Part shown: piece by piece, positions 1 to 64,000 of the stretch
Layout: each line of letters begins with the position of its first letter
How positions within the stretch are numbered: position 1 is the stretch's first letter
NCBI RefSeq assembly: GCF_900537065.1
Contig: NZ_UNRC01000003.1
Coordinates: 1-64,000, forward strand
Source: Sphingorhabdus sp. Alg239-R122
GTDB taxonomy: Bacteria > Pseudomonadota > Alphaproteobacteria > Sphingomonadales > Sphingomonadaceae
Reading direction: 5' to 3'
Length of the DNA stretch: 64,000 nt
Notes under the pieces: generated by a model
The model's database searches: none
What the model was told of the DNA's origin: nothing
What the model saw: the letters and a program-made list of their open reading frames with translations, nothing else
Translations under genes and position numbers: made by a program

Positions 1-539
1 GGATAATCGTTGTGCTGGCTATGGTACGTCATGCATTCGGCATGCCTGAAACTCCGCCCAATCAGGTTTTGATTAGTTTGGCATTGTTCTTAACAATTTT
101 TGCAATGTCCCCAACTTTCGAAGCACTTAATAAAGATGCGTTACAGCCGTATATTGCGGGTGAGGTTCAGCTTGAGCAGGCCATGGAGCAGGGAAGCGAA
201 CCACTGCGCGAGTTTATGTTGCGACAGGTGCGTGATGAGGACCTTGAAACCATCTACGCAATAGCAGGGGAGGACCTGCCCGGTAGTCCGGAAGAGGTTA
301 GCTTACCGAAGCTGGTGCCTGCTTTTATTCTCAATGAATTGCGGGTTTCCTTCATGATCGGCTTCGTAATATTGCTACCATTCCTGCTGATTGACCTTAT
401 TGTTTCGAGCGTATTGCTCTCGCTTGGCATGATGATGGTACCACCTGCCACTATATCACTGCCCATCAAGGTCTTGATGTTTGTACTGATTGATGGCTGG
501 GCGCTGGTGCTTGAAGGAGTGCTTGGCAGTTTCAGATGA
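1..539 (+). CDS. fliP: Flagellar export protein FliP, 5' end outside the window
   Basis: C-terminal part (about 178 residues) of FliP, a core membrane subunit of the flagellar type III export gate with FliQ and FliR. The open frame continues to the window edge, so the start is missing; an internal GTG at 12 is not the start because 'IIVV' precedes it in frame, as in the family. Seen: the family stretch TPPNQVLIGLALF-like (here TPPNQVLISLALFLT), the 'MSPTF' segment, and the closing hydrophobic pair with 'LSLGMMMVPPATISLPIK', the most conserved FliP motif. The stop overlaps the next start as ATGA, so translation is probably coupled to the sigma factor. Its partners fliQ, fliR, flhB and flhA are on the other strand about 3 kb away. 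Confidence 0.95.
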   Translation, partial: IIVVLAMVRHAFGMPETPPNQVLISLALFLTIFAMSPTFEALNKDALQPYIAGEVQLEQAMEQGSEPLREFMLRQVRDEDLETIYAIAGEDLPGSPEEVSLPKLVPAFILNELRVSFMIGFVILLPFLLIDLIVSSVLLSLGMMMVPPATISLPIKVLMFVLIDGWALVLEGVLGSFR

Positions 540-1279
540 AGGGAAGCATCAAAAAGAACGGTCTTGCCATTCTGCGTATCCAGAAATGGGTCGAAGCTAT
601 CTTGTGGCGAAAATTCATTAATGAAGGTGATGTGGGCGCAAAACAAGCGCTTTTCAGCATATATCAGTCATTGGCGAGGAAGATAGCCAAGGAGCAATAT
701 TTTAAACGTTTGCGGCAGAATGTTGAGCGCATCGAAATAGAACAATTGGCCTATGAGGGACTGTTGGAAGCCATTGGCAAGTTTGATCCGCGTCGCAGTG
801 GTCATTTCAAAGGGTATGCAAGGCGGCGTATAGCAGGCAATATTGCCGATGGGATTGCGGCGATAAGTGAAGTTAACAGGCAAATTCGAACGCGGCATAA
901 GATCGAACAGGAGCGGCTTAGGTCGATTTCTCTTGCTCAAAAAGGGCAGGACGAAACGGCGCTTGAACAGCTTGCGAAACTGGCAACAGGCCTTGCTTTT
1001 GGATTGATGCTTGAGGGCACATGTTTTTATGGTGATGATACTGAAGACGAACGGCAGCCCAATGCTTATGACAGTCTGGTATGGAAAGAAGCTATCCAGC
1101 GTCTTGAAACTGAAGTGGAAAAGCTACCAGAGAAACAGGCTGTTATATTAAAACAGTATTATGGCCATGGCGTAAAATTCAGCCAGATTGCTGAGCTGAT
1201 GGGATTGAGCAAGGGACGGATTTCGCAATTGCATGGCGAAGCCTTGCAGTCGCTACGCAAAAGGCTGGGAAGATTTTAG
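536..1279 (+). CDS. fliA: FliA-type (sigma-28 family) RNA polymerase sigma factor
   Basis: 247-residue sigma-70 family protein of the size of FliA, which directs RNA polymerase to late flagellar promoters. A sigma region 2 is visible at about 65-115 ('LAYEGLLEAIGKFDPRRSGHF' region with following 'YARRRIAGNIADGI'), and a clear region 4 helix-turn-helix near the C terminus ('LPEKQAVILKQYYGHGVKF', 'IAELMGLSKGRISQLHGEA'). The middle is diverged and region 3 is hard to place. ATG overlaps the fliP stop by 4 nt. Position directly after fliP supports the flagellar role; exact subclass (FliA against WhiG-like) is inferred. Confidence 0.85.
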   Translation: MKGSIKKNGLAILRIQKWVEAILWRKFINEGDVGAKQALFSIYQSLARKIAKEQYFKRLRQNVERIEIEQLAYEGLLEAIGKFDPRRSGHFKGYARRRIAGNIADGIAAISEVNRQIRTRHKIEQERLRSISLAQKGQDETALEQLAKLATGLAFGLMLEGTCFYGDDTEDERQPNAYDSLVWKEAIQRLETEVEKLPEKQAVILKQYYGHGVKFSQIAELMGLSKGRISQLHGEALQSLRKRLGRF

Positions 1280-1291
1280 AAGGGAAACGAG

Positions 1292-1858
1292 ATGAACGAA
1301 TTGTGCAGCGAAGAGGAAATTACGCAGCTTTTGCAAGCTGTGCAGTCCGATAATGGCAATGATGTGGCAGCCATAGATACATTGCTGGAGGAATATCCCC
1401 AGGATCCGCGGCTGCATTTCCTGCGCGGCTCAGTGCTGGCTAGCGGAAATCGGCTGGTTGAGGCTTATGAGTCCATGCAGCAAGCAGTGGAAATAGCGCC
1501 GGACTTTGTGATTGCGCGTTTCCAGCTGGGCTTTTTCGAACTGTCGTCCGGTAATGCGCAAAGTGCCATGGGAAACTGGAAGCCTTTGGAGGATCTGCCG
1601 GAAGACCATTACATAAGGCGGTTTGTGCGCGGACTGGTGCACATGATCCATGATGAATTTGACAGCGCAATAACGGAACTGCGCCAGGGTATCGCCCTGA
1701 ACCAGGAGAATCCGCCTCTCAACCATGATATGCAGTTGATTATCGATAAAACCGCTGATTTGGCGTCTTCAGCAGAGCAGGGTTCAAAAAGCGAACAGGC
1801 TATATCCTCTACTTCCGCATTGTTGAACCAGTTCCCCGGGCCGAAGACTAAGCATTAG
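1292..1858 (+). CDS. TPR-repeat protein in the fliA operon
   Basis: 188 residues, no signal peptide or membrane segment. Residues about 35-150 show tetratricopeptide-like helical pairs ('DPRLHFLRGSVLASGNRLVEA', 'DFVIARFQLGFFELSSGNAQSA', 'EFDSAITELRQGIALN'), and the tail is polar and probably disordered. It starts 12 nt after the sigma factor stop with an AAGGGAAACGAG ribosome site, so it is in the same operon. Small TPR proteins often act as chaperones or scaffolds for type III secretion substrates, so a flagellar chaperone role is possible, but that is inferred from context only. Confidence 0.7.
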   Translation: MNELCSEEEITQLLQAVQSDNGNDVAAIDTLLEEYPQDPRLHFLRGSVLASGNRLVEAYESMQQAVEIAPDFVIARFQLGFFELSSGNAQSAMGNWKPLEDLPEDHYIRRFVRGLVHMIHDEFDSAITELRQGIALNQENPPLNHDMQLIIDKTADLASSAEQGSKSEQAISSTSALLNQFPGPKTKH

Positions 1859-1885
1859 GATACCAGCAATTATGCGAGTGATATT

Positions 1886-2269
1886 ATGACCCGGATCAAC
1901 AATGTTGATCAACTTGTGCTTATCCTGCGTGAGAAGCTGGAGGCCGCCTCACGCCTGAAAAAGAGCGGAAAGAGCAGTAAAGCAAGACGCGCAGCGGCGC
2001 CAACAAATACACGGGATGTTGATATCGTACAGGACTTGCTGGGGTCCGGAAACTTTACCGAAAATGATGTCCAGCATGCATTGATTCAAGGCATATTGTC
2101 TCAGGAGTTTGGGGATCGACTAGTCAATGATGCAAAGTTTCAGCAGATCGTAAGCCAGGTAGTTGCAATAATTAATCGTGACCCTGAACTGCGCGGCCTA
2201 TTTGCTGAGGCAACAAGAGAATTAGGTGAGGGGGGTAAAGGTTTAGGCCTGGAACAGGAAAACAGGTAG
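1886..2269 (+). CDS. Unknown small protein downstream of fliA
   Basis: 127 residues, soluble, no recognised family. Residues 1-22 look like one helix, 24-45 form a basic Ser/Lys/Arg-rich linker, and 46-118 look alpha-helical with acidic and hydrophobic alternation ('VDIVQDLLGSGNFTENDVQ', 'FQQIVSQVVAIINRDPELRGLF'). It follows the TPR gene by 27 nt in the same direction and is the last gene before the convergent TPR gene on the other strand (4 nt gap). The flagellar operon context suggests a role in flagellar assembly or in control of the sigma factor; nothing in the sequence proves either. Ribosome site is weak. Confidence 0.6.
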   Translation: MTRINNVDQLVLILREKLEAASRLKKSGKSSKARRAAAPTNTRDVDIVQDLLGSGNFTENDVQHALIQGILSQEFGDRLVNDAKFQQIVSQVVAIINRDPELRGLFAEATRELGEGGKGLGLEQENR

Positions 2270-2273
2270 CAAG

Positions 2274-3422
2274 TTAACTTTTCGGCGCATTTTTAATGCC
2301 TGTGTTCATGCTCATCAGTGCTTCACCCATTGTACGGCCATTTGCATCAATAGGCGTGTTCATGGCGATTTTTACGATGCGGTCTGCCGCCGCCTCATTG
2401 CCTTTCGAGCGTTCGATCAAACTTTTTGCCAGTGCGGCAGAGAAGCACTGTCGATCAAGCCGGAGTGCAGTTTCACACAATTTGACCGCTTCCTCCATAT
2501 TGCCCTCCACGACATTGATGACTGCCAATGAACCTTGGCTTTCGGCAAATGTCGGGTCGACTGCCATCGCGGTTTCGAAACGTGCTCGGCTTGTTTGATA
2601 ATCGCCTTGCACGAAATAAGCCCAGCCTGCAGCAATCCATGAACCGAGATGGTCGCCGAATATTTCAGCTCCCTTGTCGATATCGCTTGCCGCCTTGCTG
2701 TTATTGCCGCGAACCATCTCTGCCATACCGCGGCCGAGCCATGCGCGCGGATTTTCGGGCTGCTGCTCAAGCGCTGTGTTGAAATGTTCGAGCGCACTGC
2801 TGGGGTCGCTGTCTGCGAGTGCGAGGGTTCCCAGTGTAGTGATGGCATCCGGTATGGTTTCGGCCTTCGCAGCAGCTTTGCGCGCCAGATCAATATCTTC
2901 AACATCCAGGGCCAAGACGGAGATGGCGGCCATCAGGCCAGGATCTTCCGGATGGATATCTGCCAGCATCTTTGCTTCTTCCATGGCCTTGTCAAAATGA
3001 CCCGCACTATGCATCAGCCGAACACGTAATGCTGCCGCCTGCGGCAACTGCTCTGCCGTTTCGGTGTTGATCATTTCCAGCGCGTCGTCACCTTTGTTCA
3101 AAACTGCGTATGACCAGGCTAGATTGAAACGTATGTCTGGGTTGTTGTGACCATCCTGAATCAATTGCTGGAATCTTTCAGCAGCCTTTTCATGCTTACC
3201 CTGCTGTATGGCAATAATACCAAACAGATTGCGGATTGCTGGCGGCGGCGTTTCTATTTGGGCATAACGTTCGCCAAGTCGCTCTGCCGCATCCAGTTCT
3301 CCTGATGCAATGGCGGCCTCGATAGCGTCTGATAGCAATGCGGTGTTTTCCGGGTCTTGCTCTAACCAGCCCAATAGCCGTGGGAGTGCGTCTTCGCCTT
3401 TTTGTCCATTATTGTCTGGCAT
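2274..3422 (-). CDS. TPR-repeat protein downstream of flhA
   Basis: 382 residues built almost entirely of tetratricopeptide repeats ('NPDIRFNLAWSYAVLNKGD', 'NPRAWLGRGMAEMVRGNNS', 'LGSWIAAGWAYFVQGDYQ' and others), about eight units, with no signal peptide or membrane segment. It lies 104 nt after flhA in the same direction, as the last gene of the fliQ-fliR-flhB-flhA set, so it may be cotranscribed. A TPR scaffold or chaperone for flagellar export or motor assembly is plausible from position. It resembles general sphingomonad TPR proteins and could equally be unrelated to flagella. Confidence 0.7.
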   Translation of the reverse strand: MPDNNGQKGEDALPRLLGWLEQDPENTALLSDAIEAAIASGELDAAERLGERYAQIETPPPAIRNLFGIIAIQQGKHEKAAERFQQLIQDGHNNPDIRFNLAWSYAVLNKGDDALEMINTETAEQLPQAAALRVRLMHSAGHFDKAMEEAKMLADIHPEDPGLMAAISVLALDVEDIDLARKAAAKAETIPDAITTLGTLALADSDPSSALEHFNTALEQQPENPRAWLGRGMAEMVRGNNSKAASDIDKGAEIFGDHLGSWIAAGWAYFVQGDYQTSRARFETAMAVDPTFAESQGSLAVINVVEGNMEEAVKLCETALRLDRQCFSAALAKSLIERSKGNEAAADRIVKIAMNTPIDANGRTMGEALMSMNTGIKNAPKS

Positions 3423-3526
3423 TATAGAATTTCCCGGTCTGTGAGGCTTTTCGCCTGTTATTTAATTATGCGCCCTTGCACCTGTAAAGAAAACCTTTTT
3501 CGGTAATTGTCTGCTTATGTGGGTTA

Positions 3527-5557
3527 CTATCCTTCGGCTTTGATTACATCATATGAGGTGAGGTTTATGTTCAGCGGGATTTCGTTCACTGATAAAATGG
3601 CGAGTTTTGGTACGCTGCGCCTGGTCAGGTTGTGCATGTGACGCCTGAGTTCTGCGCCGCACAATAATACCGGATGACGTCCCTGTTTAACCATTTCGTC
3701 GGACATTTTTGAGAGTGTCCGAATAATATGTTCAGCAAGTTCCGGTTCGATGACAACAGGGTTGTTACCATCATTCGTGCTCACACCCGACATGATCTGG
3801 TTTTCAATTCTTGGATCAAGACTTAGAACGGCCAGATCATCATGTGTACCACGCAGGTTTTGGCAAATAGCATGCTTTAAACGTTGCCGTACTGTTTCGG
3901 TAAGCGTTGCAGTATCCTTGATATGCCGCCCGGCATCCACCAAAGTTTCACAAATAAGGTCAACATTAGCGATTGATACATTTTCCGCGAGCAGGTTCTG
4001 AAGGACTCTCTGTATATCAGCCACTGACATGATGTTGGGGACCAGATCTTCAATTAGGCCGGGTTGCCTTGTACGCACTCCATCAAGCATCTGCACTATA
4101 TCGTTACGGGTAAACAGGTATTCGGTACCACTTTTGATGACTTCGCTCAAATGCGTGACGAATACTGTCAACGGATCGATAAGTGTATATCCTTCGGACT
4201 TTGCGTGTTCCGAATGCTCGTTTTCGATCCATATGGCTGGTAAGCCGAAGGCGGGATCAGTTGTTTCAATTCCGCTAAGCCTATGGCGTGAGATATCGCT
4301 GCGGACAGCAAGTGTCATTTCAGGGAAAATATCTGCTTTTCCATGACTTGTCCCGAATATTGCAATGTTGTACTGATTTGTGCCAAGCGCTGTGTCATCC
4401 CGGAATTTTACGGCAGGGAAACGGTATCCATTGGCCTGCAGGCGACTTTTGCGAAGACTTGCAATGCGTTCGAAAATTACTGGTTCTTTGGGTTTCCATT
4501 TTTCGGCAAGCTCACCGCCTAGCGTAACTTCAATAGGGGCCGGCATGGAACTGGCATGACTTTCTTCGTCTGCCTCATCGGTGGCAAACTTGTCATCCCC
4601 GGGAACAGGCGGCCTGTTTTTCAGTGATATCCATACAAATAGAGCAAATGCGACTATTATAAAAATTGGCCATTTAGGCATGCCCGGCAGCAGCAGCAGG
4701 ATGAGTAACGAGCAGGTTACGATCAATGGGATACGAGGTACGGAGGCAAGTTGTTTCAGCACTTCGGTGCTAAGCTCCCTGTCGGCAGAAGAGCGGGTTA
4801 CGATAATGCCAGTCGCCACTGAAATAATCAGTGCGGGCAATTGTGTTGCAATCCCGTCGCCAATTGTCAGCAATGTGAAATGTTGCAAGGCATCAAGCCA
4901 GGTCATACCCATCTGCACCACACCCACGATCCAGCCTGCAATAATGTCAATGAGCAAAATGATGATGCCGGCGATGGCATCACCTTTCACAAATTTGCTG
5001 GCGCCGTCCATCGAGCCATAAAAGGACGCTTCCTTTTCAAGTTCTTTCCGCCGGGCTGCAGCTTCATGCTGGTCGATAAGGCCCATGTTGAGGTCGGCAT
5101 CGATACTCATTTGCTGACCCGGCATGGAATCAAGCGTGAAGCGTGCAGCAACTTCTGATACACGCTGCGCGCCTGATGTAATTACAACATATTGCACAAC
5201 AACCAATATGAAGAATACGACAAGACCAATCACGAAGTTACCTTGGACAGCATAGTCGCCAATAGCGCCGATAACCTCACCTGCATCACCCCCTGTAAGG
5301 ATGAGCCGGGTCGCGGCGACATTGAGTGAAAGCCGGTATAATGTGGCCACGAGAAGCAGGGAAGGGAAGGTCGAAAACTCGACTGGTTTTGCGACGTAAA
5401 ATGTCAGCAATAATATAGTGAGACCCAGGCCAAAGTTCACGATAATCGCAAAGTCCAGCAGGAATGGTGGAATTGGTGAAAACAAGATCAGCAGGATTAA
5501 TATGGTCCCGATGACCAGGAATAAATCCTTGCCGTTTGAAGAAAGTTTATCCAGCAT
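3527..5557 (-). CDS. flhA: Flagellar export apparatus protein FlhA
   Basis: 676 residues, usual length for FlhA, the nonameric component of the export gate that receives chaperone-substrate complexes in its cytoplasmic ring. The N-terminal half carries about eight membrane segments (about 12-310) with the conserved 'FPSLLLVATLYRLSLNVA' and 'MPGQQMSIDADLNMGLID' FHIPEP-type stretches; the C-terminal half (about 345-676) is the soluble domain with 'FPAVKFRDD' and 'RHPVLLCGAELRRHM'. ATG lies 11 nt inside the end of flhB, indicating translational coupling. The stop is followed by a 104 nt gap to the TPR gene. Confidence 0.97.
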   Translation of the reverse strand: MLDKLSSNGKDLFLVIGTILILLILFSPIPPFLLDFAIIVNFGLGLTILLLTFYVAKPVEFSTFPSLLLVATLYRLSLNVAATRLILTGGDAGEVIGAIGDYAVQGNFVIGLVVFFILVVVQYVVITSGAQRVSEVAARFTLDSMPGQQMSIDADLNMGLIDQHEAAARRKELEKEASFYGSMDGASKFVKGDAIAGIIILLIDIIAGWIVGVVQMGMTWLDALQHFTLLTIGDGIATQLPALIISVATGIIVTRSSADRELSTEVLKQLASVPRIPLIVTCSLLILLLLPGMPKWPIFIIVAFALFVWISLKNRPPVPGDDKFATDEADEESHASSMPAPIEVTLGGELAEKWKPKEPVIFERIASLRKSRLQANGYRFPAVKFRDDTALGTNQYNIAIFGTSHGKADIFPEMTLAVRSDISRHRLSGIETTDPAFGLPAIWIENEHSEHAKSEGYTLIDPLTVFVTHLSEVIKSGTEYLFTRNDIVQMLDGVRTRQPGLIEDLVPNIMSVADIQRVLQNLLAENVSIANVDLICETLVDAGRHIKDTATLTETVRQRLKHAICQNLRGTHDDLAVLSLDPRIENQIMSGVSTNDGNNPVVIEPELAEHIIRTLSKMSDEMVKQGRHPVLLCGAELRRHMHNLTRRSVPKLAILSVNEIPLNINLTSYDVIKAEG

Positions 5558-6647
5558 GGTTTACCTGCCCTTGCCGATGTGCCTCATCACCCTGTGCGAG
5601 TTGCCGTATCTGTATGTATATGTCTGCAACTTCGTGGAAAAGAGCATCAGGTATTTCATACCCTACGCGGCCACCGTCATATAATGCGCGGGCGAGCTTC
5701 CGGTTTTCGATGACTGTTATCCCATGCAGGAGGGCTTTTCTTTTTATCATGAGGGCAAAATTGTTCCGTCCCTTTGCCAGAATCTGTGGGGCATTCATGA
5801 TTTCCGCTTTATAGCTAAGGGCAATGGCGTAGTGATGCGGATTTGTGATGATAACGTCAGAACCTGCAACACCGCCCATGCTTTCGCTTTGCTGTGCAAA
5901 TTCCTTGTGCAGTTGCTTGCGTTTCTGCTTGAGCCGGGCATCACCTTCGCGGTCACGCGTTTCGCGTTTGACCTCGCGGCCTGACATACGCATCTGCTTG
6001 TGATATTCCTTGCGTACGATTATCTGGTCGATAACCATGAAAATAAAGGCAAGGCCCATAAAGACAAGCAGCAGGCGAAACCCGGTCAGCAGCATGATGC
6101 TGGCCAGTTTTTTCGCATCGCTTGCGGCGGCACCGTAATTATCAATGCTATAATGGATGAACAGATATGCAGACCCCGAATAGGCAGCCAGCTTGATGAC
6201 ATTTTTCAAGGTTTCCTTAAGCATTTTCAGTGAAAATACGCGCTTGAATCCTTTAGCCGGGTTCATACGGCTGAAATCTGGTTTCAGCGGATGTGTGGAG
6301 AAAATAAAACCACGCAACTGCAGCATTTCAAAGAAAATGATGATGACAACGGCAATGCCCATTAGCAGTAGCAGGGGGTAGAATGCGGGCCATAGTTTTG
6401 CAGCTGATAAAGCAAGTATTTCGGAGCTTGTCGTAGCGCTATTGACCTCTATCGCCACTGACTTACGCATAATGCCAATCATATTTTGGGCTGCCATCGC
6501 ACCGAATATGCTGATGAAAGCACAAAGCGCGGCAAGCACCGATAGAAAACCCAAATCCATGCCGCGTGCGACTGTTCCCTTTTCTCGGGCCTTGCGCAAT
6601 TTGAACGGAGTTGGTTCTTCGGTTTTATCCTGATCTGAATCTTCCAT
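5547..6647 (-). CDS. flhB: Flagellar export switch protein FlhB with NPHH cleavage site
   Basis: 366 residues. FlhB switches the export apparatus from rod/hook to filament substrates after self-cleavage in its cytoplasmic domain. N-terminal 'DKTEEPTPFKLRKAREKG' is the family signature, followed by four membrane segments (about 32-55, 88-110, 145-170, 185-210) and the charged linker. The self-cleavage motif, NPTH in most members, is N269-P270-H271-H272 here, at the same residue number as in Salmonella. Asn and Pro, between which cleavage occurs, are kept. Stop is 11 nt inside flhA; start is 3 nt after the fliR stop, so the four export genes form a tight operon. Confidence 0.96.
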   Translation of the reverse strand: MEDSDQDKTEEPTPFKLRKAREKGTVARGMDLGFLSVLAALCAFISIFGAMAAQNMIGIMRKSVAIEVNSATTSSEILALSAAKLWPAFYPLLLLMGIAVVIIIFFEMLQLRGFIFSTHPLKPDFSRMNPAKGFKRVFSLKMLKETLKNVIKLAAYSGSAYLFIHYSIDNYGAAASDAKKLASIMLLTGFRLLLVFMGLAFIFMVIDQIIVRKEYHKQMRMSGREVKRETRDREGDARLKQKRKQLHKEFAQQSESMGGVAGSDVIITNPHHYAIALSYKAEIMNAPQILAKGRNNFALMIKRKALLHGITVIENRKLARALYDGGRVGYEIPDALFHEVADIYIQIRQLAQGDEAHRQGQVNHAG

Positions 6648-6650
6648 AAG

Positions 6651-7409
6651 TTACAGCAACCTCGGAATGATATCGAGCGTAGTGCGCATGATCTGCAGAA
6701 AAAGAGCAGATGAAACTGCAAAGGCTATAGGCAGGAATAAAAGAAGCATCATTGCTTTCGCCTGAAAACCGAGCAACAGGACATGCATTTGGGGCAATGT
6801 TCGCGACATGGCTGCGATGGTGATATCGGTAAGGAAAAGAGCCAGCATCGGAATGGCGGCTATCCCGAAAGCGAGCAGGAAGGTAATCGATATATGTGAA
6901 AAGAGCGGTAGTAGACTGGATGGTCCTTGCGCTACTCCAAGTGGAATATTTTCCACCGAAGCAGACCATATGGCGATCAATTCTGCAGGCCCCTCCATAG
7001 CAAAGAAAATAGCCGCCGCCGCATAGGCGAATAATGTGCCGACAAGAGGCGTGCGTGCCCGCGTTGTCGGGTCCACAAGAAGCGCCAGACCAAATCCGGC
7101 TTGCACATCAAGTGTCCTTCCCGCCGTATATAGCGCGGCAAAGGCGATCTGAAATGCAAGCACGATTGTCAGCCCTAGCAGCAATTCCATGGATGCAATT
7201 TGTACCAAACCCTTTTCGGCAAGATTGAGCAGATAGGTCTGTTCAGGATAACTGGTCACCAACCATGCAGTCAGGCCAAGGCCGAATAGCACGCGTATTA
7301 CCGCTGGTACGCGGATCAGAGTGAAAGGTGGTGCAAAGGCAAAGACAGGAGCAATTCGCAAGCTCAATAGCAGTATTGCCATTATCCAATTTGCAAATTC
7401 GTTGGACAT
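6651..7409 (-). CDS. fliR: Flagellar export protein FliR
   Basis: 252 residues with about six hydrophobic segments, typical FliR, which assembles with FliP and FliQ into the helical core of the export gate. Family stretches seen: 'LRIAPVFAFAPPFTLIRVPAVIR' region near the N terminus, 'TAGRTLDVQAGFGLALLVDP' in the middle, and the C-terminal 'LPQMHVLLLGFQAKAM'. It lies 6 nt after fliQ and 3 nt before flhB in one operon. Start is ATG. Confidence 0.95.
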   Translation of the reverse strand: MSNEFANWIMAILLLSLRIAPVFAFAPPFTLIRVPAVIRVLFGLGLTAWLVTSYPEQTYLLNLAEKGLVQIASMELLLGLTIVLAFQIAFAALYTAGRTLDVQAGFGLALLVDPTTRARTPLVGTLFAYAAAAIFFAMEGPAELIAIWSASVENIPLGVAQGPSSLLPLFSHISITFLLAFGIAAIPMLALFLTDITIAAMSRTLPQMHVLLLGFQAKAMMLLLFLPIAFAVSSALFLQIMRTTLDIIPRLL

Positions 7410-7415
7410 ATTTGC

Positions 7416-7688
7416 TTAATTGCCACCAATGCTGGGAATGGTCAGATAAAGTGATGTGGCGAAATGTGTAATGCTGTTTATCATCCACGGACCAAATGCG
7501 ATGAGCAGGAAGGCTGTAATCATCAATTTGGGTACAAAACTGAGCGTCATTTCCTGAATTTGCGTTGCAACCTGAAAAACACTGACCAGCAGCCCAACTA
7601 CCAGAATAGCAACCAGAACTGGTCCAGCGACCATCATCGCCTGCCACAACATTTCATTAATATAGTTTAGAGCTCTATCCGCGCCCAA
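7416..7688 (-). CDS. fliQ: Flagellar export protein FliQ, TTG start
   Basis: 90 residues with two membrane segments (about 15-40 and 52-75), as in all FliQ proteins. The conserved 'LLVSVFQVATQIQEMTLSFVPK' region with 'PK' before helix 2 is clear. The start is TTG at 7688, supported by an AAGGGG ribosome site 7 nt upstream and by normal family length; an ATG at 7693 is out of frame. First gene of the - strand export operon, so its promoter should lie in 7689-7984. Confidence 0.93.
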   Translation of the reverse strand: MGADRALNYINEMLWQAMMVAGPVLVAILVVGLLVSVFQVATQIQEMTLSFVPKLMITAFLLIAFGPWMINSITHFATSLYLTIPSIGGN

Positions 7689-7984
7689 AACATTGCCCCT
7701 TGTGAAAAAATGGCAAACGCGGCGTGCCGCTATGCTAGGAATATATAGAGCATCTTTTCAGTGATATAGAGTCGCTGTCAAGGTGAAACCGTTCGCAATT
7801 TACCTTTAAGCTGACCTGCTTGTCCGTAGCGGACAAATTTCAAGCCAAATCCATTTCGATATAGCTTGCAGTTTTGGGTGTTGCTGAGCCTGGATTCCGG
7901 TTTTGCCGCATTTTGCGCTACAATCGCTGTGCTATCAGGCATGCCAAGTGCAAGGCTGCATGATGCCTTAATATCGGGGGAAAT
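7689..7984. other. Divergent control region between fliQ and the DUF2235 gene
   Basis: 296 nt without a believable gene. It must hold the promoter of the fliQRBA operon (reading left) and that of the hydrolase gene (reading right). A compact dyad GCGGC-GT-GCCGC occupies 7719-7730. On the - strand the stretch GGCACG...TTTGC looks like a sigma-54 promoter but has 12 instead of 10 bases between GG and GC, so I do not call it. AT-rich 'aatatataga' at 7740-7750 may be part of a -10 region. Confidence 0.5.
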
Positions 7985-9160
7985 ATGCCAAAGAATATTG
8001 TGATTTGTCTGGACGGAACGGGCAACCAGATCGAAGAGAATATCTCCAATGTACTGAAGCTTTACCGGGCAGTCGATAAGAGCAGCGAGCAGCTTGTGTT
8101 TTATGACCAGGGGGTGGGAACGCTCGGTCGCATCTACACCTGGGGCTGGTTGAAACAGAAGCTGAAAAACGGGCTGGGCCTGGCCTTTGGGTTGGGGCTC
8201 GATCGCAATGTGCTCAAGGCCTATGAGTTTATTGTCCAGAACTATGAGGACTATGACAATATCTATATTTTCGGTTTCAGCCGGGGCGCGCATACTGCCC
8301 GCGTATTAGCCGGGATGATATATGAAGTGGGCATATTGCGCGCGCACCAGATACATTTGAGCGGCGCGGCGCTGACTGCTTATAAACAGGCACCAAGGGC
8401 ACGCCATGACATCGGCGAAGCGATTGGTGAGGATGTGTATGAAGGCGAAGGCGCAAATTTCCGCCGCGTGGCGCAGCCGCGCACGGCGGCCGTCCGCTTT
8501 TTGGGGTTATGGGACACAGTCAGCTCTGTTTTTGTGCCTAATGTTAAAACATATTTTCCGCCGATCGTGCGGGAGGACCTGCCCCATACCAAATATAATC
8601 CGGCAGTACGTATGTTCCGGCAGGCAGCGTCGATTGATGAGCGGCGGCGGATGTTCCGGCTGGATGGATGGGAGGAGGGGCAACCTTTCAAACCCAATAT
8701 ACATTCACTGGGCGAACCGGATGCGCAGGATGCGCGGCAAGTCTGGTTTGCCGGATATCATAGCGATGTTGGTGGCGGACATAAGCGCGCCGAAAGCGGC
8801 ACTTCCCAATTCCCGCTGATCTGGATGATCAGTGAAGCGGAGAAGGCAGGGCTCAGGGTATTTGGCCGCATGGCCCGTTATGTGAGCGGCATTGAGCCCT
8901 ATAGCGACACGACGCGCTATCTGTATCCGGAGCCAGACCCGGCCGGGAAGTTGCATCCCTCGCTCAAGGGGTTTTGGTGCCTGCTTGAGGTTATTCCCAA
9001 ACGCAATAGGCGCAGCGAATGGCCGGAACGCAGAAATAGGTGGGGTGTATATCTGCCGCTCGGCGAACGCCGCTATATAGCGGCGGATGCCAACATTCAT
9101 TCCAGTGTGTATGACAGGATTAAACTATGCCCGGACTATGATCCACCAAACCTGCCGTGA
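7985..9160 (+). CDS. DUF2235 alpha/beta hydrolase
   Basis: 391-residue soluble protein of the DUF2235 family (Tle1-like lipase fold). The N terminus 'NIVICLDGTGNQIEEN' is the family signature, the nucleophile elbow is 'GFSRGAHTARVLAG' at about 98-111 with the serine in G-F-S-R-G, and 'WFAGYHSDVGGGH' at about 250-262 provides the conserved Asp/His region. Members hydrolyse lipids or esters; some are type VI secretion effectors. No type VI genes, no immunity-like partner and no signal peptide are present here, so this looks like a housekeeping cytoplasmic member with unknown substrate. GGGGGAA ribosome site before ATG. Monocistronic or with the phosphatase 88 nt downstream. Confidence 0.88.
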   Translation: MPKNIVICLDGTGNQIEENISNVLKLYRAVDKSSEQLVFYDQGVGTLGRIYTWGWLKQKLKNGLGLAFGLGLDRNVLKAYEFIVQNYEDYDNIYIFGFSRGAHTARVLAGMIYEVGILRAHQIHLSGAALTAYKQAPRARHDIGEAIGEDVYEGEGANFRRVAQPRTAAVRFLGLWDTVSSVFVPNVKTYFPPIVREDLPHTKYNPAVRMFRQAASIDERRRMFRLDGWEEGQPFKPNIHSLGEPDAQDARQVWFAGYHSDVGGGHKRAESGTSQFPLIWMISEAEKAGLRVFGRMARYVSGIEPYSDTTRYLYPEPDPAGKLHPSLKGFWCLLEVIPKRNRRSEWPERRNRWGVYLPLGERRYIAADANIHSSVYDRIKLCPDYDPPNLP

Positions 9161-9248
9161 AAAACCGGCGTGAACAGTAACGTTGCTGTTGGGTTGGAAA
9201 AGGATAGCTGATAGTGCGGGAATATCGAGGTAAAACGGAGAGAAACCC

Positions 9249-10667
9249 ATGACCAGATTCGCCCCTTCCATCCTTGCAATATCTGCCCTGTTTCTACCGC
9301 TTACAGCCTGCACAGACGGTTCTCAGCGACCTGTTGCGGCTGTTTCGACGGTAACGCCAGATACCCCTGCTAAAGCGAAGAATATCATATTGTTTATCGG
9401 TGATGGCATGGGTATCTCAACGGTCACTGCGGCGCGCATCTATGAGGGGCAGCAGCGCGGAGAGACCGGTGAAGAGAATTATCTGTCGTTCGAACGGTTT
9501 CCCAATGTCGCGCTGGTCAAGACTTATAATACTAACCAACAGGTGCCCGACAGCGCCGGCACGGCAACGGCAATCAACACCGGGGTGAAAACACGCGCGG
9601 GTGTTATTGGCACCGGGCCGGTTTCCCGGCGCGGCGATTGTGCCGCATCACAGAATGAAAAACTGCCATCACTTGCGGGGCAGGCAAAAGCGCGCGGCCT
9701 TGCGGTTGGTATTGTCAGCACGGCGCGCCTTACACATGCTACACCTGCAGCCGTATATGCGCACAGCCCGGAGCGGGAGTGGGAGGCGGATAGCAACCTG
9801 CCCGAAGCTGCCGTAACACAAGGATGCCGCGATATTGCCGCGCAGCTCATGGAATTCCCGTTTGATGTCGCACTAGGTGGTGGTCGCCGGAATTTCCTGG
9901 GCCAGGCTGAAGGCGGGCGGCGCAATGCGGCCTCGGCCAATCTGGGGCAGCAATGGGCCGCACGGACAGGCGGCAGCTATGTTGAGGATATGACAGCAAT
10001 GAATGCCGCAGCGCAGGATAAACCGGTACTCGGTCTGTTTTCATCCAGCCATATGACTTATATGCTGGATCGCGGCCGTGACAGCGGTGAACCGACACTG
10101 ACCGACATGACAGGGGCGGCGCTGCAACGCGTATCGCGCGATGACGATGGATATTTCCTGATGGTTGAAGGCGGGCGCATCGACCATGGCCATCATGATG
10201 GCAAGGCAGGATATGCACTGGAAGAGGCACGTGAGTTTGCACGGGCCGTTGCTTATGCTGCGGCAAATACAGATCCGGAAGAAACACTCATATTGGTAAC
10301 TGCTGACCATAGCCATGTGTTTACAATCGCCGGTTATCCTACGCGTGGTAACCCTATACTCGGGCTTGCCATGGGCAATGATGACAGTGGTGAGCCAACG
10401 GGGAAACCGGTATTAGCTGCGGACAATCTGCCTTATACCACCCTGGGCTATGCGAATGGACCAGGAGCGATAAATGGCAAGCGCACGATGCCCGAAACCG
10501 GACCAAAGGCAAAGCAGCAGGCAGCCATTCCCGGTCCTTATGAAACGCATGGCGGTGAAGATGTGGCACTCTATGTAAAAGGCCCCGGTGCGGCAAAAGC
10601 GCGGGGCGTTATCGAGCAGAATTATATCTATAATATCATGCGTACGGCACTGGGTTGGCCTGATTGA
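9249..10667 (+). CDS. PhoA-type alkaline phosphatase, lipoprotein
   Basis: 472 residues. Removes phosphate from organic phosphomonoesters in the periplasm using two Zn and one Mg. The N terminus is a lipoprotein signal with lipobox L-T-A-C, so it is probably anchored to a membrane rather than free. Seen: metal-binding 'LFIGDGMG' (about 49-56), the catalytic serine motif 'DSAGTATA' (about 101-108), 'MVEGGRIDHGHHDG' with Asp/His metal ligands, 'VTADHSHVF', and the C-terminal 'THGGEDVALY' where most members have H-T/S-G-E-D. Good GGAGAG ribosome site. No Pho box was recognised upstream. Confidence 0.93.
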   Translation: MTRFAPSILAISALFLPLTACTDGSQRPVAAVSTVTPDTPAKAKNIILFIGDGMGISTVTAARIYEGQQRGETGEENYLSFERFPNVALVKTYNTNQQVPDSAGTATAINTGVKTRAGVIGTGPVSRRGDCAASQNEKLPSLAGQAKARGLAVGIVSTARLTHATPAAVYAHSPEREWEADSNLPEAAVTQGCRDIAAQLMEFPFDVALGGGRRNFLGQAEGGRRNAASANLGQQWAARTGGSYVEDMTAMNAAAQDKPVLGLFSSSHMTYMLDRGRDSGEPTLTDMTGAALQRVSRDDDGYFLMVEGGRIDHGHHDGKAGYALEEAREFARAVAYAAANTDPEETLILVTADHSHVFTIAGYPTRGNPILGLAMGNDDSGEPTGKPVLAADNLPYTTLGYANGPGAINGKRTMPETGPKAKQQAAIPGPYETHGGEDVALYVKGPGAAKARGVIEQNYIYNIMRTALGWPD

Positions 10668-10679
10668 CCTGAACCATAA

Positions 10680-10693
10680 TTGATATATGTCAT
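10680..10693. promoter_or_regulatory. Distal Fnr/Dnr-type box upstream of the porin gene
   Basis: TTGATATATGTCAT: a full left half TTGAT, 4 nt spacer, and right half GTCAT, matching the Dnr-type consensus TTGAT-N4-RTCAA at 9 of 10 positions. Centre lies 18 bp upstream of the centre of the perfect box that follows. Confidence 0.6.
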
Positions 10694-10697
10694 TTGT

Positions 10698-10711
10698 TTG
10701 ATATATATCAA
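10698..10711. promoter_or_regulatory. Perfect Fnr/Dnr-type box upstream of the porin-nnrS unit
   Basis: TTGATATATATCAA, an exact match to TTGAT-N4-ATCAA and fully palindromic. If it acts at -41.5, transcription would start near 10746, leaving a 24 nt leader before the porin ATG. The same 14 bases recur in front of mobA/moaA. Binding by the regulator at 13199-13912 is inferred from its recognition helix. Confidence 0.85.
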
Positions 10712-10769
10712 TGATAACTCAGGGGCTCTGTTCTAGCCACTCTCGAAGATAGTTCTCGAAAGTGGTCAA

Positions 10770-12002
10770 ATGGCACACAAGTCTCTCAAATTTCTATTGT
10801 CTGTCGCGGCGGCGATTCCATGTATGTTATCATCTTATGCAGTCGCTGCAGATGATAAAGCTGCAGAAAACGACCTGTTCATTGATCCATATGTCGATAT
10901 ACGCTACCGGCTGGAAACGGTGGATCAGGACGGTCTGCCGCGTGATGCGACCGCTTCGACGGTGCGCGTCAAGGCTGGCTTTGAAACCGATGAATGGCAA
11001 GGTTTTAGCCTGAAAGTCGAAGGCGAGGCCATTGCCAATGTCGGTGCAGAAAAGTTCAATGATACACTGAACGGCAAAACACAATTTCCGGTTGTAGCTG
11101 ATCCTGAAGATATCGCTCTCAATCAGGCCTATGTGCGCTGGCGGCATGATAATACTGTCGATTTGCGCGCCGGGCGTCAGGTGATTAATTTTGATAACCA
11201 GCGCTGGGTTGGTTCGGTTGGTTGGCGGCAGAATGACCAGACGTTCGATGCCGTGGTCGGGACAGTAAATTCGCCGGGCGGGCCATCTGTAACCTATGGC
11301 TATAGCTGGCGCACCAACCGCATTTTTGGACCGGATTCTCCGCGCGGTACATTTCGCGATAATGATATGCATTTTGTACGGGCGGGTTATAATGTGCCGG
11401 TCGCCGGCAATGTCACGGCCTATGCCTATCTGTTCGACGTGCCCGATGCGCCGGGGGCATCCTCGCAGACATTCGGCGTGCGCCTGTCGGGTAAACAGGG
11501 TCTGGGCGGGGCCAAACTGCTTTATGCCGCTGAATATGCCCGACAGTCCGATTATGGCAATAACCCGGCGCGCTTTGGTCATGATTATCTGTTGCTCGAA
11601 CCCGGCATTGCGGCGGGCCCAGTGACGGTAAAATTCGGATATGAAAAACTGGAAGGCGATGGCGTAACAGCACTCAGGACGCCGTTTGCAACGCTGCATG
11701 CCTTTAATGGCTGGGCGGACAAGTTTTTGTCCACGCCCGCCAATGGACTGCGCGATATATATGGCGATGTCACGCTAAAACCCGCGAGCCCGAAATGGCT
11801 GAAAGGTACGGTATTCAGAGCCGTCTATCATGACTTTAAATCCACCCGTGGCGATCTGAATTATGGCCAGGAATGGGATTTCCTGATCGCGCGTAAAGTT
11901 GGCAAGCATGTATCGCTGTCACTCAAATATGCGGATTATGACAGCGATGGCTTTGCTACCGATACGCAAAAATTCTGGTTTACCACGCAGCTGAAGTTCT
12001 AG
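10770..12002 (+). CDS. Outer-membrane porin, alginate-export family
   Basis: 410 residues with a signal peptide (about 1-26, ending 'SSYAVA|AD') and a beta-barrel body of alternating strands rich in aromatic residues ('LRAGRQVINFDNQRWVGSV', 'SYSWRTNRIFGPDSPRGTF'), ending in 'WFTTQLKF' with a terminal Phe as expected for outer-membrane insertion. It belongs to the alginate_exp type of porins, a family that also supplies channels for other anions. No alginate gene is nearby; instead it is the first gene of a unit with nnrS behind two Fnr/Dnr boxes, so a role in passage of nitrate, nitrite or other small anions under low oxygen is inferred. Stop codon overlaps the nnrS start by one base. Confidence 0.8.
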   Translation: MAHKSLKFLLSVAAAIPCMLSSYAVAADDKAAENDLFIDPYVDIRYRLETVDQDGLPRDATASTVRVKAGFETDEWQGFSLKVEGEAIANVGAEKFNDTLNGKTQFPVVADPEDIALNQAYVRWRHDNTVDLRAGRQVINFDNQRWVGSVGWRQNDQTFDAVVGTVNSPGGPSVTYGYSWRTNRIFGPDSPRGTFRDNDMHFVRAGYNVPVAGNVTAYAYLFDVPDAPGASSQTFGVRLSGKQGLGGAKLLYAAEYARQSDYGNNPARFGHDYLLLEPGIAAGPVTVKFGYEKLEGDGVTALRTPFATLHAFNGWADKFLSTPANGLRDIYGDVTLKPASPKWLKGTVFRAVYHDFKSTRGDLNYGQEWDFLIARKVGKHVSLSLKYADYDSDGFATDTQKFWFTTQLKF

Positions 12003-13195
12003 TGCGGAAAGGGGAGCGTTCTGCACCAGGCGAAAAGCGCCGGGCCTATAACGGGCCGGCGCTTTTTAGCCACGGCTTTCGTCCCTTCTTCTTTTGCGCG
12101 GCATTATTCGCTGGCCTGGCTATACCCGCATGGATGGCGGCGTTTTCGCATGGTTACGGCATTGGTACGGGCGGAAATGCGCTGACCTGGCATATACATG
12201 AAATGATCTATGGTTATCTGGCGGCCGCAATTGCCGGTTTTGTGATGACGGCCATTCCCAACTGGACCGGGCGACTGCCGGTGATGGGACTGCCGCTAGC
12301 TTTGCTGGTTTTGCTTTGGCTCGCGGGACGCATGCTGATGTTCGGCAGCGATTATGGAATGGTAACCCCGATCGTGGACAGTCTGTTTTTGGTGATTGTG
12401 GCAGGTTTTGCCTGGCGCGAAATATTGGCCGGTAAAAACAAGCGCAATCTGCCCATATGCCTGCTGCTCAGCCTGTTTGCGCTTAGCAATGTCCTGTTTC
12501 ATTTTGAGGAGGCGCTGGGGCTCCCTTATCAGACCGGCATGCGGCTGGGTATCACTGTGGTGACAGTGCTGATGATGCTGATTGGCGGGCGGATTATCCC
12601 TTCCTTCACCACGAACTGGATGCGTAAACAGGGTATATTGCCTGAGCCCGCACCGTTTGGGGGCTATGACAAAATCGCAATGCTGGTGGCGGCGCTGACA
12701 CTGGTCGGTTGGGTTATCGCGCCCAATGCTGCACTGGTCGGTTATGGATTGGTGGCTGTCGCTATAATGCACTTTGTACGGCTGCGGCGCTGGCGTGGTT
12801 GGCAGACGGCCCGCGATCCACTCATGCTGGTGCTGCACATTGCTTATGCATGGATACCGGCGGCTTTCCTGCTGATGGGACTTGCGATATTGCGGCCTGA
12901 AGCGCTGACAGCCGCACATGCCATGCACGCATTGACAGCGGGTGCGGCCGGACAGCTTACTCTGGCCATTATGACGCGAGCCAGTCTGGGCCATGGCGGG
13001 CGTGAATTGCGGGCCGGTGCGGGTACAATAGCGATCTATATACTCGCATTTACCGGTGCCTTACTTCGGATGATATTCCCTTTTACGGGTATGGGCTACG
13101 CGCTTGGTATGTCCATCGCGGGCATCGTGTGGGCCAGCGCATTTTTGCTGTTTGCAATATTATATGCCCCGCTGTTTTTCACCAAACGCCGGTAA
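12002..13195 (+). CDS. nnrS: NnrS family membrane protein
   Basis: 397 residues with about 12 membrane segments. NnrS proteins are heme- and copper-containing membrane proteins found with denitrification genes and linked to tolerance of nitric oxide stress. Seen: 'FSHGFRPFFF' at the N terminus, 'WHIHEMIYGYLAAAIAGF' with the paired histidines, 'GRIIPSFTTNW', and 'THMLTAGAAGQ'-like 'MHALTAGAAGQLTLAIMTR'. The GTG start overlaps the porin stop (TAGTG), implying coupling with the porin. The stop is 3 nt from the convergent regulator gene. Confidence 0.92.
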   Translation: MRKGERSAPGEKRRAYNGPALFSHGFRPFFFCAALFAGLAIPAWMAAFSHGYGIGTGGNALTWHIHEMIYGYLAAAIAGFVMTAIPNWTGRLPVMGLPLALLVLLWLAGRMLMFGSDYGMVTPIVDSLFLVIVAGFAWREILAGKNKRNLPICLLLSLFALSNVLFHFEEALGLPYQTGMRLGITVVTVLMMLIGGRIIPSFTTNWMRKQGILPEPAPFGGYDKIAMLVAALTLVGWVIAPNAALVGYGLVAVAIMHFVRLRRWRGWQTARDPLMLVLHIAYAWIPAAFLLMGLAILRPEALTAAHAMHALTAGAAGQLTLAIMTRASLGHGGRELRAGAGTIAIYILAFTGALLRMIFPFTGMGYALGMSIAGIVWASAFLLFAILYAPLFFTKRR

Positions 13196-13198
13196 AGC

Positions 13199-13912
13199 CT
13201 AGCGGCTGCTGAGGCCTATTTCTGGATCATCGATGAGCGCGTTGGGCTTTGCGAAAGCAGCCAGTGCATCCGGCTTGTCAATATGCACCACCGGCCCCTG
13301 AATGCGTACGCCATGCGGATTGAGCGCGCCAAAGGAACGCGACAGGTTTTCCGGAGTCATACTGAGCAGGGCGGCAATGGTCCGTTTGTCGGCAGGCAGG
13401 GTAAAGCTGGACGCGTGATCATGGCTTGCAGCGAGGCGGAGCAAGTAATTGGCGAGCCGCTCGGTTGCCGGGCGCAGTTTCGCTTCCTTGTGCATTTTCA
13501 CAAGCTGCCGGTAAGCCTTTGACAATTCGTTCGCGATGGCCACGGCGAACATCTTGTCTTCGGCAAAATGCCGCTTGATATGTTCGGCCGGTATCATCAG
13601 CAGCCGTGACGGCGTTAATGTACGCGCTGACATCAGGCACACCGCATCGCTCAGCACCGCCGCCAGAATGAAGGCGGATGTCGGTTCGATGATGGCCATG
13701 CTGGTTTCGCGGCCATTGTTGCAGGCAAATAATTCGACCGAACCTTCCACCAGAATATAGAGGAAATCGGCACTGTCACCTTCATGTATAAGCTGCACCT
13801 GCGGGGGAAAATGCTGCAGGAGCGCGGCCGATACAAGCTCTTCGAAATTGCTGTCCTCTACCCCGGCGAACAGGGGCAGGTCACGGACTGCCGGCATATC
13901 TTGTGCACGCAT
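13199..13912 (-). CDS. Crp/Fnr family regulator, Dnr-like, without Fe-S cysteines
   Basis: 237 residues: cyclic-nucleotide-type sensor domain (about 12-125), dimer helix (about 126-160), winged helix-turn-helix (165-225). The recognition helix 'LSMTPENLSRSFG' carries Glu188, Ser191 and Arg192, the E..SR set by which Fnr-type proteins read TTGAT half-sites. The only cysteines are 64 and 92, so the N-terminal Fe-S cluster of Fnr is absent; it is more like Dnr/Nnr, which sense nitric oxide. AGGGGG ribosome site 6 nt before ATG. A perfect box 44-57 nt upstream with 'TATATA' at -10 distance suggests self-regulation. Likely controls the porin-nnrS, nar and moa units. Confidence 0.88.
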   Translation of the reverse strand: MRAQDMPAVRDLPLFAGVEDSNFEELVSAALLQHFPPQVQLIHEGDSADFLYILVEGSVELFACNNGRETSMAIIEPTSAFILAAVLSDAVCLMSARTLTPSRLLMIPAEHIKRHFAEDKMFAVAIANELSKAYRQLVKMHKEAKLRPATERLANYLLRLAASHDHASSFTLPADKRTIAALLSMTPENLSRSFGALNPHGVRIQGPVVHIDKPDALAAFAKPNALIDDPEIGLSSR

Positions 13913-13955
13913 CGAAAACCCCCTGATTCGCTATATATACATATCACCTATTTAA

Positions 13956-13969
13956 TTGATAAATATCAA
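13956..13969. promoter_or_regulatory. Fnr/Dnr-type box proximal to the regulator gene
   Basis: TTGATAAATATCAA, a perfect TTGAT-N4-ATCAA. On the - strand a TATATA hexamer lies about 25-30 nt downstream, the spacing of a class II site, so it most likely serves the regulator gene. It is 103 bp from the box in front of narK. Confidence 0.8.
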
Positions 13970-14058
13970 GCATAACTTTGCTATACGCTAAATATGTGCG
14001 CGGAATAGAACAAACAACAGGGCGACCTTTTTCCTAAATACGGGGCTTTTCCTTTGAT

Positions 14059-14072
14059 TTGACATAAATCAA
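14059..14072. promoter_or_regulatory. Fnr/Dnr-type box upstream of narK
   Basis: TTGACATAAATCAA matches TTGAT-N4-ATCAA at 9 of 10 positions. At -41.5 it would set the transcription start close to 14100-14107, about 45-50 nt before the chosen narK ATG. Confidence 0.75.
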
Positions 14073-14112
14073 GGTTGCTCCACAGCCTAGCGTGAAACCT
14101 GATCCAGAAATT

Positions 14113-14126
14113 GGGGTGAACACCCC
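14113..14126. promoter_or_regulatory. Dyad in the predicted narK leader
   Basis: GGGGTG-AA-CACCCC, a perfect 6-bp inverted repeat 24 nt before the chosen narK ATG. Given the box at 14059-14072, it would be at the very 5' end of the transcript. It could be an mRNA 5' stabilising hairpin or an operator. No known NarL heptamer pattern fits it. Confidence 0.5.
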
Positions 14127-14149
14127 GAATGACAAGGGAGTCAGGGGAA

Positions 14150-16894
14150 ATGCAAGACGCAGCAGTGGCAAGTTCGGGCCAGCAATACAAAGCACTGGGG
14201 ATGAGCACGTTCGCCTTCACCACCTGCTTTGCCGTCTGGACAATTTTTTCGATCATCGGGATCAAGATCAAGGCCGATCTGGGCCTGTCTGACACACAAT
14301 TTGGTTTGCTCGTCGGCACGCCTATTTTGACCGGCTCCCTATCACGCATTTTTCTGGGCATTTGGGCTGATCAATATGGCGGGCGGCTGGTTCTCACGCT
14401 GACCATGTTGTGTGCGGCGATCGCAACATTCCTGCTCTCCATGGCTACGAGCTACCCGGTAATGTTGCTTGCAGCCCTTGGTGTAGGTTTGGCGGGCGGC
14501 AGTTTTGCCGTTGGTATCGCCTATGTTTCCACATGGTATCCCAAAGAAAAGCAGGGCACAGCTTTGGGGATATTTGGGGTTGGTAACGTCGGTGCCGCGA
14601 TCACAAGTTTTGTAGCGCCTTTGGTGTTGGTAGCATTTGGCTGGACGACTGTGGCTCAGGTTTGGGCGGCGGTCCTGGCGGCAGTGGCGGTGTTCTTCTG
14701 GCTTTCTACAGAAGATGATCCAGTGCTTAAGGCACGGCGTCAGAGCGGCGAAAAACCGCGTTCGGCGTTAATGCAGCTGGAGCCGCTTAAAAATCAGCAG
14801 GTCTGGCGGTTTGCGCTCTACTATTTCTTCGTATTCGGGGCATTTGTTGCCCTTGCCTTGTGGCTCCCCCACTATCTGATTGATGTTTACAAACTGGACA
14901 TCAAAACGGCGGGTATGATTGCTGTGGCTTATTCGGTTCCGGCCAGTTTATTTCGCGCCTATGGTGGTCATCTGTCGGACAAATATGGCGCGCGCAAGGT
15001 GATGTATGCGACCTTTGGCGTGTCGCTCATCTGCCTGTTCATGCTTTCCTACCCTGAAACCGATTATATCATTCACGGTATCGAAGGACCGATTGCCTTT
15101 TCCACTTCGATGGGTTTGGTCCCGTTCGTTATTGCGATTTTCATCCTCGGTTTCTTTATGTCGCTGGGCAAAGCTGCAGTTTACAAGCATATCCCTGTCT
15201 ATTACCCGGGCAATGTTGGATCGGTCGGCGGTCTGGTCGGGATGATTGGCGGCCTGGGTGGTTTCTTTCTTCCCATCGCGTTTGGCGCGATGAATGACCT
15301 TACCGGCATTTGGACCAGCTGCTTCATGCTGTTGTTTTTCCTGGTCGCCGTTGCGCTTGCCTGGATGCATTTTTCGGTGCGCCAGATGGAACAGAGAGCG
15401 GTCGGAACACAATTGTCCGAACTGCCTGAATTCCCTGAAATGCAGGATATTCAGGATAGTACCATCCACAAGGAGACCCATGCTCCCTCTAAGCTGCTTG
15501 AAACCTGGGAGCCTGAAGATGAGGAATTCTGGGCCGATAAAGGCGCAAAGATTGCGCAGCGCAATTTGTGGATTTCCATTCCCTGTTTGCTGCTGGCCTT
15601 TTCGGTCTGGATGGTCTGGTCAGTGGTGGTCGCAAAACTGCCCGTTATCGGCTTTGATTATTCGACCGATCAACTCTTCTGGCTGGCCGCCTTGCCGGGG
15701 CTTTCAGGGGCAACCTTAAGAATATTTTATAGCTTTATGGTGCCAATTTTCGGTGGCAGGCTATGGACAACTTTAACGACACTTTCATTGCTTATTCCAG
15801 CCTTCGGTATCGGCTATGCGGTACAGAATCCGCAAACACCCTATTTCATTTTCCTGATACTCTCGCTGCTCTGCGGTTTTGGCGGCGGCAATTTTGCCTC
15901 CTCCATGGCGAATATCAGCTTCTTTTTCCCGAAACGGCAAAAGGGTAATGCGCTGGCACTCAATGCTGGCCTTGGCAATGCGGGCGTATCGGTCATGCAG
16001 TTTCTGGTGCCGATCGTCATTACCGCCGGTGTTTTCGGCTTTATGGGCGGCGAACCGCAAGCCACTTCGGATGGTGGCTCACTGTGGATCCAAAATGCCG
16101 GCTTTATCTGGGTACCGTTTATCCTGATCAGCGCAGCACTTGCGTGGTTTGGTATGAATGATATCGCTTCAGCCAAGGCAAGCTTTGCCGATCAGGCGGT
16201 GATTTTTCAGCGCAAGCATAACTGGATCATGTGTTTCCTGTATACTGGCACCTTCGGGTCTTTCATCGGCTATTCGGCCGGCTTCCCGCTCTTGTCGAAA
16301 ATCGCGTTTCCAGATGTGGATTCACTCAAATATGTGTTCCTTGGCCCTCTTGTCGGTGCGATATCGCGTGCGGCGACCGGCTGGATATCTGACAAATGGG
16401 GCGGCGGCCGCGTTACATTCTGGACGTTCCTCCTGATGATCGCGGCAGTGGCCGGTGTGCTCTACTTCCTGGGCATCAAGGACCAGCCAGGCGCATTCTG
16501 GGGTTTCTTCGCAATGTTCATGCTGCTCTTCTTTGCAACGGGGGTGGGCAATGCTTCGACCTTCCAGATGATCCCGATCATAATGCGCAAGGAAATCGGG
16601 CGGCTCATGCCTAGACTACCTGCGAATGAGCAGCTGCGCAATGCAGAGAAAGAATCTGCGGCGATTATCGGCTTTACCTCGGCAATCGCAGCCTATGGCG
16701 CGTTCTTCATCCCGAAATCATACGGAACGTCGATTTCGATGACGGGCGCACCCAATGCGGCGCTTTGGGGTTTCCTGATCTTCTACGCCGCCTGCGCTGC
16801 CATGACTTGGTTTGTTTATACCCGCCAAGGCGGCCTGCTCCACGACATTGAACGCGGACGTGAAGCTGCATCTCCTATCCCGACAACAGCATAA
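14150..16894 (+). CDS. narK: Fused double nitrate/nitrite transporter NarK
   Basis: 914 residues from ATG 14150 (an upstream ATG at 14129 would give 921). AAGGGAG at 14134-14140 is well placed for 14150. The protein is two major facilitator domains in one chain: domain 1 about residues 20-430, a charged linker about 430-475, domain 2 about 475-905, each with about 12 membrane segments. Each half has the NarK glycine-rich signatures ('GLAGGSFAVGIAYVSTWYP', 'GFGGGNFASSMANISFFFP'). Such NarK1-NarK2 fusions are known in denitrifiers such as Paracoccus, one half being a proton-nitrate symporter and the other a nitrate/nitrite exchanger. First gene of the nar operon. Confidence 0.95.
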   Translation: MQDAAVASSGQQYKALGMSTFAFTTCFAVWTIFSIIGIKIKADLGLSDTQFGLLVGTPILTGSLSRIFLGIWADQYGGRLVLTLTMLCAAIATFLLSMATSYPVMLLAALGVGLAGGSFAVGIAYVSTWYPKEKQGTALGIFGVGNVGAAITSFVAPLVLVAFGWTTVAQVWAAVLAAVAVFFWLSTEDDPVLKARRQSGEKPRSALMQLEPLKNQQVWRFALYYFFVFGAFVALALWLPHYLIDVYKLDIKTAGMIAVAYSVPASLFRAYGGHLSDKYGARKVMYATFGVSLICLFMLSYPETDYIIHGIEGPIAFSTSMGLVPFVIAIFILGFFMSLGKAAVYKHIPVYYPGNVGSVGGLVGMIGGLGGFFLPIAFGAMNDLTGIWTSCFMLLFFLVAVALAWMHFSVRQMEQRAVGTQLSELPEFPEMQDIQDSTIHKETHAPSKLLETWEPEDEEFWADKGAKIAQRNLWISIPCLLLAFSVWMVWSVVVAKLPVIGFDYSTDQLFWLAALPGLSGATLRIFYSFMVPIFGGRLWTTLTTLSLLIPAFGIGYAVQNPQTPYFIFLILSLLCGFGGGNFASSMANISFFFPKRQKGNALALNAGLGNAGVSVMQFLVPIVITAGVFGFMGGEPQATSDGGSLWIQNAGFIWVPFILISAALAWFGMNDIASAKASFADQAVIFQRKHNWIMCFLYTGTFGSFIGYSAGFPLLSKIAFPDVDSLKYVFLGPLVGAISRAATGWISDKWGGGRVTFWTFLLMIAAVAGVLYFLGIKDQPGAFWGFFAMFMLLFFATGVGNASTFQMIPIIMRKEIGRLMPRLPANEQLRNAEKESAAIIGFTSAIAAYGAFFIPKSYGTSISMTGAPNAALWGFLIFYAACAAMTWFVYTRQGGLLHDIERGREAASPIPTTA

Positions 16895-16910
16895 TATGAG
16901 GACCTGAAAA

Positions 16911-19900
16911 ATGAGCCATCTTCTTGATCGATTGAACTTTTTCAGCAAGACCAAAGCCCCTTATGCGGACGGGCACGGGATTACGACCAGCGAAGATCGG
17001 CGCTGGGAAGATGGCTATCGAAAACGGTGGCAGCATGACAAGATCGTCCGTTCCACGCACGGCGTGAACTGCACGGGTTCATGCTCATGGAAAGTCTATG
17101 TGAAGGGCGGGATCGTCACATGGGAAACGCAGCAGACAGACTATCCGCGCACACGGCCTGATCTGCCCAATCATGAACCACGCGGCTGTTCCCGCGGTGC
17201 GAGCTATAGCTGGTACATCTATTCCGCCAACCGCGTGAAATATCCGCTTATCCGGTCAAGGTTGGTACGGTTGTGGCGCAAGGCGCGCGAAACCATGGAG
17301 CCGGTTGCGGCATGGAAATCTATCGTTGAAGATCAGGCGAAACGCGACAGTTACACAAAAATCCGCGGCCATGGCGGTTTTATCCGCGCGGCGTGGGACG
17401 AAGTGACAGAGATTATCGCTGCGTCCAATGCCTATACCGCAAAGAAATACGGCCCCGACCGCGTTATCGGTTTCTCGCCCATTCCGGCCATGTCAATGGT
17501 GTCCTATGCAGCGGGTTCACGTTATCTGTCCCTGCTGGGCGGCACATGCATGTCATTCTATGACTGGTATTGCGATTTGCCACCAGCTTCGCCCATGACA
17601 TGGGGGGAACAGACCGATGTTCCCGAAAGCGCCGACTGGTATAATGCAGGCTTCCTGATGCTTTGGGGTTCCAATGTGCCGCAGACACGGACACCGGATG
17701 CCCATTTTTACACTGAAGCGCGCTACAGAGGCGCCAAATCAGTTGTGGTATCGCCCGATTATTCCGAAGCGGCGAAATTCTCTGATATGTGGCTGCATCC
17801 TAAACAGGGCACAGATGCTGCGCTGGCTATGGCGATGGGCCATGTCATTTTGCGCGAATATCATCTTGACCGCCAAGCCGAATATTTTGAGGAATATGCG
17901 CGCAAATATTCCGATATGCCCATGCTGGTGCGGCTGGTGGAAAAAGATGGGCATTTCATTCCCGAGCGCTTGCTCAGAGCCTCTGAATTCAAAGACAATC
18001 TGGGCGAAAAAGAAAATGCCGAATGGAAAACCGTTGCCTTTGATGAACTGAGTGAAAAAATAGTCGTACCCAATGGCACCATCGGCTCACGCTGGAGCGA
18101 AAAGGGCAAATGGAACCTTGAAGAAAAAGAAACCGACGGTAATGATACCAAGCTCAAGCTGACCAACATACTGGACGGCGATCATGATACAGTGGTCGAT
18201 GTCGCGTTCCCATATTTCGGCAACCGCGAGCATGATTATTTCAAAGGTACGGATCATCCCGATACGCTGATCCGGCGCGTACCTGCCCGTAATGTTAAGC
18301 TTGCAAAAGGCGGCGTATTGGTTGCCTCTGTCTATGACCTTTTCATGGCAAACTATGGTCTGGACCGCGGCCTTGGCGGTGAAAACATCGCCAGCGATTA
18401 TAGTGAGAATGAGCCTTATACACCGGCATGGGCTGAGCAAATAACCGGTACACCCGCCGATCAGATAATCACCGTAGCTCGCGAATTTGCGGACAATGCC
18501 GAAAAAACGAACGGCAAGTCGATGGTGATATTGGGGGCAGGCCTCAACCACTGGTATCATATGGACATGAACTACAGGGGAATTATCAATCTCCTGATCA
18601 TGTGCGGCTGTATTGGCCAGTCGGGTGGCGGTTGGTCGCATTATGTGGGGCAGGAAAAACTGCGTCCGCAAACCGGGTGGCAGCCGCTGGCATTTGCGCT
18701 CGATTGGGCGCGCCCGCCGAGGCATCAGAACTCAACCAGCTTCTTTTATGCGCATAGCGATCAATGGCGTTATGAGACTCTTGATGTCGATGAAATCCTG
18801 TCGCCTACCGCGCCCGAAGGGGAAATGAGTGGATCGCTGATTGATTTTAATGTCCGCGCGGAGCGTATGGGTTGGCTGCCGTCTGCGCCGCAGCTAAAAA
18901 CCAATCCGCTAGAGGTTGCAAAAGCTGCACGCGATGCTGGCAAAGAACCCAAAGACTATGTGGTTGATGGTTTGAAATCAGGCGACCTGAAGCTTAGCTG
19001 CCATGATCCCGATGATCCGGCAAACTGGCCGCGCAACATGTTCGTCTGGCGCTCCAATATCCTGGGCTCGTCGGGCAAGGGGCATGAATATTTCCTCAAA
19101 CATCTGCTCGGCACCGAACATGGCGTGCAAGGCAAAGACCTCGGGGAAATGGGGCACAAAAAACCAGAAGATGTCGTCTGGCATGACGAAGCGCCAGAAG
19201 GAAAACTTGATCTTGTTGTTACGTTGGATTTCCGTATGTCGACGACCTGCGTCTATTCAGACATCGTCCTGCCGACAGCAACCTGGTATGAGAAAAACGA
19301 CCTGAACACGTCGGATATGCATCCGTTTATTCACCCACTTTCGGCGGCGGTGGACCCTGTATGGGAATCCAAATCGGACTGGGAAATCTACAAGGCAATC
19401 GCCAAGAAATTCTCTGAAATCGCTCCAGAGGTTCTCGGCGAAGAAGAGGATGTGGTGATGACGCCTATCCTGCACGATACGCCAGGTGAAATTGCGCAAC
19501 CCATGGATGTTCAGGACTGGAAAACCGGTGATGTGGAACCAATCCCGGGTAAGACCATGGCACAGATTTCGGTTGTGAAACGCGATTATCCGAACCTCTA
19601 CAAACGCTTCACCGCGCTGGGCCCGCTCATGGAAAATGTCGGCAATGGCGGTAAGGGCATCGCCTGGAAGACGAAAGAGGAAGTTGAGCATCTGAAAGAG
19701 CTTAACGGTGTCGTCACCGAAGAGGGTCCAACCAAAGGGATGGCCAAGATCGAGTCAGACATTGACGCAACCGAAGTCATTCTGATGCTTGCGCCCGAAA
19801 CCAATGGTGAAGTCGCGGTCAAGGCATGGGAAGCTCTGGAAGAATTTACCGGACGCGAACATGCGCATCTGGCATTGCCCAAAGAGGATGAAAAAATCCG

Positions 19901-20663
19901 TTACCGCGATGTCGTGGCACAGCCGCGCAAAATTATCTCCTCACCGACATGGTCGGGCATTGAGAGCGAGAAGGTTTGCTATAATGCGGGCTATACCAAC
20001 GTGCATGAATTGATCCCGTGGCGCACATTGACCGGGCGACAACAGCTTTATCAGGACCATCTGTGGATGCGCGCCTTTGGTGAAGGTTTCTGCGTCTATC
20101 GCCCGCCAATTGATACCAAGGCGGTAAAGCCGATGCTCGACCGTGCCGAGGGGCAGGAGCATGTTGTACTCAATTTCATCACCCCGCACCAGAAATGGGG
20201 AATTCACTCGACCTATACCGACAATCTGTTGATGCTGACGCTATCACGTGGCGGTCCGATTGTGTGGATGTCCGAAGTGGACGCAGTCAAGGCAGGTTTG
20301 GTCGATAATGACTGGGTCGAAGCGTTTAATTCGAACGGCGCTCTTGTGGCCCGTGTGGTGGTGTCGCAGCGTATGAAAGAAGGCACACTGTTCATGTATC
20401 ATGCGCAGGAAAAAATCGTAAATGTTCCCGGGTCGCCAATAACCGGGCAGCGCGGGGGCATTCATAACAGTGTCACCCGCGCCATCCTGAAACCCACCCA
20501 TATGATCGGCGGCTATGCGCAGCAAAGCTATGGCTTCAACTATTACGGCACGGTCGGTTCAAACCGCGATGAATTCGTGATTGTCCGCAAGCTGGCCGAT
20601 GTCGATTGGCTGGACGGGGAAAAAGACCGGTTACACCCGGATGATATGGAGGCGGCAGAATGA
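16911..20663 (+). CDS. narG: Respiratory nitrate reductase alpha subunit
   Basis: 1250 residues, full length. Catalytic subunit of membrane-bound nitrate reductase, cytoplasmic face, reducing nitrate to nitrite at a bis-MGD molybdenum site. The FS0 cluster ligands are H50, C54, C58 and C93, one off from the E. coli numbering, and the Mo ligand is Asp222 in 'YDWYCDLPPASP'. N-terminal 'KTKAPYADGHG' resembles the vestigial signal of NarG, which is not exported. Separated from narK by 16 nt; stop overlaps the narH start (ATGA). Confidence 0.98.
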   Translation: MSHLLDRLNFFSKTKAPYADGHGITTSEDRRWEDGYRKRWQHDKIVRSTHGVNCTGSCSWKVYVKGGIVTWETQQTDYPRTRPDLPNHEPRGCSRGASYSWYIYSANRVKYPLIRSRLVRLWRKARETMEPVAAWKSIVEDQAKRDSYTKIRGHGGFIRAAWDEVTEIIAASNAYTAKKYGPDRVIGFSPIPAMSMVSYAAGSRYLSLLGGTCMSFYDWYCDLPPASPMTWGEQTDVPESADWYNAGFLMLWGSNVPQTRTPDAHFYTEARYRGAKSVVVSPDYSEAAKFSDMWLHPKQGTDAALAMAMGHVILREYHLDRQAEYFEEYARKYSDMPMLVRLVEKDGHFIPERLLRASEFKDNLGEKENAEWKTVAFDELSEKIVVPNGTIGSRWSEKGKWNLEEKETDGNDTKLKLTNILDGDHDTVVDVAFPYFGNREHDYFKGTDHPDTLIRRVPARNVKLAKGGVLVASVYDLFMANYGLDRGLGGENIASDYSENEPYTPAWAEQITGTPADQIITVAREFADNAEKTNGKSMVILGAGLNHWYHMDMNYRGIINLLIMCGCIGQSGGGWSHYVGQEKLRPQTGWQPLAFALDWARPPRHQNSTSFFYAHSDQWRYETLDVDEILSPTAPEGEMSGSLIDFNVRAERMGWLPSAPQLKTNPLEVAKAARDAGKEPKDYVVDGLKSGDLKLSCHDPDDPANWPRNMFVWRSNILGSSGKGHEYFLKHLLGTEHGVQGKDLGEMGHKKPEDVVWHDEAPEGKLDLVVTLDFRMSTTCVYSDIVLPTATWYEKNDLNTSDMHPFIHPLSAAVDPVWESKSDWEIYKAIAKKFSEIAPEVLGEEEDVVMTPILHDTPGEIAQPMDVQDWKTGDVEPIPGKTMAQISVVKRDYPNLYKRFTALGPLMENVGNGGKGIAWKTKEEVEHLKELNGVVTEEGPTKGMAKIESDIDATEVILMLAPETNGEVAVKAWEALEEFTGREHAHLALPKEDEKIRYRDVVAQPRKIISSPTWSGIESEKVCYNAGYTNVHELIPWRTLTGRQQLYQDHLWMRAFGEGFCVYRPPIDTKAVKPMLDRAEGQEHVVLNFITPHQKWGIHSTYTDNLLMLTLSRGGPIVWMSEVDAVKAGLVDNDWVEAFNSNGALVARVVVSQRMKEGTLFMYHAQEKIVNVPGSPITGQRGGIHNSVTRAILKPTHMIGGYAQQSYGFNYYGTVGSNRDEFVIVRKLADVDWLDGEKDRLHPDDMEAAE

Positions 20664-22204
20664 AAGTACGTGCGCAAATAGGCAAGGTCCTGAACCTCGA
20701 CAAATGCATTGGCTGCCACACCTGTTCGGTCACGTGCAAAAATGTATGGACCAGCCGCGAAGGCATGGAATATGCATGGTTCAACAATGTTGAAACAAAG
20801 CCCGGCATCGGCTTTCCTAAGGACTGGGAAAACCAGGACCGCTGGAATGGCGGCTGGGAGCGGCAGAGAAATGGCCGCATCCGACCGAAAATGGGCGGGA
20901 AATGGCGGTTGCTGGCCAAGATTTTCGCCAATCCCGATATGCCGGAAATTGACGATTATTACGAACCTTTCACGTTCGACTATGAACATCTGCAAAAGTC
21001 GCCCGAAATGAAGGCGATGCCGACCGCGCGGCCGCGTTCGCTGGTGTCAGGCGAACGGATGGAGAAAATCGAATGGGGCCCGAACTGGGAAGAAATTCTG
21101 GGCGGAGAATTTTCCAAGCGCAGCGAAGATTATAATTTCGAAGGCGTCGAAAAAGAGATTTACGGCGAATTTGAAAACACTTTCATGATGTATTTGCCGC
21201 GGTTATGCGAGCATTGCCTCAACCCGACCTGTGTGGCGGCCTGCCCTTCAGGATCGATCTACAAGCGAGAAGAAGATGGTATTGTTCTAATTGACCAGGA
21301 AAAATGCCGTGGCTGGCGGATGTGCGTGTCGGGCTGTCCGTACAAGAAAATCTATTATAACTGGAATAGCGGTAAATCGGAAAAATGCACATTCTGTTAT
21401 CCGCGTATTGAAGTGGGTCAACCGACAGTGTGCTCTGAAACCTGTGTCGGGCGTATCCGCTACCTGGGCGTGATGCTCTATGATGCTGACCGCATCGAAG
21501 AAGCCGCCTCGGCGGAAAGTGAGCAGGACCTCTATCAGGCACAGCTTGATATTTTCCTGGATCCCAATGACCCAGAAGTCATCACCCAGGCGCGCAAGGA
21601 TGGCGTGCCCGAAGCATGGCTCGAATCCGCCCGCAAGTCGCCGGTCTATAAAATGGCGATGGAATGGAAAGTCGCATTCCCGCTGCATCCTGAATACCGG
21701 ACATTGCCAATGGTATGGTATGTACCGCCACTGTCACCGATTAATTCGGCGGCAAGTGCAGGTAAAATGGCGTTCAAGGATGACATGCCCGACGTACGCT
21801 CACTGCGTATTCCGCTGCGTTATCTTGCCAACCTGCTGACGGCGGGAGAGGAGGAGCCGATTGCGCTTTGCCTAGAACGGATGATGGCGATGCGAAGCTA
21901 TATGCGTGCCAAAACAGTTGATGGCGTCATTGCGACCGATATTGCCGAAGGCGTTGGCATGACAGCTGGACAAATAGACGAGATGTATCATGTGATGGCG
22001 ATTGCCAATTATGAAGACCGTTTTGTCATTCCAACTTCCCACCGCGAAGAAGCCGAAGATGCGTTTGATGAGCGCGGATCGTGCGGTTTCTCATTCGGCA
22101 ACGGCTGTTCGGGCGGTTCCACCGAAACCAATATGTTCGGCACACCGAAAAAGAAGAAAGTCCAGTCACCATCGGCGTTTCTAACGGAAGGAGAGCGGTC
22201 ATGA
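20660..22204 (+). CDS. narH: Respiratory nitrate reductase beta subunit
   Basis: 514 residues. Carries electrons from NarI to NarG through three [4Fe-4S] and one [3Fe-4S] cluster. The first cysteine group is C16-C19-C22-C26 ('CIGCHTCSVTC'); the second is 'CEHCLNPTCVAACP'; the third 'KCRGWRMCVSGCP' has Trp in the place of one Cys, as in all NarH, which gives the [3Fe-4S] cluster; the fourth is 'CTFCYPRIEVGQPTVCSETC'. Overlaps narG and narJ by 4 nt at each side. Confidence 0.98.
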   Translation: MKVRAQIGKVLNLDKCIGCHTCSVTCKNVWTSREGMEYAWFNNVETKPGIGFPKDWENQDRWNGGWERQRNGRIRPKMGGKWRLLAKIFANPDMPEIDDYYEPFTFDYEHLQKSPEMKAMPTARPRSLVSGERMEKIEWGPNWEEILGGEFSKRSEDYNFEGVEKEIYGEFENTFMMYLPRLCEHCLNPTCVAACPSGSIYKREEDGIVLIDQEKCRGWRMCVSGCPYKKIYYNWNSGKSEKCTFCYPRIEVGQPTVCSETCVGRIRYLGVMLYDADRIEEAASAESEQDLYQAQLDIFLDPNDPEVITQARKDGVPEAWLESARKSPVYKMAMEWKVAFPLHPEYRTLPMVWYVPPLSPINSAASAGKMAFKDDMPDVRSLRIPLRYLANLLTAGEEEPIALCLERMMAMRSYMRAKTVDGVIATDIAEGVGMTAGQIDEMYHVMAIANYEDRFVIPTSHREEAEDAFDERGSCGFSFGNGCSGGSTETNMFGTPKKKKVQSPSAFLTEGERS

Positions 22205-22938
22205 TGAAGACATTCAAAGTACTGGCCGCGCTGCTGACATATCCGACTGTAGAGATTAAGGAGGCCGTTGAAGATTTTCTGCCAGCATTGAAAGAAGAAG
22301 GGCTGGTTCCCGCCCCTTTTCAGAAACGTTTGCAGGCACTGATTACGGAATATCGGGAGCGTGATTTGCTCGACTTGCAGGAACGTTATGTTCTCTTGTT
22401 CGACCGCACCCGTTCGCTCTCGCTGCACTTGTTTGAACACGTGCACGGCGAGAGCCGGGATCGCGGCCAGGCGATGGTTGATTTGAAAGCTATGTACGAA
22501 GACAAAGGCCTGACGATCAGCTCGACCGAACTGCCTGATTTCCTACCGCTGTTCCTTGAATATCTGTCCATCCTGTCGCAAACTGAGGCTTTGGAGCTGC
22601 TGGGCGAACCTGCGCATGTCATTGCCGCTATCGGCGAGCGGTTAATCAAGCGTGGCAGCAGCTATGCCGCTGTGCTCGAGGCGCTGGGGCATCTATCAGG
22701 TCCGGCTGATGAAAAGGTCAAAGAAGCGCTGCTTAAAGAACCCGATGATGATCCCGAAGATCTGGAAGCGCTTGATGCGGCGTGGGAAGCGGAACAAGTG
22801 AGCTTTGGCCCCGGGACGCCCGATGAAGGCTGCCCGAAAGCATCAGATATGCTGAGTAAAATGCTGACAGATATTCCGCCGCAGGGCGAAGCCAAACCTG
22901 AGGAAACGACATCTAACGGAGGTACGAAAAATGGCTGA
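22201..22938 (+). CDS. narJ: Nitrate reductase assembly chaperone NarJ
   Basis: 245 residues from ATG 22201, which overlaps the narH stop (ATGATG; the second ATG at 22204 is also possible). An all-helical TorD/NarJ-type chaperone that binds the NarG N terminus and is needed for cofactor insertion, without being part of the enzyme. Seen: 'MKTFKVLAALLTYPT' and 'YVLLFDRTRSLSLHLFEHVHGESRDRG', the family signature (about 60-85). The C-terminal 60 residues are acidic and probably disordered. Overlaps narI by 8 nt. A reading frame open further upstream is only the narH region in another frame. Confidence 0.95.
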   Translation: MMKTFKVLAALLTYPTVEIKEAVEDFLPALKEEGLVPAPFQKRLQALITEYRERDLLDLQERYVLLFDRTRSLSLHLFEHVHGESRDRGQAMVDLKAMYEDKGLTISSTELPDFLPLFLEYLSILSQTEALELLGEPAHVIAAIGERLIKRGSSYAAVLEALGHLSGPADEKVKEALLKEPDDDPEDLEALDAAWEAEQVSFGPGTPDEGCPKASDMLSKMLTDIPPQGEAKPEETTSNGGTKNG

Positions 22939-23626
22939 ATTTTTGAACCATCTCGTTTTCGGCATCTATCCTTATATCGCTTTGTCTGTGCTCGCGATTG
23001 GGTCGGTCATCCGTTATGATCGTGAACCCTATAGCTGGAAATCAGGATCCAGCCAGCTTTTGCGGCGCAAGCAGTTGATGGTGGGCTCGCTGTGTTTTCA
23101 CCTGGGCGTACTGATTATTTTCTTCGGGCATCTAGGAGGGTTGCTGACACCGATTGAGCTGTTTGACGCTATGGGCATCAGTCATGGCGTGAAACAGACA
23201 CTTGCGATTGTTGTGGGCGGCATAGCTGGCATATTCGCATTTTTCGGCGCCACCCTGTTACTCCATCGCCGCCTGTTTGACCCCCGCATAAGGCGCTCAT
23301 CCAGCTTTTCGGACATCGCCATATTGTTCCTGCTCTGGTTGCAACTGGTGCTGGGACTGGCCACGATATTTGTATCGTTGGATCATCTGGATGGGCATGA
23401 AATGGTGAAATTCATGTCATGGGCGCGGGGTATTTTCACGTTCCAGGCGGATGCATCATCCTTTGTCATGGATGTGCATCCGGTCTTCAAGGCACACTTG
23501 TTCCTGGGCCTGACTATATTTCTGGTCTTTCCGTTCACACGGCTTGTGCACATGTTCTCTGCTCCTGTGCGCTACATCTGGCGCTCCGGGTATCAGATTG
23601 TACGCAGCAAGAAGGCCGCGTTATGA
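22931..23626 (+). CDS. narI: Respiratory nitrate reductase gamma subunit, cytochrome b
   Basis: 231 residues, five membrane helices, two b hemes; oxidises quinol on the outer face and passes electrons inward to NarH. Axial ligands fit His57, His67, His189 and His207: the spacings of 10 and 18 are the same as for E. coli His56/66 and His187/205. 'HLVFGIYPYIALSVLAIGSVIRYD' begins the first helix. Start is within narJ, stop overlaps the next gene by 4 nt (ATGA). Confidence 0.97.
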   Translation: MAEFLNHLVFGIYPYIALSVLAIGSVIRYDREPYSWKSGSSQLLRRKQLMVGSLCFHLGVLIIFFGHLGGLLTPIELFDAMGISHGVKQTLAIVVGGIAGIFAFFGATLLLHRRLFDPRIRRSSSFSDIAILFLLWLQLVLGLATIFVSLDHLDGHEMVKFMSWARGIFTFQADASSFVMDVHPVFKAHLFLGLTIFLVFPFTRLVHMFSAPVRYIWRSGYQIVRSKKAAL

Positions 23627-24435
23627 CTCAGTTATCCGAAGCGGCTACCCTGATAGTGAATGGCACGGAAATAACGGCTGAGGTGATTGCTGCCGAAGCG
23701 CAGAATCATCCGGCGGATAATCCCGAAATGGCTTGGTCAGAGGCGGCGCGTGCGCTGGCAATCAAGACATTGCTGCTTGCAGAAGCGGACCGGTTGGGTG
23801 TCGAGCCTGGCAAATATACTGACAGCAAAAACCGGCCATTGGTCGAAGATGATGCGCGGATTGAAGCGCTGCTGGAGCAGGAAGTCAGTATCCCACGGGC
23901 AGATGAGGTAACGTGCCAGCGTTATTATGATCAGCATATTGAGCAGTTTAGCAGTCCGGATCTGGTTGAGGCATCGCATATATTGTTCGCCGCGCCCAAG
24001 GATGATGAACCACGCTATGACAATGCAGTTGCCGATGCGGCACAGGCAATTTCCGAGCTGCAGGAGCATTCCGACAGATTTGCTGCGCTTGCCGAAGCAC
24101 TATCTGCCTGTCCATCCGCTAAACAAGGGGGCAATCTGGGCCAGATTGGCCCTGGCCAGACAGTCAGTGAATTTGAAACTTACCTGTTCAACCTGGATGC
24201 CGATCAGCTTTGTCCTGTTCCGGTAAAGACGCCTTATGGCGCACATGTGATAAAGGCTGGCCGGAAGATCTCTGGTGAGACCATGCCCTTTGAGGCAGTC
24301 AAACCAAGAATCGCAGATTATCTGGAAGAAGCGAGCTGGCGGCGCGGTGTGGCGCAATACATCAAGATACTGGTGGGAAGGGCAGATATATCAGGACTTG
24401 ATATGGCAGGCAGTGACGGCCTTTTGGTGCAATAA
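23623..24435 (+). CDS. PpiC-type (parvulin) peptidyl-prolyl isomerase of the nar operon
   Basis: 270 residues from ATG 23623, overlapping the narI stop. N-terminal helical region about 1-100 and a parvulin domain about 110-215 ('EASHILFAAPKDDEPRYDN', 'GGNLGQIGPGQTVSEFE', 'TPYGAHVIKAGRK'). No signal peptide, so it should be cytoplasmic, unlike most PpiC/SurA proteins and more like NifM. A PpiC gene in this position after narI is known in Pseudomonas aeruginosa, where moaA also follows. A folding role for NarGH is inferred. Its stop abuts the convergent mobA stop with no spacer. Confidence 0.88.
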   Translation: MTQLSEAATLIVNGTEITAEVIAAEAQNHPADNPEMAWSEAARALAIKTLLLAEADRLGVEPGKYTDSKNRPLVEDDARIEALLEQEVSIPRADEVTCQRYYDQHIEQFSSPDLVEASHILFAAPKDDEPRYDNAVADAAQAISELQEHSDRFAALAEALSACPSAKQGGNLGQIGPGQTVSEFETYLFNLDADQLCPVPVKTPYGAHVIKAGRKISGETMPFEAVKPRIADYLEEASWRRGVAQYIKILVGRADISGLDMAGSDGLLVQ

Positions 24436-25017
24436 TCAATCTGTAGTCGGTTCCAGCCGTGTTGCGGCCTCTTTCAGATCTGACGGCGTGTTGATATTGA
24501 AAAACATATCTGCATTTGACCAGTGAATATGGGCTGCATCACATGTCCTTGCGAGTGCGCGCAATGACAGGGATTCCTGCTCAATTAAAACAGGCCATGC
24601 TTTTTCAAGTGCGACCAGTGACCAATATGCGAATGTAGGGTGCAGACCATCATCGCCGGCGGCAATAGCGGATACGCCAGTCCCGCTTAACCTGGCAACA
24701 AGGTCCTCTGGAACGAAAGGCCCGTCCACTGGAACCGTGAAGAAACCGTGGGCTTGTGGATTATGCTCTTTCAGCCATATGTGTGTAGCATATATAGCTG
24801 CCGCTGGACCTTTTGGGCCGCCCTTGTGGTCGGGAATGGTCTTTAATCCTGTGCCATAATCATACGTGCCTGAAATTATGACCTGGTCAGCTTGAGTTAC
24901 GCTTTTTTTGACAGTGTGATCAATTAACCGCATTTCACCCAAAAGCATTTCACCCTTGTCAATTCCGCCCATGCGCTGTGACTGGCCGCCTGCTAATATG
25001 ATCATTATTTTGCGCAT
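24436..25017 (-). CDS. mobA: Molybdenum cofactor guanylyltransferase MobA
   Basis: 193 residues from ATG 25017. Joins GMP to molybdopterin to make the MGD cofactor needed by NarG. Seen: 'ILAGGQSQRMGGIDKGEMLL' region, the GTP-binding LAGG.S.RMG..DK signature at residues about 8-21, and 'VPVDGPFVP' with the metal Asp. Longer starts at 25068 or 25077 are possible by frame, but a good -10 (TTATAT, about 25052-25059 on the - strand) and the box at 25080-25093 put transcription start near 25045, which leaves only 25017. Confidence 0.93.
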   Translation of the reverse strand: MRKIMIILAGGQSQRMGGIDKGEMLLGEMRLIDHTVKKSVTQADQVIISGTYDYGTGLKTIPDHKGGPKGPAAAIYATHIWLKEHNPQAHGFFTVPVDGPFVPEDLVARLSGTGVSAIAAGDDGLHPTFAYWSLVALEKAWPVLIEQESLSLRALARTCDAAHIHWSNADMFFNINTPSDLKEAATRLEPTTD

Positions 25018-25079
25018 ATGCTGTTCTTTCGGTTCGTCTGGACCGGGATATGATATAAGTTTGTGCATACACGGCATTC

Positions 25080-25093
25080 TTGATATATATCAA
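25080..25093. promoter_or_regulatory. Fnr/Dnr-type box between mobA and moaA
   Basis: TTGATATATATCAA, perfect and identical to the box at 10698-10711. It sits between divergent mobA and moaA. For mobA it gives start near 25045 with a good -10; for moaA it gives start near 25128, right at the ribosome site and 13 nt before the TTG codon. One site could therefore serve both directions. Confidence 0.85.
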
Positions 25094-25140
25094 TGCCTGT
25101 TTCGGCGTGACTGTTACCACTTCAAGGCAAGGACACATAA

Positions 25141-26214
25141 TTGAACAAGCACGCTTCTTTTCCTCCCGACTCCGATCGGCAGCCCGATATTATCTCGGTT
25201 GAAAGCGGCGCGCGCGATAACAGGCCGCTGATTGACAGGTTCGGACGTGAAATTACCTATTTGCGGGTTTCGGTAACGGACAGGTGTGATTTGCGCTGCA
25301 ATTACTGCATGCCGGAAAAAATGCGCTTCCTGCCGCGCGCAGATCTGCTGACGCTTGAAGAGCTGGAGCAGCTTGTTACAGCCTTTATCTTACGCGGCGT
25401 ACGCAAGATACGGCTGACCGGCGGCGAGCCTTTGGTGCGCAAAGGCATAGACACGCTAATCGACCGTTTGGGAGAGCAGGTAGCTTCAGGGGTTCTGGAA
25501 GAAATCACATTGACTACAAACGGCACGCAGCTTGCCAGACATGCGCGCAGATTGGCGAGAGCAGGTGTCAAACGTATCAACGTTTCGCTCGATACGCTCA
25601 ATCCGCGCAAGTTTCATGAAATAACGCGCCGTGACGCGCTGGCGGATGTGCTGCGCGGGATTAACGCAGCACAGGCTGAAGGCATCAGGATAAAGCTGAA
25701 TACCGTTGCGCTTAAGGACATAAATGAGGATGAACTGCCGGCAATGATCGCATGGGCACATGCGCAAGGCCACGATATGACGTTGATAGAAATCATGCCG
25801 ATGGGAGATGTCGGCGCAGATAGGTATGACCAGTATCTGCCGCTCTCCGAAGTGCGCGCCGGGTTGGAAGAAAACTGGACGCTGAAACCGTTGATGATGC
25901 GCACAGGCGGACCTGCTCGATATGTTGAGATAGAAGAAACAGGCGGGAAATTAGGCTTTATCACGCCACTCACGCACAATTTCTGTGATGGCTGCAACCG
26001 TGTGCGATTGACCTGCACGGGACAGCTTTACATGTGTCTGGGGCAGGAAGATCGTATGGATCTGCGCGCCGTGCTACGTGATCAAGGTTCGGTGGCAATC
26101 AACGCTGCACTTGATCGGGCCATATTGCAAAAGCCCAAGGGTCATGACTTTGCTATTGACCGACAGGCGCAGAAACCCGCCGTCCTGCGCACCATGTCGC
26201 TGACCGGAGGTTGA
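25141..26214 (+). CDS. moaA: GTP 3',8-cyclase MoaA
   Basis: 357 residues with TTG start, AAGGA ribosome site 7 nt upstream. Radical SAM enzyme of the first step of molybdopterin synthesis, with MoaC. N-terminal SAM cluster '[11 protein letters not shown]' (C-x3-C-x2-C), C-terminal second cluster '[20 protein letters not shown]' (C-x2-C-x13-C pattern), and the terminal Gly-Gly needed for activity (ends 'SLTGG'). moaD starts immediately at the stop (TGAATG). First gene of moaA-moaD-moaE-TSUP-moaC-moeA. Confidence 0.97.
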
Positions 26215-26463
26215 ATGGCTGAGATCATTTTTTACGGGAAGTTTCAAGATATTATTGGTCCCAGCCTGGAGCTGGGATTACCTGAAGGGGTTACAAGCCT
26301 GAAGGAATTGGTGTCGTATCTTGGCAAGCTATATGCGGGGTTTTCCGAAATGGTTTTGAACGCACGGACGAAAATTGTCCTGAATGATGTTATTGTACAG
26401 ACAGACATGCCGATTTCGGACGCGGACAGGATAGAATTCCTGCCGCCCTTTAGTGGAGGGTAA
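26215..26463 (+). CDS. moaD: Molybdopterin synthase small subunit MoaD
   Basis: 82-residue ubiquitin-like sulfur carrier ending in 'LPPFSGG'; the terminal Gly-Gly is thiocarboxylated and donates sulfur to the precursor in MoaE. Body 'MAEIIFYGKFQDIIG' and 'VLNDVIVQTDMPISDADRIEF' fits the beta-grasp fold. Starts right after the moaA stop and overlaps or nearly touches moaE. Confidence 0.95.
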   Translation: MAEIIFYGKFQDIIGPSLELGLPEGVTSLKELVSYLGKLYAGFSEMVLNARTKIVLNDVIVQTDMPISDADRIEFLPPFSGG

Positions 26464-26464
26464 G

Positions 26465-26908
26465 TTGATTACGCTGAGCGCGGAAGCATTTGACCCTTAC
26501 CGGCTATTACGGGAATTTACCGAAGGCGTAGATGGGGTGGGTGCCGTGGCAAGTTTTACCGGTCTTGTGCGCGGTGAGGGTGATGTGGGTGTTTCAGCCC
26601 TGATTCTGGAGCATCACTCTACGCTGACGCGGGGAGCCATTGAAGAGGCTGTGCAAAAGGCGCGGCGGCAATGGGACCTGCTGGATCTGCGCATCGTACA
26701 CAGAATCGGCCGTGTGGAGGTGGGAGAGCCGATAGTACTGGTTGCAACCGCCGCCAAGCATCGGCGCGATGCTTTTGAAAGCTGTGACATGCTGATGGAT
26801 TTCCTCAAAACCGATGTGCCTTTCTGGAAAAAAGAGTTCTCGCAGCAAGGCGAACGTTGGGTTGAGCCGGGTGCGAAAGATCATCACGACCGGTCGCGTT
26901 GGAGTTAA
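26465..26908 (+). CDS. moaE: Molybdopterin synthase large subunit MoaE
   Basis: 147 residues from TTG 26465; GGAGG at 26455-26459 is 5 nt upstream. A GTG at 26453 in the same frame would give 151 residues but would place the ribosome site inside the gene. MoaE is the catalytic subunit that converts cyclic pyranopterin phosphate to molybdopterin. Seen: 'GVGAVASFTGLVRGEGD' and 'HRRDAFESCDMLMDFLKTDV' followed by 'PFWKKE', with the active-site lysines. Confidence 0.93.
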   Translation: MITLSAEAFDPYRLLREFTEGVDGVGAVASFTGLVRGEGDVGVSALILEHHSTLTRGAIEEAVQKARRQWDLLDLRIVHRIGRVEVGEPIVLVATAAKHRRDAFESCDMLMDFLKTDVPFWKKEFSQQGERWVEPGAKDHHDRSRWS

Positions 26909-26914
26909 ACGCTG

Positions 26915-27676
26915 ATGGCTGCTATTATATGGCTAGCGGTATTTTTCTTCCTGGTGGCTTTGCTTTACTCTTCAGTGGGTTTCGGCGGCGGATCGACTTA
27001 TACCGCGCTGTTGATCCTGTCAGGTATCACTTATCAGTCTGTTCCCACACTTTCGCTTATATGCAACATTATCGTGGTTACCGGCGGTGTTTGGCAATTT
27101 GCACGGGCAGGGCATATTAATCTTGCGCGTACTTGGCCGCTCATCCTGATTTCAGTGCCAGCGGCATGGCTGGGCGGGAACCTTGTGATACCTGAAAAAC
27201 TACTGGTAACGCTGTTGGGCTTCGCGCTGGTGGCTGCAGGCACCCATTTGCTGCTTAACTGGAAACCTGTTGAAGCTGGGGATGAAAGCCGGAACGTGCC
27301 GACACCGGCCACGTTGCTTGTGGGCGGCGGGATAGGTTTTCTCTCCGGCATAGTGGGTATTGGTGGCGGGATTTTCCTTGCGCCCATTCTCTATCTGACA
27401 CGCTGGGGCTCGGCCAGACTGATTGCCGCCACGTGCAGTCTGTTCATCCTGGTCAACTCACTGGCGGGTCTTACAGGACAGATCATGAAAACGGGGTTAG
27501 AGACAGCGACGGGCAATATCAGCGAATATCTTCCGCTGTTTATTGCGGTCCTGATTGGCGGACAGATAGGGTCGCGGCTGGGCAGTTTTTCGCTGAGCCA
27601 GACATTCATCAAACGCGCTACGGCGGCACTAATACTTGTTGTGGCTGTCCGCCTGCTTGTAAGGACATGGCTGTGA
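26915..27676 (+). CDS. TSUP (TauE/SafE, YfcA-type) membrane transporter in the moa operon
   Basis: 253 residues, about eight membrane segments in two halves, each beginning with a glycine-rich motif ('YSSVGFGGGSTYTALL' and 'FLSGIVGIGGGIFLAPILY'), the mark of the TSUP family. Members move sulfur-containing or other small anions such as sulfite or sulfoacetate. It lies 6 nt after moaE and 58 nt before moaC, all in one direction. The context suggests something tied to cofactor synthesis, for example molybdate or sulfur compound movement; the substrate is not shown by the sequence. Confidence 0.88.
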   Translation: MAAIIWLAVFFFLVALLYSSVGFGGGSTYTALLILSGITYQSVPTLSLICNIIVVTGGVWQFARAGHINLARTWPLILISVPAAWLGGNLVIPEKLLVTLLGFALVAAGTHLLLNWKPVEAGDESRNVPTPATLLVGGGIGFLSGIVGIGGGIFLAPILYLTRWGSARLIAATCSLFILVNSLAGLTGQIMKTGLETATGNISEYLPLFIAVLIGGQIGSRLGSFSLSQTFIKRATAALILVVAVRLLVRTWL

Positions 27677-27734
27677 TGGAAGAGGCTGATATAGTTATCG
27701 GGAATTTCGTGGCGATCAGGGGTTTGGAGTGACA

Positions 27735-28232
27735 ATGCAGGAAAAACGACAAGATGAACTGACACATTTCGATGGCGAAGGCCGTCCGCAGATGGTTGAT
27801 GTATCCGGCAAGCCTGAAAATGTCCGGACGGCGGCTGCGCGGGGCAGGGTGCTCTTTACGGAGGCTGCCTATCGCACCTTGCGCAGCAAGGGTGTGAAGA
27901 AAGGGGATGTCCGCGTGATTGCCGAACTGGCGGGGATACAAGCCGCTAAACAGACAGCGACACTGATACCTCTGTGTCATCCGCTACCTCTCAGCAGCGT
28001 AAAAGTGCAGACTGATTTCAATGATGAGGCGTCCGCGATTGATGTTACCGCCTCTGTCAGGACGGCCGGACAGACAGGCGTGGAAATGGAAGCGCTGACG
28101 GCAGTATCTGTGGCCTGCCTGACCATCTATGACATGGCCAAGGCGATTGATAAGGATATGACGATTGCGGATATTCAGCTCGTTTCGAAAACAGGCGGGA
28201 AATCGGGTGATTTTGAACGGCCAGTATCATGA
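27735..28232 (+). CDS. moaC: Cyclic pyranopterin monophosphate synthase MoaC
   Basis: 165 residues from ATG 27735 (GGAG 5 nt upstream; GTG 27729 would add two residues). Acts after MoaA to form cPMP. Seen: 'MVDVSGKPENVRTA', 'TLIPLCHPLPLSSV' with the active-site CHP, 'GVEMEALTAVSVACLTIYDM' and 'KAIDKDM' with catalytic Lys and Asp. Stop overlaps the moeA ATG by 4 nt. Confidence 0.96.
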   Translation: MQEKRQDELTHFDGEGRPQMVDVSGKPENVRTAAARGRVLFTEAAYRTLRSKGVKKGDVRVIAELAGIQAAKQTATLIPLCHPLPLSSVKVQTDFNDEASAIDVTASVRTAGQTGVEMEALTAVSVACLTIYDMAKAIDKDMTIADIQLVSKTGGKSGDFERPVS

Positions 28233-29425
28233 TTTCGGCTGATGAAGCACGCCATATCATTGACGCGATCAGCGCGCTGGGACAGGTGGAAACCGTCACG
28301 GTGGATCAGGCACTGGACCGGATCTGCGCGGCTGATATTCCTGCACGCATAACACATCCGCCATTCAGGGCCTCCGCGATGGACGGCTATGCTGTCCGGC
28401 TCGAAGACGTCCGCCATGCTGGCGCAAAACTGAAGGTCATTGGCGAATCCCGGGCAGGTGAAGCGGCAGGCCAATTGCTTGATCCAGAGGCCGCGATCCG
28501 CATTTTCACCGGCGGCGTTGTGCCGGAAGGTGCTGACCATGTCATTATCCAGGAAAATGTGGAACGTAAAGGCGGCACCATAACCACGTGTGCGGATCAG
28601 GCCGTGTCCGCAAATATCCGCAGGGCGGGCATTGATTTTTGTGAAGGCGATATCCTTAAACGTGGGGGTGCGCGCCTGAACGCTATTGATGTCGGCTTGC
28701 TTGCCGCCGCCAACATCGCCGATGTTCGTGTCTTCAGGCGGCCCGTAATTGCCTATTTCGACAATGGTGATGAACTGGTCGAGCTCGGGTCGAAATTGCA
28801 GCACGGGCAGATAATTGGTTCCAACCGTTTTGCGCTCGACGGAATGATCCGGGAGTGGGGCGGAGAGCCGGTATATCTGGGCAAGGCAGGGGATACGCTG
28901 GAAAAAGTCGTGGCAAAATTTGAAGCGGGTCTGGATGCTGATATTGTCATGTCGGTTGGCGGAGCATCGGTTGGTGACCATGACCATGTCCGTACGGCGT
29001 TTGAGCGGATGAATGGCCAGTTCCTGTTTCAGAAAATTGCGATGAAACCCGGCAAGCCAACATGGTTCGGCGCATTGGGGGAAACTCATGTTCTCGGCCT
29101 GCCCGGCAATCCTGCATCCGCACTTGTATGCGCGACCTTGTTTTTGCAGCCGCTGATAAACCGGCTGGGCGGCAGCAGTGATGATAGACCGGCATCATTA
29201 CAGGCCCGACTTGCCAGTCCGCTGAAAGCCAATGGACAGAGGGAAAATTATATGCGCGGGACATATGAAGTCTCAGATTCCGGGATTGTCACTGTAAGCC
29301 CTGCGGATAATCAGGATAGTTCCCTGCTATCGCGCCTTTCCACTGCCAATTGCCTGATCCGCTGTCCGCCGGATATGGCCGCACAGGATGAAGGCGCGAT
29401 TGTCGATTGTATCCGCCTGACCTGA
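28229..29425 (+). CDS. moeA: Molybdopterin molybdenumtransferase MoeA
   Basis: 398 residues. Inserts molybdate into adenylylated molybdopterin. Domain signatures: 'HPPFRASAMDGYAVR' (about 32-46), 'PEGADHVIIQENVE', 'FDNGDELVELGS', 'SVGGASVGDHDH', and 'PGKPTWFG...GLPGNPASAL'. Last gene of the moa unit; 7 nt separate its stop from the convergent hutG stop. Confidence 0.96.
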   Translation: MISADEARHIIDAISALGQVETVTVDQALDRICAADIPARITHPPFRASAMDGYAVRLEDVRHAGAKLKVIGESRAGEAAGQLLDPEAAIRIFTGGVVPEGADHVIIQENVERKGGTITTCADQAVSANIRRAGIDFCEGDILKRGGARLNAIDVGLLAAANIADVRVFRRPVIAYFDNGDELVELGSKLQHGQIIGSNRFALDGMIREWGGEPVYLGKAGDTLEKVVAKFEAGLDADIVMSVGGASVGDHDHVRTAFERMNGQFLFQKIAMKPGKPTWFGALGETHVLGLPGNPASALVCATLFLQPLINRLGGSSDDRPASLQARLASPLKANGQRENYMRGTYEVSDSGIVTVSPADNQDSSLLSRLSTANCLIRCPPDMAAQDEGAIVDCIRLT

Positions 29426-29432
29426 GGGCATA

Positions 29433-30371
29433 TTAGCTGGCGGACATAAGCAGCCGTCTTGCAAGCAGCGCAGCGCTTTTTGCTGTTACACTCTGCATGT
29501 CGTGTGGCGGGGACAATTCGACAATATCGGCCAATGGACATGGCGTAGCGGTTTTTTTGCATTCTGTCAGAACTGTGACAACCAAATACTCTATGATCTC
29601 GAGCGGGACACCTCGCGCGGCTGGCGCACTGACGCCGGGTGCCTGAAAATGTGGAAGCACATCGATGTCTATGGTGAGATAGACAAGATCGGAGCGTTTG
29701 ATAATGGCGGAGACCGCGTCGTCTGCGGCATGTTTGTCCGCGATTAACGCGTGATCGGACACAGTACCGACATTCCATTCCCGGGCACGGTCCATAAGTG
29801 CCTGTGTGTTCGATTCTTCGGCAACGCCAATGCACAGATAATCGAACTTTTCATGGGCAAGTGCCCTGATCTGTGCAAAGGGTGTGCCCGATGAAGGGCC
29901 GTTTCCACCCGGCAACCGCAAATCAAGATGCGCGTCCAGATTGATGATGCCGATCCGTTTATCCGGATAAGCCTTTGCCAGGCCGCTATAACTTGCAAAC
30001 GCAGTTTCATGCCCGCCGCCCAGCACAATGATGCGCCCATGCTGTGTCAGGTTTTGATGCAGCTTTTCGCTCAGTGCGATTTGCCCTGCCTCAAGATCAT
30101 CACCCAGCACCTCGATATCGCCGAGGTCGGTAAAACGCACCGGGTTCTGGGGCGCAGCAAGGCCTGCCATCGCTTTTCGCATTGCAGCCGGTCCATCATG
30201 TGCGCCGATACGCCCCTTGTTGCGGGCAACGCCGGCATCGCTGGCAAAACCGATCACGGCGCGGTTGGCATCGCCCTTGCCAGCAAGGTGATGAAGCCGC
30301 AGTGCATCTGGTCCGTCTTCGGGGTCAGAGCGTCCGGTCCAGGGCTGGGGAGGGATGATGTTTACCGGCAT
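29433..30371 (-). CDS. hutG: Formimidoylglutamase HutG (arginase family)
   Basis: 312 residues of the arginase/ureohydrolase fold with the manganese motifs 'VLGGGHETAFASY' (GGGHE), 'NLDAHLDLR' and 'TIDIDVLPHF' (DIDVL). In histidine breakdown this type splits N-formimidoyl-L-glutamate to glutamate and formamide. It is the last gene of the hut operon, 9 nt after hutU. The one-step route means no hutF is needed. Operon position separates it from arginase or agmatinase. Confidence 0.92.
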   Translation of the reverse strand: MPVNIIPPQPWTGRSDPEDGPDALRLHHLAGKGDANRAVIGFASDAGVARNKGRIGAHDGPAAMRKAMAGLAAPQNPVRFTDLGDIEVLGDDLEAGQIALSEKLHQNLTQHGRIIVLGGGHETAFASYSGLAKAYPDKRIGIINLDAHLDLRLPGGNGPSSGTPFAQIRALAHEKFDYLCIGVAEESNTQALMDRAREWNVGTVSDHALIADKHAADDAVSAIIKRSDLVYLTIDIDVLPHFQAPGVSAPAARGVPLEIIEYLVVTVLTECKKTATPCPLADIVELSPPHDMQSVTAKSAALLARRLLMSAS

Positions 30372-30380
30372 GGCTGTGTC

Positions 30381-32057
30381 TTACCCTTTTGGCAAAATGC
30401 CAGGAAGGTCAAGCTCATGCTCGCGCGCGCAGTCCAACGCGATTTCATAGCCTGCATCGGCATGGCGCATCACGCCAGTCGCCGGATCATTCCACAATAC
30501 ATTGCCAATGCGGCGATCCGCATCTTCGCTGCCATCACAGCATACCACCATGCCGCTATGCTGTGAAAAGCCCATGCCGACGCCGCCGCCATGGTGGAGG
30601 CTGACCCATGTTGCACCGCTCGCTGTATTGAGCAGCGCGTTCAGCAATGGCCAGTCGGACACAGCGTCCGATCCGTCCTGCATCGCTTCGGTTTCGCGGT
30701 TGGGAGAAGCGACCGACCCGCTGTCAAGATGGTCGCGGCCAATCACGACCGGCGCGCTCAGTTCACCATTGCGCACCATTTCGTTGAAGGCGAGGCCCAG
30801 CCTGTGCCGCTGCCCCAGGCCCACCCAGCATATCCGTGCGGGCAGCCCCTGGAAACTGATCCGTTCACGCGCCATGTCGAGCCAGTTATGCAGGTGCGGG
30901 TCATCGGGGATAAGTTCTTTCACCTTGGCATCTGTCTTGTAAATATCCTCCGGGTCGCCGGAAAGTGCACACCAGCGAAATGGACCGATACCGCGGCAGA
31001 ACAGCGGCCGGATATAGGCAGGGACAAACCCGGGGAAGGCGAAAGCATCTTCCAGCCCTTCCTCCAGTGCGACCTGGCGGATATTATTGCCATAATCGAC
31101 GGTGGGGACACCGGCCTTATGGAAATCAACCATTGCCGCGACATGGGTTTTCATGCTGGCCCGCGCGGCCTTTTCTACGGCCTTGGGGTCGCTTTCCTGC
31201 TTGGCGCGCCATTCAGCCACGCTCCAGCCGATGGGTAGATAGCCATGCACAGGATCATGCGCGCTGGTTTGGTCGGTTACGATATCGGGGCGGACGCCGC
31301 GCCGAAACAGCTCTGGCACGATTTCTGCGGTATTGCCGATAAGCGCCACCGATTTGGCTTCACCCGCCGCTGTCCAGCGATCGATCATCGCCAGTGCTTC
31401 ATCCAGGTCGTGCGTTTTCTCATCGACATAGCGCGTACGCAGGCGGAAATCGGCACGAGTTTCATCGCATTCTATGGCGAGACAACATGCCCCCGCCATC
31501 ACAGCGGCAAGCGGCTGTGCACCGCCCATTCCGCCCAGGCCGCCGGTGAGTATCCAGCGTCCCTTAAGGTTGCCGTCATAATGCTGCCTCCCGGCTTCGA
31601 CAAAAGTCTCGTATGTGCCCTGCACAATCCCTTGCGTACCAATATATATCCATGACCCCGCGGTCATCTGCCCATACATGGCCAGACCTTTTTTATCGAG
31701 CTCGTGGAAATGGTCCCAATTGGCCCAGTGTGGGACAAGGTTGGAATTGGCGATCAGCACACGCGGTGCGTCGGCATGCGTACGAAACACGCCAACCGGC
31801 TTGCCTGACTGCACCAGCAGAGTCTGATCGGTTTCCAGTGTTTTCAGGCTTTCGACAATCGCATCAAATGCGGCCCAGTTGCGGGCTGCACGGCCAATGC
31901 CGCCATAGACAACCAACTCATCGGGATTTTCCGCAACGTCAGGGTGTAGATTGTTCATCAGCATCCTGAGCGGTGCTTCGGTAAGCCAGCTTTTGGTGTT
32001 GAGCTTAGTTCCGGTCGGGGGATAAACGGCGCGGCTGTTATGGGTACGGTCAGTCAT
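30381..32057 (-). CDS. hutU: Urocanate hydratase HutU
   Basis: 558 residues, family length. Converts urocanate to imidazolonepropionate with tightly bound NAD. Family stretches: '[16 protein letters not shown]', '[11 protein letters not shown]', '[19 protein letters not shown]', 'PIGWSVAEW', and the C-terminal '[19 protein letters not shown]' region. Start lies 8 nt inside hutH. No long competing frame on the other strand is believable. Confidence 0.97.
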
Positions 32058-33594
32058 GCATCATCTCCTCAAGGCAAGGGAAATCTATATCTGTTTTATC
32101 AAGCAGCTCACCGTGCCCGACAAGCTGTGCAGCGGTCTCAAGATCGGGTGCGAGGAAACGATCTTTGGTGAGCGGGGCAATATCCTCATGGAGCCTGTCA
32201 CATACATTTGCGAGCGGAGAGCTTGTCTTGAGGGGGCTGCGGAAGCGGATGCCTTCGGCAGCGCAGAATATCTCAATGCCGAGTATGCGAAACAGGTTTT
32301 CCGCCATAGTACCCAGACGGCGCGCGCCATGCGCGGCCATGGAGACATGATCTTCCTGATTGGCGCTGGTTGGCGTGGAATCGGTCGAGCAGGGGTTTGC
32401 GAGATGCTTGTTCTCGCTCATCAATGCGGCGCTGGTTACTTCGGCAATCATCATGCCCGAATTGAGACCGGGATCTTCAGCGAGAAAAGGGGGTAGGTCG
32501 AAACTGAGCGTGGGATCAACAAGCAGGGCAATGCGCCGCTGCGATATCGACCCAATCTCGGCCAGTGCCAGCGCAATCATATCCGCGGCAAAAGCCACGG
32601 GCTCGGCATGGAAATTGCCACCTGAAACAATACGGTCTTCGGACAATAGGACCAGGGGGTTGTCGGTTGCCGCATTGGCTTCGCGGCGCAACGTAATGGC
32701 GGCATGGACCAGCATATCCATCGCCGCGCCTGCCACCTGAGGCTGGCAACGCATACAATAGGGGTCCTGTACGCGCGGGTCGTCGGCGCGGTGCGCTTCG
32801 CGGATTTCACTATCATGGAGCAGTGTGCGCATTGTGGCTGCTGCGCCAATCTGTCCGGGGTGTCCGCGCAGGGTATGAATTTCCTCGATTAGCGGCGCAG
32901 TCGAAGCCATGGCTGCATCTATCGACATGGAGGCCGAAAGCAGCGACGTACAACCCGCCTGCCACGCAGAAAAAAGCCCTGCCAGCGCATGGGCGGTCGA
33001 AAACTGTGTACCATTGATAAGCGCTAAACCCTCTTTCGGGCCGAGTGTGACGGGGGTGAGTCCTGCTTTTTCAAGCGCCGCGCCACCGGAAAGGATTTCA
33101 CCCTGAAATTCCGCTTCGCCTTCACCCATCATCACGGCGGCCATATGCGCCAGTGGGGCCAGATCGCCTGAAGCACCGACAGACCCCTGTGCAGGAATGA
33201 CAGGTGTTACAACTTTCGCCAACATTGCTTCGAGCAAGTCTACCGTTTCTGGCCGTATGCCTGATGCACCCCGGCCCAGCGAGATGAGTTTGAGCACCAT
33301 CATCAACCGCTTAATGGCGCGCGGTGTATCCGGGCCAACGCCAGAGCAATGTGACAGGATAAGATTGCGTTGCAGCGTCGCCGTATCTTCCGCCGCGATA
33401 CGGATAGAGGCAAGCTTGCCAAATCCGGTATTTACGCCGTAAACCGCTTCATTGCCGCTTGCGGCCGCATCAATCCGCGCTGCCGACGCATCAATCCGCA
33501 TACGGGCGTCCGCATCCAGCGTAACCGGCAACTCCTCGCGCCAGATACGTTCGAGCAGTTTCAGGCTCACATTGCCGGGGGATAATGTCAGCAT
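32050..33594 (-). CDS. hutH: Histidine ammonia-lyase HutH
   Basis: 514 residues. Removes ammonia from histidine to give urocanate; the MIO electrophile forms from Ala-Ser-Gly in '[16 protein letters not shown]' (about residues 139-154). '[11 protein letters not shown]' and '[13 protein letters not shown]' carry further active-site residues. Starts 7 nt inside hutI. Confidence 0.97.
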
Positions 33595-34802
33595 GTCTCT
33601 CCTCCAAAAATCCGCATATGCAAAGGCGCATCTCCTATTCTGTAACTCATTTCAGCAGGATCGCTAAAATTCCATATCGCAAGGTCTGCGTGCTTACCTG
33701 CCTTGATCTGCCCGCAATCGTTCAGGCCCAGCGCCCGCGCAGCATGGACCGTCACACCCTCAAGGCATTCCTGAGGTGTCATGCCGAACAAAGTTGCACC
33801 CATATTCATGGTAAGCAGTAGCGATGTCATAGGCGATGTGCCGGGGTTGCTATCAGTGGCCAATGCCATAGGTACGCCTGCATCGCGCAGTTTCTGGATA
33901 GGCGGCAGTTTCGTTTCCCTGAGCGCATAGAAGGCTGCGGGTAATAACACCGCCACTGTTCCCGCATCCGCCATGGCAGCAATGCCCGCATCGCTTAAAT
34001 ATTCCAGATGATCTGCGGAAAGCGCATTATGGCTTGCCGCCAAGGCCGCACCGCCTTGGTCGGACAGTTGTTCAGCATGCAATTTTACGGGCAAACCTAA
34101 TTTTTCTGCCGCATTAAACACGCGTTCTATTTGCGCCGGAGTAAAACCAACTGTTTCGCAAAACCCGTCCACTGCATCGACGAGGCCTTCGGCAGCAACC
34201 TCTTCCATGGTGGGAAGGCATATTTGTTCTAGATAGTCATCCGCCCCCATATCTTTGGGATAGGCATGTGCACCCAAAAATGTCGTGCGCACCCGGATAT
34301 GCCGTTCCTCGCCCAGTCTGCGCGCAACACGCAACATTTTCAGCTCGGTCTCTGTGTCCAGTCCGTAGCCTGACTTGACTTCAATGGTCGTGACGCCTTC
34401 ACGGATCAGGTTATCCACCCGCTGCAGGGCTGATGCCAGCAACCCACTTTCTGATGCTCGTCTGGTGGCCTCCACAGTGGAAAATATGCCGCCACCCGCC
34501 GTCATGATATCTTCGTAACTCGCGCCGGTCAGCCGCATTTCAAATTCGCGGGCGCGAGATCCGCCGTAAACCAGATGCGTATGGCAATCGATCAGGCCCG
34601 GTGTCACCAGCCTCCCGCCCAGAGCGCGCACTTCGCTCTCCCGGTATTGCTGCGGCAAGTCATCCGCATCGCCGATAAAGCCAATCGTCTCGCCATCCAC
34701 GGCAATAATGCCATCGCCAACATATTCATCGCTGCCCTTTGATATGAAAGGTGCGATCTTTATATCGGACAGGATATATGTGCGGGGCAATGTCGACTCC
34801 AT
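33588..34802 (-). CDS. hutI: Imidazolonepropionase HutI
   Basis: 404 residues from ATG 34802, the family length; a TTG at 34850 would add 16 residues but lacks a ribosome site. Opens the imidazolone ring to N-formimidoylglutamate. Amidohydrolase-fold motifs: '[20 protein letters not shown]', '[18 protein letters not shown]'-type region '[17 protein letters not shown]', '[16 protein letters not shown]', and '[12 protein letters not shown]'. First gene of the hut operon. No hutC repressor is in the window. Confidence 0.95.
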
Positions 34803-34823
34803 GCTGTGTGTGGACACGGCATG
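34798..34823. promoter_or_regulatory. Inverted repeat over the hutI start codon
   Basis: CATGC at 34800-34804 and GCATG at 34819-34823 flank an inner GTGT-GG-ACAC at 34808-34817. The two dyads are offset by one base. The element covers the chosen hutI ATG, so it could be an operator or an mRNA structure. It does not look like a standard HutC site. Confidence 0.3.
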
Positions 34824-34944
34824 ATTAGCCCCGAAAGCTATGACATTCAAATACAGATGTAATGGTTATCCCGAACATATTGTCTGCGCGCGTACAGGCA
34901 AGCCAAATGGCCTGCAGGAAGGTTGCTGTAGATATATTGAAAAA

Positions 34945-35019
34945 TGGTGACCCCTACGGGAATCGAACCCGTGTTTCAGCCGTGAAAGGGCCGCGTCCTA
35001 ACCGCTAGACGAAGGGGCC
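34945..35019 (-). tRNA. tRNA-Glu (anticodon UUC)
   Basis: Clear cloverleaf on the - strand. Acceptor GGCCCCT pairs with AGGGGTC (one G-U), D arm TCGTCTAGCGGTTAGGACG, anticodon stem CGGCC/GGCTG with loop CTTTCAC giving anticodon TTC, T arm ACGGGTTCGATTCCCGT. The terminal CCA is encoded. It lies alone between hutI and recJ. Confidence 0.97.
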
Positions 35020-35107
35020 ATACCAATCTGCTTGGTCAGCGAACTGCGCAATTAGGGGGTAGTTTTGCCTAGGTCAAGTGATTCTATCGGTTTTTTTGGA
35101 TTTCTTT

Positions 35108-36889
35108 TTATTCTATCCAGGCCGCATCTTCCAGATGCAATTCTGCGGCCGGGCGTGCGCCCCAGTCATCGATTTTTACGCGGCCTGCAATCCAAAGCTT
35201 GCGGTCACGCGGCGCGGCCAGCAAAGTCTGACCCAATTCGGAATCTGCCTGCCGGAAAGCAATGGTTTTGATCGAACGGCCATCATCACCGGCAACAATG
35301 GTGCGCAGATGGTTGGTGCCGACCACATCGCATTTGATAATGCGCACGGGGCCTGTGGCGATACGCGGGGCGGGCCAACCCATGCCATAGGGACCGGCAG
35401 TGTCCATTGCTGTCACAAGGTCGGGTGTGACGCCGCCAGGGGCGACGACAGCATCGAGCAACAGGGATTTATGTGCGGAAGCTTCACTCACATCGCGGCC
35501 CAGCCGGTCGTCCAGATAATCGGCAAAATCTGCCAGCCTGTCTTCTTCAACAGTAAGTCCAGCCGCCATGGCGTGGCCGCCACCCGCGACCAGATAGCCT
35601 TCATCCTTGGCCGCGATAATTGCCGCGCCCAGGTCGACACCGTAAATCGAACGGCCCGATCCTTTGCCTGTGCCATTATCGTCCACCGCTATGACAAGCG
35701 AGGGTTTGCCTGTTTTCTCCTTGATGCGGCCCGCCACAATGCCGATGACGCCTGGATGCCAGCCTTTGCCGGATAGCACCATAACCGCGCGGTTATGCTG
35801 GGCAGCGAGCATTTCTTCGGCCTGTTCCTGCACATGCGCTTCTATCGCGCGGCGTTCCTCGTTGAGCTGGTTCAGCTCGCCGGCAATCTGTCGCGCCTCT
35901 TCTGCATCTTCTGTGGTCAGCAGGCGCACGCCCAGGTCCGATTTTCCGACACGGCCCCCGGCATTGATGCGAGGACCAAGTGCGAAGCCCAGGTCGGAAC
36001 AGATCGGTTTGCGGGTGAGACGGCTCGCTTCGATCAGGGCGTTCATACCGGTATTTCGGCCTTGCCCCATGACTTTGAGGCCTTGCGCGACAAAAGCCCG
36101 GTTCAGCCCCTGCAGCTTGGCAACATCGGCTACGGTTCCCAGAGCGACAAGGTCCAGCAGTTCGAGCAGTTTGGGTTCCGCACGATCCGAAAAATAGCCA
36201 TGGCCGCGCAACGTGCGGATCAGTGCCGCACCCAGCAGAAAAACCATGCCCACAGCGGCAAGATGGCCGTGCACGGCGCCCGCATCGCTTTCATCAAGCC
36301 GGTTCGGGTTAACCAGTGCAAGGGCTTCCGGAAGCTCGGCCGCGCATTTATGATGGTCGACCACAATGACATCGACGCCCGCTGTTTTGGCCTGTGCCAG
36401 CGCATCGAAAGCCATGGCACCGCAGTCGACTGTGACAATCAGTGTTGAGCCTTGTTCAGCAAGTTTGACCAAGGCAGCACCACTCGGGCCGTAACCTTCC
36501 ATTAGCCGGTCTGGAATATAGGCCCCGGCGGCCAGCCCCAGCTCACGGAGCAGCCGAATCAGCACAGCCGCACTGGTGGCGCCATCAACGTCATAATCGC
36601 CGTAAATTGTCACTTTTTCACTGGTCAGTATGGCTTGCGCCAGCCGCTCCGCAGCTGCATCCATGTCGCGGAATACTGCCGGGTCAGGCATGAAGCCGCG
36701 TATGGTGGGATTACGGTATTGCTCCAGTTCTGCTCGTGGTGCACCGCGGCTCAGCAAAAGCTGGGTAACAAGGTCATCGGGCCTGAAATCCTGCGAAGAG
36801 CGTACATCGCCATTGCCGCCGCGCCACTGCCATGTCTGTCCGGTGATGGATCGTTCGATATTAAGCGCGGTTGGCAGGGTGTCATGCAT
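35108..36889 (-). CDS. recJ: Single-stranded-DNA-specific exonuclease RecJ
   Basis: 593 residues from ATG 36889 (the frame is open further, but the family begins near 'LPTALNIERSITGQTW'). 5'-3' exonuclease of recombination and mismatch repair. DHH-family metal motifs: 'IYGDYDVDGATSAAVLIRLL' (motif I), 'VDCGAMAFDAL' (II), 'VIVVDHHKCAAELP' (III), and the DHHA1 part with 'GRVGKSDLGVRLL' and 'VAGGGHAMAAGL'. Monocistronic, reading left. Confidence 0.96.
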   Translation of the reverse strand: MHDTLPTALNIERSITGQTWQWRGGNGDVRSSQDFRPDDLVTQLLLSRGAPRAELEQYRNPTIRGFMPDPAVFRDMDAAAERLAQAILTSEKVTIYGDYDVDGATSAAVLIRLLRELGLAAGAYIPDRLMEGYGPSGAALVKLAEQGSTLIVTVDCGAMAFDALAQAKTAGVDVIVVDHHKCAAELPEALALVNPNRLDESDAGAVHGHLAAVGMVFLLGAALIRTLRGHGYFSDRAEPKLLELLDLVALGTVADVAKLQGLNRAFVAQGLKVMGQGRNTGMNALIEASRLTRKPICSDLGFALGPRINAGGRVGKSDLGVRLLTTEDAEEARQIAGELNQLNEERRAIEAHVQEQAEEMLAAQHNRAVMVLSGKGWHPGVIGIVAGRIKEKTGKPSLVIAVDDNGTGKGSGRSIYGVDLGAAIIAAKDEGYLVAGGGHAMAAGLTVEEDRLADFADYLDDRLGRDVSEASAHKSLLLDAVVAPGGVTPDLVTAMDTAGPYGMGWPAPRIATGPVRIIKCDVVGTNHLRTIVAGDDGRSIKTIAFRQADSELGQTLLAAPRDRKLWIAGRVKIDDWGARPAAELHLEDAAWIE

Positions 36890-37035
36890 CGTCAGTTTTA
36901 CCTGAAAAAGGTAACAATGGTTACGTAAAACTGGGGGTGGTTGCAGCAAGTCATGGGGCAGGAATAGCAAGCAGATTCATACATTGAAAGCATCTAGTGC
37001 AGGTGGTGATATAAATATCATGTATTTAGGACCGG

Positions 37036-38181
37036 TTATTCGGCGACTATAATTCCCCGCTTCGTTTCAAGATAGGTGGCAAAGCTCGCAAGCCAGTGGC
37101 TGCCAGCATAATGTTCGTCACTAACGGCGGCTATGCCGATCTTCTCATGCTTTGTGGCAGCGGCTAGCAGCGCGGTACGACGGGCATCGGTTTCGGGTAA
37201 CGCGGAAGCGATGCCTTCCAGCGCCCATGCACGCGACAAGTTGACACCGTCAAGATGAACCAGCTTGCCATCAGTGGCATCACGGACAATGCCCGGCTCC
37301 AACCAATCTGCGCTGCCATTTGACGGGATACTTGGCAAAAAGCCGCTGAGCCAACTGGCATATTCGCTGCTATCCATTACGCGGCGCATCAAGTCGGCTT
37401 CCATCAGGCAGGGAGAGAGGAAATCTTCGCCTGATGGCTCATAAGCGAGCGGGCAATCCACATCGCCAGCATAGAATTCGCGCGTCTTGTCAATAAGCAT
37501 GTTTTCGAGCCCTTTATTGCCCACAGTGCGTGCGTAATCGAGCATCAGGCCAAATGCGAAGGCGCTCTGGTTATGTGTGCCAAGCCGGATTGGATAGGCA
37601 AGGTTGGGCAACCAGCCTGTAACCTGTTCCACAATAGACTCCTCCAGCGGGCGCAGGATTTCACGGTACCTACGTAGTTGGGGATCATCGCTTTCATGCA
37701 GCTCAGTGACCAGTTGCAGATACCACGCAATGCCATAAGGCCGTTCAAAACTGGCACGACCTTCGGCGGCATAATAGGCTGTTTCCGCAGCAATATTTTT
37801 CTGTGTGAAGCTTTTATTCAGTGCCGCCAATATGGCATCGCGCATCGGGCTGTTGGCATCGGTTTTCAATATGCGCGTAAGCAACCAGTGGCCATGCACT
37901 GAACTGTGCCAGTCGAAACAGCCGTAAAATGCGGGGTAGAGCGCGTGTGGGGGCCTGGCATCTTCATCACCGGCGAGCACGTGGCTGACCTTATTGGGAT
38001 ATTTGCGGTGGACGCATTGCAGCGCCATTATGGCGAAACGGTCAGTGGTAATGCCTGTACGCAGTTCGGGGATTTGCGCTGTGGCTGTTTGTTCAGAAGG
38101 CGCTTGTAATTCCTGGCATCCGGTGAGGGTGAACGCAGTGCAGCCGATAAACAGCCATGTCCGTCTCAGAATATGTGGCAT
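37036..38181 (-). CDS. DUF2891 family lipoprotein
   Basis: 381 residues. N-terminal lipoprotein signal with lipobox L-T-G-C (about 20-23), then a DUF2891 domain to the end, seen in 'HALYPAFYGCFDWHSSVHGHWLL', 'RPYGIAWYLQLVTEL', 'GTHNQSAFAFGLMLDYA' and 'SHWLASFATYLET'. The fold is an alpha/alpha barrel like that of glycoside hydrolases and epimerases, but no activity is established for the family. Reads left, divergent from the flavodoxin-like gene. Confidence 0.85.
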   Translation of the reverse strand: MPHILRRTWLFIGCTAFTLTGCQELQAPSEQTATAQIPELRTGITTDRFAIMALQCVHRKYPNKVSHVLAGDEDARPPHALYPAFYGCFDWHSSVHGHWLLTRILKTDANSPMRDAILAALNKSFTQKNIAAETAYYAAEGRASFERPYGIAWYLQLVTELHESDDPQLRRYREILRPLEESIVEQVTGWLPNLAYPIRLGTHNQSAFAFGLMLDYARTVGNKGLENMLIDKTREFYAGDVDCPLAYEPSGEDFLSPCLMEADLMRRVMDSSEYASWLSGFLPSIPSNGSADWLEPGIVRDATDGKLVHLDGVNLSRAWALEGIASALPETDARRTALLAAATKHEKIGIAAVSDEHYAGSHWLASFATYLETKRGIIVAE

Positions 38182-38317
38182 GTGCGTCTGCTCCCTGTCA
38201 TTCCAATATACTCGTGCAACCTAGGAGGAGTGAGGCCTGCGGGGCAAGCGGTAAAATGGGTCCCATAGGCTGCATGTTTCTGATAGCTTGTCTTTGAGCA
38301 AGTAGGAGATGCAATCG

Positions 38318-38809
38318 ATGAAAACGCTGCTTATCGTCTATTACAGCAAGACCGGTGGTAGCGCGGCGATGGCAAGGTCGGCAGCACAGGCGGCGCAGGA
38401 CGAACCGGATGTGCGGGTTATCCTGAGGCACGCAGGCGAGTCTGGACCGGAGGATATGCTTGCCGCAGATGGCTATCTATTCATATGCCCGGAAAACTTG
38501 GCAGCAATTGCGGGCGGCATGAAACTGTTTCTGGACGAATGTTATTACCCGGTACTGGGCCGTATCCAAGGGCGACCATACGCAGCAATGATCTGTGCCG
38601 GGTCAGATGGTAAAAATGCGATGCAACAGCTGGAACGGATTGCTACTGGATGGCGGCTCAGGAAAGTCGCTGATACACAGATTGTGTGCACCCATGCACA
38701 AACCCCTGAACAGATATTAAAGACCAAGACCATTGGGGAAGCTGACCTGATGAAATGCAGGGAAACCGGCAAGGCATTAGCTACAGGGCTTGCGCTTGGC
38801 GTTTTTTAA
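38318..38809 (+). CDS. Flavodoxin-like protein
   Basis: 163 residues from ATG 38318, chosen because AGGAG at 38304-38308 is 9 nt upstream; the ATG at 38309 touches it. Flavodoxin fold: first strand and phosphate-binding loop 'LLIVYYSKTGGSAAMARS', second loop 'DGYLFICPENLAAIAGGMK', then 'YAAMICAGSDGKNAMQQLER'. Should bind FMN; likely an NAD(P)H-linked reductase or flavodoxin. Partner is unknown. The 3' end overlaps the convergent DUF900 gene by 4 nt. Confidence 0.8.
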   Translation: MKTLLIVYYSKTGGSAAMARSAAQAAQDEPDVRVILRHAGESGPEDMLAADGYLFICPENLAAIAGGMKLFLDECYYPVLGRIQGRPYAAMICAGSDGKNAMQQLERIATGWRLRKVADTQIVCTHAQTPEQILKTKTIGEADLMKCRETGKALATGLALGVF

Positions 38810-40047
38810 TCCGCCTCTGCCTCTAACCGGTTTTTGTTCTTCTTGCCTGCCATGCACAAATTGCTGTTTTCCGTTTCTTCCAACGGCCGCAACCTGAATA
38901 CATAGTCAAGGTGTGTTGAAATGCGGTTTGGGTTGGCTCCGCGCATACCGCTTTTCACAACCTGCTTGAAATCCGCACAGACTGCTGCACTTTGGATAAA
39001 GTCGGAATGACCGAAATTGCTGTCACTGACTTCGGTCGTGTCGACAATGGTCATGCCCTTCTTGGCAGGCGGTGCGTCATATGTCGCTTCCAAGGCATAA
39101 CAACGTTCAGGGCGTCCTTGCTGTCTGAGTTCCGTCGCGCGAAACGGATCGAAACAATAGGGCGTGCCGAGGCGTGGATAGCCATGGATACGCCGTGACG
39201 TTTCCAGGGCGCGGTCTTTGGCGGAAACATAGACTGTAAGGCGGCGGTCATTATTGACGCGGCGTGCGGAAAGCACTTCTTCGGCAATATCGCGTTCAAA
39301 TTTTTGCCGGTCTATATCGGGTGAGGCGAGGATGATGTTGGAGATATTACTCGAATCCGCGCTGGATGAGTTGCGATCGACATAATCTACGGCTGGAAGG
39401 ACAAGCCGTGCGCCCATGCTGTGCGAGACAAGCACAATTTCCTTAATCCATGGTTGCTGTGCCATTTTGTTGAGGAACCGGCGAAAGTTGCGTTCGTCCC
39501 AGTACATATTGGCTTCATCCACAGCGTAGCTGAGTACTGAGCCATGACTGGGCCAGGTGTAGAGGACCATCGGTCCTTCGAACTCAGTAAGCCGCGCAAT
39601 CTGAATTGTATCGCGTGAAGTGCGCGGGAACCGCTCCTTATAGCCATGGACATAAAGCAGTACGCGGCCATTTTTGCCGGCTCTTTTGCCCAATGCGTCC
39701 CACCATGATGTCTCTGGTTCAAACGCAAGCGGGATTACGCGTTGGCTATTTCCCTTTGCATTGACGGCCTTTGTGGCTTCGGCAAAGCGACCAAAACGCA
39801 TCCTGTCTGTACGCTTGTTGGTCAGCGTGATGCTTGGTGTGCGGCAGTCGGGCAGGCGGGTGGTGGCAAAGAAATATTCTTTTCCTGCCATGGCCTGCGG
39901 ATTGCTGCTGACCGGATTACAGCGCGGTTCGGCAACATAGTCGCCATGCGGAACAGGACCATAATCCACGCCGGAAACACAGGCCGACAAAAGAAATAGC
40001 AATGCTGTCAGAGGCGCCATACGTAGCGGTAAGAAGGTGTGTTGCAT
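38806..40047 (-). CDS. DUF900 alpha/beta hydrolase, lipoprotein
   Basis: 413 residues from ATG 40047 (AAAGG 7 nt upstream; a longer frame starts at 40083 without support). Lipoprotein signal with lipobox L-S-A-C. Alpha/beta hydrolase of the DUF900 type: 'VLLYVHGYKERFPRTSRD' (about 130-147), nucleophile elbow 'LVSHSMGARLVLPAVDY' (about 207-223), 'ASPDIDRQKFERDI' for the acid, and 'FGHSDFIQ' for the histidine. Probably an envelope esterase or lipase; substrate unknown. Confidence 0.85.
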   Translation of the reverse strand: MQHTFLPLRMAPLTALLFLLSACVSGVDYGPVPHGDYVAEPRCNPVSSNPQAMAGKEYFFATTRLPDCRTPSITLTNKRTDRMRFGRFAEATKAVNAKGNSQRVIPLAFEPETSWWDALGKRAGKNGRVLLYVHGYKERFPRTSRDTIQIARLTEFEGPMVLYTWPSHGSVLSYAVDEANMYWDERNFRRFLNKMAQQPWIKEIVLVSHSMGARLVLPAVDYVDRNSSSADSSNISNIILASPDIDRQKFERDIAEEVLSARRVNNDRRLTVYVSAKDRALETSRRIHGYPRLGTPYCFDPFRATELRQQGRPERCYALEATYDAPPAKKGMTIVDTTEVSDSNFGHSDFIQSAAVCADFKQVVKSGMRGANPNRISTHLDYVFRLRPLEETENSNLCMAGKKNKNRLEAEAD

Positions 40048-40107
40048 GGAATAACCTTTCGTACAGCAGCCTCCCCAAACCACTATGCATGAATGCGTGT
40101 TTGAGTT

Positions 40108-41091
40108 TTAGGTCCGGTGCTCGCCCTTGACCCAGCGCACCGTGCCGCTGGATGCGCGCATTACGACGCTTTCGGTGGTCATGACACCGCGGCGCAGTTT
40201 CTTGACGCCATCAAGAAGCGATCCGTCCGTCACACCGGTGGCTGCGAATATGCAGTCACCCTTGGCAAGCTCCTTAAGATCATAGATCTTGTCGAGGTCT
40301 TCAATGCCCCATTTGGCGGCCCGCGCGCGTTCGTCATCGTTGCGAAACAATAACCGCCCCTTGAACTGCCCGCCCACACAGCGTAGCGCCGCGGCCGCAA
40401 GCACGCCTTCAGGTGCGCCGCCAGAACCCATATACATGTCGACCGTGGTGTCTTCGTCGGTGGTGGCAATAACACCCGCAACGTCGCCATCGGGAATAAG
40501 CATGATACCGCAGCCGATTTTGCGCAGCTCTGTAATCAGTTTTTCATGACGGGGGCGATCAAGTACACAGACGATAATGTCCGCAGGTGAAACGCCCTTT
40601 TCGTTTGCCACGGCTTCGACATTTTCACGGACTGATTTGTCCAGGTCGATGATATCGGGAGAATAGCCTGGGCCAACAGCCATCTTGTCCATGTAAACAT
40701 CGGGGGCGTTGAGCAGGTTGCCTTCTTCGGCAATGGCAAGCACCGCGAGCGCATTTGGCCCTGCCTTGGCGGTGATGGTTGTCCCTTCCAGCGGGTCAAG
40801 CGCAATGTCAATTTTCGGCGCTTTGCCTTCGCCCGTGCCGACTTTTTCACCGATATAGAGCATCGGTGCTTCATCGCGTTCGCCTTCACCAATAACAACA
40901 GTGCCGTCAATATAGAGCTTATTCAGCGATGCGCGCATCGCTTCTACCGCAGCAGCATCGGCGGCATCCTCATCGCCGCGTCCGATCAACTTTGCTGCGG
41001 CAATTGCGGCGGCTTCGGTAACACGCACCATTTCAAGGACAAGGACGCGGTCAAGAAGGTCGCTATTAGGCATTTGGGATTGGTCGGTCAT
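40108..41091 (-). CDS. glpX: Class II fructose-1,6-bisphosphatase GlpX
   Basis: 327 residues. Gluconeogenic phosphatase. GlpX signatures: 'NSDLLDRVLVLEMVRVTEAA', 'IDGTVVIGEGERDEAPMLYI', 'IDIALDPLEGTTITAKAGPNA' (metal and sugar site), 'MYMGSGGAPEGVLAAAALRC'. Reads left with a free upstream region next to the small exported-protein gene that reads right. Confidence 0.96.
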   Translation of the reverse strand: MTDQSQMPNSDLLDRVLVLEMVRVTEAAAIAAAKLIGRGDEDAADAAAVEAMRASLNKLYIDGTVVIGEGERDEAPMLYIGEKVGTGEGKAPKIDIALDPLEGTTITAKAGPNALAVLAIAEEGNLLNAPDVYMDKMAVGPGYSPDIIDLDKSVRENVEAVANEKGVSPADIIVCVLDRPRHEKLITELRKIGCGIMLIPDGDVAGVIATTDEDTTVDMYMGSGGAPEGVLAAAALRCVGGQFKGRLLFRNDDERARAAKWGIEDLDKIYDLKELAKGDCIFAATGVTDGSLLDGVKKLRRGVMTTESVVMRASSGTVRWVKGEHRT

Positions 41092-41181
41092 GGGTTTCCA
41101 TTCATCTGGTGTTACATATGGCCGCGATACTGTTGATCCGCAGCAATCAAATATGATGCTCTTTAGGGGAGGGATGTTTCC

Positions 41182-41655
41182 TTGTCGAGATTACAGATTT
41201 TCACTTTCCTTCCGATCATGCTGCTAATGGTTACCGCTGCCCAATCACCTGATCGCGAACAAAGTGAAATTGATGCGAAAGTCTCTGATATCGTTGCGCG
41301 CGGCAAAGCAAAAACAACGGCGATTCGTGACCGTTGCAAACGCGAGAGTGTCGATGAAATTGTCATATGCGGCGAGCGCGACATAAACACAAAATACAGG
41401 CAGGCCGAGGGTTTTCGTGAAAAACGCACAGCTATCAAGGGTGGAGTGCCCGATGCACCAAACGTATTTGGAATACCTAATCACGGGCCTGTTGTGGCGC
41501 GCGGTTGTTTTCTTGGGCCGTGCCCAAAAGAGCCTATTGTGCCATATACAGCCGACCAGTTGCCGGTCGTTGATCAGGAATATCTTGAGCTGGCGCGCAA
41601 GGCAGCAGAAGATGAGCGCAAACGACAAGCCGAAAGCCAGGCGCAGCCCGAATAA
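41182..41655 (+). CDS. Small exported protein of unknown function, TTG start
   Basis: 157 residues with a hydrophobic signal segment (about 1-20). The mature part has 'VDEIVICGERDINTKYR', a motif repeated in many small sphingomonad exported proteins of unknown role, and four cysteines (in 'DRCKRE', 'IVICGE', 'RGCFLGPCP') that could form two disulfides in the periplasm. The C terminus is charged and helical. TTG start has GGGGAGGG 8 nt upstream. No function can be given. Confidence 0.7.
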   Translation: MSRLQIFTFLPIMLLMVTAAQSPDREQSEIDAKVSDIVARGKAKTTAIRDRCKRESVDEIVICGERDINTKYRQAEGFREKRTAIKGGVPDAPNVFGIPNHGPVVARGCFLGPCPKEPIVPYTADQLPVVDQEYLELARKAAEDERKRQAESQAQPE

Positions 41656-41690
41656 ATTTTATCTATCCTAATGTTCGGCTTAAACCCGTA

Positions 41691-42995
41691 TCAGGCGCCT
41701 AGTATATGAATCACCATAGGGTCACCGGCCAGGCTTTTGGAGCCTTTTAACGCCTCAAGTGATGCAGTAATATTGGCCTCTGGCCCTTTATGCGTCACCA
41801 TTGCCACCAGCACCGCGCCATCCTTGTTGCGGCCCTTTTGGATCAGGCTTTCAATAGAAACATTCGCATCACGCATGGCAGCGGTGATTTCAGCCAGAAC
41901 ACCAGGCTGGTCGCTGACTTCAAAGCGGAGATAGGCCTTGCTCATCCGATGTCCCGATTCGGCTTTATCCATCGCGTCAAGACTGGCCACCGGCATGGAA
42001 AAGGCCGGGCCAATTTCACCGCGTGCAATGTCTATGATGTCGGCGACAACAGCAGACGCTGTGGGGCCGTCACCTGCGCCCGCGCCCTGAAACAATAACC
42101 TGCCTGAAAAATTGCCTTCGGCGACAACGGCGTTGGTTGACCCGGAAACATGCGCCAATGGATTGGAAAGCGGGACCAGGTATGGGTGGACGCGTTGGAA
42201 CAACCTTGCATCGCCGCTTTTGCGGTCAATCTCACCAATGCCGATCAGGCGGATGCGATATCCCAGCGTATCTGCCTGGGCGATATCGGCTGCCAGTATT
42301 TTCCGGATGCCTGTCTGTTCAACGGCGTCGAAATCGATTTCCGCACCAAAGGCAAGGCTAGATAGGATGGAGAGCTTGTGCGCGGCATCAACACCATCAA
42401 TATCAAAGCCGGGGTCGGCTTCGGCATATCCTAGCTGCTGCGCTTCTGCGAGGACGTCGTCAAAACCGCGTCCCGTTTTTTCCATGGTGGAAAGAATGTA
42501 ATTGCAGGTGCCGTTGAGGATGCCATAAACCCGCTCAATCGCATTTGCTGCTGCGCCTTCGCGCAACCCTTTGATAACTGGAATGCCGCCTGCGACTGCG
42601 GCTTCATATTTGAAACTCAATCCAGCCTCTTCCGCGCTTTTTGCGAGTGATAAACCGTGATGAGCGACCATTGCCTTGTTTGCGGTGACAAAGGATTTGC
42701 CGCCTGCAAAACTGCCACGTGCCAATGTGAGGGCAGGGCCGTCCGATCCGCCAACCAGTTCGACAACTATATCGACATCATCGCGGGCAGCAAGCGCGGA
42801 CATGTCATCTTCCCAGTCATAGACAGAAAGATCGATTCCGCGATCCTTGGAACGGTCGCGCGCAGTGACGGCCGTAATTTTGATGGGGCGGCCTGCGCGG
42901 CGTGTAATTAAATCAGCATTTTCCGTTAGCAGGCGGATAACACCTGTGCCGACCGTGCCCAGGCCCGCAAGTGCGATATTCAATGTTTTTGCCAT
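41691..42995 (-). CDS. hom: Homoserine dehydrogenase
   Basis: 434 residues. Reduces aspartate semialdehyde to homoserine for threonine and methionine synthesis. NAD(P)-binding 'ALAGLGTVGTGVIRLL' at the N terminus, 'FVTANKAMVAHHG', catalytic region 'YEAAVAGGIPVIKGLREG' and 'ILNGTCNYILS', 'YAEADPGFDIDGVDAAHKL', and a C-terminal ACT domain (about 350-434, 'SDQPGVLAEITAAMRDANVS') for feedback control. The 211 nt upstream holds two inverted repeats. Confidence 0.97.
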   Translation of the reverse strand: MAKTLNIALAGLGTVGTGVIRLLTENADLITRRAGRPIKITAVTARDRSKDRGIDLSVYDWEDDMSALAARDDVDIVVELVGGSDGPALTLARGSFAGGKSFVTANKAMVAHHGLSLAKSAEEAGLSFKYEAAVAGGIPVIKGLREGAAANAIERVYGILNGTCNYILSTMEKTGRGFDDVLAEAQQLGYAEADPGFDIDGVDAAHKLSILSSLAFGAEIDFDAVEQTGIRKILAADIAQADTLGYRIRLIGIGEIDRKSGDARLFQRVHPYLVPLSNPLAHVSGSTNAVVAEGNFSGRLLFQGAGAGDGPTASAVVADIIDIARGEIGPAFSMPVASLDAMDKAESGHRMSKAYLRFEVSDQPGVLAEITAAMRDANVSIESLIQKGRNKDGAVLVAMVTHKGPEANITASLEALKGSKSLAGDPMVIHILGA

Positions 42996-43111
42996 CAGGA
43001 TCGTCCGTTCATTTACGCTATCATACGGTCACGGCCGCAGTCTCTAACGCGGTCCATACCTTATAAGTGCGCAAATACCAGCCCTTCGTCAGGATAAATT
43101 TGCTTCTGCAA

Positions 43112-43130
43112 AATGAAGTGAAACTTCATT
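43112..43130. promoter_or_regulatory. AT-rich dyad upstream of hom
   Basis: AATGAAGT-GAA-ACTTCATT, a perfect 8-bp inverted repeat with 3 nt spacer, 117 nt upstream of hom. On the - strand it is followed by TTTTGC, so it could be an operator for hom or a weak terminator of the gene ending at 43207. Confidence 0.45.
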
Positions 43131-43174
43131 GCGTGACGTGCACGTAATCTTGCGCAGACTCCGCTTCCTGAACG

Positions 43175-43196
43175 GACAACTAATAAACCAGTTGTC
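43175..43196. repeat. Inverted repeat just after the exported-protein gene
   Basis: GACAACT (43175-43181) and AGTTGTC (43190-43196), perfect 7-bp arms with an 8 nt loop, beginning 10 nt after the stop of the - strand gene at 43207. No T run follows on the - strand, so it is more likely an mRNA 3' end structure than a classic terminator. Confidence 0.4.
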
Positions 43197-43206
43197 TTGT
43201 TTCGCC

Positions 43207-44040
43207 TTAACTGCCGCAGGGGCCAAGCTGTCTGCGCACAAACTGATAATCTGTGCGGGCCAGTGCATTGGCCCGTGCATTATCGCTGATGAGCGATTCG
43301 GATGGCAGTTTTTCCGGCAGGAAACATGCGAGCTTATACCATAATAGAGTGTTGCGTTCGGGAATACGTGCAGATTCATCCAGGATTTCCGTCAGTGATA
43401 CGGCCCATTGCGGCACTATGCCTGGACGGCGCAATATGGTGATGGAGGCAGGGGCGCCACTTTCGGTTTTCAAAAAGATCTGGGTTTCGCCCTCGCCTTG
43501 AAGATTGCCGGGGACGTGCAAGGCTTCCCTTATACCTGTAATGTCGGGTGGCGCATCCGGGCTGACAATTTCCCGCAGGATATTTTTGGTCCGCTGTTCG
43601 GTGTCAGGCGTCCAGGCCATATGTGCATTTTTGCCGACAAGCTGGATTTCCCCGGGACGGCCACGCACGGGCTTTGCGAATATAAGGAACTCACGTTTTT
43701 TATATTTGGGTGCTTTGCCACGGTCGCTGCGCGGGACATCGACAAGATAGCGAATCGACTCGCCAATACCGCTTCTGCCTCGGATGAGGGAGATGACTTC
43801 AGCTTCAATATACAGGCGAACCTTGTCCGGAGGGATGCCAGGTGCTCGCTCGGCCGGTAGCGGAATCGAATCTTTTACTCGAACCCGGGCGACGAGAGGG
43901 GCTGTTGTAGAAAGCTTCGTCAGCGCAACATAATCGGCGCGCGCAAAACTACCCTGTGCATGCGCTAATGGCGTACAAAATATTAAAGGAAAACAGCACA
44001 AACTTGCGATAAAGCTGTTTCTGATGTACTTATATATCAT
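43207..44040 (-). CDS. Exported protein of unknown function
   Basis: 277 residues with a signal peptide (about 1-29, ending 'LAHAQG'). The mature part is beta-rich: 'APLVARVRVKDSIPL', 'VRLYIEAEVISLIRGRSGIGE', 'REFLIFAKPVRGRPGEIQLVG', followed by a helical C-terminal third. I do not recognise the family; it looks like a sphingomonad-specific periplasmic protein. No Cys pair or catalytic motif stands out. Divergent from tonB with 258 nt between. Confidence 0.75.
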   Translation of the reverse strand: MIYKYIRNSFIASLCCFPLIFCTPLAHAQGSFARADYVALTKLSTTAPLVARVRVKDSIPLPAERAPGIPPDKVRLYIEAEVISLIRGRSGIGESIRYLVDVPRSDRGKAPKYKKREFLIFAKPVRGRPGEIQLVGKNAHMAWTPDTEQRTKNILREIVSPDAPPDITGIREALHVPGNLQGEGETQIFLKTESGAPASITILRRPGIVPQWAVSLTEILDESARIPERNTLLWYKLACFLPEKLPSESLISDNARANALARTDYQFVRRQLGPCGS

Positions 44041-44298
44041 TGCGCATTCTTTCGTGTTTGAGCGGTATTTGCAATCCGGCTACCGTGTGGCCGGTGAATT
44101 GGGAGTGAACCGGCGATATGTGCATCCACAGTGGCCGAGTGACATAAAATATCATTTGCAAATAAAAAAACATAAATAATTTTCTTGCGGTCCTGTTGGA
44201 TATTTTGTCATAACGAAAATTGCACGGCCTGATGTCACCTGCAAAATGTAGCGGACTCGGGACGGTAAATGAAATAGGGTAAGGAGTGACGTTTCTGA

Positions 44299-44991
44299 AT
44301 GGCTTATGCTGATCAAGAGATGAGCGGAAACAAGATTGTTTCCCTGATCGTCGTTGCACTGTTACATATTGTTGTTGGCTATGCCTTTATTTCGGGTCTG
44401 GCTTACCAAGCATATGAGCAAGTGAAAGAAGAAATAACCACCATCGAAATCACTGAGGACGAGCCTCCACCAGAGGAAGAGCCTCCGCCACCTGAAGAGA
44501 TTCCGGATGTTCAGCCGCCACCAGTTGTGGTGCCTCCGCCACCTATTCAGGTGCCGCAGCAGAACAGGCCGCAGATACAGCAGCAGCAGGAAATACCAGA
44601 GCAGGCCCCCGTAGTGGAAGTGGCTGCCCCGCCTGCACCGCCACCGCCAGCTGCACCACCGCCACCGCCACCGCCGCCTTCAAAAGCGAAAGGGGCAACA
44701 CCACGCGGTAATACTGGCCGCTGGGGTGCCCAGGCCCAGAGCAGTTATCCTTCACGGGCTATCCGTGAGGAGCGCGAGGGTACGGTTGGCTTCCGTCTCA
44801 CCGTCAGTGCCAAGGGACGGGCGACTAACTGTACTGTCACCAGTTCCAGTGGTCACTCTGATCTTGATGCGGCGGCATGTAAGGCCATGCGACGTGTCGC
44901 GAGGTTCAGGCCTGCACTGGATGATGCCGGTAATCCAACGACAGGGAGTTGGAATAGCCGTGTCCGATATGAATTGGACAATGTCAGATAA
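44299..44991 (+). CDS. tonB: Energy transducer TonB
   Basis: 230 residues: short cytoplasmic N terminus, one membrane helix (about 16-36, 'VSLIVVALLHIVVGYAFI'), a Glu/Pro and Pro-rich periplasmic spacer (about 55-135) and a C-terminal TonB domain (about 145-230) with 'YPSRAIREEREGTVGFRLTV' and the 'SSGHSDLDAAACKAMRRVARF' region. Couples the inner-membrane proton gradient to outer-membrane receptors. First gene of tonB-exbB-exbD-exbD. Confidence 0.95.
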   Translation: MAYADQEMSGNKIVSLIVVALLHIVVGYAFISGLAYQAYEQVKEEITTIEITEDEPPPEEEPPPPEEIPDVQPPPVVVPPPPIQVPQQNRPQIQQQQEIPEQAPVVEVAAPPAPPPPAAPPPPPPPPSKAKGATPRGNTGRWGAQAQSSYPSRAIREEREGTVGFRLTVSAKGRATNCTVTSSSGHSDLDAAACKAMRRVARFRPALDDAGNPTTGSWNSRVRYELDNVR

Positions 44992-45039
44992 TATAAATTA
45001 TCCTGTATGATTTTTGATTTTTCTTGAGAGGTAAAGATT

Positions 45040-45831
45040 ATGTATATGCAAGTTCTAGCAGCTGCTGCCGAAGCGGCCGAGGTAAAAGCAAAGTTTGGTT
45101 TTTGGGAAGCTCTTAATGAAGGCGGTGTCATTGCATATGCCACCGTTATCATCCTTGCCATTATGTCTTTTGGTTCTTTCTACATCCTGTTCACCAAACT
45201 TTTTGAACAGCAGAAAATTTTCAAGCAGGGTCGTTCTGTGCGCCAGACATTCTGGCGTTCGAACAGCCTGAAAGAAGGCGCTGCCAAGCTAGACAAGAAT
45301 AGCGCCTACCGTCAGATCGTGGACGACGGCATTCAGGCTCAGGAACAACATGAAAAGCTGACCGATCCTGTAGAAGCTCATGACTGGCTGCACGGCTCGC
45401 TCGCACGTAGTGAGAGCGCTATTAACGCGAAGTTGGCTGGCGGCTTGCCATTCCTTGCAACCGTGGGTGCTACTGCACCGTTTATCGGTCTGTTCGGTAC
45501 AGTTGTTGGTATTTACCGCGCGCTGATCAAAATTGGCTCCAGCGGTTCCGCATCGATTGACGTTGTGGCTGGCCCCGTTGGTGAGGCGCTTATCATGACC
45601 GCACTGGGTCTGGCTGTGGCCGTGCCTGCCGTGCTTGCATATAACTGGCTGCAAAACCGCAATAAAGTTCTGGCGCAGCAGCTTGGAACATTTTCCAATG
45701 ATGTGCTTGGCTACATGGCTTCAGGCGGTTCCGTAAAGCCTGCCACTCTGGCAGCGGCTCCTGCCAAGGCGGCACCTAAAAAGCCTGCAGCTGCACCAGC
45801 CGGCGGCGTAAAAACACCGCCTAAAAAATAA
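45040..45831 (+). CDS. exbB: Biopolymer transport protein ExbB
   Basis: 263 residues of the MotA/TolQ/ExbB proton channel family with three membrane helices (about 30-55, 140-165, 180-205). Conserved 'LPFLATVGATAPFIGLFGTVVGIYRAL' region (glycine-rich loop and helix 2) and 'GPVGEALIMTALGLAVAVPAVLAYNW' region (helix 3). The Ala/Lys/Pro-rich tail is unusual but common in this group. Energises TonB with ExbD. Followed by a strong hairpin before exbD. Confidence 0.95.
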   Translation: MYMQVLAAAAEAAEVKAKFGFWEALNEGGVIAYATVIILAIMSFGSFYILFTKLFEQQKIFKQGRSVRQTFWRSNSLKEGAAKLDKNSAYRQIVDDGIQAQEQHEKLTDPVEAHDWLHGSLARSESAINAKLAGGLPFLATVGATAPFIGLFGTVVGIYRALIKIGSSGSASIDVVAGPVGEALIMTALGLAVAVPAVLAYNWLQNRNKVLAQQLGTFSNDVLGYMASGGSVKPATLAAAPAKAAPKKPAAAPAGGVKTPPKK

Positions 45832-45838
45832 AGAATTT

Positions 45839-45863
45839 CGGGAGCATCTTTGAGGTGCTCCCG
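45839..45863 (+). other. Hairpin between exbB and the first exbD
   Basis: CGGGAGCA (45839-45846) pairs with TGCTCCCG (45856-45863), extended inside by a G-U and a C-G pair, loop of 5. It begins 7 nt after the exbB stop and has no T run, so it is not a standard terminator. Likely an mRNA processing or stability element. Confidence 0.6.
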
Positions 45864-45970
45864 GCATTCAATCGTTTGGCCAGCGACTTTACGGCCGTAA
45901 GTTTTGACAGGGCTGTTTGGGATATGCCGTATAAGGCAAGCCAGATTGTCCAAGGATAGGATATAAAGCA

Positions 45971-46498
45971 ATGGCAATGAGTACCGGCGGTGGCGGCGAT
46001 GAAACGCCGATGTCAGACATTAACACGACTCCCTTGGTGGATGTCATGTTGGTTCTGCTTATCATCTTCCTGATTGCAATTCCTGTAGCAATTCAGAATG
46101 TTGACCAGTTGGAAATTCCAATTCTGGAAAATGAAAAATCCGATGACAGTGCTGAAAACGTACTGCTTTCCATCTCAGCGACTGACGATGCCGGGCGGGC
46201 ACCAAACACGCCTGGATATACTGGAGCATCGCAAAACGGCGAATGCATGGTCTATTTACAGGTAACGCCAGTGGACTCCCAGCAGCTTTATGATTTTAGC
46301 CTGAAGCGTATGGAAAGCTTCATCGAATCACGCGGTGGTGTGGAGAATATTGATCCTGATGATGTGCCAGAAGTGCATATCCGTTCTGACGTTAATACAC
46401 CATGGCAGTGCATTGGCGGTGCGATATACCAGATGCAGGCCGCAGGTTATCCGGCAGTTGGTTTTATTTCGAACCCGCAGGACCCCAACCCGTCATAA
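45971..46498 (+). CDS. exbD: ExbD-type biopolymer transport protein, first copy
   Basis: 175 residues, longer than a usual ExbD (about 140). N-terminal 'DETPMSDINTTPLVDVMLVLLIIFLIA' region with the membrane Asp (in 'LVDVMLVLL') needed for proton use, then a periplasmic domain with an extra stretch (about 55-110) and two cysteines ('GECMVYL', 'WQCIGGA') that may form a disulfide. Works with ExbB and TonB. Confidence 0.93.
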   Translation: MAMSTGGGGDETPMSDINTTPLVDVMLVLLIIFLIAIPVAIQNVDQLEIPILENEKSDDSAENVLLSISATDDAGRAPNTPGYTGASQNGECMVYLQVTPVDSQQLYDFSLKRMESFIESRGGVENIDPDDVPEVHIRSDVNTPWQCIGGAIYQMQAAGYPAVGFISNPQDPNPS

Positions 46499-46557
46499 TT
46501 GGCAAGCAGCGTGGCTGCGTGACTATAATTTTTAAAGTTATTTAGGAGTATTTCATT

Positions 46558-47007
46558 ATGGCAATGAGCGGCGGCAAAGACGACGGCGAGCCAATGATGG
46601 AAATGAACACAACACCTCTCATCGATGTGATGCTGGTGTTGTTGATCATGTTCATTATCACCATTCCGATTGCGACCCATGCTGTGAACATTCCGCTCCC
46701 TGTGAGCCAGGATACACAGAATGACCCGCCAGTTGATCCGATCAAGAACAAGCTGATTATTGATACCAATAGCCAGTTGCTCTGGAACGGTGAAACTATT
46801 GATCAGCCAGCGCTTCAACGCCTTCTGGCACAGACCTTGGAAATGTCGGTGGAGCCTGAGCTTCAGTTCCAGCCGGAACCACGTGCACGATATGACCTGG
46901 TTGCAGAAACATTGCGTACCATTGAAAATTCAGGCGTGAATAAGTTCGGTTTTGTTGGCAATGAGCAATATCGCAATTTCAGTTCGCCACCTGTACCAGG
47001 TGCATAA
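46558..47007 (+). CDS. exbD: ExbD-type biopolymer transport protein, second copy
   Basis: 149 residues, usual ExbD length. 'EPMMEMNTTPLIDVMLVLLIMFIIT' region with the membrane Asp, and a periplasmic domain with 'YDLVAETLRTIENSGVNKFGFVGN'. It lacks the inserted stretch and the cysteines of the first copy, so the two are not interchangeable duplicates. Last gene of the tonB operon, followed by a good terminator. Confidence 0.94.
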   Translation: MAMSGGKDDGEPMMEMNTTPLIDVMLVLLIMFIITIPIATHAVNIPLPVSQDTQNDPPVDPIKNKLIIDTNSQLLWNGETIDQPALQRLLAQTLEMSVEPELQFQPEPRARYDLVAETLRTIENSGVNKFGFVGNEQYRNFSSPPVPGA

Positions 47008-47027
47008 ATCAATATAATATGATTTTG

Positions 47028-47056
47028 AAAAGGCGGCCTATGGGTCGCCTTTTTTT
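47028..47056 (+). terminator. Terminator of the tonB-exbBDD operon
   Basis: AAAAGGCGGCC-TATG-GGTCGCCTTTT (stem with one G-U), continuing into a run of T to 47056 and more T after one C. It begins 21 nt after the exbD stop. Confidence 0.9.
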
Positions 47057-47362
47057 CTTTTAGTTGGAAACAGCGGCAAAAACTCTGGCAGAGCTTTCAG
47101 TGGAAAGAACCACTGGCTTTCAAAGAAAAGCTTAGACGGGCAATCAAACAAGCTGTGTCAACTGATATGAGCCCTGTTTTCCTAAATAGATGCTGTGCAT
47201 GTGCGCATTCATCGGTTGGAGGAATACGTACGCTACAGCCCGGTTCGGGCTTGCGAACGCTTCTCCGTCAGACCTGTTTGGGCACACAATAATCACAAAA
47301 ACCTTCGACAGAAAATTCCCTGCAAGGGAGTGCAAAGCCCGCTTTCACCGTCCACTGTGTCT
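47057..47362. other. Gene-free stretch between exbD and the ABC transporter gene
   Basis: 306 nt without a believable gene. It holds an inverted repeat CAGTGG-AAAGAA-CCACTG (47098-47115) and, near the right end, TCCC/GGGA (47317-47329), a possible weak terminator of the ABC gene on the - strand. Otherwise I see nothing in it; short open frames lack ribosome sites. Confidence 0.5.
47312..47330 (-). terminator. Weak terminator-like hairpin after the ABC gene
   Basis: On the - strand TCCC-TTGCA-GGGA is followed by ATTTTCT, 33 nt after the ABC transporter stop. The stem is only 4-5 bp, so this is tentative. Confidence 0.3.
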
Positions 47363-49213
47363 CTATTTGGTTATGTTGGCGCTATTGCCACTGAACTGAA
47401 GGCTGGCGAGGCGCGCATATAGACCGCCGCGTGCTGACAACTCATCATGCGTTCCTTCTTCGACAATCTGGCCATCTTCCATCACGATAATGCGATCAGC
47501 GGTGCGAATGGTCGCAAGCCTGTGTGCAATAACTAATGTCGTGCGATCGGTCATAAGGTTGTCCAGTGCGTCCTGCACCAGTTTTTCGCTTTCCGCATCC
47601 AGCGCCGATGTAGCCTCATCGAGCAGTAATATTGGAGCGTTGCGCAGCAATGCGCGGGCAATCGACATACGCTGTCTCTGCCCACCTGAAAGGCGTGCGC
47701 CAGCCTCGCCCAGATAGCTGTCCAATCCTTCGGGCAGGGCACGCAGGAAAGCTGCTGCATTGGCAGCCTCTGCTGCGACCCAGATTTCCTCATCGCTGGT
47801 CTGCCAGTTGCCATAGCGCAGGTTGTCACGCGCTGTTGCTGCGAATAACACGCTTTCCTGCGGAACAAAGGCCATACGCCGACGGATATTCGCCGGATCC
47901 GCCGAAGGCAGCGCGACACCATCAATGCGGACGCTGCCGCTTTGCGGATCGTAAAAACGCTGTGCAAGCTGGAAGAGTGTCGACTTACCTGCACCTGAAG
48001 GCCCCACAATAGCGACCGTTTCACCTGGTGAGACAGTCAGCGTAAAATCCTTGAGCGCGGCAATGTCAGGACGCGTAGGATAGGAAAAGGAAACGCCTCG
48101 AAAGCTGATTTGTCCGCGCGGAGGTTCGGGCAACGCAACCGGCTTTGCAGGAGGCGCAATATCCGGTTCTTCTTGCAATAGCTCGGCTAGTCTGCTGGCA
48201 GCGCCAGCACCACGCAGCAAATCGCCATATACTTCGGTCAGTGCGCCAAATGCGCCTGCGACAAGCCCGCCAGTCAGCACAAAAGCAGCAATCGTACCAC
48301 CTGTCAGGCGGCCTTGCGCTACATCAACAGCGCCCTTCCACATGAGCATTGTAATGGCACCAAAAATCAATGCGATAACGATGGATGTCATGATAGCACG
48401 TAGCCTGATGCGCTTCTTGGCTATGTCAAATGTCGCCTCTGCCGCACCAGAAAATCGTTCGGACTCACGCTTTTCCTGACCGAAAGCCTGTACGATTTTC
48501 ATTGCACCCAGCGTTTCGGCAATCATGGCGCCAACATCAGCGACACGGTCTTGGCTGGTACGCGACACATTACGTAATTTACTACCTAGCAGGACGATAG
48601 GCAGAACAATAACGGGAATGCCGATCAGGAGTGCCGCTGTCAGTTTGGGAGCAAGAGTGAACAGGTAAACCACTCCGCCTATTCCCATCACGACATTGCG
48701 CAATGCGACGGATAGAGTAGTGCCTACGACCTGTTCGATAATGGCAGTATCGGATGTCATGCGAGACGCGATTTCGGAGGGGCGGTTTTGTTCAAAAAAG
48801 CCCGGCGGTAACCGCAAAAGGTTTTTTTGCACCGCAAGGCGGATATCTGCAACGACGCGTTCCCCCAGCCATGACACAAAATAGAAGCGCAGAGCTGTCG
48901 CAATGGCCAGCACCACCACAATCATGAAAAGATAATAGAAATATTGCGATATATCACCGCCCGCGCTGCCAAAGCCGTCATCTATGACGCGTTTGAACCC
49001 CGCCGGAATGGCAAGCGTAGCCATTGCCGCAGTAAATAGAGAAAGAACAGCAAAAATAATCTGGCGCGGATAGTTGGAGGCAAAATCCCAAACCATCCGC
49101 AAATTGCCGATACGCCGCACCGGGCTATCCTTCTGCTCTTCGGAATCGAGAATTTTGGCGGTTTCAGCAGGTATGGACAGCTGTGTCTGGGATTGATTTT
49201 CTATATTGCTCAT
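47363..49213 (-). CDS. ABC exporter, membrane and ATPase domains fused
   Basis: 616 residues from ATG 49213 ('MSNIENQSQTQL'); the frame is open further but without a natural start. Six membrane helices (about 55-350, 'LRLPPGFFEQNRPSEIASRM' coupling region) and an ATPase domain (about 370-605) with Walker A 'GPSGAGKST', signature 'LSGGQRQRMSIARALL', Walker B 'ILLLDEATSALD' and 'VIAHRLATIRTADRI'. MsbA-like type of half transporter that works as a homodimer; lipid or drug substrate cannot be told. Divergent from phaZ. Confidence 0.92.
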   Translation of the reverse strand: MSNIENQSQTQLSIPAETAKILDSEEQKDSPVRRIGNLRMVWDFASNYPRQIIFAVLSLFTAAMATLAIPAGFKRVIDDGFGSAGGDISQYFYYLFMIVVVLAIATALRFYFVSWLGERVVADIRLAVQKNLLRLPPGFFEQNRPSEIASRMTSDTAIIEQVVGTTLSVALRNVVMGIGGVVYLFTLAPKLTAALLIGIPVIVLPIVLLGSKLRNVSRTSQDRVADVGAMIAETLGAMKIVQAFGQEKRESERFSGAAEATFDIAKKRIRLRAIMTSIVIALIFGAITMLMWKGAVDVAQGRLTGGTIAAFVLTGGLVAGAFGALTEVYGDLLRGAGAASRLAELLQEEPDIAPPAKPVALPEPPRGQISFRGVSFSYPTRPDIAALKDFTLTVSPGETVAIVGPSGAGKSTLFQLAQRFYDPQSGSVRIDGVALPSADPANIRRRMAFVPQESVLFAATARDNLRYGNWQTSDEEIWVAAEAANAAAFLRALPEGLDSYLGEAGARLSGGQRQRMSIARALLRNAPILLLDEATSALDAESEKLVQDALDNLMTDRTTLVIAHRLATIRTADRIIVMEDGQIVEEGTHDELSARGGLYARLASLQFSGNSANITK

Positions 49214-49386
49214 GCGCACCCGCGTAGCAGCCCGCGGCAGGGCGCTCAATGTTTTTACGATCTGCTTTTGCAGCTGACCTGAAGCCGCAATGTGGATAAA
49301 TGGCGCTTTTATATGGTGCAGCGCAATATCGTCTGCTACCGCGGTGGCAAATATGGGCAAACTGTACCGACAGGGAACTGAATAAA

Positions 49387-50703
49387 ATGCTTTATAACGG
49401 ATATGAAATGCAGCGCACCTTGCTCGCAAGTGCGAGCAACTGGGCCAATATGAGCGCACAAATGCTCAAGAATCCGGCCAATATATTCGGATATATGGCG
49501 GGTGGTCCGATTATGGCCTCGGCCCTGGAAGTTTTTGCACATGCGGCGGCGCCGCGCGGGAAACCGCCTTTCGGTCTTGATAAAATCGAATATGAAGGGG
49601 AATTGCTCAGTGTGGCCGAGGAAATCGTGCTGCAAAAACCGTTTGGCCAGTTGAAGAAATTCAGCCATGCGGGCAACGAAGGTAAACCCAAACTACTTAT
49701 TGTTGCGCCTATGTCTGGCCATTTCGCGACATTGCTTCGCGGCACAGTTGAGCGGATGATACCTGAGCATGAGGTCTATATTACCGACTGGCGTGATGCC
49801 CGGAACGTGCCTTTGTCTGAAGGTTCATTCGATCTGGATGACTATATAGATTATCTTGTCGAATTTCTGGAACATATGGGCCCCGGCGCGCATATGCTTG
49901 CCGTGTGCCAGCCTTCCGTACCATGTTTTGCTGCGGCGGCCATTATGTCAGCGGATAAGCATAAATGCCGTCCCAAGACGCTCACCATGATGGGCGGACC
50001 GATTGACACACGTGAAGCACCGACCGCAGTCAACACCATGGCGACACAGCGCCCGCACAGTTGGTTCGAACAAAATGTGGTTGCGACCGTACCAATTCAA
50101 TATGCAGGTGCGGGACGTAAGGTTTACCCCGGTTTTTTGCAACTGGCAGGTTTTATGTCAATGAATTTGGGTGGTCATCTCAACAGCCATTGGGAAATGT
50201 TTAAACATCTGGTCGATGGTGATGGCGATAGCGCGGACGCGACCAAGGAATTTTACGATGAATATCGCGCCATTTGCGACATGACTGCGGAATTTTACCT
50301 GCAGACGGTGGATCTGGTGTTCCAGACTCACGCCCTGCCACGCGGTGAAATGAAGCATCGCGGGCGTGAAGTCGATCTGTCTGCCATCAAGGATATTGCG
50401 CTGCTGGCCATTGAGGGTGAACGCGATGATATTAGCGGCCTTGGCCAGACCAAGGCGGCACTGATGCTCACGCCAAACCTGCCCGAAAAGCATAAAAAAT
50501 ACTATATGGCGGAAGGCGTTGGCCATTATGGCATTTTCAATGGCAGCAAGTGGCGCGAGCATATTGCGCCTGTTGTGGAGGAATGGATATTGGCGCATGA
50601 AAGCGCTGCAACACGCAAGTGTGCCAAAGTAGCACGGGTTGATCCCAAAAACTCTGCCGCACCGCATCTTGAGGACTTGCCCGAAGGGTCGGACTTCGCC
50701 TAA
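49387..50703 (+). CDS. phaZ: Intracellular polyhydroxyalkanoate depolymerase
   Basis: 438 residues from ATG 49387 ('MLYNGYEMQRTLL', the family start; the open frame runs further up). Breaks down stored PHB granules. Alpha/beta hydrolase with nucleophile motif 'MLAVCQPSVPCFAA' at about 170-183, where the cysteine of C-Q-P is the nucleophile, and 'HYGIFNGSKWREHIAPVVEEW' with the histidine near the end. 'YITDWRDARNVPLSEG' is also typical. Followed after 10 nt by the epimerase gene. Confidence 0.93.
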   Translation: MLYNGYEMQRTLLASASNWANMSAQMLKNPANIFGYMAGGPIMASALEVFAHAAAPRGKPPFGLDKIEYEGELLSVAEEIVLQKPFGQLKKFSHAGNEGKPKLLIVAPMSGHFATLLRGTVERMIPEHEVYITDWRDARNVPLSEGSFDLDDYIDYLVEFLEHMGPGAHMLAVCQPSVPCFAAAAIMSADKHKCRPKTLTMMGGPIDTREAPTAVNTMATQRPHSWFEQNVVATVPIQYAGAGRKVYPGFLQLAGFMSMNLGGHLNSHWEMFKHLVDGDGDSADATKEFYDEYRAICDMTAEFYLQTVDLVFQTHALPRGEMKHRGREVDLSAIKDIALLAIEGERDDISGLGQTKAALMLTPNLPEKHKKYYMAEGVGHYGIFNGSKWREHIAPVVEEWILAHESAATRKCAKVARVDPKNSAAPHLEDLPEGSDFA

Positions 50704-50713
50704 ACAGTCGACC

Positions 50714-51679
50714 ATGATCACATTACAATCAGCTCATGTCGAACGCTTTGCCGTGGATGGCGCGTTCATTATCTCACGCGGTGAAAAAACCGATGTCGAT
50801 GTTGTCGTCTGCGAAGTTACCGATGGCACCCATGTCGGACGCGGTGAGGGAACGCCCATTTACTATGAAGGCGAAACTGCGGAACTTTGCGTTGAAGCCA
50901 TAAATATGCGGTGCAAGCAGAACCGGCCACTGAGCCGTGAAGACCTGCTGGATAGCATGATGGAAGGCGCGGCGCGCAACGCACTGGATTGTGCACTTTG
51001 GGACCTTGAATCGAAACAGACAGGCAAGCCGGTATGGGAACTCGCAGGTCTTCCTGAACCCAAGCCGCTGGTCACTGCCTATACAATCTCGCTCGGCGAG
51101 CCTGAGGTGATGGAGGCTGATGCCCGCAAGGCGGCGGAGACCTATGCTCTGCTCAAGGTCAAGTTGAATGGTGAGAATGACCGTGCCCGTGTCGCTGCAG
51201 TGCGGGTTGGCGCGCCGAATGCGCGAATTATTGTCGATGCCAATGAAGCATGGGACGAGCTGGATATCGTCAGCGAAGCGATGGCGATGCATGAACTGGG
51301 CGTAGAGCTTATCGAACAGCCGGTATCTGCCGGTTTTGAAGACGAGTTGATGGGCGTCGAAACGCCGATGCCGCTATGCGCCGACGAAAGCTGTCACACA
51401 TCCGAGGATATCGAGCGTGTTGAAGATTGTTTTCAGGTTATCAACGTGAAGCTTGATAAGACAGGTGGCCTGACTGAAGCACTTCGCTTGGTTGAAAAAG
51501 CCAAAGAAGCTGATATGGGCATCATGGTTGGCTGCATGCTTTCCACATCGCTTGCTATCGGTCCTGCATTTGCATTGGCGCAGGTTGCGAACTGGGCGGA
51601 CCTGGATGGTCCTGCACTGCTGAAGAAAGACCGTGAGGGCGGTTTCAAATTTGAAGGTGGCATGATTAGCCAAGGCTGA
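50714..51679 (+). CDS. Dipeptide epimerase (L-Ala-D/L-Glu type), enolase superfamily
   Basis: 321 residues from ATG 50714. Enolase superfamily barrel of the YcjG/AEE type that epimerises the Glu in L-Ala-D-Glu of recycled peptidoglycan. Seen: 'LLKVKLNGEND' with the K-x-K acid/base, metal ligands in 'VDANEAWD', 'LIEQPV' and 'CADESCH', and second base in 'INVKLDKTGGL'. 10 nt after phaZ, likely same transcript although the functions differ. Followed by a strong terminator. Confidence 0.9.
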   Translation: MITLQSAHVERFAVDGAFIISRGEKTDVDVVVCEVTDGTHVGRGEGTPIYYEGETAELCVEAINMRCKQNRPLSREDLLDSMMEGAARNALDCALWDLESKQTGKPVWELAGLPEPKPLVTAYTISLGEPEVMEADARKAAETYALLKVKLNGENDRARVAAVRVGAPNARIIVDANEAWDELDIVSEAMAMHELGVELIEQPVSAGFEDELMGVETPMPLCADESCHTSEDIERVEDCFQVINVKLDKTGGLTEALRLVEKAKEADMGIMVGCMLSTSLAIGPAFALAQVANWADLDGPALLKKDREGGFKFEGGMISQG

Positions 51680-51696
51680 TATACTGATATGGCAAT

Positions 51697-51728
51697 AAAA
51701 AACCCTCGCATTGCTGCGAAGGTTTTTT
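51697..51728. terminator. Bidirectional terminator between the epimerase and thiolase genes
   Basis: AAAAAACCCTCGCA-TTGC-TGCGAAGGTTTTTT: a stem of 13 pairs with one mismatch, with an A run on the left and a T run on the right, so it can stop transcription in both directions between two convergent genes. Confidence 0.93.
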
Positions 51729-51748
51729 ATTGTTCCAGTGCCGAAGCC

Positions 51749-52927
51749 TTAGAAAACCTCGAACAGTCCGGCTGCACCCATGCCGCCGCCAACACACATG
51801 GTCACAACGACATATTTCGCGCCGCGGCGTTTGCCTTCGATAAGGGCATGGCCTGTGCAGCGTGCGCCTGTCATGCCATAGGGGTGGCCAATCGAGATTG
51901 AACCGCCATTGACGTTCAAAAGCTCGTCTGGAATGCCAAGCGTGTCCTGACAATACAGAACCTGTACCGCAAAAGCCTCATTAAGTTCCCACAGACCGAT
52001 ATCATCCATTTTAAGGTCGAAACGCTCAAGCAGCTTGGGGATGGCATAGATGGGACCAATGCCCATTTCATCGGGTTTCGTGCCTGCGACTGCCATGCCG
52101 ACATAACGGCCCAGCGGCGCAAGCCCGGCTTTTTCGGCCGCCTTTGCTTCCATCACAACACAGGCGGAAGAGCCATCTGAAAGCTGTGAAGCATTGCCCG
52201 CGGTAATTACAGCATCCGGGCCCATGACCGGGTTCAGGCCGGCCAGACCTTCCAGCGTGGTGGTCGGGCGGTTGCCTTCGTCTTTGGTAATAGTCACATC
52301 TTGCATGGAAACTTCACCGGTTTCCTTGTTCATCACGCCCATTGTGGTGGAAACAGGAACAATCTCGTCATCAAAATAGCCCGCTTCCTGCGCAGCGGCG
52401 GTGCGTTGCTGCGATTGCAGGGCATAGGCATCCTGCCGTTCACGGCTGATGCCATAGCGCGAAGCCACAGTTTCGGCTGTCTGCAGCATTGGCATGTAGA
52501 TATCATCATGCATCGCAACCAGCTCCTTGTCCGGCTGCATCCGCATTTCCTTGGTCTGCACAGTCGAGATGCTTTCCTGACCGCCCGCGACAACGCAGTC
52601 CATCCGGTCGATCACAACCTGTTTGGCGGCGGTGGCGATGCTCATCAGGCCAGAGGAGCACTGGCGATCAATTGTCATGCCCGAAACGGAAATCGGCATG
52701 CCTGAGCGCAGGCTGACGTTACGGGCCAGGTTGCCGCCTTGCGAACCTTGTTGCAGTGCGCTGCCCCAGATCACATCATCAATGCTTTCAGGGTCAATGC
52801 CAGCGCGTTCTACAGCGGCTTTGAATGAATAACTGCCCAGCGTTGGCCCGAGTGTGGTGTTAAATCCGCCCTTATAGGCTCTGCCGATAGGGGTCCGGGC
52901 GGTGGAGACGATGACTGCATCACGCAT
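51749..52927 (-). CDS. Acetyl-CoA C-acyltransferase (thiolase)
   Basis: 392 residues. Thiolase family: acyl-enzyme cysteine in '[17 protein letters not shown]' (about 90), '[18 protein letters not shown]', catalytic His in '[19 protein letters not shown]' and second Cys in '[15 protein letters not shown]'. Could act in fatty acid beta-oxidation or in synthesis of acetoacetyl-CoA for PHB; the neighbouring MaoC-type hydratase fits beta-oxidation or PHA supply. Reads left, 54 nt after the hydratase gene. Confidence 0.93.
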
Positions 52928-52981
52928 GATTGGGAATATCCTTATTGTTTGCTGTCCGCTTTGGAGCGGTGAGAGATAGGT

Positions 52982-53440
52982 TTATACGAAAAACTGGCTG
53001 ATCCATTCGGCCATGAGGGCAGGCTTGTCTTCGCCTTCAATCTCGACCGTGAATTCCAGTGTCTGTTGCCACTGGCCGGGTCGTTTTTCGGTGAGTTCGA
53101 GCAGTTTGAAATGGCCGCGTACGCGCTTGCCAGCGCGCACTGGTGCAAGAAAGCGGACTTTATTGCCGCCATAATTGACACCCATTTTAACACCCGCAAC
53201 GCGGGGCATATTGGATTTTGCACTCATCAACGGGAAGAGGGATAGCGTGAGGAAACCATGGGCAATCGTGCCGCCAAACGGCGTCAGTTTTGCTTTTTCC
53301 TCGTCAATATGGATGAACTGATGGTCGCCGGTTGCGTCAGCGAACTTGTTGATCATGTCCTGGTCAACCGTGATCCATTCTGATGAACCCAGTATTTCGC
53401 CAACCTTCGCGGTCATGTCCTGTGGTGAGATTTCAGCCAT
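52982..53440 (-). CDS. MaoC-like (R)-specific hydratase / NodN type
   Basis: 152 residues from ATG 53440 ('MAEISPQDMTAKVG'); the frame is open further upstream but without a start of support. Hot-dog fold; 'FADATGDHQFIHIDEEKA' holds the catalytic Asp and His of R-hydratases, and 'FGGTIAHGFLTLSLFPLM' is the second family stretch. Hydrates enoyl-CoA to (R)-3-hydroxyacyl-CoA. Upstream of the thiolase in the same direction. Confidence 0.9.
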   Translation of the reverse strand: MAEISPQDMTAKVGEILGSSEWITVDQDMINKFADATGDHQFIHIDEEKAKLTPFGGTIAHGFLTLSLFPLMSAKSNMPRVAGVKMGVNYGGNKVRFLAPVRAGKRVRGHFKLLELTEKRPGQWQQTLEFTVEIEGEDKPALMAEWISQFFV

Positions 53441-53619
53441 GTGAGAGCCTTTCCTTTCCTGCAGATTTAATTGTTCGCTTAAGCTTTTGCCGTGTTTGCC
53501 CTGTGCGCACAAGGGGGTGTGCATAGCCGCTACGGCATGCTGGATCACAGGTGTATCAACATTAGGCCATGTAACAGAAAATCGTGCCTCATGCGAATCA
53601 TCAACAGAGCGGTAACACC

Positions 53620-54798
53620 TTAATCCCTGGTCCCATATCCACCCTCAGGATATGGCAGGACCATCGCGCCATCGGGGCCTGCGGTAAAGGTTGTCTGTGT
53701 TGGATAGGCAAATTCGTAACCAAGTTCGTTGAATTTCTGAAGTATCTCGAGCCCGATAATATGACGACCTTCGAATACCACCTCGAAATCATCACTGACA
53801 ATGTCGAAATCCAGTTCGAAATCAATTGAACTATCGCCAAAACTGATAAAGCCTGCACGGATGAATTTTGCATTATTTGCTTCAACTATCTCTTTCAGGA
53901 TTTGCGGTATGTTACGCGCTTTTTCTGGAGAGGTTTGGTAAATTACACCGATTTTGAAACGTGTACGGCGATGTTCGAGCCGTGTGTAATTGATAATTTC
54001 CTTATCAAGAAGGTTGGTATTGGAAATGACGATTTTCTCACCTGTTACAGAGCGCAGCCATGTGCTTTTCAGTCCTGTCTTTTCGACGGTAGCGATCGTA
54101 TCGTCATACTGGATCATTTCTCCGCGCTTGAAAGGCTTGTCGAAAATAATGGCGAGCGCCGCAAACAGGTCGGAAAAGATGCCCTGTGCTGCCAGGCCGA
54201 TGGCAATGCCCCCGATACCAAGGCCTGCAATCAGGCCGGTAACATCGACTCCCAGATTGTCGAGCACGACAATAGATGCGATCGCAAACAGGCTAATGGT
54301 TACGATTAGCCTGATGATTGCCATTGCATTGACCAGCGTTTCCGAACTGTGATCCTCGCCCTCGGAAGCGCGTCGTTCGACAAAGCCCAATATCAGTTCG
54401 CGTGCCCATACTGCGACCTGGTAAGCAGCTATGATAATGAATAAGAAAGAAATAATTCTCTCTATGCCGGACGGAGTGTTGGCAAAACCAGTGACTAACC
54501 GGATTGCGAGTATGAGAATGAATACATAACCGGTCTTGCCGACCGTACGCCCGATAATAGCCCTGAACCTGAGAGGATCGTCAAGCCGCGCTGCATAGCT
54601 TTTGGCATATTTGCACAGGAAGACTAGCGCAAAGTAGATAAGCGTACCGATTGCCACCGCAACCAGTATCTCGAACTGGTTTTCGATTATCCATTGCTTT
54701 TTGCCGGCGAAAAACTCCCCGATATGACTCCATTCCAGAGGCTCTTCGACGCGTTCAATGATCGTTTTGCTGTTGGCGGCTGATAATATGTGATTCAT
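53620..54798 (-). CDS. MscS family mechanosensitive channel
   Basis: 392 residues, about five membrane segments (about 38-62, 85-110, 118-135, 165-190, 195-215) followed by the MscS pore helix and beta domain: 'GLIAGLGIGGIAIGLAAQGIFSDLFA' is the pore-lining stretch and 'FKRGEMIQYDDTIATVEKTG' starts the beta domain. Gates on membrane tension to release solutes. Larger than the 286-residue E. coli MscS. 47 nt before it on the same strand comes the end of putA. Confidence 0.93.
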   Translation of the reverse strand: MNHILSAANSKTIIERVEEPLEWSHIGEFFAGKKQWIIENQFEILVAVAIGTLIYFALVFLCKYAKSYAARLDDPLRFRAIIGRTVGKTGYVFILILAIRLVTGFANTPSGIERIISFLFIIIAAYQVAVWARELILGFVERRASEGEDHSSETLVNAMAIIRLIVTISLFAIASIVVLDNLGVDVTGLIAGLGIGGIAIGLAAQGIFSDLFAALAIIFDKPFKRGEMIQYDDTIATVEKTGLKSTWLRSVTGEKIVISNTNLLDKEIINYTRLEHRRTRFKIGVIYQTSPEKARNIPQILKEIVEANNAKFIRAGFISFGDSSIDFELDFDIVSDDFEVVFEGRHIIGLEILQKFNELGYEFAYPTQTTFTAGPDGAMVLPYPEGGYGTRD

Positions 54799-54845
54799 GC
54801 GGTCTAGCTAGGGGCAGGGCTGAAATTATGCAAGTTGCAGCTTGC

Positions 54846-57800
54846 TCAGATATCCTCATCCTCCAGGCTGAGCAGGCTGGCATTGCCGCCTGAACTGGTG
54901 GTATCAGTGGTGGTCACACGCTCGGCGCAGAAACGGTGCAGATAATGCGGCCCGCCTGCTTTTGGCCCGGTGCCCGACAGGCCTTCGCCGCCAAAAGGCT
55001 GGCTGCCAACCACGGCCCCGATCATTGACCGGTTTACATATAGATTACCGACATGGGTACGGCCTTCCACCAGTTGTCCGGCGCGGGCGATACGGCTGTG
55101 CAGACCCATTGTCAGGCCAAACCCTTTGGCGTTTACGGCCTCTACCGTGGCTTCCAGCTGTCCGGTTTTCCATGTCGCTACATGGACGAATGGCCCGAAC
55201 CATTCGTCGTTCAGGTTATCCATGCTGTCCAGCCGAATAAGAGTGGGCGGTACGAACAGGCCTTTCCCGGGTACATCCACTGTTTTGATGATATGGTCCC
55301 GCATTGATGCGCGATAAGTCATCAACCTGTCATAGGAAGGCTGGTCGATCACCGGACCGATATCAGTTGACGAAAGGGCAGGGTCGCCGACAATCAGGGC
55401 GTCCATGGCGCCCGACAACATTTCCAGTGTGCGGTCCGCTATTTCTTCCTGTAACAACAAAAGGCGTAAAGCGGAGCAACGCTGTCCGGCGGACTGAAAG
55501 CCGGAAATGATGATATCGCTAACCACTTGTTCGGGCAGCGCGGTGGAATCGACCAGCATCGCATTTAATCCGCCGGTTTCGGCAATTAATGGTACGATTG
55601 GGCGATGATCGTCGGTCACGAGTGACCGGGCAATGGCCTTGGCCGTAGGCACTGATCCCGTAAAAACAATGCCATCAATGCCGGTATGTTCGGTCAGCGC
55701 GCGGCCCATATCCGCACCGCCAATGGCGAGTTGCAGCACATCGGCAGGAATGCCCGCTTCATGTGCGAGCTGAACAGCATAAGCCGCGATCTTGGGCGTT
55801 TGCGGTGCAGGCTTGGCGATCACGCAATTGCCGGTAACCAGTGCCGCCGTCACCTGGCCCAGGAAAATGGCAAGCGGAAAATTCCACGGCGCGATTGCCG
55901 CCCATACGCCGCGCCCGTCCATACGTAGCACGTTGGTTTCACCCGTTGGGCCGGGCAGTTCAATAGGCTGCATCGCCCGCGCCTGATTGGCGTAATAATA
56001 GCAAAAATCAATTGCTTCGCGGACTTCGGCCAGCGCGTCGGGAATGGTTTTACCTGCTTCCTGCGTAGCCACGGCCATGAGCGGGCGTTGATGCTCTTCC
56101 AGCAAAGCTGCCAGCCGGTCGAGACAGTCGGCACGTTCCTCTACAGGAGTCTTGTCCCATGATCGGAACGCTGCTTTGGCGCTGCCGACCATAGTCTCAA
56201 CATCGGCGCTGTCGGAAATGGAAATATCAACCTGCTGCCGCACATCTTTTGCAACTTCGGCCAGTATCTTGCGGTCATCCAGATCGATGCCGGTGCTGTT
56301 GTCGCGCGCAGGCTGGAACAGGTCACGGGGCAGGGGGATACTCGGGTGGCGCGTACCGCCATATTTGACCACCGTGTCAAGCGGATCACCGAGCAGTTCG
56401 ACATCGCTTTTGCTCTCATCTGCGAGCTGATGCACAAAGCTGCTGTTCGCGCCATTCTCCAGAAGGCGGCGCACCAGATAGGCGAGCAGGTCACTATGTC
56501 CGCCCACAGGCGCGTAGATGCGGCAGTGATAGCCATCCTGCCGCACCATATTTTCATAAAGGCCTTCGCCCATACCGTGCAGGCGCTGGAATTCAAAACT
56601 ATCCTTGGGTGTGTTCTGTTCATTTGCCCAGTTGATGATAGTGGCCACCGTTTGCGCATTGTGGCTGGCAAAAGCGGGTTCAATATGACTGTAATCCAGC
56701 AGGTCGCGTGCGCAGGCAAGGTAGGACACGTCGGTCGCAGGCTTGCGGGTGAACAGCGGATAATCGTTAAGGCCTTTTTCCTGCGTATATTTGATTTCGC
56801 TGTCCCAATAGGCGCCTTTGACAAGCCGCACTTTAATCCGCTTGCCTGTGTCTCTACCCAGTGCATTGGCCCAGCCGCACACGGCGCGGGCACGTTTGGA
56901 ATAAGCCTGCACCGCCATGCCAAACCCATCCCAGCCTTTCAGGTCCGCGTGCGAAGCCGCACCCTTGATAATGTCCAGGCTCATAATGAGGCGTTCGGAT
57001 TCTTCGGCATCGACCGTGAGCGCAATGTCGTGCGCTTTTGCCTTGCGGCCTAATGCGGTCAGCATGTCAGTGAGCGCGGGTACACAAATATCCGATTGTG
57101 CGGCTTCATAGCGCGGGTGCAGTGCGGAGAGTTTGACCGAAATGCCGTGCCCACTGGTACTTTTCTTGCCAATCGCATCAATCGCATCGGCATAGGCGTC
57201 ATAATAGCGTTCTGCATCCTCATAAGTGCGGGCCGCTTCGCCCAGCATATCAAAACTGGCTGTGAAACCGCGATTGGCTTTTTTGTCCATGCGTTGCATG
57301 GCTTCTGCGATGGTCCGGCCCATGACGAACACCTCGCCCATCAACCGCATGGCCGCGCCAACCGATTGCCGTACGAAAGGCTCACCGCTCCGAGAGATTA
57401 GACGCTTCAACGTGCTTGCCTGCGGATCGCTCGATAGAACGGCGCGGCCCAGAACCAGCCCCCATGTTGCGCTGTTCACCAGCGCGCTTGATGACTTGCC
57501 GCTATGTGAGCGCCAGTCGGCATCACCAATCTTGTCGGCGATCAACCGGTCGGCCGTTTCCGGATCGGGCACACGCAAAAATGCTTCGGCCAGCGAGAGC
57601 AAGGCAATCCCCTCCGCGCTGTTCATCCGGTATTCCTGCAGAAACTGGTTCACCCAGCCGGAAGACTGCGCGGCGCGCAGTTCGGCAAGCAGGCCGTAAG
57701 CAATATCGAGTGTTGTGGCTTCGGCTTCTTCACCGTTGCGCGCACGTTCGACCAGAGGCATCAGCACATCGGGCTCGGATAAACGATGCAGACGGCGCAT

Positions 57801-57854
57801 TTCTGCGCGTGCCTCTGCCATGGAGGAAATCGGGTAGGAAATAGAAGATGCCAT
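54846..57854 (-). CDS. putA: Bifunctional proline dehydrogenase / P5C dehydrogenase PutA
   Basis: 1002 residues, the short PutA type. N-terminal proline dehydrogenase barrel (about 60-480) using FAD ('GISVKLSALHPRYEAAQ', 'VRLVKGAYWDSEIK', 'YAPVGGHSDLLAYLVRRLLE'), then an aldehyde dehydrogenase domain (about 500-985) with 'WNFPLAIFLGQVTAALVTGN', the catalytic Cys in 'SAGQRCSAL' and Glu in 'IAETGGLNAM'. No ribbon-helix-helix domain, so it should not act as its own repressor. Turns proline to glutamate. Confidence 0.96.
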   Translation of the reverse strand: MASSISYPISSMAEARAEMRRLHRLSEPDVLMPLVERARNGEEAEATTLDIAYGLLAELRAAQSSGWVNQFLQEYRMNSAEGIALLSLAEAFLRVPDPETADRLIADKIGDADWRSHSGKSSSALVNSATWGLVLGRAVLSSDPQASTLKRLISRSGEPFVRQSVGAAMRLMGEVFVMGRTIAEAMQRMDKKANRGFTASFDMLGEAARTYEDAERYYDAYADAIDAIGKKSTSGHGISVKLSALHPRYEAAQSDICVPALTDMLTALGRKAKAHDIALTVDAEESERLIMSLDIIKGAASHADLKGWDGFGMAVQAYSKRARAVCGWANALGRDTGKRIKVRLVKGAYWDSEIKYTQEKGLNDYPLFTRKPATDVSYLACARDLLDYSHIEPAFASHNAQTVATIINWANEQNTPKDSFEFQRLHGMGEGLYENMVRQDGYHCRIYAPVGGHSDLLAYLVRRLLENGANSSFVHQLADESKSDVELLGDPLDTVVKYGGTRHPSIPLPRDLFQPARDNSTGIDLDDRKILAEVAKDVRQQVDISISDSADVETMVGSAKAAFRSWDKTPVEERADCLDRLAALLEEHQRPLMAVATQEAGKTIPDALAEVREAIDFCYYYANQARAMQPIELPGPTGETNVLRMDGRGVWAAIAPWNFPLAIFLGQVTAALVTGNCVIAKPAPQTPKIAAYAVQLAHEAGIPADVLQLAIGGADMGRALTEHTGIDGIVFTGSVPTAKAIARSLVTDDHRPIVPLIAETGGLNAMLVDSTALPEQVVSDIIISGFQSAGQRCSALRLLLLQEEIADRTLEMLSGAMDALIVGDPALSSTDIGPVIDQPSYDRLMTYRASMRDHIIKTVDVPGKGLFVPPTLIRLDSMDNLNDEWFGPFVHVATWKTGQLEATVEAVNAKGFGLTMGLHSRIARAGQLVEGRTHVGNLYVNRSMIGAVVGSQPFGGEGLSGTGPKAGGPHYLHRFCAERVTTTDTTSSGGNASLLSLEDEDI

Positions 57855-58013
57855 AAGCGACTCGCATAAAAATGTTACGCCCGCCGGTAACCTGTCGCTG
57901 CTATCAGCTATATCGCATATTTATCAACCATAGTGTGCTGACGGTGCTAATATAATTATCACACCATATGCCAGTGCCCTTCATGGCTAGAAGGTGTTTT
58001 GGAACGCGCATAC

Positions 58014-58051
58014 GAAAAAATCGCGGCAATCCCTGATGGATTACCGCGATT
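58014..58051 (-). terminator. Terminator of rpmB
   Basis: AATCGCGG(C)AATCC-CTGAT-GGATT(A)CCGCGATT at 58019-58051, 13 pairs with one mismatch. On the - strand the stem is followed by TTTTTTCG. It begins 27 nt after the rpmB stop. Confidence 0.9.
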
Positions 58052-58078
58052 CGTTTTCGCTTAAAGCCTGATATGGTT

Positions 58079-58366
58079 TTAGGAGGCAGCGTCTGCTTTT
58101 TGCAGTTCGCGTTTTACCTTAAGGGCATTTTTGCTGAGCTTGCTGTCTGCTGTTTTCAGCAGCCAGTTGTCCAGTCCGCCATTATGCTCAACTGAACGCA
58201 AACCCGCGGTAGACACGCGGAATTTGATGCTGCGGTCGAGTTTTTCGGACAGCAGGGTCACTTTCTGCAGGTTCGGCAGGAAAACCCGCTTTGTACGGTT
58301 GTTGGCGTGTGACACATTGTTACCCACCATGCGGCCTTTGCCGGTCAGTTCGCAAATACGCGACAT
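58079..58366 (-). CDS. rpmB: Ribosomal protein bL28
   Basis: 95 residues; '[27 protein letters not shown]' is the invariant N-terminal region and '[22 protein letters not shown]' the middle. The C terminus is extended as in Alphaproteobacteria. Own terminator downstream. Confidence 0.98.
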
Positions 58367-58512
58367 TGTTCTAATCCCAATAATCTGTGTAAGAAAGAGC
58401 GGTCCAATAGCGCCCAGGCGGCGCTACGTCAACATTAGAGTCACCTTAAAATGCGATGAAGCGGAACTTTTTCGGCTCTTTTCCCGCAAGTATATAAACA
58501 ACAGGAGGCATC

Positions 58513-58683
58513 ATGATTATATTGAAAATATTACTCGCCATTTTCCTGCCGCCGCTGGGCGTAGCTGTGAATGAAGGGATTAGCCAGAATTTCTGGATAT
58601 GCCTGTTGCTTACGGTACTGGGCTATATTCCGGGCGTCATATTTGCACTCTATGTGCTTTTGGCGGCGCGCACCAGTATATAG
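58513..58683 (+). CDS. Pmp3/YqaE family small membrane protein
   Basis: 56 residues, 58513-58683, with an AGGAGG ribosome site 4 nt before the ATG. Two membrane segments separated by a short loop: 'LLAIFLPPLGVAVNEGI' and 'FWICLLLTVLGYIPGVIFAL', the Pmp3/YqaE signature (FLPP.GV..., LGYIPG.I.A.Y). Members affect membrane potential and stress tolerance in fungi, plants and bacteria. It reads right, 146 nt from rpmB. Confidence 0.93.
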   Translation: MIILKILLAIFLPPLGVAVNEGISQNFWICLLLTVLGYIPGVIFALYVLLAARTSI

Positions 58684-58736
58684 ACAGCGATTGAGGGCTG
58701 GACGGAACGCGATATTTCATCCACAGCTTGCGTGTC

Positions 58737-59192
58737 ATGTCGCTAGAAACCGCTCGAAATTATATGGCGCAAGCGCTGAGCCTGGCCAGGCAAGCCTCCG
58801 ATATGGGGGAAGTGCCGGTTGGCGCGATCATCGTCAGAAATGGTGAAGTCATAGCTCAGGGCCACAATGCGCCGCGCGCTTTACATGACCCCACTGCGCA
58901 CGCCGAGATTGGGGCAATACGCAGCGCGGCGCTGGCATTGGGAAATGACCGATTAACCGATTGCGACCTGTGGGTAACACTGGAACCGTGCGCCATGTGT
59001 GCAGGGGCAATCGCACATGCGCGTATCAGGCGCCTCTACTACGGGGCCTCAGACCCCAAAGGTGGGGCTGTGGAACATGGACCGCGTGTATTTGAGCAGG
59101 ACACGACATTGCACAGACCGGAAGTCTATGATGGCATTTTTGCGGATGAAGCAGCCGATCTGCTGAAGGGTTTTTTCGCGGCGCGGCGGTAG
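58737..59192 (+). CDS. tadA: tRNA adenosine deaminase TadA
   Basis: 151 residues from ATG 58737 (TTG 58728 would add three). Deaminates A34 of tRNA-Arg(ACG) to inosine. Zinc deaminase motifs 'HAEIGAIR' (H-A-E) and 'TLEPCAMCAGAI' (P-C-x2-C), and 'GASDPKGGAVEHG' as in TadA. The family also contains guanine and cytosine deaminases, but this pattern is TadA. Confidence 0.92.
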   Translation: MSLETARNYMAQALSLARQASDMGEVPVGAIIVRNGEVIAQGHNAPRALHDPTAHAEIGAIRSAALALGNDRLTDCDLWVTLEPCAMCAGAIAHARIRRLYYGASDPKGGAVEHGPRVFEQDTTLHRPEVYDGIFADEAADLLKGFFAARR

Positions 59193-59207
59193 TGTTTAAT
59201 GCGCTTT

Positions 59208-60008
59208 TTAATGCACAAAACGAGCAACAACATCACGGTAACTGCGGCTCACCTTCACCTGCGCACCTGATTCAAGGATCAGGAAACACTCGCCATTGGT
59301 ATGCGGTTTGACTTGCCGGACCTGGCCCAGATTGACGATTGTCGAGCGGTGAACACGCTGAAAATGGCGCGGGTCAAGCCGTTTTTCGAGATCTTTCATG
59401 GTTTCGCGCAGGATCAGTGAATTGTCGGCCGTATAGATGCACATATAATCACCCGCGGCATCGATACGTTCAATTGTATCCACATCGACGCGGAAAATCT
59501 GTCCTCTATCCTTGATATTGATGAGTTTTTCGTAACGACTTGATGTTGCAACATCGTCTTCGTCCTCAAATTTCTCCATTTCTTCAGGAGCGACTTCGGC
59601 AAGTACGTTTTTCAGCTTCTCGACCTCTTCGGCGCCGCGTTTTTCCGTCAGCCTTACCCGTACGCGTTCCAGCGCGTCGGCAAGCCGGTCGTCTTCGACA
59701 GGCTTCATAAGATAATCGACCGCTTCGGCTTCAAACGCGCGTAATGCGTGATCGGAATAAGCTGTGCAGAATACGAATAGGGGTGGTTCGATTTCCATAA
59801 CGCCTTTGACAACCGAAAATCCATCAAACCCTGGCATCTGTATATCGAGAAAAACCAGATCGGGCTTGAGTGTCTTGATCTTGCGAATGGCCTCGCGCCC
59901 GTTCAGGCAGGTGTCGATAATTTCGACATCTTCATATTTTTCAAGACGTAACTCCATGCCTTGAATAGCCAGTTTTTCGTCATCAACCAGAATTGTGCGT
60001 ATCGTCAT
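59208..60008 (-). CDS. LytTR response regulator
   Basis: 266 residues: receiver domain (about 1-120) with phosphoacceptor Asp in 'PDLVFLDIQMPGFDG', Lys in 'LMKPVEDDRL', a charged linker, and a LytTR DNA-binding domain (about 160-266, 'YMCIYTADNSLILRETMKDL', 'FQRVHRSTIVNLGQVRQV'). Overlaps the kinase gene by 4 nt. AlgR/LytR type; target genes are not evident here. Confidence 0.93.
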   Translation of the reverse strand: MTIRTILVDDEKLAIQGMELRLEKYEDVEIIDTCLNGREAIRKIKTLKPDLVFLDIQMPGFDGFSVVKGVMEIEPPLFVFCTAYSDHALRAFEAEAVDYLMKPVEDDRLADALERVRVRLTEKRGAEEVEKLKNVLAEVAPEEMEKFEDEDDVATSSRYEKLINIKDRGQIFRVDVDTIERIDAAGDYMCIYTADNSLILRETMKDLEKRLDPRHFQRVHRSTIVNLGQVRQVKPHTNGECFLILESGAQVKVSRSYRDVVARFVH

Positions 60009-61183
60009 TTCAATTGCCTTTGTTCCCGCTTTTCAAACGGAATTTCTATTATAACCGAAAAACCGCCTTTTGGGGAGGAGCGGGCTTCGAATAAATGGTC
60101 CTCGCCATAAGCCTGTGACAGGCGGTCGCGGATGTTCGCAAGGCCCACGCCTGTTGAGGCATCAACGGAATGTGCCGGACCTGCTTCTGTCACCATGTTC
60201 GCTCCATCCGTATTTTGCAATCCGGGGCCGGTATCAGAGACGGTGATGCGAAGTTTCGGCCCGACAAGCTGAGCGATAACATTGATATCAGCCCCGCTTT
60301 CCTGCGGCGTCACAGCATATTTGATGGCGTTCTCCACCAATGGTTGCAGTAATAATGAAGGCAGCAAGCCTTCTTTCGCGGCATCGTCTATTTCAAAATA
60401 GGCGCGCAGGCGGTCTTCGAACCGCATCTTTTCTATATCGAGATAGAGCTTGAGAGTTTCAACCTCTTGCGCGACAGTCACCCGCCCGGTGGGCTCATTG
60501 GCCAGTGTATAGCGCAGGAAAGATGACAGGCGCGACAGCATGGCATTGGCGGGCTCAGTCTGTTTAAGCAGCACAAGTGTCGAGATGCTGTTCAGTGTAT
60601 TGAACAAAAAGTGCGGGTTAAGCTGGTATCGGAGCATCGCAAGTTGCGCGCTGGTGGCTTGGTTTTCCAGCCGGGACAGCTGGTCTGCCTGTTCTTCGAC
60701 CTGCAGAAAATAATTAATAGCATAATAGAGCGCGGACCATGCACCGAGCAGGGTAAGGTTGAGGTACATGGTTCCAAGGGCAAAGCCGGTAAGCGTCGTG
60801 TTTGACCCCTGGCGGTATATAGTGAGCACCCAGGCGTCTATCAGCGCGCAGATCAATGCCATTGCGATCAGGACCAGGCCAGTTACGCCCCATGTCACAA
60901 GCGGCCTACGGTTGATGAGATTGCGATATATGACCGCCAGCACCAGCGATGCCGAATATCCGGTAATTGTAGCAACTAGTACGACAAGCAGGAAATCTGC
61001 CTGTTGTCCATTGGCTATGCCCGATACGGCGCGCAGCACCATGGCACCTGCCCAACCGGCAAATTGCAGATACCAGAAGGCCCGGTTTTTATCAGCAAAA
61101 AACGGGGCAGGTTTTATTGGCAGAACGGCCATATGAGAAGGCATAAAGTCTTTTTGGAATATCGAACCTATTTTGTCACGCAT
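60005..61183 (-). CDS. LytS/YehU-type sensor histidine kinase
   Basis: 392 residues from ATG 61183 ('MRDKIGSIFQKDF'); the open frame upstream is not supported. Several membrane helices (about 30-165) form the sensor part, then a His_kinase domain with 'LRYQLNPHFLFNTLNSISTL' holding the phospho-His, and an ATPase domain with 'PLVENAIKYAV', 'VSDTGPGL' and 'GVGLANIRDRL'. Pairs with the LytTR regulator whose start it overlaps. Confidence 0.93.
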   Translation of the reverse strand: MRDKIGSIFQKDFMPSHMAVLPIKPAPFFADKNRAFWYLQFAGWAGAMVLRAVSGIANGQQADFLLVVLVATITGYSASLVLAVIYRNLINRRPLVTWGVTGLVLIAMALICALIDAWVLTIYRQGSNTTLTGFALGTMYLNLTLLGAWSALYYAINYFLQVEEQADQLSRLENQATSAQLAMLRYQLNPHFLFNTLNSISTLVLLKQTEPANAMLSRLSSFLRYTLANEPTGRVTVAQEVETLKLYLDIEKMRFEDRLRAYFEIDDAAKEGLLPSLLLQPLVENAIKYAVTPQESGADINVIAQLVGPKLRITVSDTGPGLQNTDGANMVTEAGPAHSVDASTGVGLANIRDRLSQAYGEDHLFEARSSPKGGFSVIIEIPFEKREQRQLK

Positions 61184-61246
61184 GATTTTCCATTTTTGCC
61201 GCTCTGCTATAATGTCGTGGCGAACATGCGGATAAGGAGCGCGGAC

Positions 61247-61843
61247 ATGAACGACCAGGTGAAAACAGGTGATATCGAGGCGCAAGCGGGTTTTTCTGCC
61301 ATGACAGAAGGAACTGCCAAAGACTGGCAGGTGATAGCCAGTCATTTTGGGCCGTTTGCAGGGAAGGTTGGGGAACGCGTACTGGAACATCTGAAGCTGC
61401 TTGACGGTGATTATGGCGGCTTTCCGATCGACCGGCTGCAACATAGCCTGCAAACGGCGACTCGTGCACATCGCGACGGGCGCGATGAACCTTATGTGGT
61501 CATGGCCCTGCTGCACGACATTGGGGATACTCTAGGCAGCTATAATCATCCCGACATTGCCGCGGCGATCCTGAAACCTTTTGTAAGTGAGAAATTGCAC
61601 TGGATCACTGAAAAGCATGGAATTTTCCAGGGCTATTATTTCTTCCATCACCTGGGGCAGGACCGGGACATGCGTGAGCAGTATCGCGGGCACAAATATT
61701 TTGATGCCTGCGCAGAATTCTGCGAAAAATATGACCAGGCGGCTTTTGACCCGGAGTATGACAGCCTGCCGCTCGAATTTTTCGAACCCATGGTAATGCG
61801 TGTTATGGCACAGCCGATCAATTCAATATATGCCGGGGATTAG
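61247..61843 (+). CDS. HD-domain protein, possible diiron oxygenase
   Basis: 198 residues from ATG 61247, with AAGGAG 7 nt upstream. Single HD domain: 'RLQHSLQTATRAHRDG' (His66), 'ALLHDIGDTLG' (His90, Asp91), His101 in 'YNHPDIA', His118 and His124. The lead 'QHSLQTA' and 'E.YVVMALLHDIG' resemble the PhnZ/TmpB and myo-inositol oxygenase group, which are mixed-valence diiron oxygenases, more than nucleotide phosphohydrolases. Function is not established. Divergent from the kinase gene. Confidence 0.75.
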   Translation: MNDQVKTGDIEAQAGFSAMTEGTAKDWQVIASHFGPFAGKVGERVLEHLKLLDGDYGGFPIDRLQHSLQTATRAHRDGRDEPYVVMALLHDIGDTLGSYNHPDIAAAILKPFVSEKLHWITEKHGIFQGYYFFHHLGQDRDMREQYRGHKYFDACAEFCEKYDQAAFDPEYDSLPLEFFEPMVMRVMAQPINSIYAGD

Positions 61844-61846
61844 GCT

Positions 61847-62872
61847 CTATTCGAGTATGGCAAATTCACTGGTGAGGAGCGGCGGTGCGTAGCCTTGCGG
61901 GTTGCGGCCCATTTGGATCATCTTCGCGATTTCTTCTTCGAACAACTGCACGCGTTTTTTGTAACGGTAATGTGTCGGGGCGGACAAGACGCCTTTGCCA
62001 TGCTGTTTTCCGTAACGATTCCAGAAACGTATAGCCCCCAGCGGATCATAACCGGCATTGGCCATCAGCCAGACCGATAAACGATCGGCTTCGATCTCGG
62101 TTTGTTTGGTGAGCCGCGCACTGCGGCCAAACGCCCCGAACAGGCCGTCACTATGTCCGGCTGCTTCGAGTCGCTGTAAATGCCGTAATATATTGTGTGC
62201 CAGCTCATGCGCGATAACGGCCGCCAGTTCGTCATCATCAGCAGTATAATCCACCATGCGCGTACTGATGCTGACTAGGCGGCCATCTGCGGACGCTTCA
62301 AACTTTTTGCTAGGGATAAGCTGGAACCGGCTCTGGCAGGTTTTGACAGGTGATATGGTGATATCACGCTGTCCGTCAGTATTTGCGAGCGTGAGTTTGA
62401 CACTTCCTGCGGCAAGGGCATTTTCCCACCCGTCGCGCACGCGCACAAGACGGGCTATGCTGGCTTTATCTGAAGGTTTGCCCCGCGTGTCACTGTTTGG
62501 CAGAGGGTCCGCATTATTGATGGCGACAATACTATCATTGGCGGCAATACCGGCCTTTTGTGCTGGACTGCCCTCTGCCACTGCCAGCACCGCAATGTCG
62601 CGTGCAAAGCCATAAGCCTCACGCGCAGTGCTGCGGTCCTGATACTGGGCGATATCGTGGAGGGCCAGGCCAGCCCGCATCTCTGTGTCGCGACAAAACG
62701 GGGCGCTGCCAGAGACCAGCCGGTATCCGACGGAAAGCAAGCGGTTATCCTTGGCCTGAAGCGATTTGAAACCATCCACCCTGGCGCGTTCAAATGCCGC
62801 ACTTTGGGAAAGTGGCAGCGCGCATAGCACCATGGCAAGGATCAAAACCGTTTTTCGACCTGCCTCGATCAT
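61847..62872 (-). CDS. M48 family metallopeptidase with PDZ-like insert, exported
   Basis: 341 residues, signal peptide (about 1-25). A PDZ-like part (about 90-180, 'VLAVAEGSPAQKAGIAANDSIV') precedes the peptidase core with zinc motif 'VIAHELAHNILRH' (HExxH form HELAH) and the third ligand in 'TEIEADRLSVWLM'. Probably a periplasmic zinc protease in envelope quality control. Its stop is 3 nt from the convergent HD gene. Confidence 0.9.
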   Translation of the reverse strand: MIEAGRKTVLILAMVLCALPLSQSAAFERARVDGFKSLQAKDNRLLSVGYRLVSGSAPFCRDTEMRAGLALHDIAQYQDRSTAREAYGFARDIAVLAVAEGSPAQKAGIAANDSIVAINNADPLPNSDTRGKPSDKASIARLVRVRDGWENALAAGSVKLTLANTDGQRDITISPVKTCQSRFQLIPSKKFEASADGRLVSISTRMVDYTADDDELAAVIAHELAHNILRHLQRLEAAGHSDGLFGAFGRSARLTKQTEIEADRLSVWLMANAGYDPLGAIRFWNRYGKQHGKGVLSAPTHYRYKKRVQLFEEEIAKMIQMGRNPQGYAPPLLTSEFAILE

Positions 62873-62888
62873 ATCTGCCCCGAAAATG

Positions 62889-63683
62889 CTATTTTTTGGC
62901 CTTGGCAGCCCGTGCGGTTGCCACCGCGTCCTTCAATCCGGCAAGGCCCAGTGCGCCGTTATAGGTCCTGTCACCAATCACCCAGCTAGGCGTGCCCGAA
63001 AACTCAAGCTGTTGCGCGATTTGCAAGTTTTTCTCAAGTAATTGGCGCGCCTGTGGCCCATTGGCGAATGCCCGGGCCGTGGTCATGTCCAGTCCAGCGG
63101 ATTGTGCGGCGGTTTCGATGGTTGCGGCATTGGGCTTTCCAGCAGCGAATAGCGCCTTGTGGAAAGTATAAAATTTGCCTTGTTTCGCAGCTGCTAGTGA
63201 CCATGCCGCTGCACGTGCACTGTCTTCCGAAAGGATCGGAAGTTCGCGGAAGACGACTTTAACATTTTTGTCCTGCGCCAATAGCTGACTGACATCGCTC
63301 ACGCTTTGCGCGCAAAAACCGCACGCATAATCGGAGTATTCGACAATGGTGACATCGCCATTGGGATTGCCCGCCCATGCGCTTTCATAAGGTGTTTCTA
63401 TCTCGCTGCGCACAGAACCTAGCCGCTCTGCAGTCTGCCGCTGCCGCAATATCTGGACCGCTTCGGTGATGATTTCCGGGTTTTCCAATATATATTCACG
63501 CACCACCGCTTCCATGGCGGTACGATCCTTTGCATCCAAACCGGCTGCCTTTAACGCTTCGGCTGTATCGGTTTTTTCGGTCTGCGCATTTGATGCGGTT
63601 CCGCAGGCGGTCAGCGCCATCATGGCGCTGGCAAAAAATGCCGTGCGGATCGCAGCAGGGCGGAATATCGATGTTCTGGTCAA
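62889..63683 (-). CDS. DsbA-family thiol oxidoreductase, lipoprotein, TTG start
   Basis: 264 residues from TTG 63683 with AGGAAG 7 nt upstream; the open frame goes further but gives no natural start. Lipobox in 'MMALTACGTASN'. A helical N-terminal part (about 40-85, 'VREYILENPEIITEAVQILR', as in ScsC/BdbD-type proteins) then a thioredoxin fold with active site C-G-F-C ('YSDYACGFCAQSV') and cis-Pro in 'FSGTPSWVIGD'. Catalyses disulfide formation or isomerisation in the envelope. Confidence 0.9.
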   Translation of the reverse strand: MTRTSIFRPAAIRTAFFASAMMALTACGTASNAQTEKTDTAEALKAAGLDAKDRTAMEAVVREYILENPEIITEAVQILRQRQTAERLGSVRSEIETPYESAWAGNPNGDVTIVEYSDYACGFCAQSVSDVSQLLAQDKNVKVVFRELPILSEDSARAAAWSLAAAKQGKFYTFHKALFAAGKPNAATIETAAQSAGLDMTTARAFANGPQARQLLEKNLQIAQQLEFSGTPSWVIGDRTYNGALGLAGLKDAVATARAAKAKK

Positions 63684-63720
63684 ATTCTGGCTTCCTGTAT
63701 TGGGGAAATTCCGGTGTATA

Positions 63721-64000
63721 TTAGCGCCGTTTGCGGTTCTCCTCAACCGCGACGCGTGCCAGGATGGCAATATCCTGTGCACGGATCCAGTCAGGACTGC
63801 CTTCTGGCAGGCCCAGCATAGCAGTTTGAGCATTGCGCAGTGCGAGCGGTGCATTACGTTGCAATACAAAGCCTTCTGCCGATGCGAGCCGCGCCCGGGG
63901 TTCATCGCCCTGTTGTGAATAGATAACGCCCAGTTGATACCATGCGAAAGGGTTTGCATTGTCTTTCGAAACAGCAGCTTTCAGCACCTTTTCCGCTTCA
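63721..64000 (-). CDS. C-terminal part of a TPR protein, probably an M48 (BepA-like) peptidase
   Basis: The frame is open to the right edge, so only the last 92 residues are seen. TPR-like helices 'NPFAWYQLGVIYSQQGDEPRA' and 'IRAQDIAILARVAVEENRKRR' at the end. Such a TPR tail with this ending is common on BepA-type M48 proteases beside a DsbA-like lipoprotein in sphingomonads, but the peptidase part is outside the window, so the assignment is inferred. Confidence 0.65.
   Translation of the reverse strand, partial: EAEKVLKAAVSKDNANPFAWYQLGVIYSQQGDEPRARLASAEGFVLQRNAPLALRNAQTAMLGLPEGSPDWIRAQDIAILARVAVEENRKRR

Follow-up and report, generated by a model that had tools for sequence, protein, structure and literature searches.

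Bacterial nitrate transport has been described at the inner membrane (NarK, NrtABC, FNT); the passage of nitrate and nitrite through the outer membrane has received very little study. The locus considered here raises the question of what passes through a putative porin of the alginate-export type that is encoded within a nitrate-respiration island. In the 64-kb window, which is the whole stretch of DNA analysed, this island comprises genes for the porin, NnrS, an FtrB-like protein, a NarK-type transporter, NarGHJI, a parvulin-like protein and molybdenum-cofactor synthesis. Its main features are as follows.

10680..10693, + strand: distal box-like site TTGATATATGTCAT, two mismatches; doubtful
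10698..10711, + strand: proximal Fnr-type box TTGATATATATCAA, perfect TTGATN4ATCAA, centre 10704.5
10770..12002, + strand: predicted 18-stranded outer-membrane porin, PF13372-type, 410 aa with C-terminal F; proposed nitrate/nitrite porin
12002..13195, + strand: nnrS (NnrS, PF05940), 397 aa; GTG start overlaps the porin stop
13199..13912, - strand: FtrB-like Crp/Fnr-family regulator; NCBIfam PRK09392, 316.8 bits against a cut-off of 211
13956..13969, + strand: second perfect Fnr-type box, between ftrB and narK
14129..16894, + strand: double-length MFS transporter, 921 aa; MFS_1 in three stretches, NarK/NarU type in the C-terminal half
16911..23626, + strand: narGHJI, respiratory nitrate reductase (TIGR01580, TIGR01660, TIGR00351, TIGR00684)
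24436-25077, - strand: mobA, by best model match, below the model cut-off
25080..25093, + strand: third perfect Fnr-type box, between mobA and moaA
25141-26214, + strand: moaA, by best model match

The first-pass annotation had described a porin-nnrS unit joined by a stop/start overlap, and both the coordinates and the overlap are borne out: the ORFs (10770-12002 and 12002-13195) share one base within TAGTG (TAG stop, GTG start). This one-base overlap is kept in the nearest relatives, as TAGTG in locus L040 and as TGATG in L002 and L003. NnrS matches the PF05940 profile over its full length (340.9 bits, positions 1-371 of 371). Immediately next to the unit are ftrB, narK and narGHJI, a setting that the first-pass annotation left out. 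Pfam matches to cNMP_binding and HTH_Crp_2 are present in the FtrB-like protein, and the 921-aa transporter scores above the cut-off of TIGR00886, with its best stretch at 478-858. The parvulin-like gene is followed by mobA, moaA, moaE, moaC and moeA, named by best model match, with mobA, moaE and moeA below the cut-offs. The profile scan, which covered part of the window's ORFs, found no polysaccharide genes among the genes scanned, in agreement with the earlier remark that none is close.

The porin matches Pfam Alginate_exp (PF13372) at 31 bits, against a gathering cut-off of 25.2, over residues 106-167 only (62 residues), and a match to this profile at E<=0.001 is found in 53 of the 56 aligned sequences, the window protein included. 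The score with NCBIfam opr_porin_1 (NF033922) is 35 bits, below the 100-bit cut-off. The OprD/Occ profile PF03573 gives no match with the window porin and weak matches with two of the 56 aligned sequences, and a sequence search of the PDB returned nothing at E<=1. The structure predicted from the 56 sequences has the OprD/AlgE fold, with a barrel of 18 strands (pLDDT 91.9, pTM 0.86). The best match among solved folds is the BenF-like 3jty (Z 34.2, rmsd 2.4 over 346 residues, 13% identity); others include OpdQ (Z 31.8) and AlgE (Z ~31.5), and six matches at E<=0.001 in a viral fold library had poor TM-scores. What the window porin has in common with OprD/Occ is the fold, not family membership. 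Taken at its name, the family would point to an exporter of polysaccharide (alginate), and the PF13372 match and AlgE-like fold are consistent with such a role; OprD-type porins, however, match the fold equally well or better, and the gene context described below argues against it.

Gene context was surveyed in the best 80 of 454 relatives from a genome collection. Under strict thresholds, 56 of these 80 have narG, narH or narI within 10 kb, one has a nas gene, five have a nitrate-type transporter gene and 18 have none of these; three of the 18 (L004, L008 and L014) are short contigs on which ftrB still lies beside the porin, two of them showing the start of narK. Most sphingomonads among the 80 have the order porin, ftrB (divergent), narK, narGHJI, and in Kordiimonas- and Robiginitomaculum-type genomes narGHJI is followed by the porin. 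Four porins are each represented by two loci (L040/L140, L030/L139, L068/L146 and L073/L133) and are counted twice in the linkage and box tallies, and the nas label of L144, a 31% match to NasA, may denote another molybdoenzyme.

Nitrate-related genes also occur at some loci without nar or nas genes. A NIT-domain chemoreceptor gene is adjacent at L047 and L065, as it is at L155, which carries nrt genes, and two further unlinked loci adjoin a formate/nitrite transporter gene (L148) or nnrS (L149). Neighbouring ORFs of the unlinked loci were chosen mechanically, and some may be shadow frames; 105 of 116 were scanned, those left out being duplicates of other loci and the nar-side genes of L014. 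Chemoreceptor, HAMP, radical SAM, NIT and carbonic anhydrase are the commonest families among these 105 neighbours, and of the 126 Pfam families the 25 that were listed include none related to polysaccharides. With nar or nas contexts for most of the other loci, polysaccharide export is rejected on gene context and seems to us scarcely credible. The survey of homologues that the first-pass annotation had suggested thus came out in its favour: near the window's family most homologues adjoin nar, nas, nir, nrt or nnrS genes, and the predominance of polysaccharide neighbours that would have spoken against its proposal was not found.

The association was then counted in 149 genomes of the window's family, with broken or partial genes included (narG of G007 and G116; porins of G007, G017 and G036; the contig-end porin of G039). 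The porin occupies 56 places, of which 44 lie within 10 kb of narG (eight) or nirB (36) and 12 near neither. OprO/P-type porins (PF07396) served as a control: genomes that carry narG or nirB hold 58 of their places in total, none of which is within 10 kb of either gene. The porin is present in 51 of the 57 genomes with narG or nirB versus three of the 92 without (p = 3e-29, uncorrected for kinship). The exceptions are G043, G052, G081, G091, G097 and G123, which have narG or nirB and no porin, and G039, G104 and G110, which have the porin and neither gene.

The 56 places fall into a near group of nine (at least 53% identity) and a far group of 47 (34-46% identity). Eight of the nine genomes carrying a near-group copy have narG, versus four of the 140 without one (p = 9e-10); the near-group copy is absent from four of the family's 12 narG genomes (G007, G056, G081 and G097), whose nar clusters are L129-L132. 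Far-group copies belong largely to assimilation clusters: 38 of all 47 loci have nirB, nasA or nasT within 10 kb, three have a nitrate-type transporter gene and six have none of these. In most loci the order is nasT-nrtA-(nrtB-nrtCD or an MFS)-porin-nirB-nirD-nasA-cobA. These labels were checked on representatives, with NirB, NirD, NtrCD and CobA above their cut-offs and NtrB below; ANTAR (NasT) and NMT1_2 (NrtA-like) were assigned by Pfam. The NasA representative does not reach the cut-offs of NasA or NasC, and its highest score is with a formate-dehydrogenase model, so that its name is partly context-based. At the six unlinked loci no nitrate/nitrite gene was recognised, except for a weakly NarK-like MFS (L125) and an HPP-type protein (L117).

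Both kinds of copy can occur in one genome, as in G157, where L159 lies beside narG and L160 in a nas operon. In a tree of 113 porins, reduced at 75% identity (L154 and L156 lack a complete porin frame), these two group together with a support of 98, which indicates that the family was recruited to both roles on more than one occasion. The largest nas clade contains 37 of the 40 nas rows and no nar rows, and one clade without nas rows holds 22 of the 34 nar rows. A division into two clean lines was considered and dropped, because nar and nas copies are mixed at L159/L160 and at L053, a nas row that sits among Kordiimonas-type nar rows. The nar/nas label needs three changes on the tree; copies have thus moved between pathways on at least a few occasions, in keeping with a common substrate. 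Nitrate and nitrite are what the respiratory and assimilatory clusters have in common, although their partners and promoters differ, and this is the strongest argument for a nitrate/nitrite porin.

The linkage is looser in the class as a whole. In a sample of 190 genomes, 24 have the porin, and narG or nirB is present in 17 of these versus 42 of the 166 others (p = 2e-5). Of the 59 class genomes that carry narG or nirB, 42 are without the porin, so nitrate use does not depend on it. No more than 10 of the 28 porin places in the class have either gene within 10 kb. Twenty class loci, mostly unlinked ones, were examined: 15 were without a nar, nas or transporter label, and at 13 of the 15 no nitrate/nitrite gene was recognised by labels or scans. 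In a phylum sample of 200 genomes, 15 have the porin, and seven of the 10 places outside the class are accompanied by nar, nas, nrt or NarK-like genes (L161, L163, L164, L166, L167 and two in L168), L167 being the weakest case with an MFS only. The remaining three comprise L165, with nnrS ~5 kb from the porin, L169, with cobA and a weak nirB match nearby, and L162, where no nitrate/nitrite genes were found around the porin. L168 has two copies, in the order narGHJI, porin, NIT-like protein, formate/nitrite transporter, second porin, cobA, nirB.

Upstream of the porin, the first-pass annotation had placed two Fnr/Dnr boxes. The one at 10698 stands, since it is perfect and is kept in the three nearest relatives (L040, L002 and L003). 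The site at 10680 is weak: 44 sites of its two-mismatch quality were found in the window against 31.7 expected, making them common by chance, and it is not kept in the same three relatives. This leaves one solid box, and the description as tandem is doubtful. Perfect Fnr-type sites number three in the 64-kb window against 0.09 expected, and all three lie inside the nitrate island. The TA at 10734-10735 is invariant; if it starts a -10 element, the centre of the 10698 box would be at -41.5. A perfect, conserved box with this spacing, as reckoned from the inferred transcription start, would match an Fnr-activated class II layout. Of the 64 nar-linked loci, 52 have a box with at most one mismatch ahead of the porin (50 of 62 minus two duplicate contigs); with many other loci closely related, the counts are not independent. 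The shuffled-sequence control for this set gave a mean of 0.41 boxes. The corresponding figures are two of 41 for nas-linked, four of eight for transporter-linked and 15 of 38 for unlinked loci.

Features of the protein that might indicate its selectivity were also considered. Two consensus segments are conserved, one lying between strands 5 and 6 (GRQRINLDNQRFVGSVGWRQN, 135-155) and the other between strands 13 and 14 (TPLATLHKFNGWADKF, 304-319), and the residues that are invariant in the alignment include E49, R136, R145, R153, D317 and D329. By a crude inward/outward rule, the conserved inward charges are balanced (eight positive and eight negative positions), and the same rule scores the invariant R136 outward; conserved acidic columns outnumber basic ones by 17 to 11. 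A charge argument for anion selectivity therefore fails, and such selectivity is not readable from sequence alone. The balance of charges would suit a general small-solute porin that is expressed during nitrate use and has no preference for nitrate or nitrite, as would the many nitrate users that are without the porin and the relatives outside nitrate clusters. Against it, a nitrate context is common to copies under different controls (an Fnr box or none) and is absent from the OprO/P-type control porins of the same genomes. We regard this explanation as unlikely.

The channel might instead serve molybdate, or another cofactor ion, for NarG and NasA rather than their substrate. Both enzymes need molybdenum, and in the window the cofactor genes follow nar. 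The contexts without molybdoenzymes, which offer a partial test, weaken this suggestion: at L163 nrtABC-like genes adjoin the porin with no nas enzyme in the stretch, and elsewhere the porin lies beside NIT chemoreceptors, a formate/nitrite transporter or a NarK-like MFS (L167). A molybdate channel is, in our estimate, very improbable.

The nnrS gene, presented by the first-pass annotation as the porin's partner, was located around the relatives with a profile made from NnrS relatives. The two genes are no more than 3 kb apart in 26 of the 56 nar-linked loci of the best 80 of 454, in three of the seven nar-linked loci of L133-L140 (one being the duplicate L140), and in none of the 38 nas-linked loci of the family sample. 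The link thus holds for respiratory copies, with which nnrS goes, and does not define the porin; the operon of the window is one arrangement among others. A fixed partnership was rejected, nnrS being directly downstream on the same strand in only five of the 56 nar-linked loci of the best 80 of 454 (L002, L003, L040, L048 and L056), to which L140, on the same contig as L040, can be added. L135 looks likewise arranged by gene order, with nnrS directly downstream of the porin on the same strand. More often nnrS is divergent and upstream of the porin. It is a frequent, not a constant, neighbour.

The adjacency of nnrS, a stress gene, and of narK could also mean that the porin mainly lets nitrite out, as detoxification, rather than nitrate in. 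Sphingopyxis granuli accumulates nitrite (PMC4741004), in line with such a role. The relatives in nas operons, however, sit with uptake systems (NrtABC, MFS) and beside nitrite reductase, where nitrite need not leave, and a passive channel would serve both directions. A role chiefly in nitrite exit is distinctly unlikely.

As its relatives recur in clusters for nitrate respiration and assimilation, the window porin is most likely a door for nitrate and nitrite across the outer membrane, and we consider its candidacy as such a channel to be well founded, if predicted from gene context. Nitrate would enter through an 18-stranded diffusion channel, feeding NarK in the inner membrane and NarGHI in the cytoplasm, and nitrite would equilibrate across the outer membrane; the two ions would be the main cargo. 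In the absence of oxygen, Fnr would turn the porin on from about -41.5. R145 and R153, both invariant, belong to the loop that separates strands 5 and 6; this loop may fold inward as in OprD porins to form an anion-binding constriction. NnrS, which according to PMC7713065 protects under NO stress, would be made from the porin's transcript and probably gives protection from nitric oxide arising from accumulated nitrite, and the relatives in nas operons may do the same job for nitrate assimilation. The family is best read as a putative nitrate/nitrite subfamily mis-labelled 'alginate export'. We also incline, with some reserve, to the wider view that Pseudomonadota have a dedicated family of outer-membrane nitrate/nitrite channels, with Fnr-controlled respiratory copies and assimilatory copies in nas operons, and that the crossing is selected and pathway-specific, not general-porin leakage. 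Should the family prove to be the outer-membrane counterpart of the inner-membrane nitrate transporters, such genes are wrongly labelled 'alginate export' and could be used to mark nitrate uptake in sphingomonads and other nitrate-using Pseudomonadota, and a long-standing gap would be open to direct experiment.

No paper naming a nitrate porin of this family was present among the matches listed, and no full-text match to a nitrate-specific or nitrite porin was found in the literature searched, which is weak evidence as subscription journals were mostly outside the search. Among known systems, the OprD/Occ porins of pseudomonads (OccK, BenF-like) have an 18-stranded barrel, as in the model of the window porin, but are only 13% identical to it, and the window porin is without a PF03573 match. 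We know of no tie between OprD/Occ porins and nar or nas clusters. Occ porins are known for carboxylates (PMC4694141). The alginate exporter AlgE has the PF13372 match and the fold (Z ~31.5) in common with the window porin, but no alginate genes were seen near the latter, which has a nitrate/nitrite gene context instead. OpdQ of Pseudomonas aeruginosa, also of the OprD fold (Z 31.8), is nitrate-induced through NarXL, and the authors describing it speculate on nitrate entry (PMC4694141). Unlike the window porin, OpdQ belongs to the OprD sequence family and is NarL-regulated, and a nar/nas cluster is not mentioned in the accessible part of that paper.

A further comparable gene is SGRAN_3843 of S. 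granuli TFA, which PMC7713065 places among the Fnr-regulated operons as a monocistronic gene for an 'uncharacterised protein'; its Fnr box is centred at -41.5. By the gene numbers in PMC4741004, it precedes ftrB (SGRAN_3844) and narU (SGRAN_3845). Like the window porin gene, it comes before ftrB and a NarK/NarU-type gene and has an Fnr box; it differs in being monocistronic and without nnrS. In the Sphingopyxis locus L046 the porin gene of this family occupies the place of SGRAN_3843, with the box TTGATGCAAGTCAA upstream. Judged from gene order only, SGRAN_3843 would be the orthologue of the window porin.

Three loci from other genomes lack both nar and nitrate assimilation (nas) genes near the porin and carry a gene for a chemoreceptor with a NIT (nitrate/nitrite-sensing) domain adjoining it:

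L047, 11425-13488, NIT chemoreceptor
L065, 11215-13269, NIT chemoreceptor
L155, 6859-8826, NIT chemoreceptor

This adjacency perhaps reflects uptake coupled to nitrate/nitrite sensing. At L168, a locus outside the window's class, a single cluster brings narGHJI together with two paralogous porins, genes for a NIT-like protein and a formate/nitrite transporter, and cobA and nirB.

A beta-carbonic anhydrase gene also frequently adjoins the porin (L048, L056, L058, L059, L060, L072, L073, L141 and L148), and some of these loci are nar-linked. NrdD/NrdG-type (anaerobic ribonucleotide reductase) genes lie close to it at L061, L069, L076 and L066, which is one more anaerobic setting for the porin.

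In the window, an inverted repeat, CCACTCTCGA...TCGAAAGTGG (10736-10768), lies immediately 5' of the porin start codon. The hairpin predicted from it (folding z -2.04) could mask the ribosome-binding region of the porin. The repeat is not conserved in the three nearest relatives (L040, L002 and L003).

Two further features of the window are:

24436-29425, mobA, moaA, moaE, moaC and moeA (molybdenum cofactor; named by best model match, with mobA, moaE and moeA below model cut-offs), downstream of nar
7985-9160, protein with a Tle1-like catalytic domain (type VI phospholipase effectors)

The gene for the latter is flanked by flagellar-type export genes (3527-7409, reverse strand) and alkaline phosphatase. 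The gap separating mobA from moaA contains, at 25080, the third of the window's perfect Fnr-type boxes.
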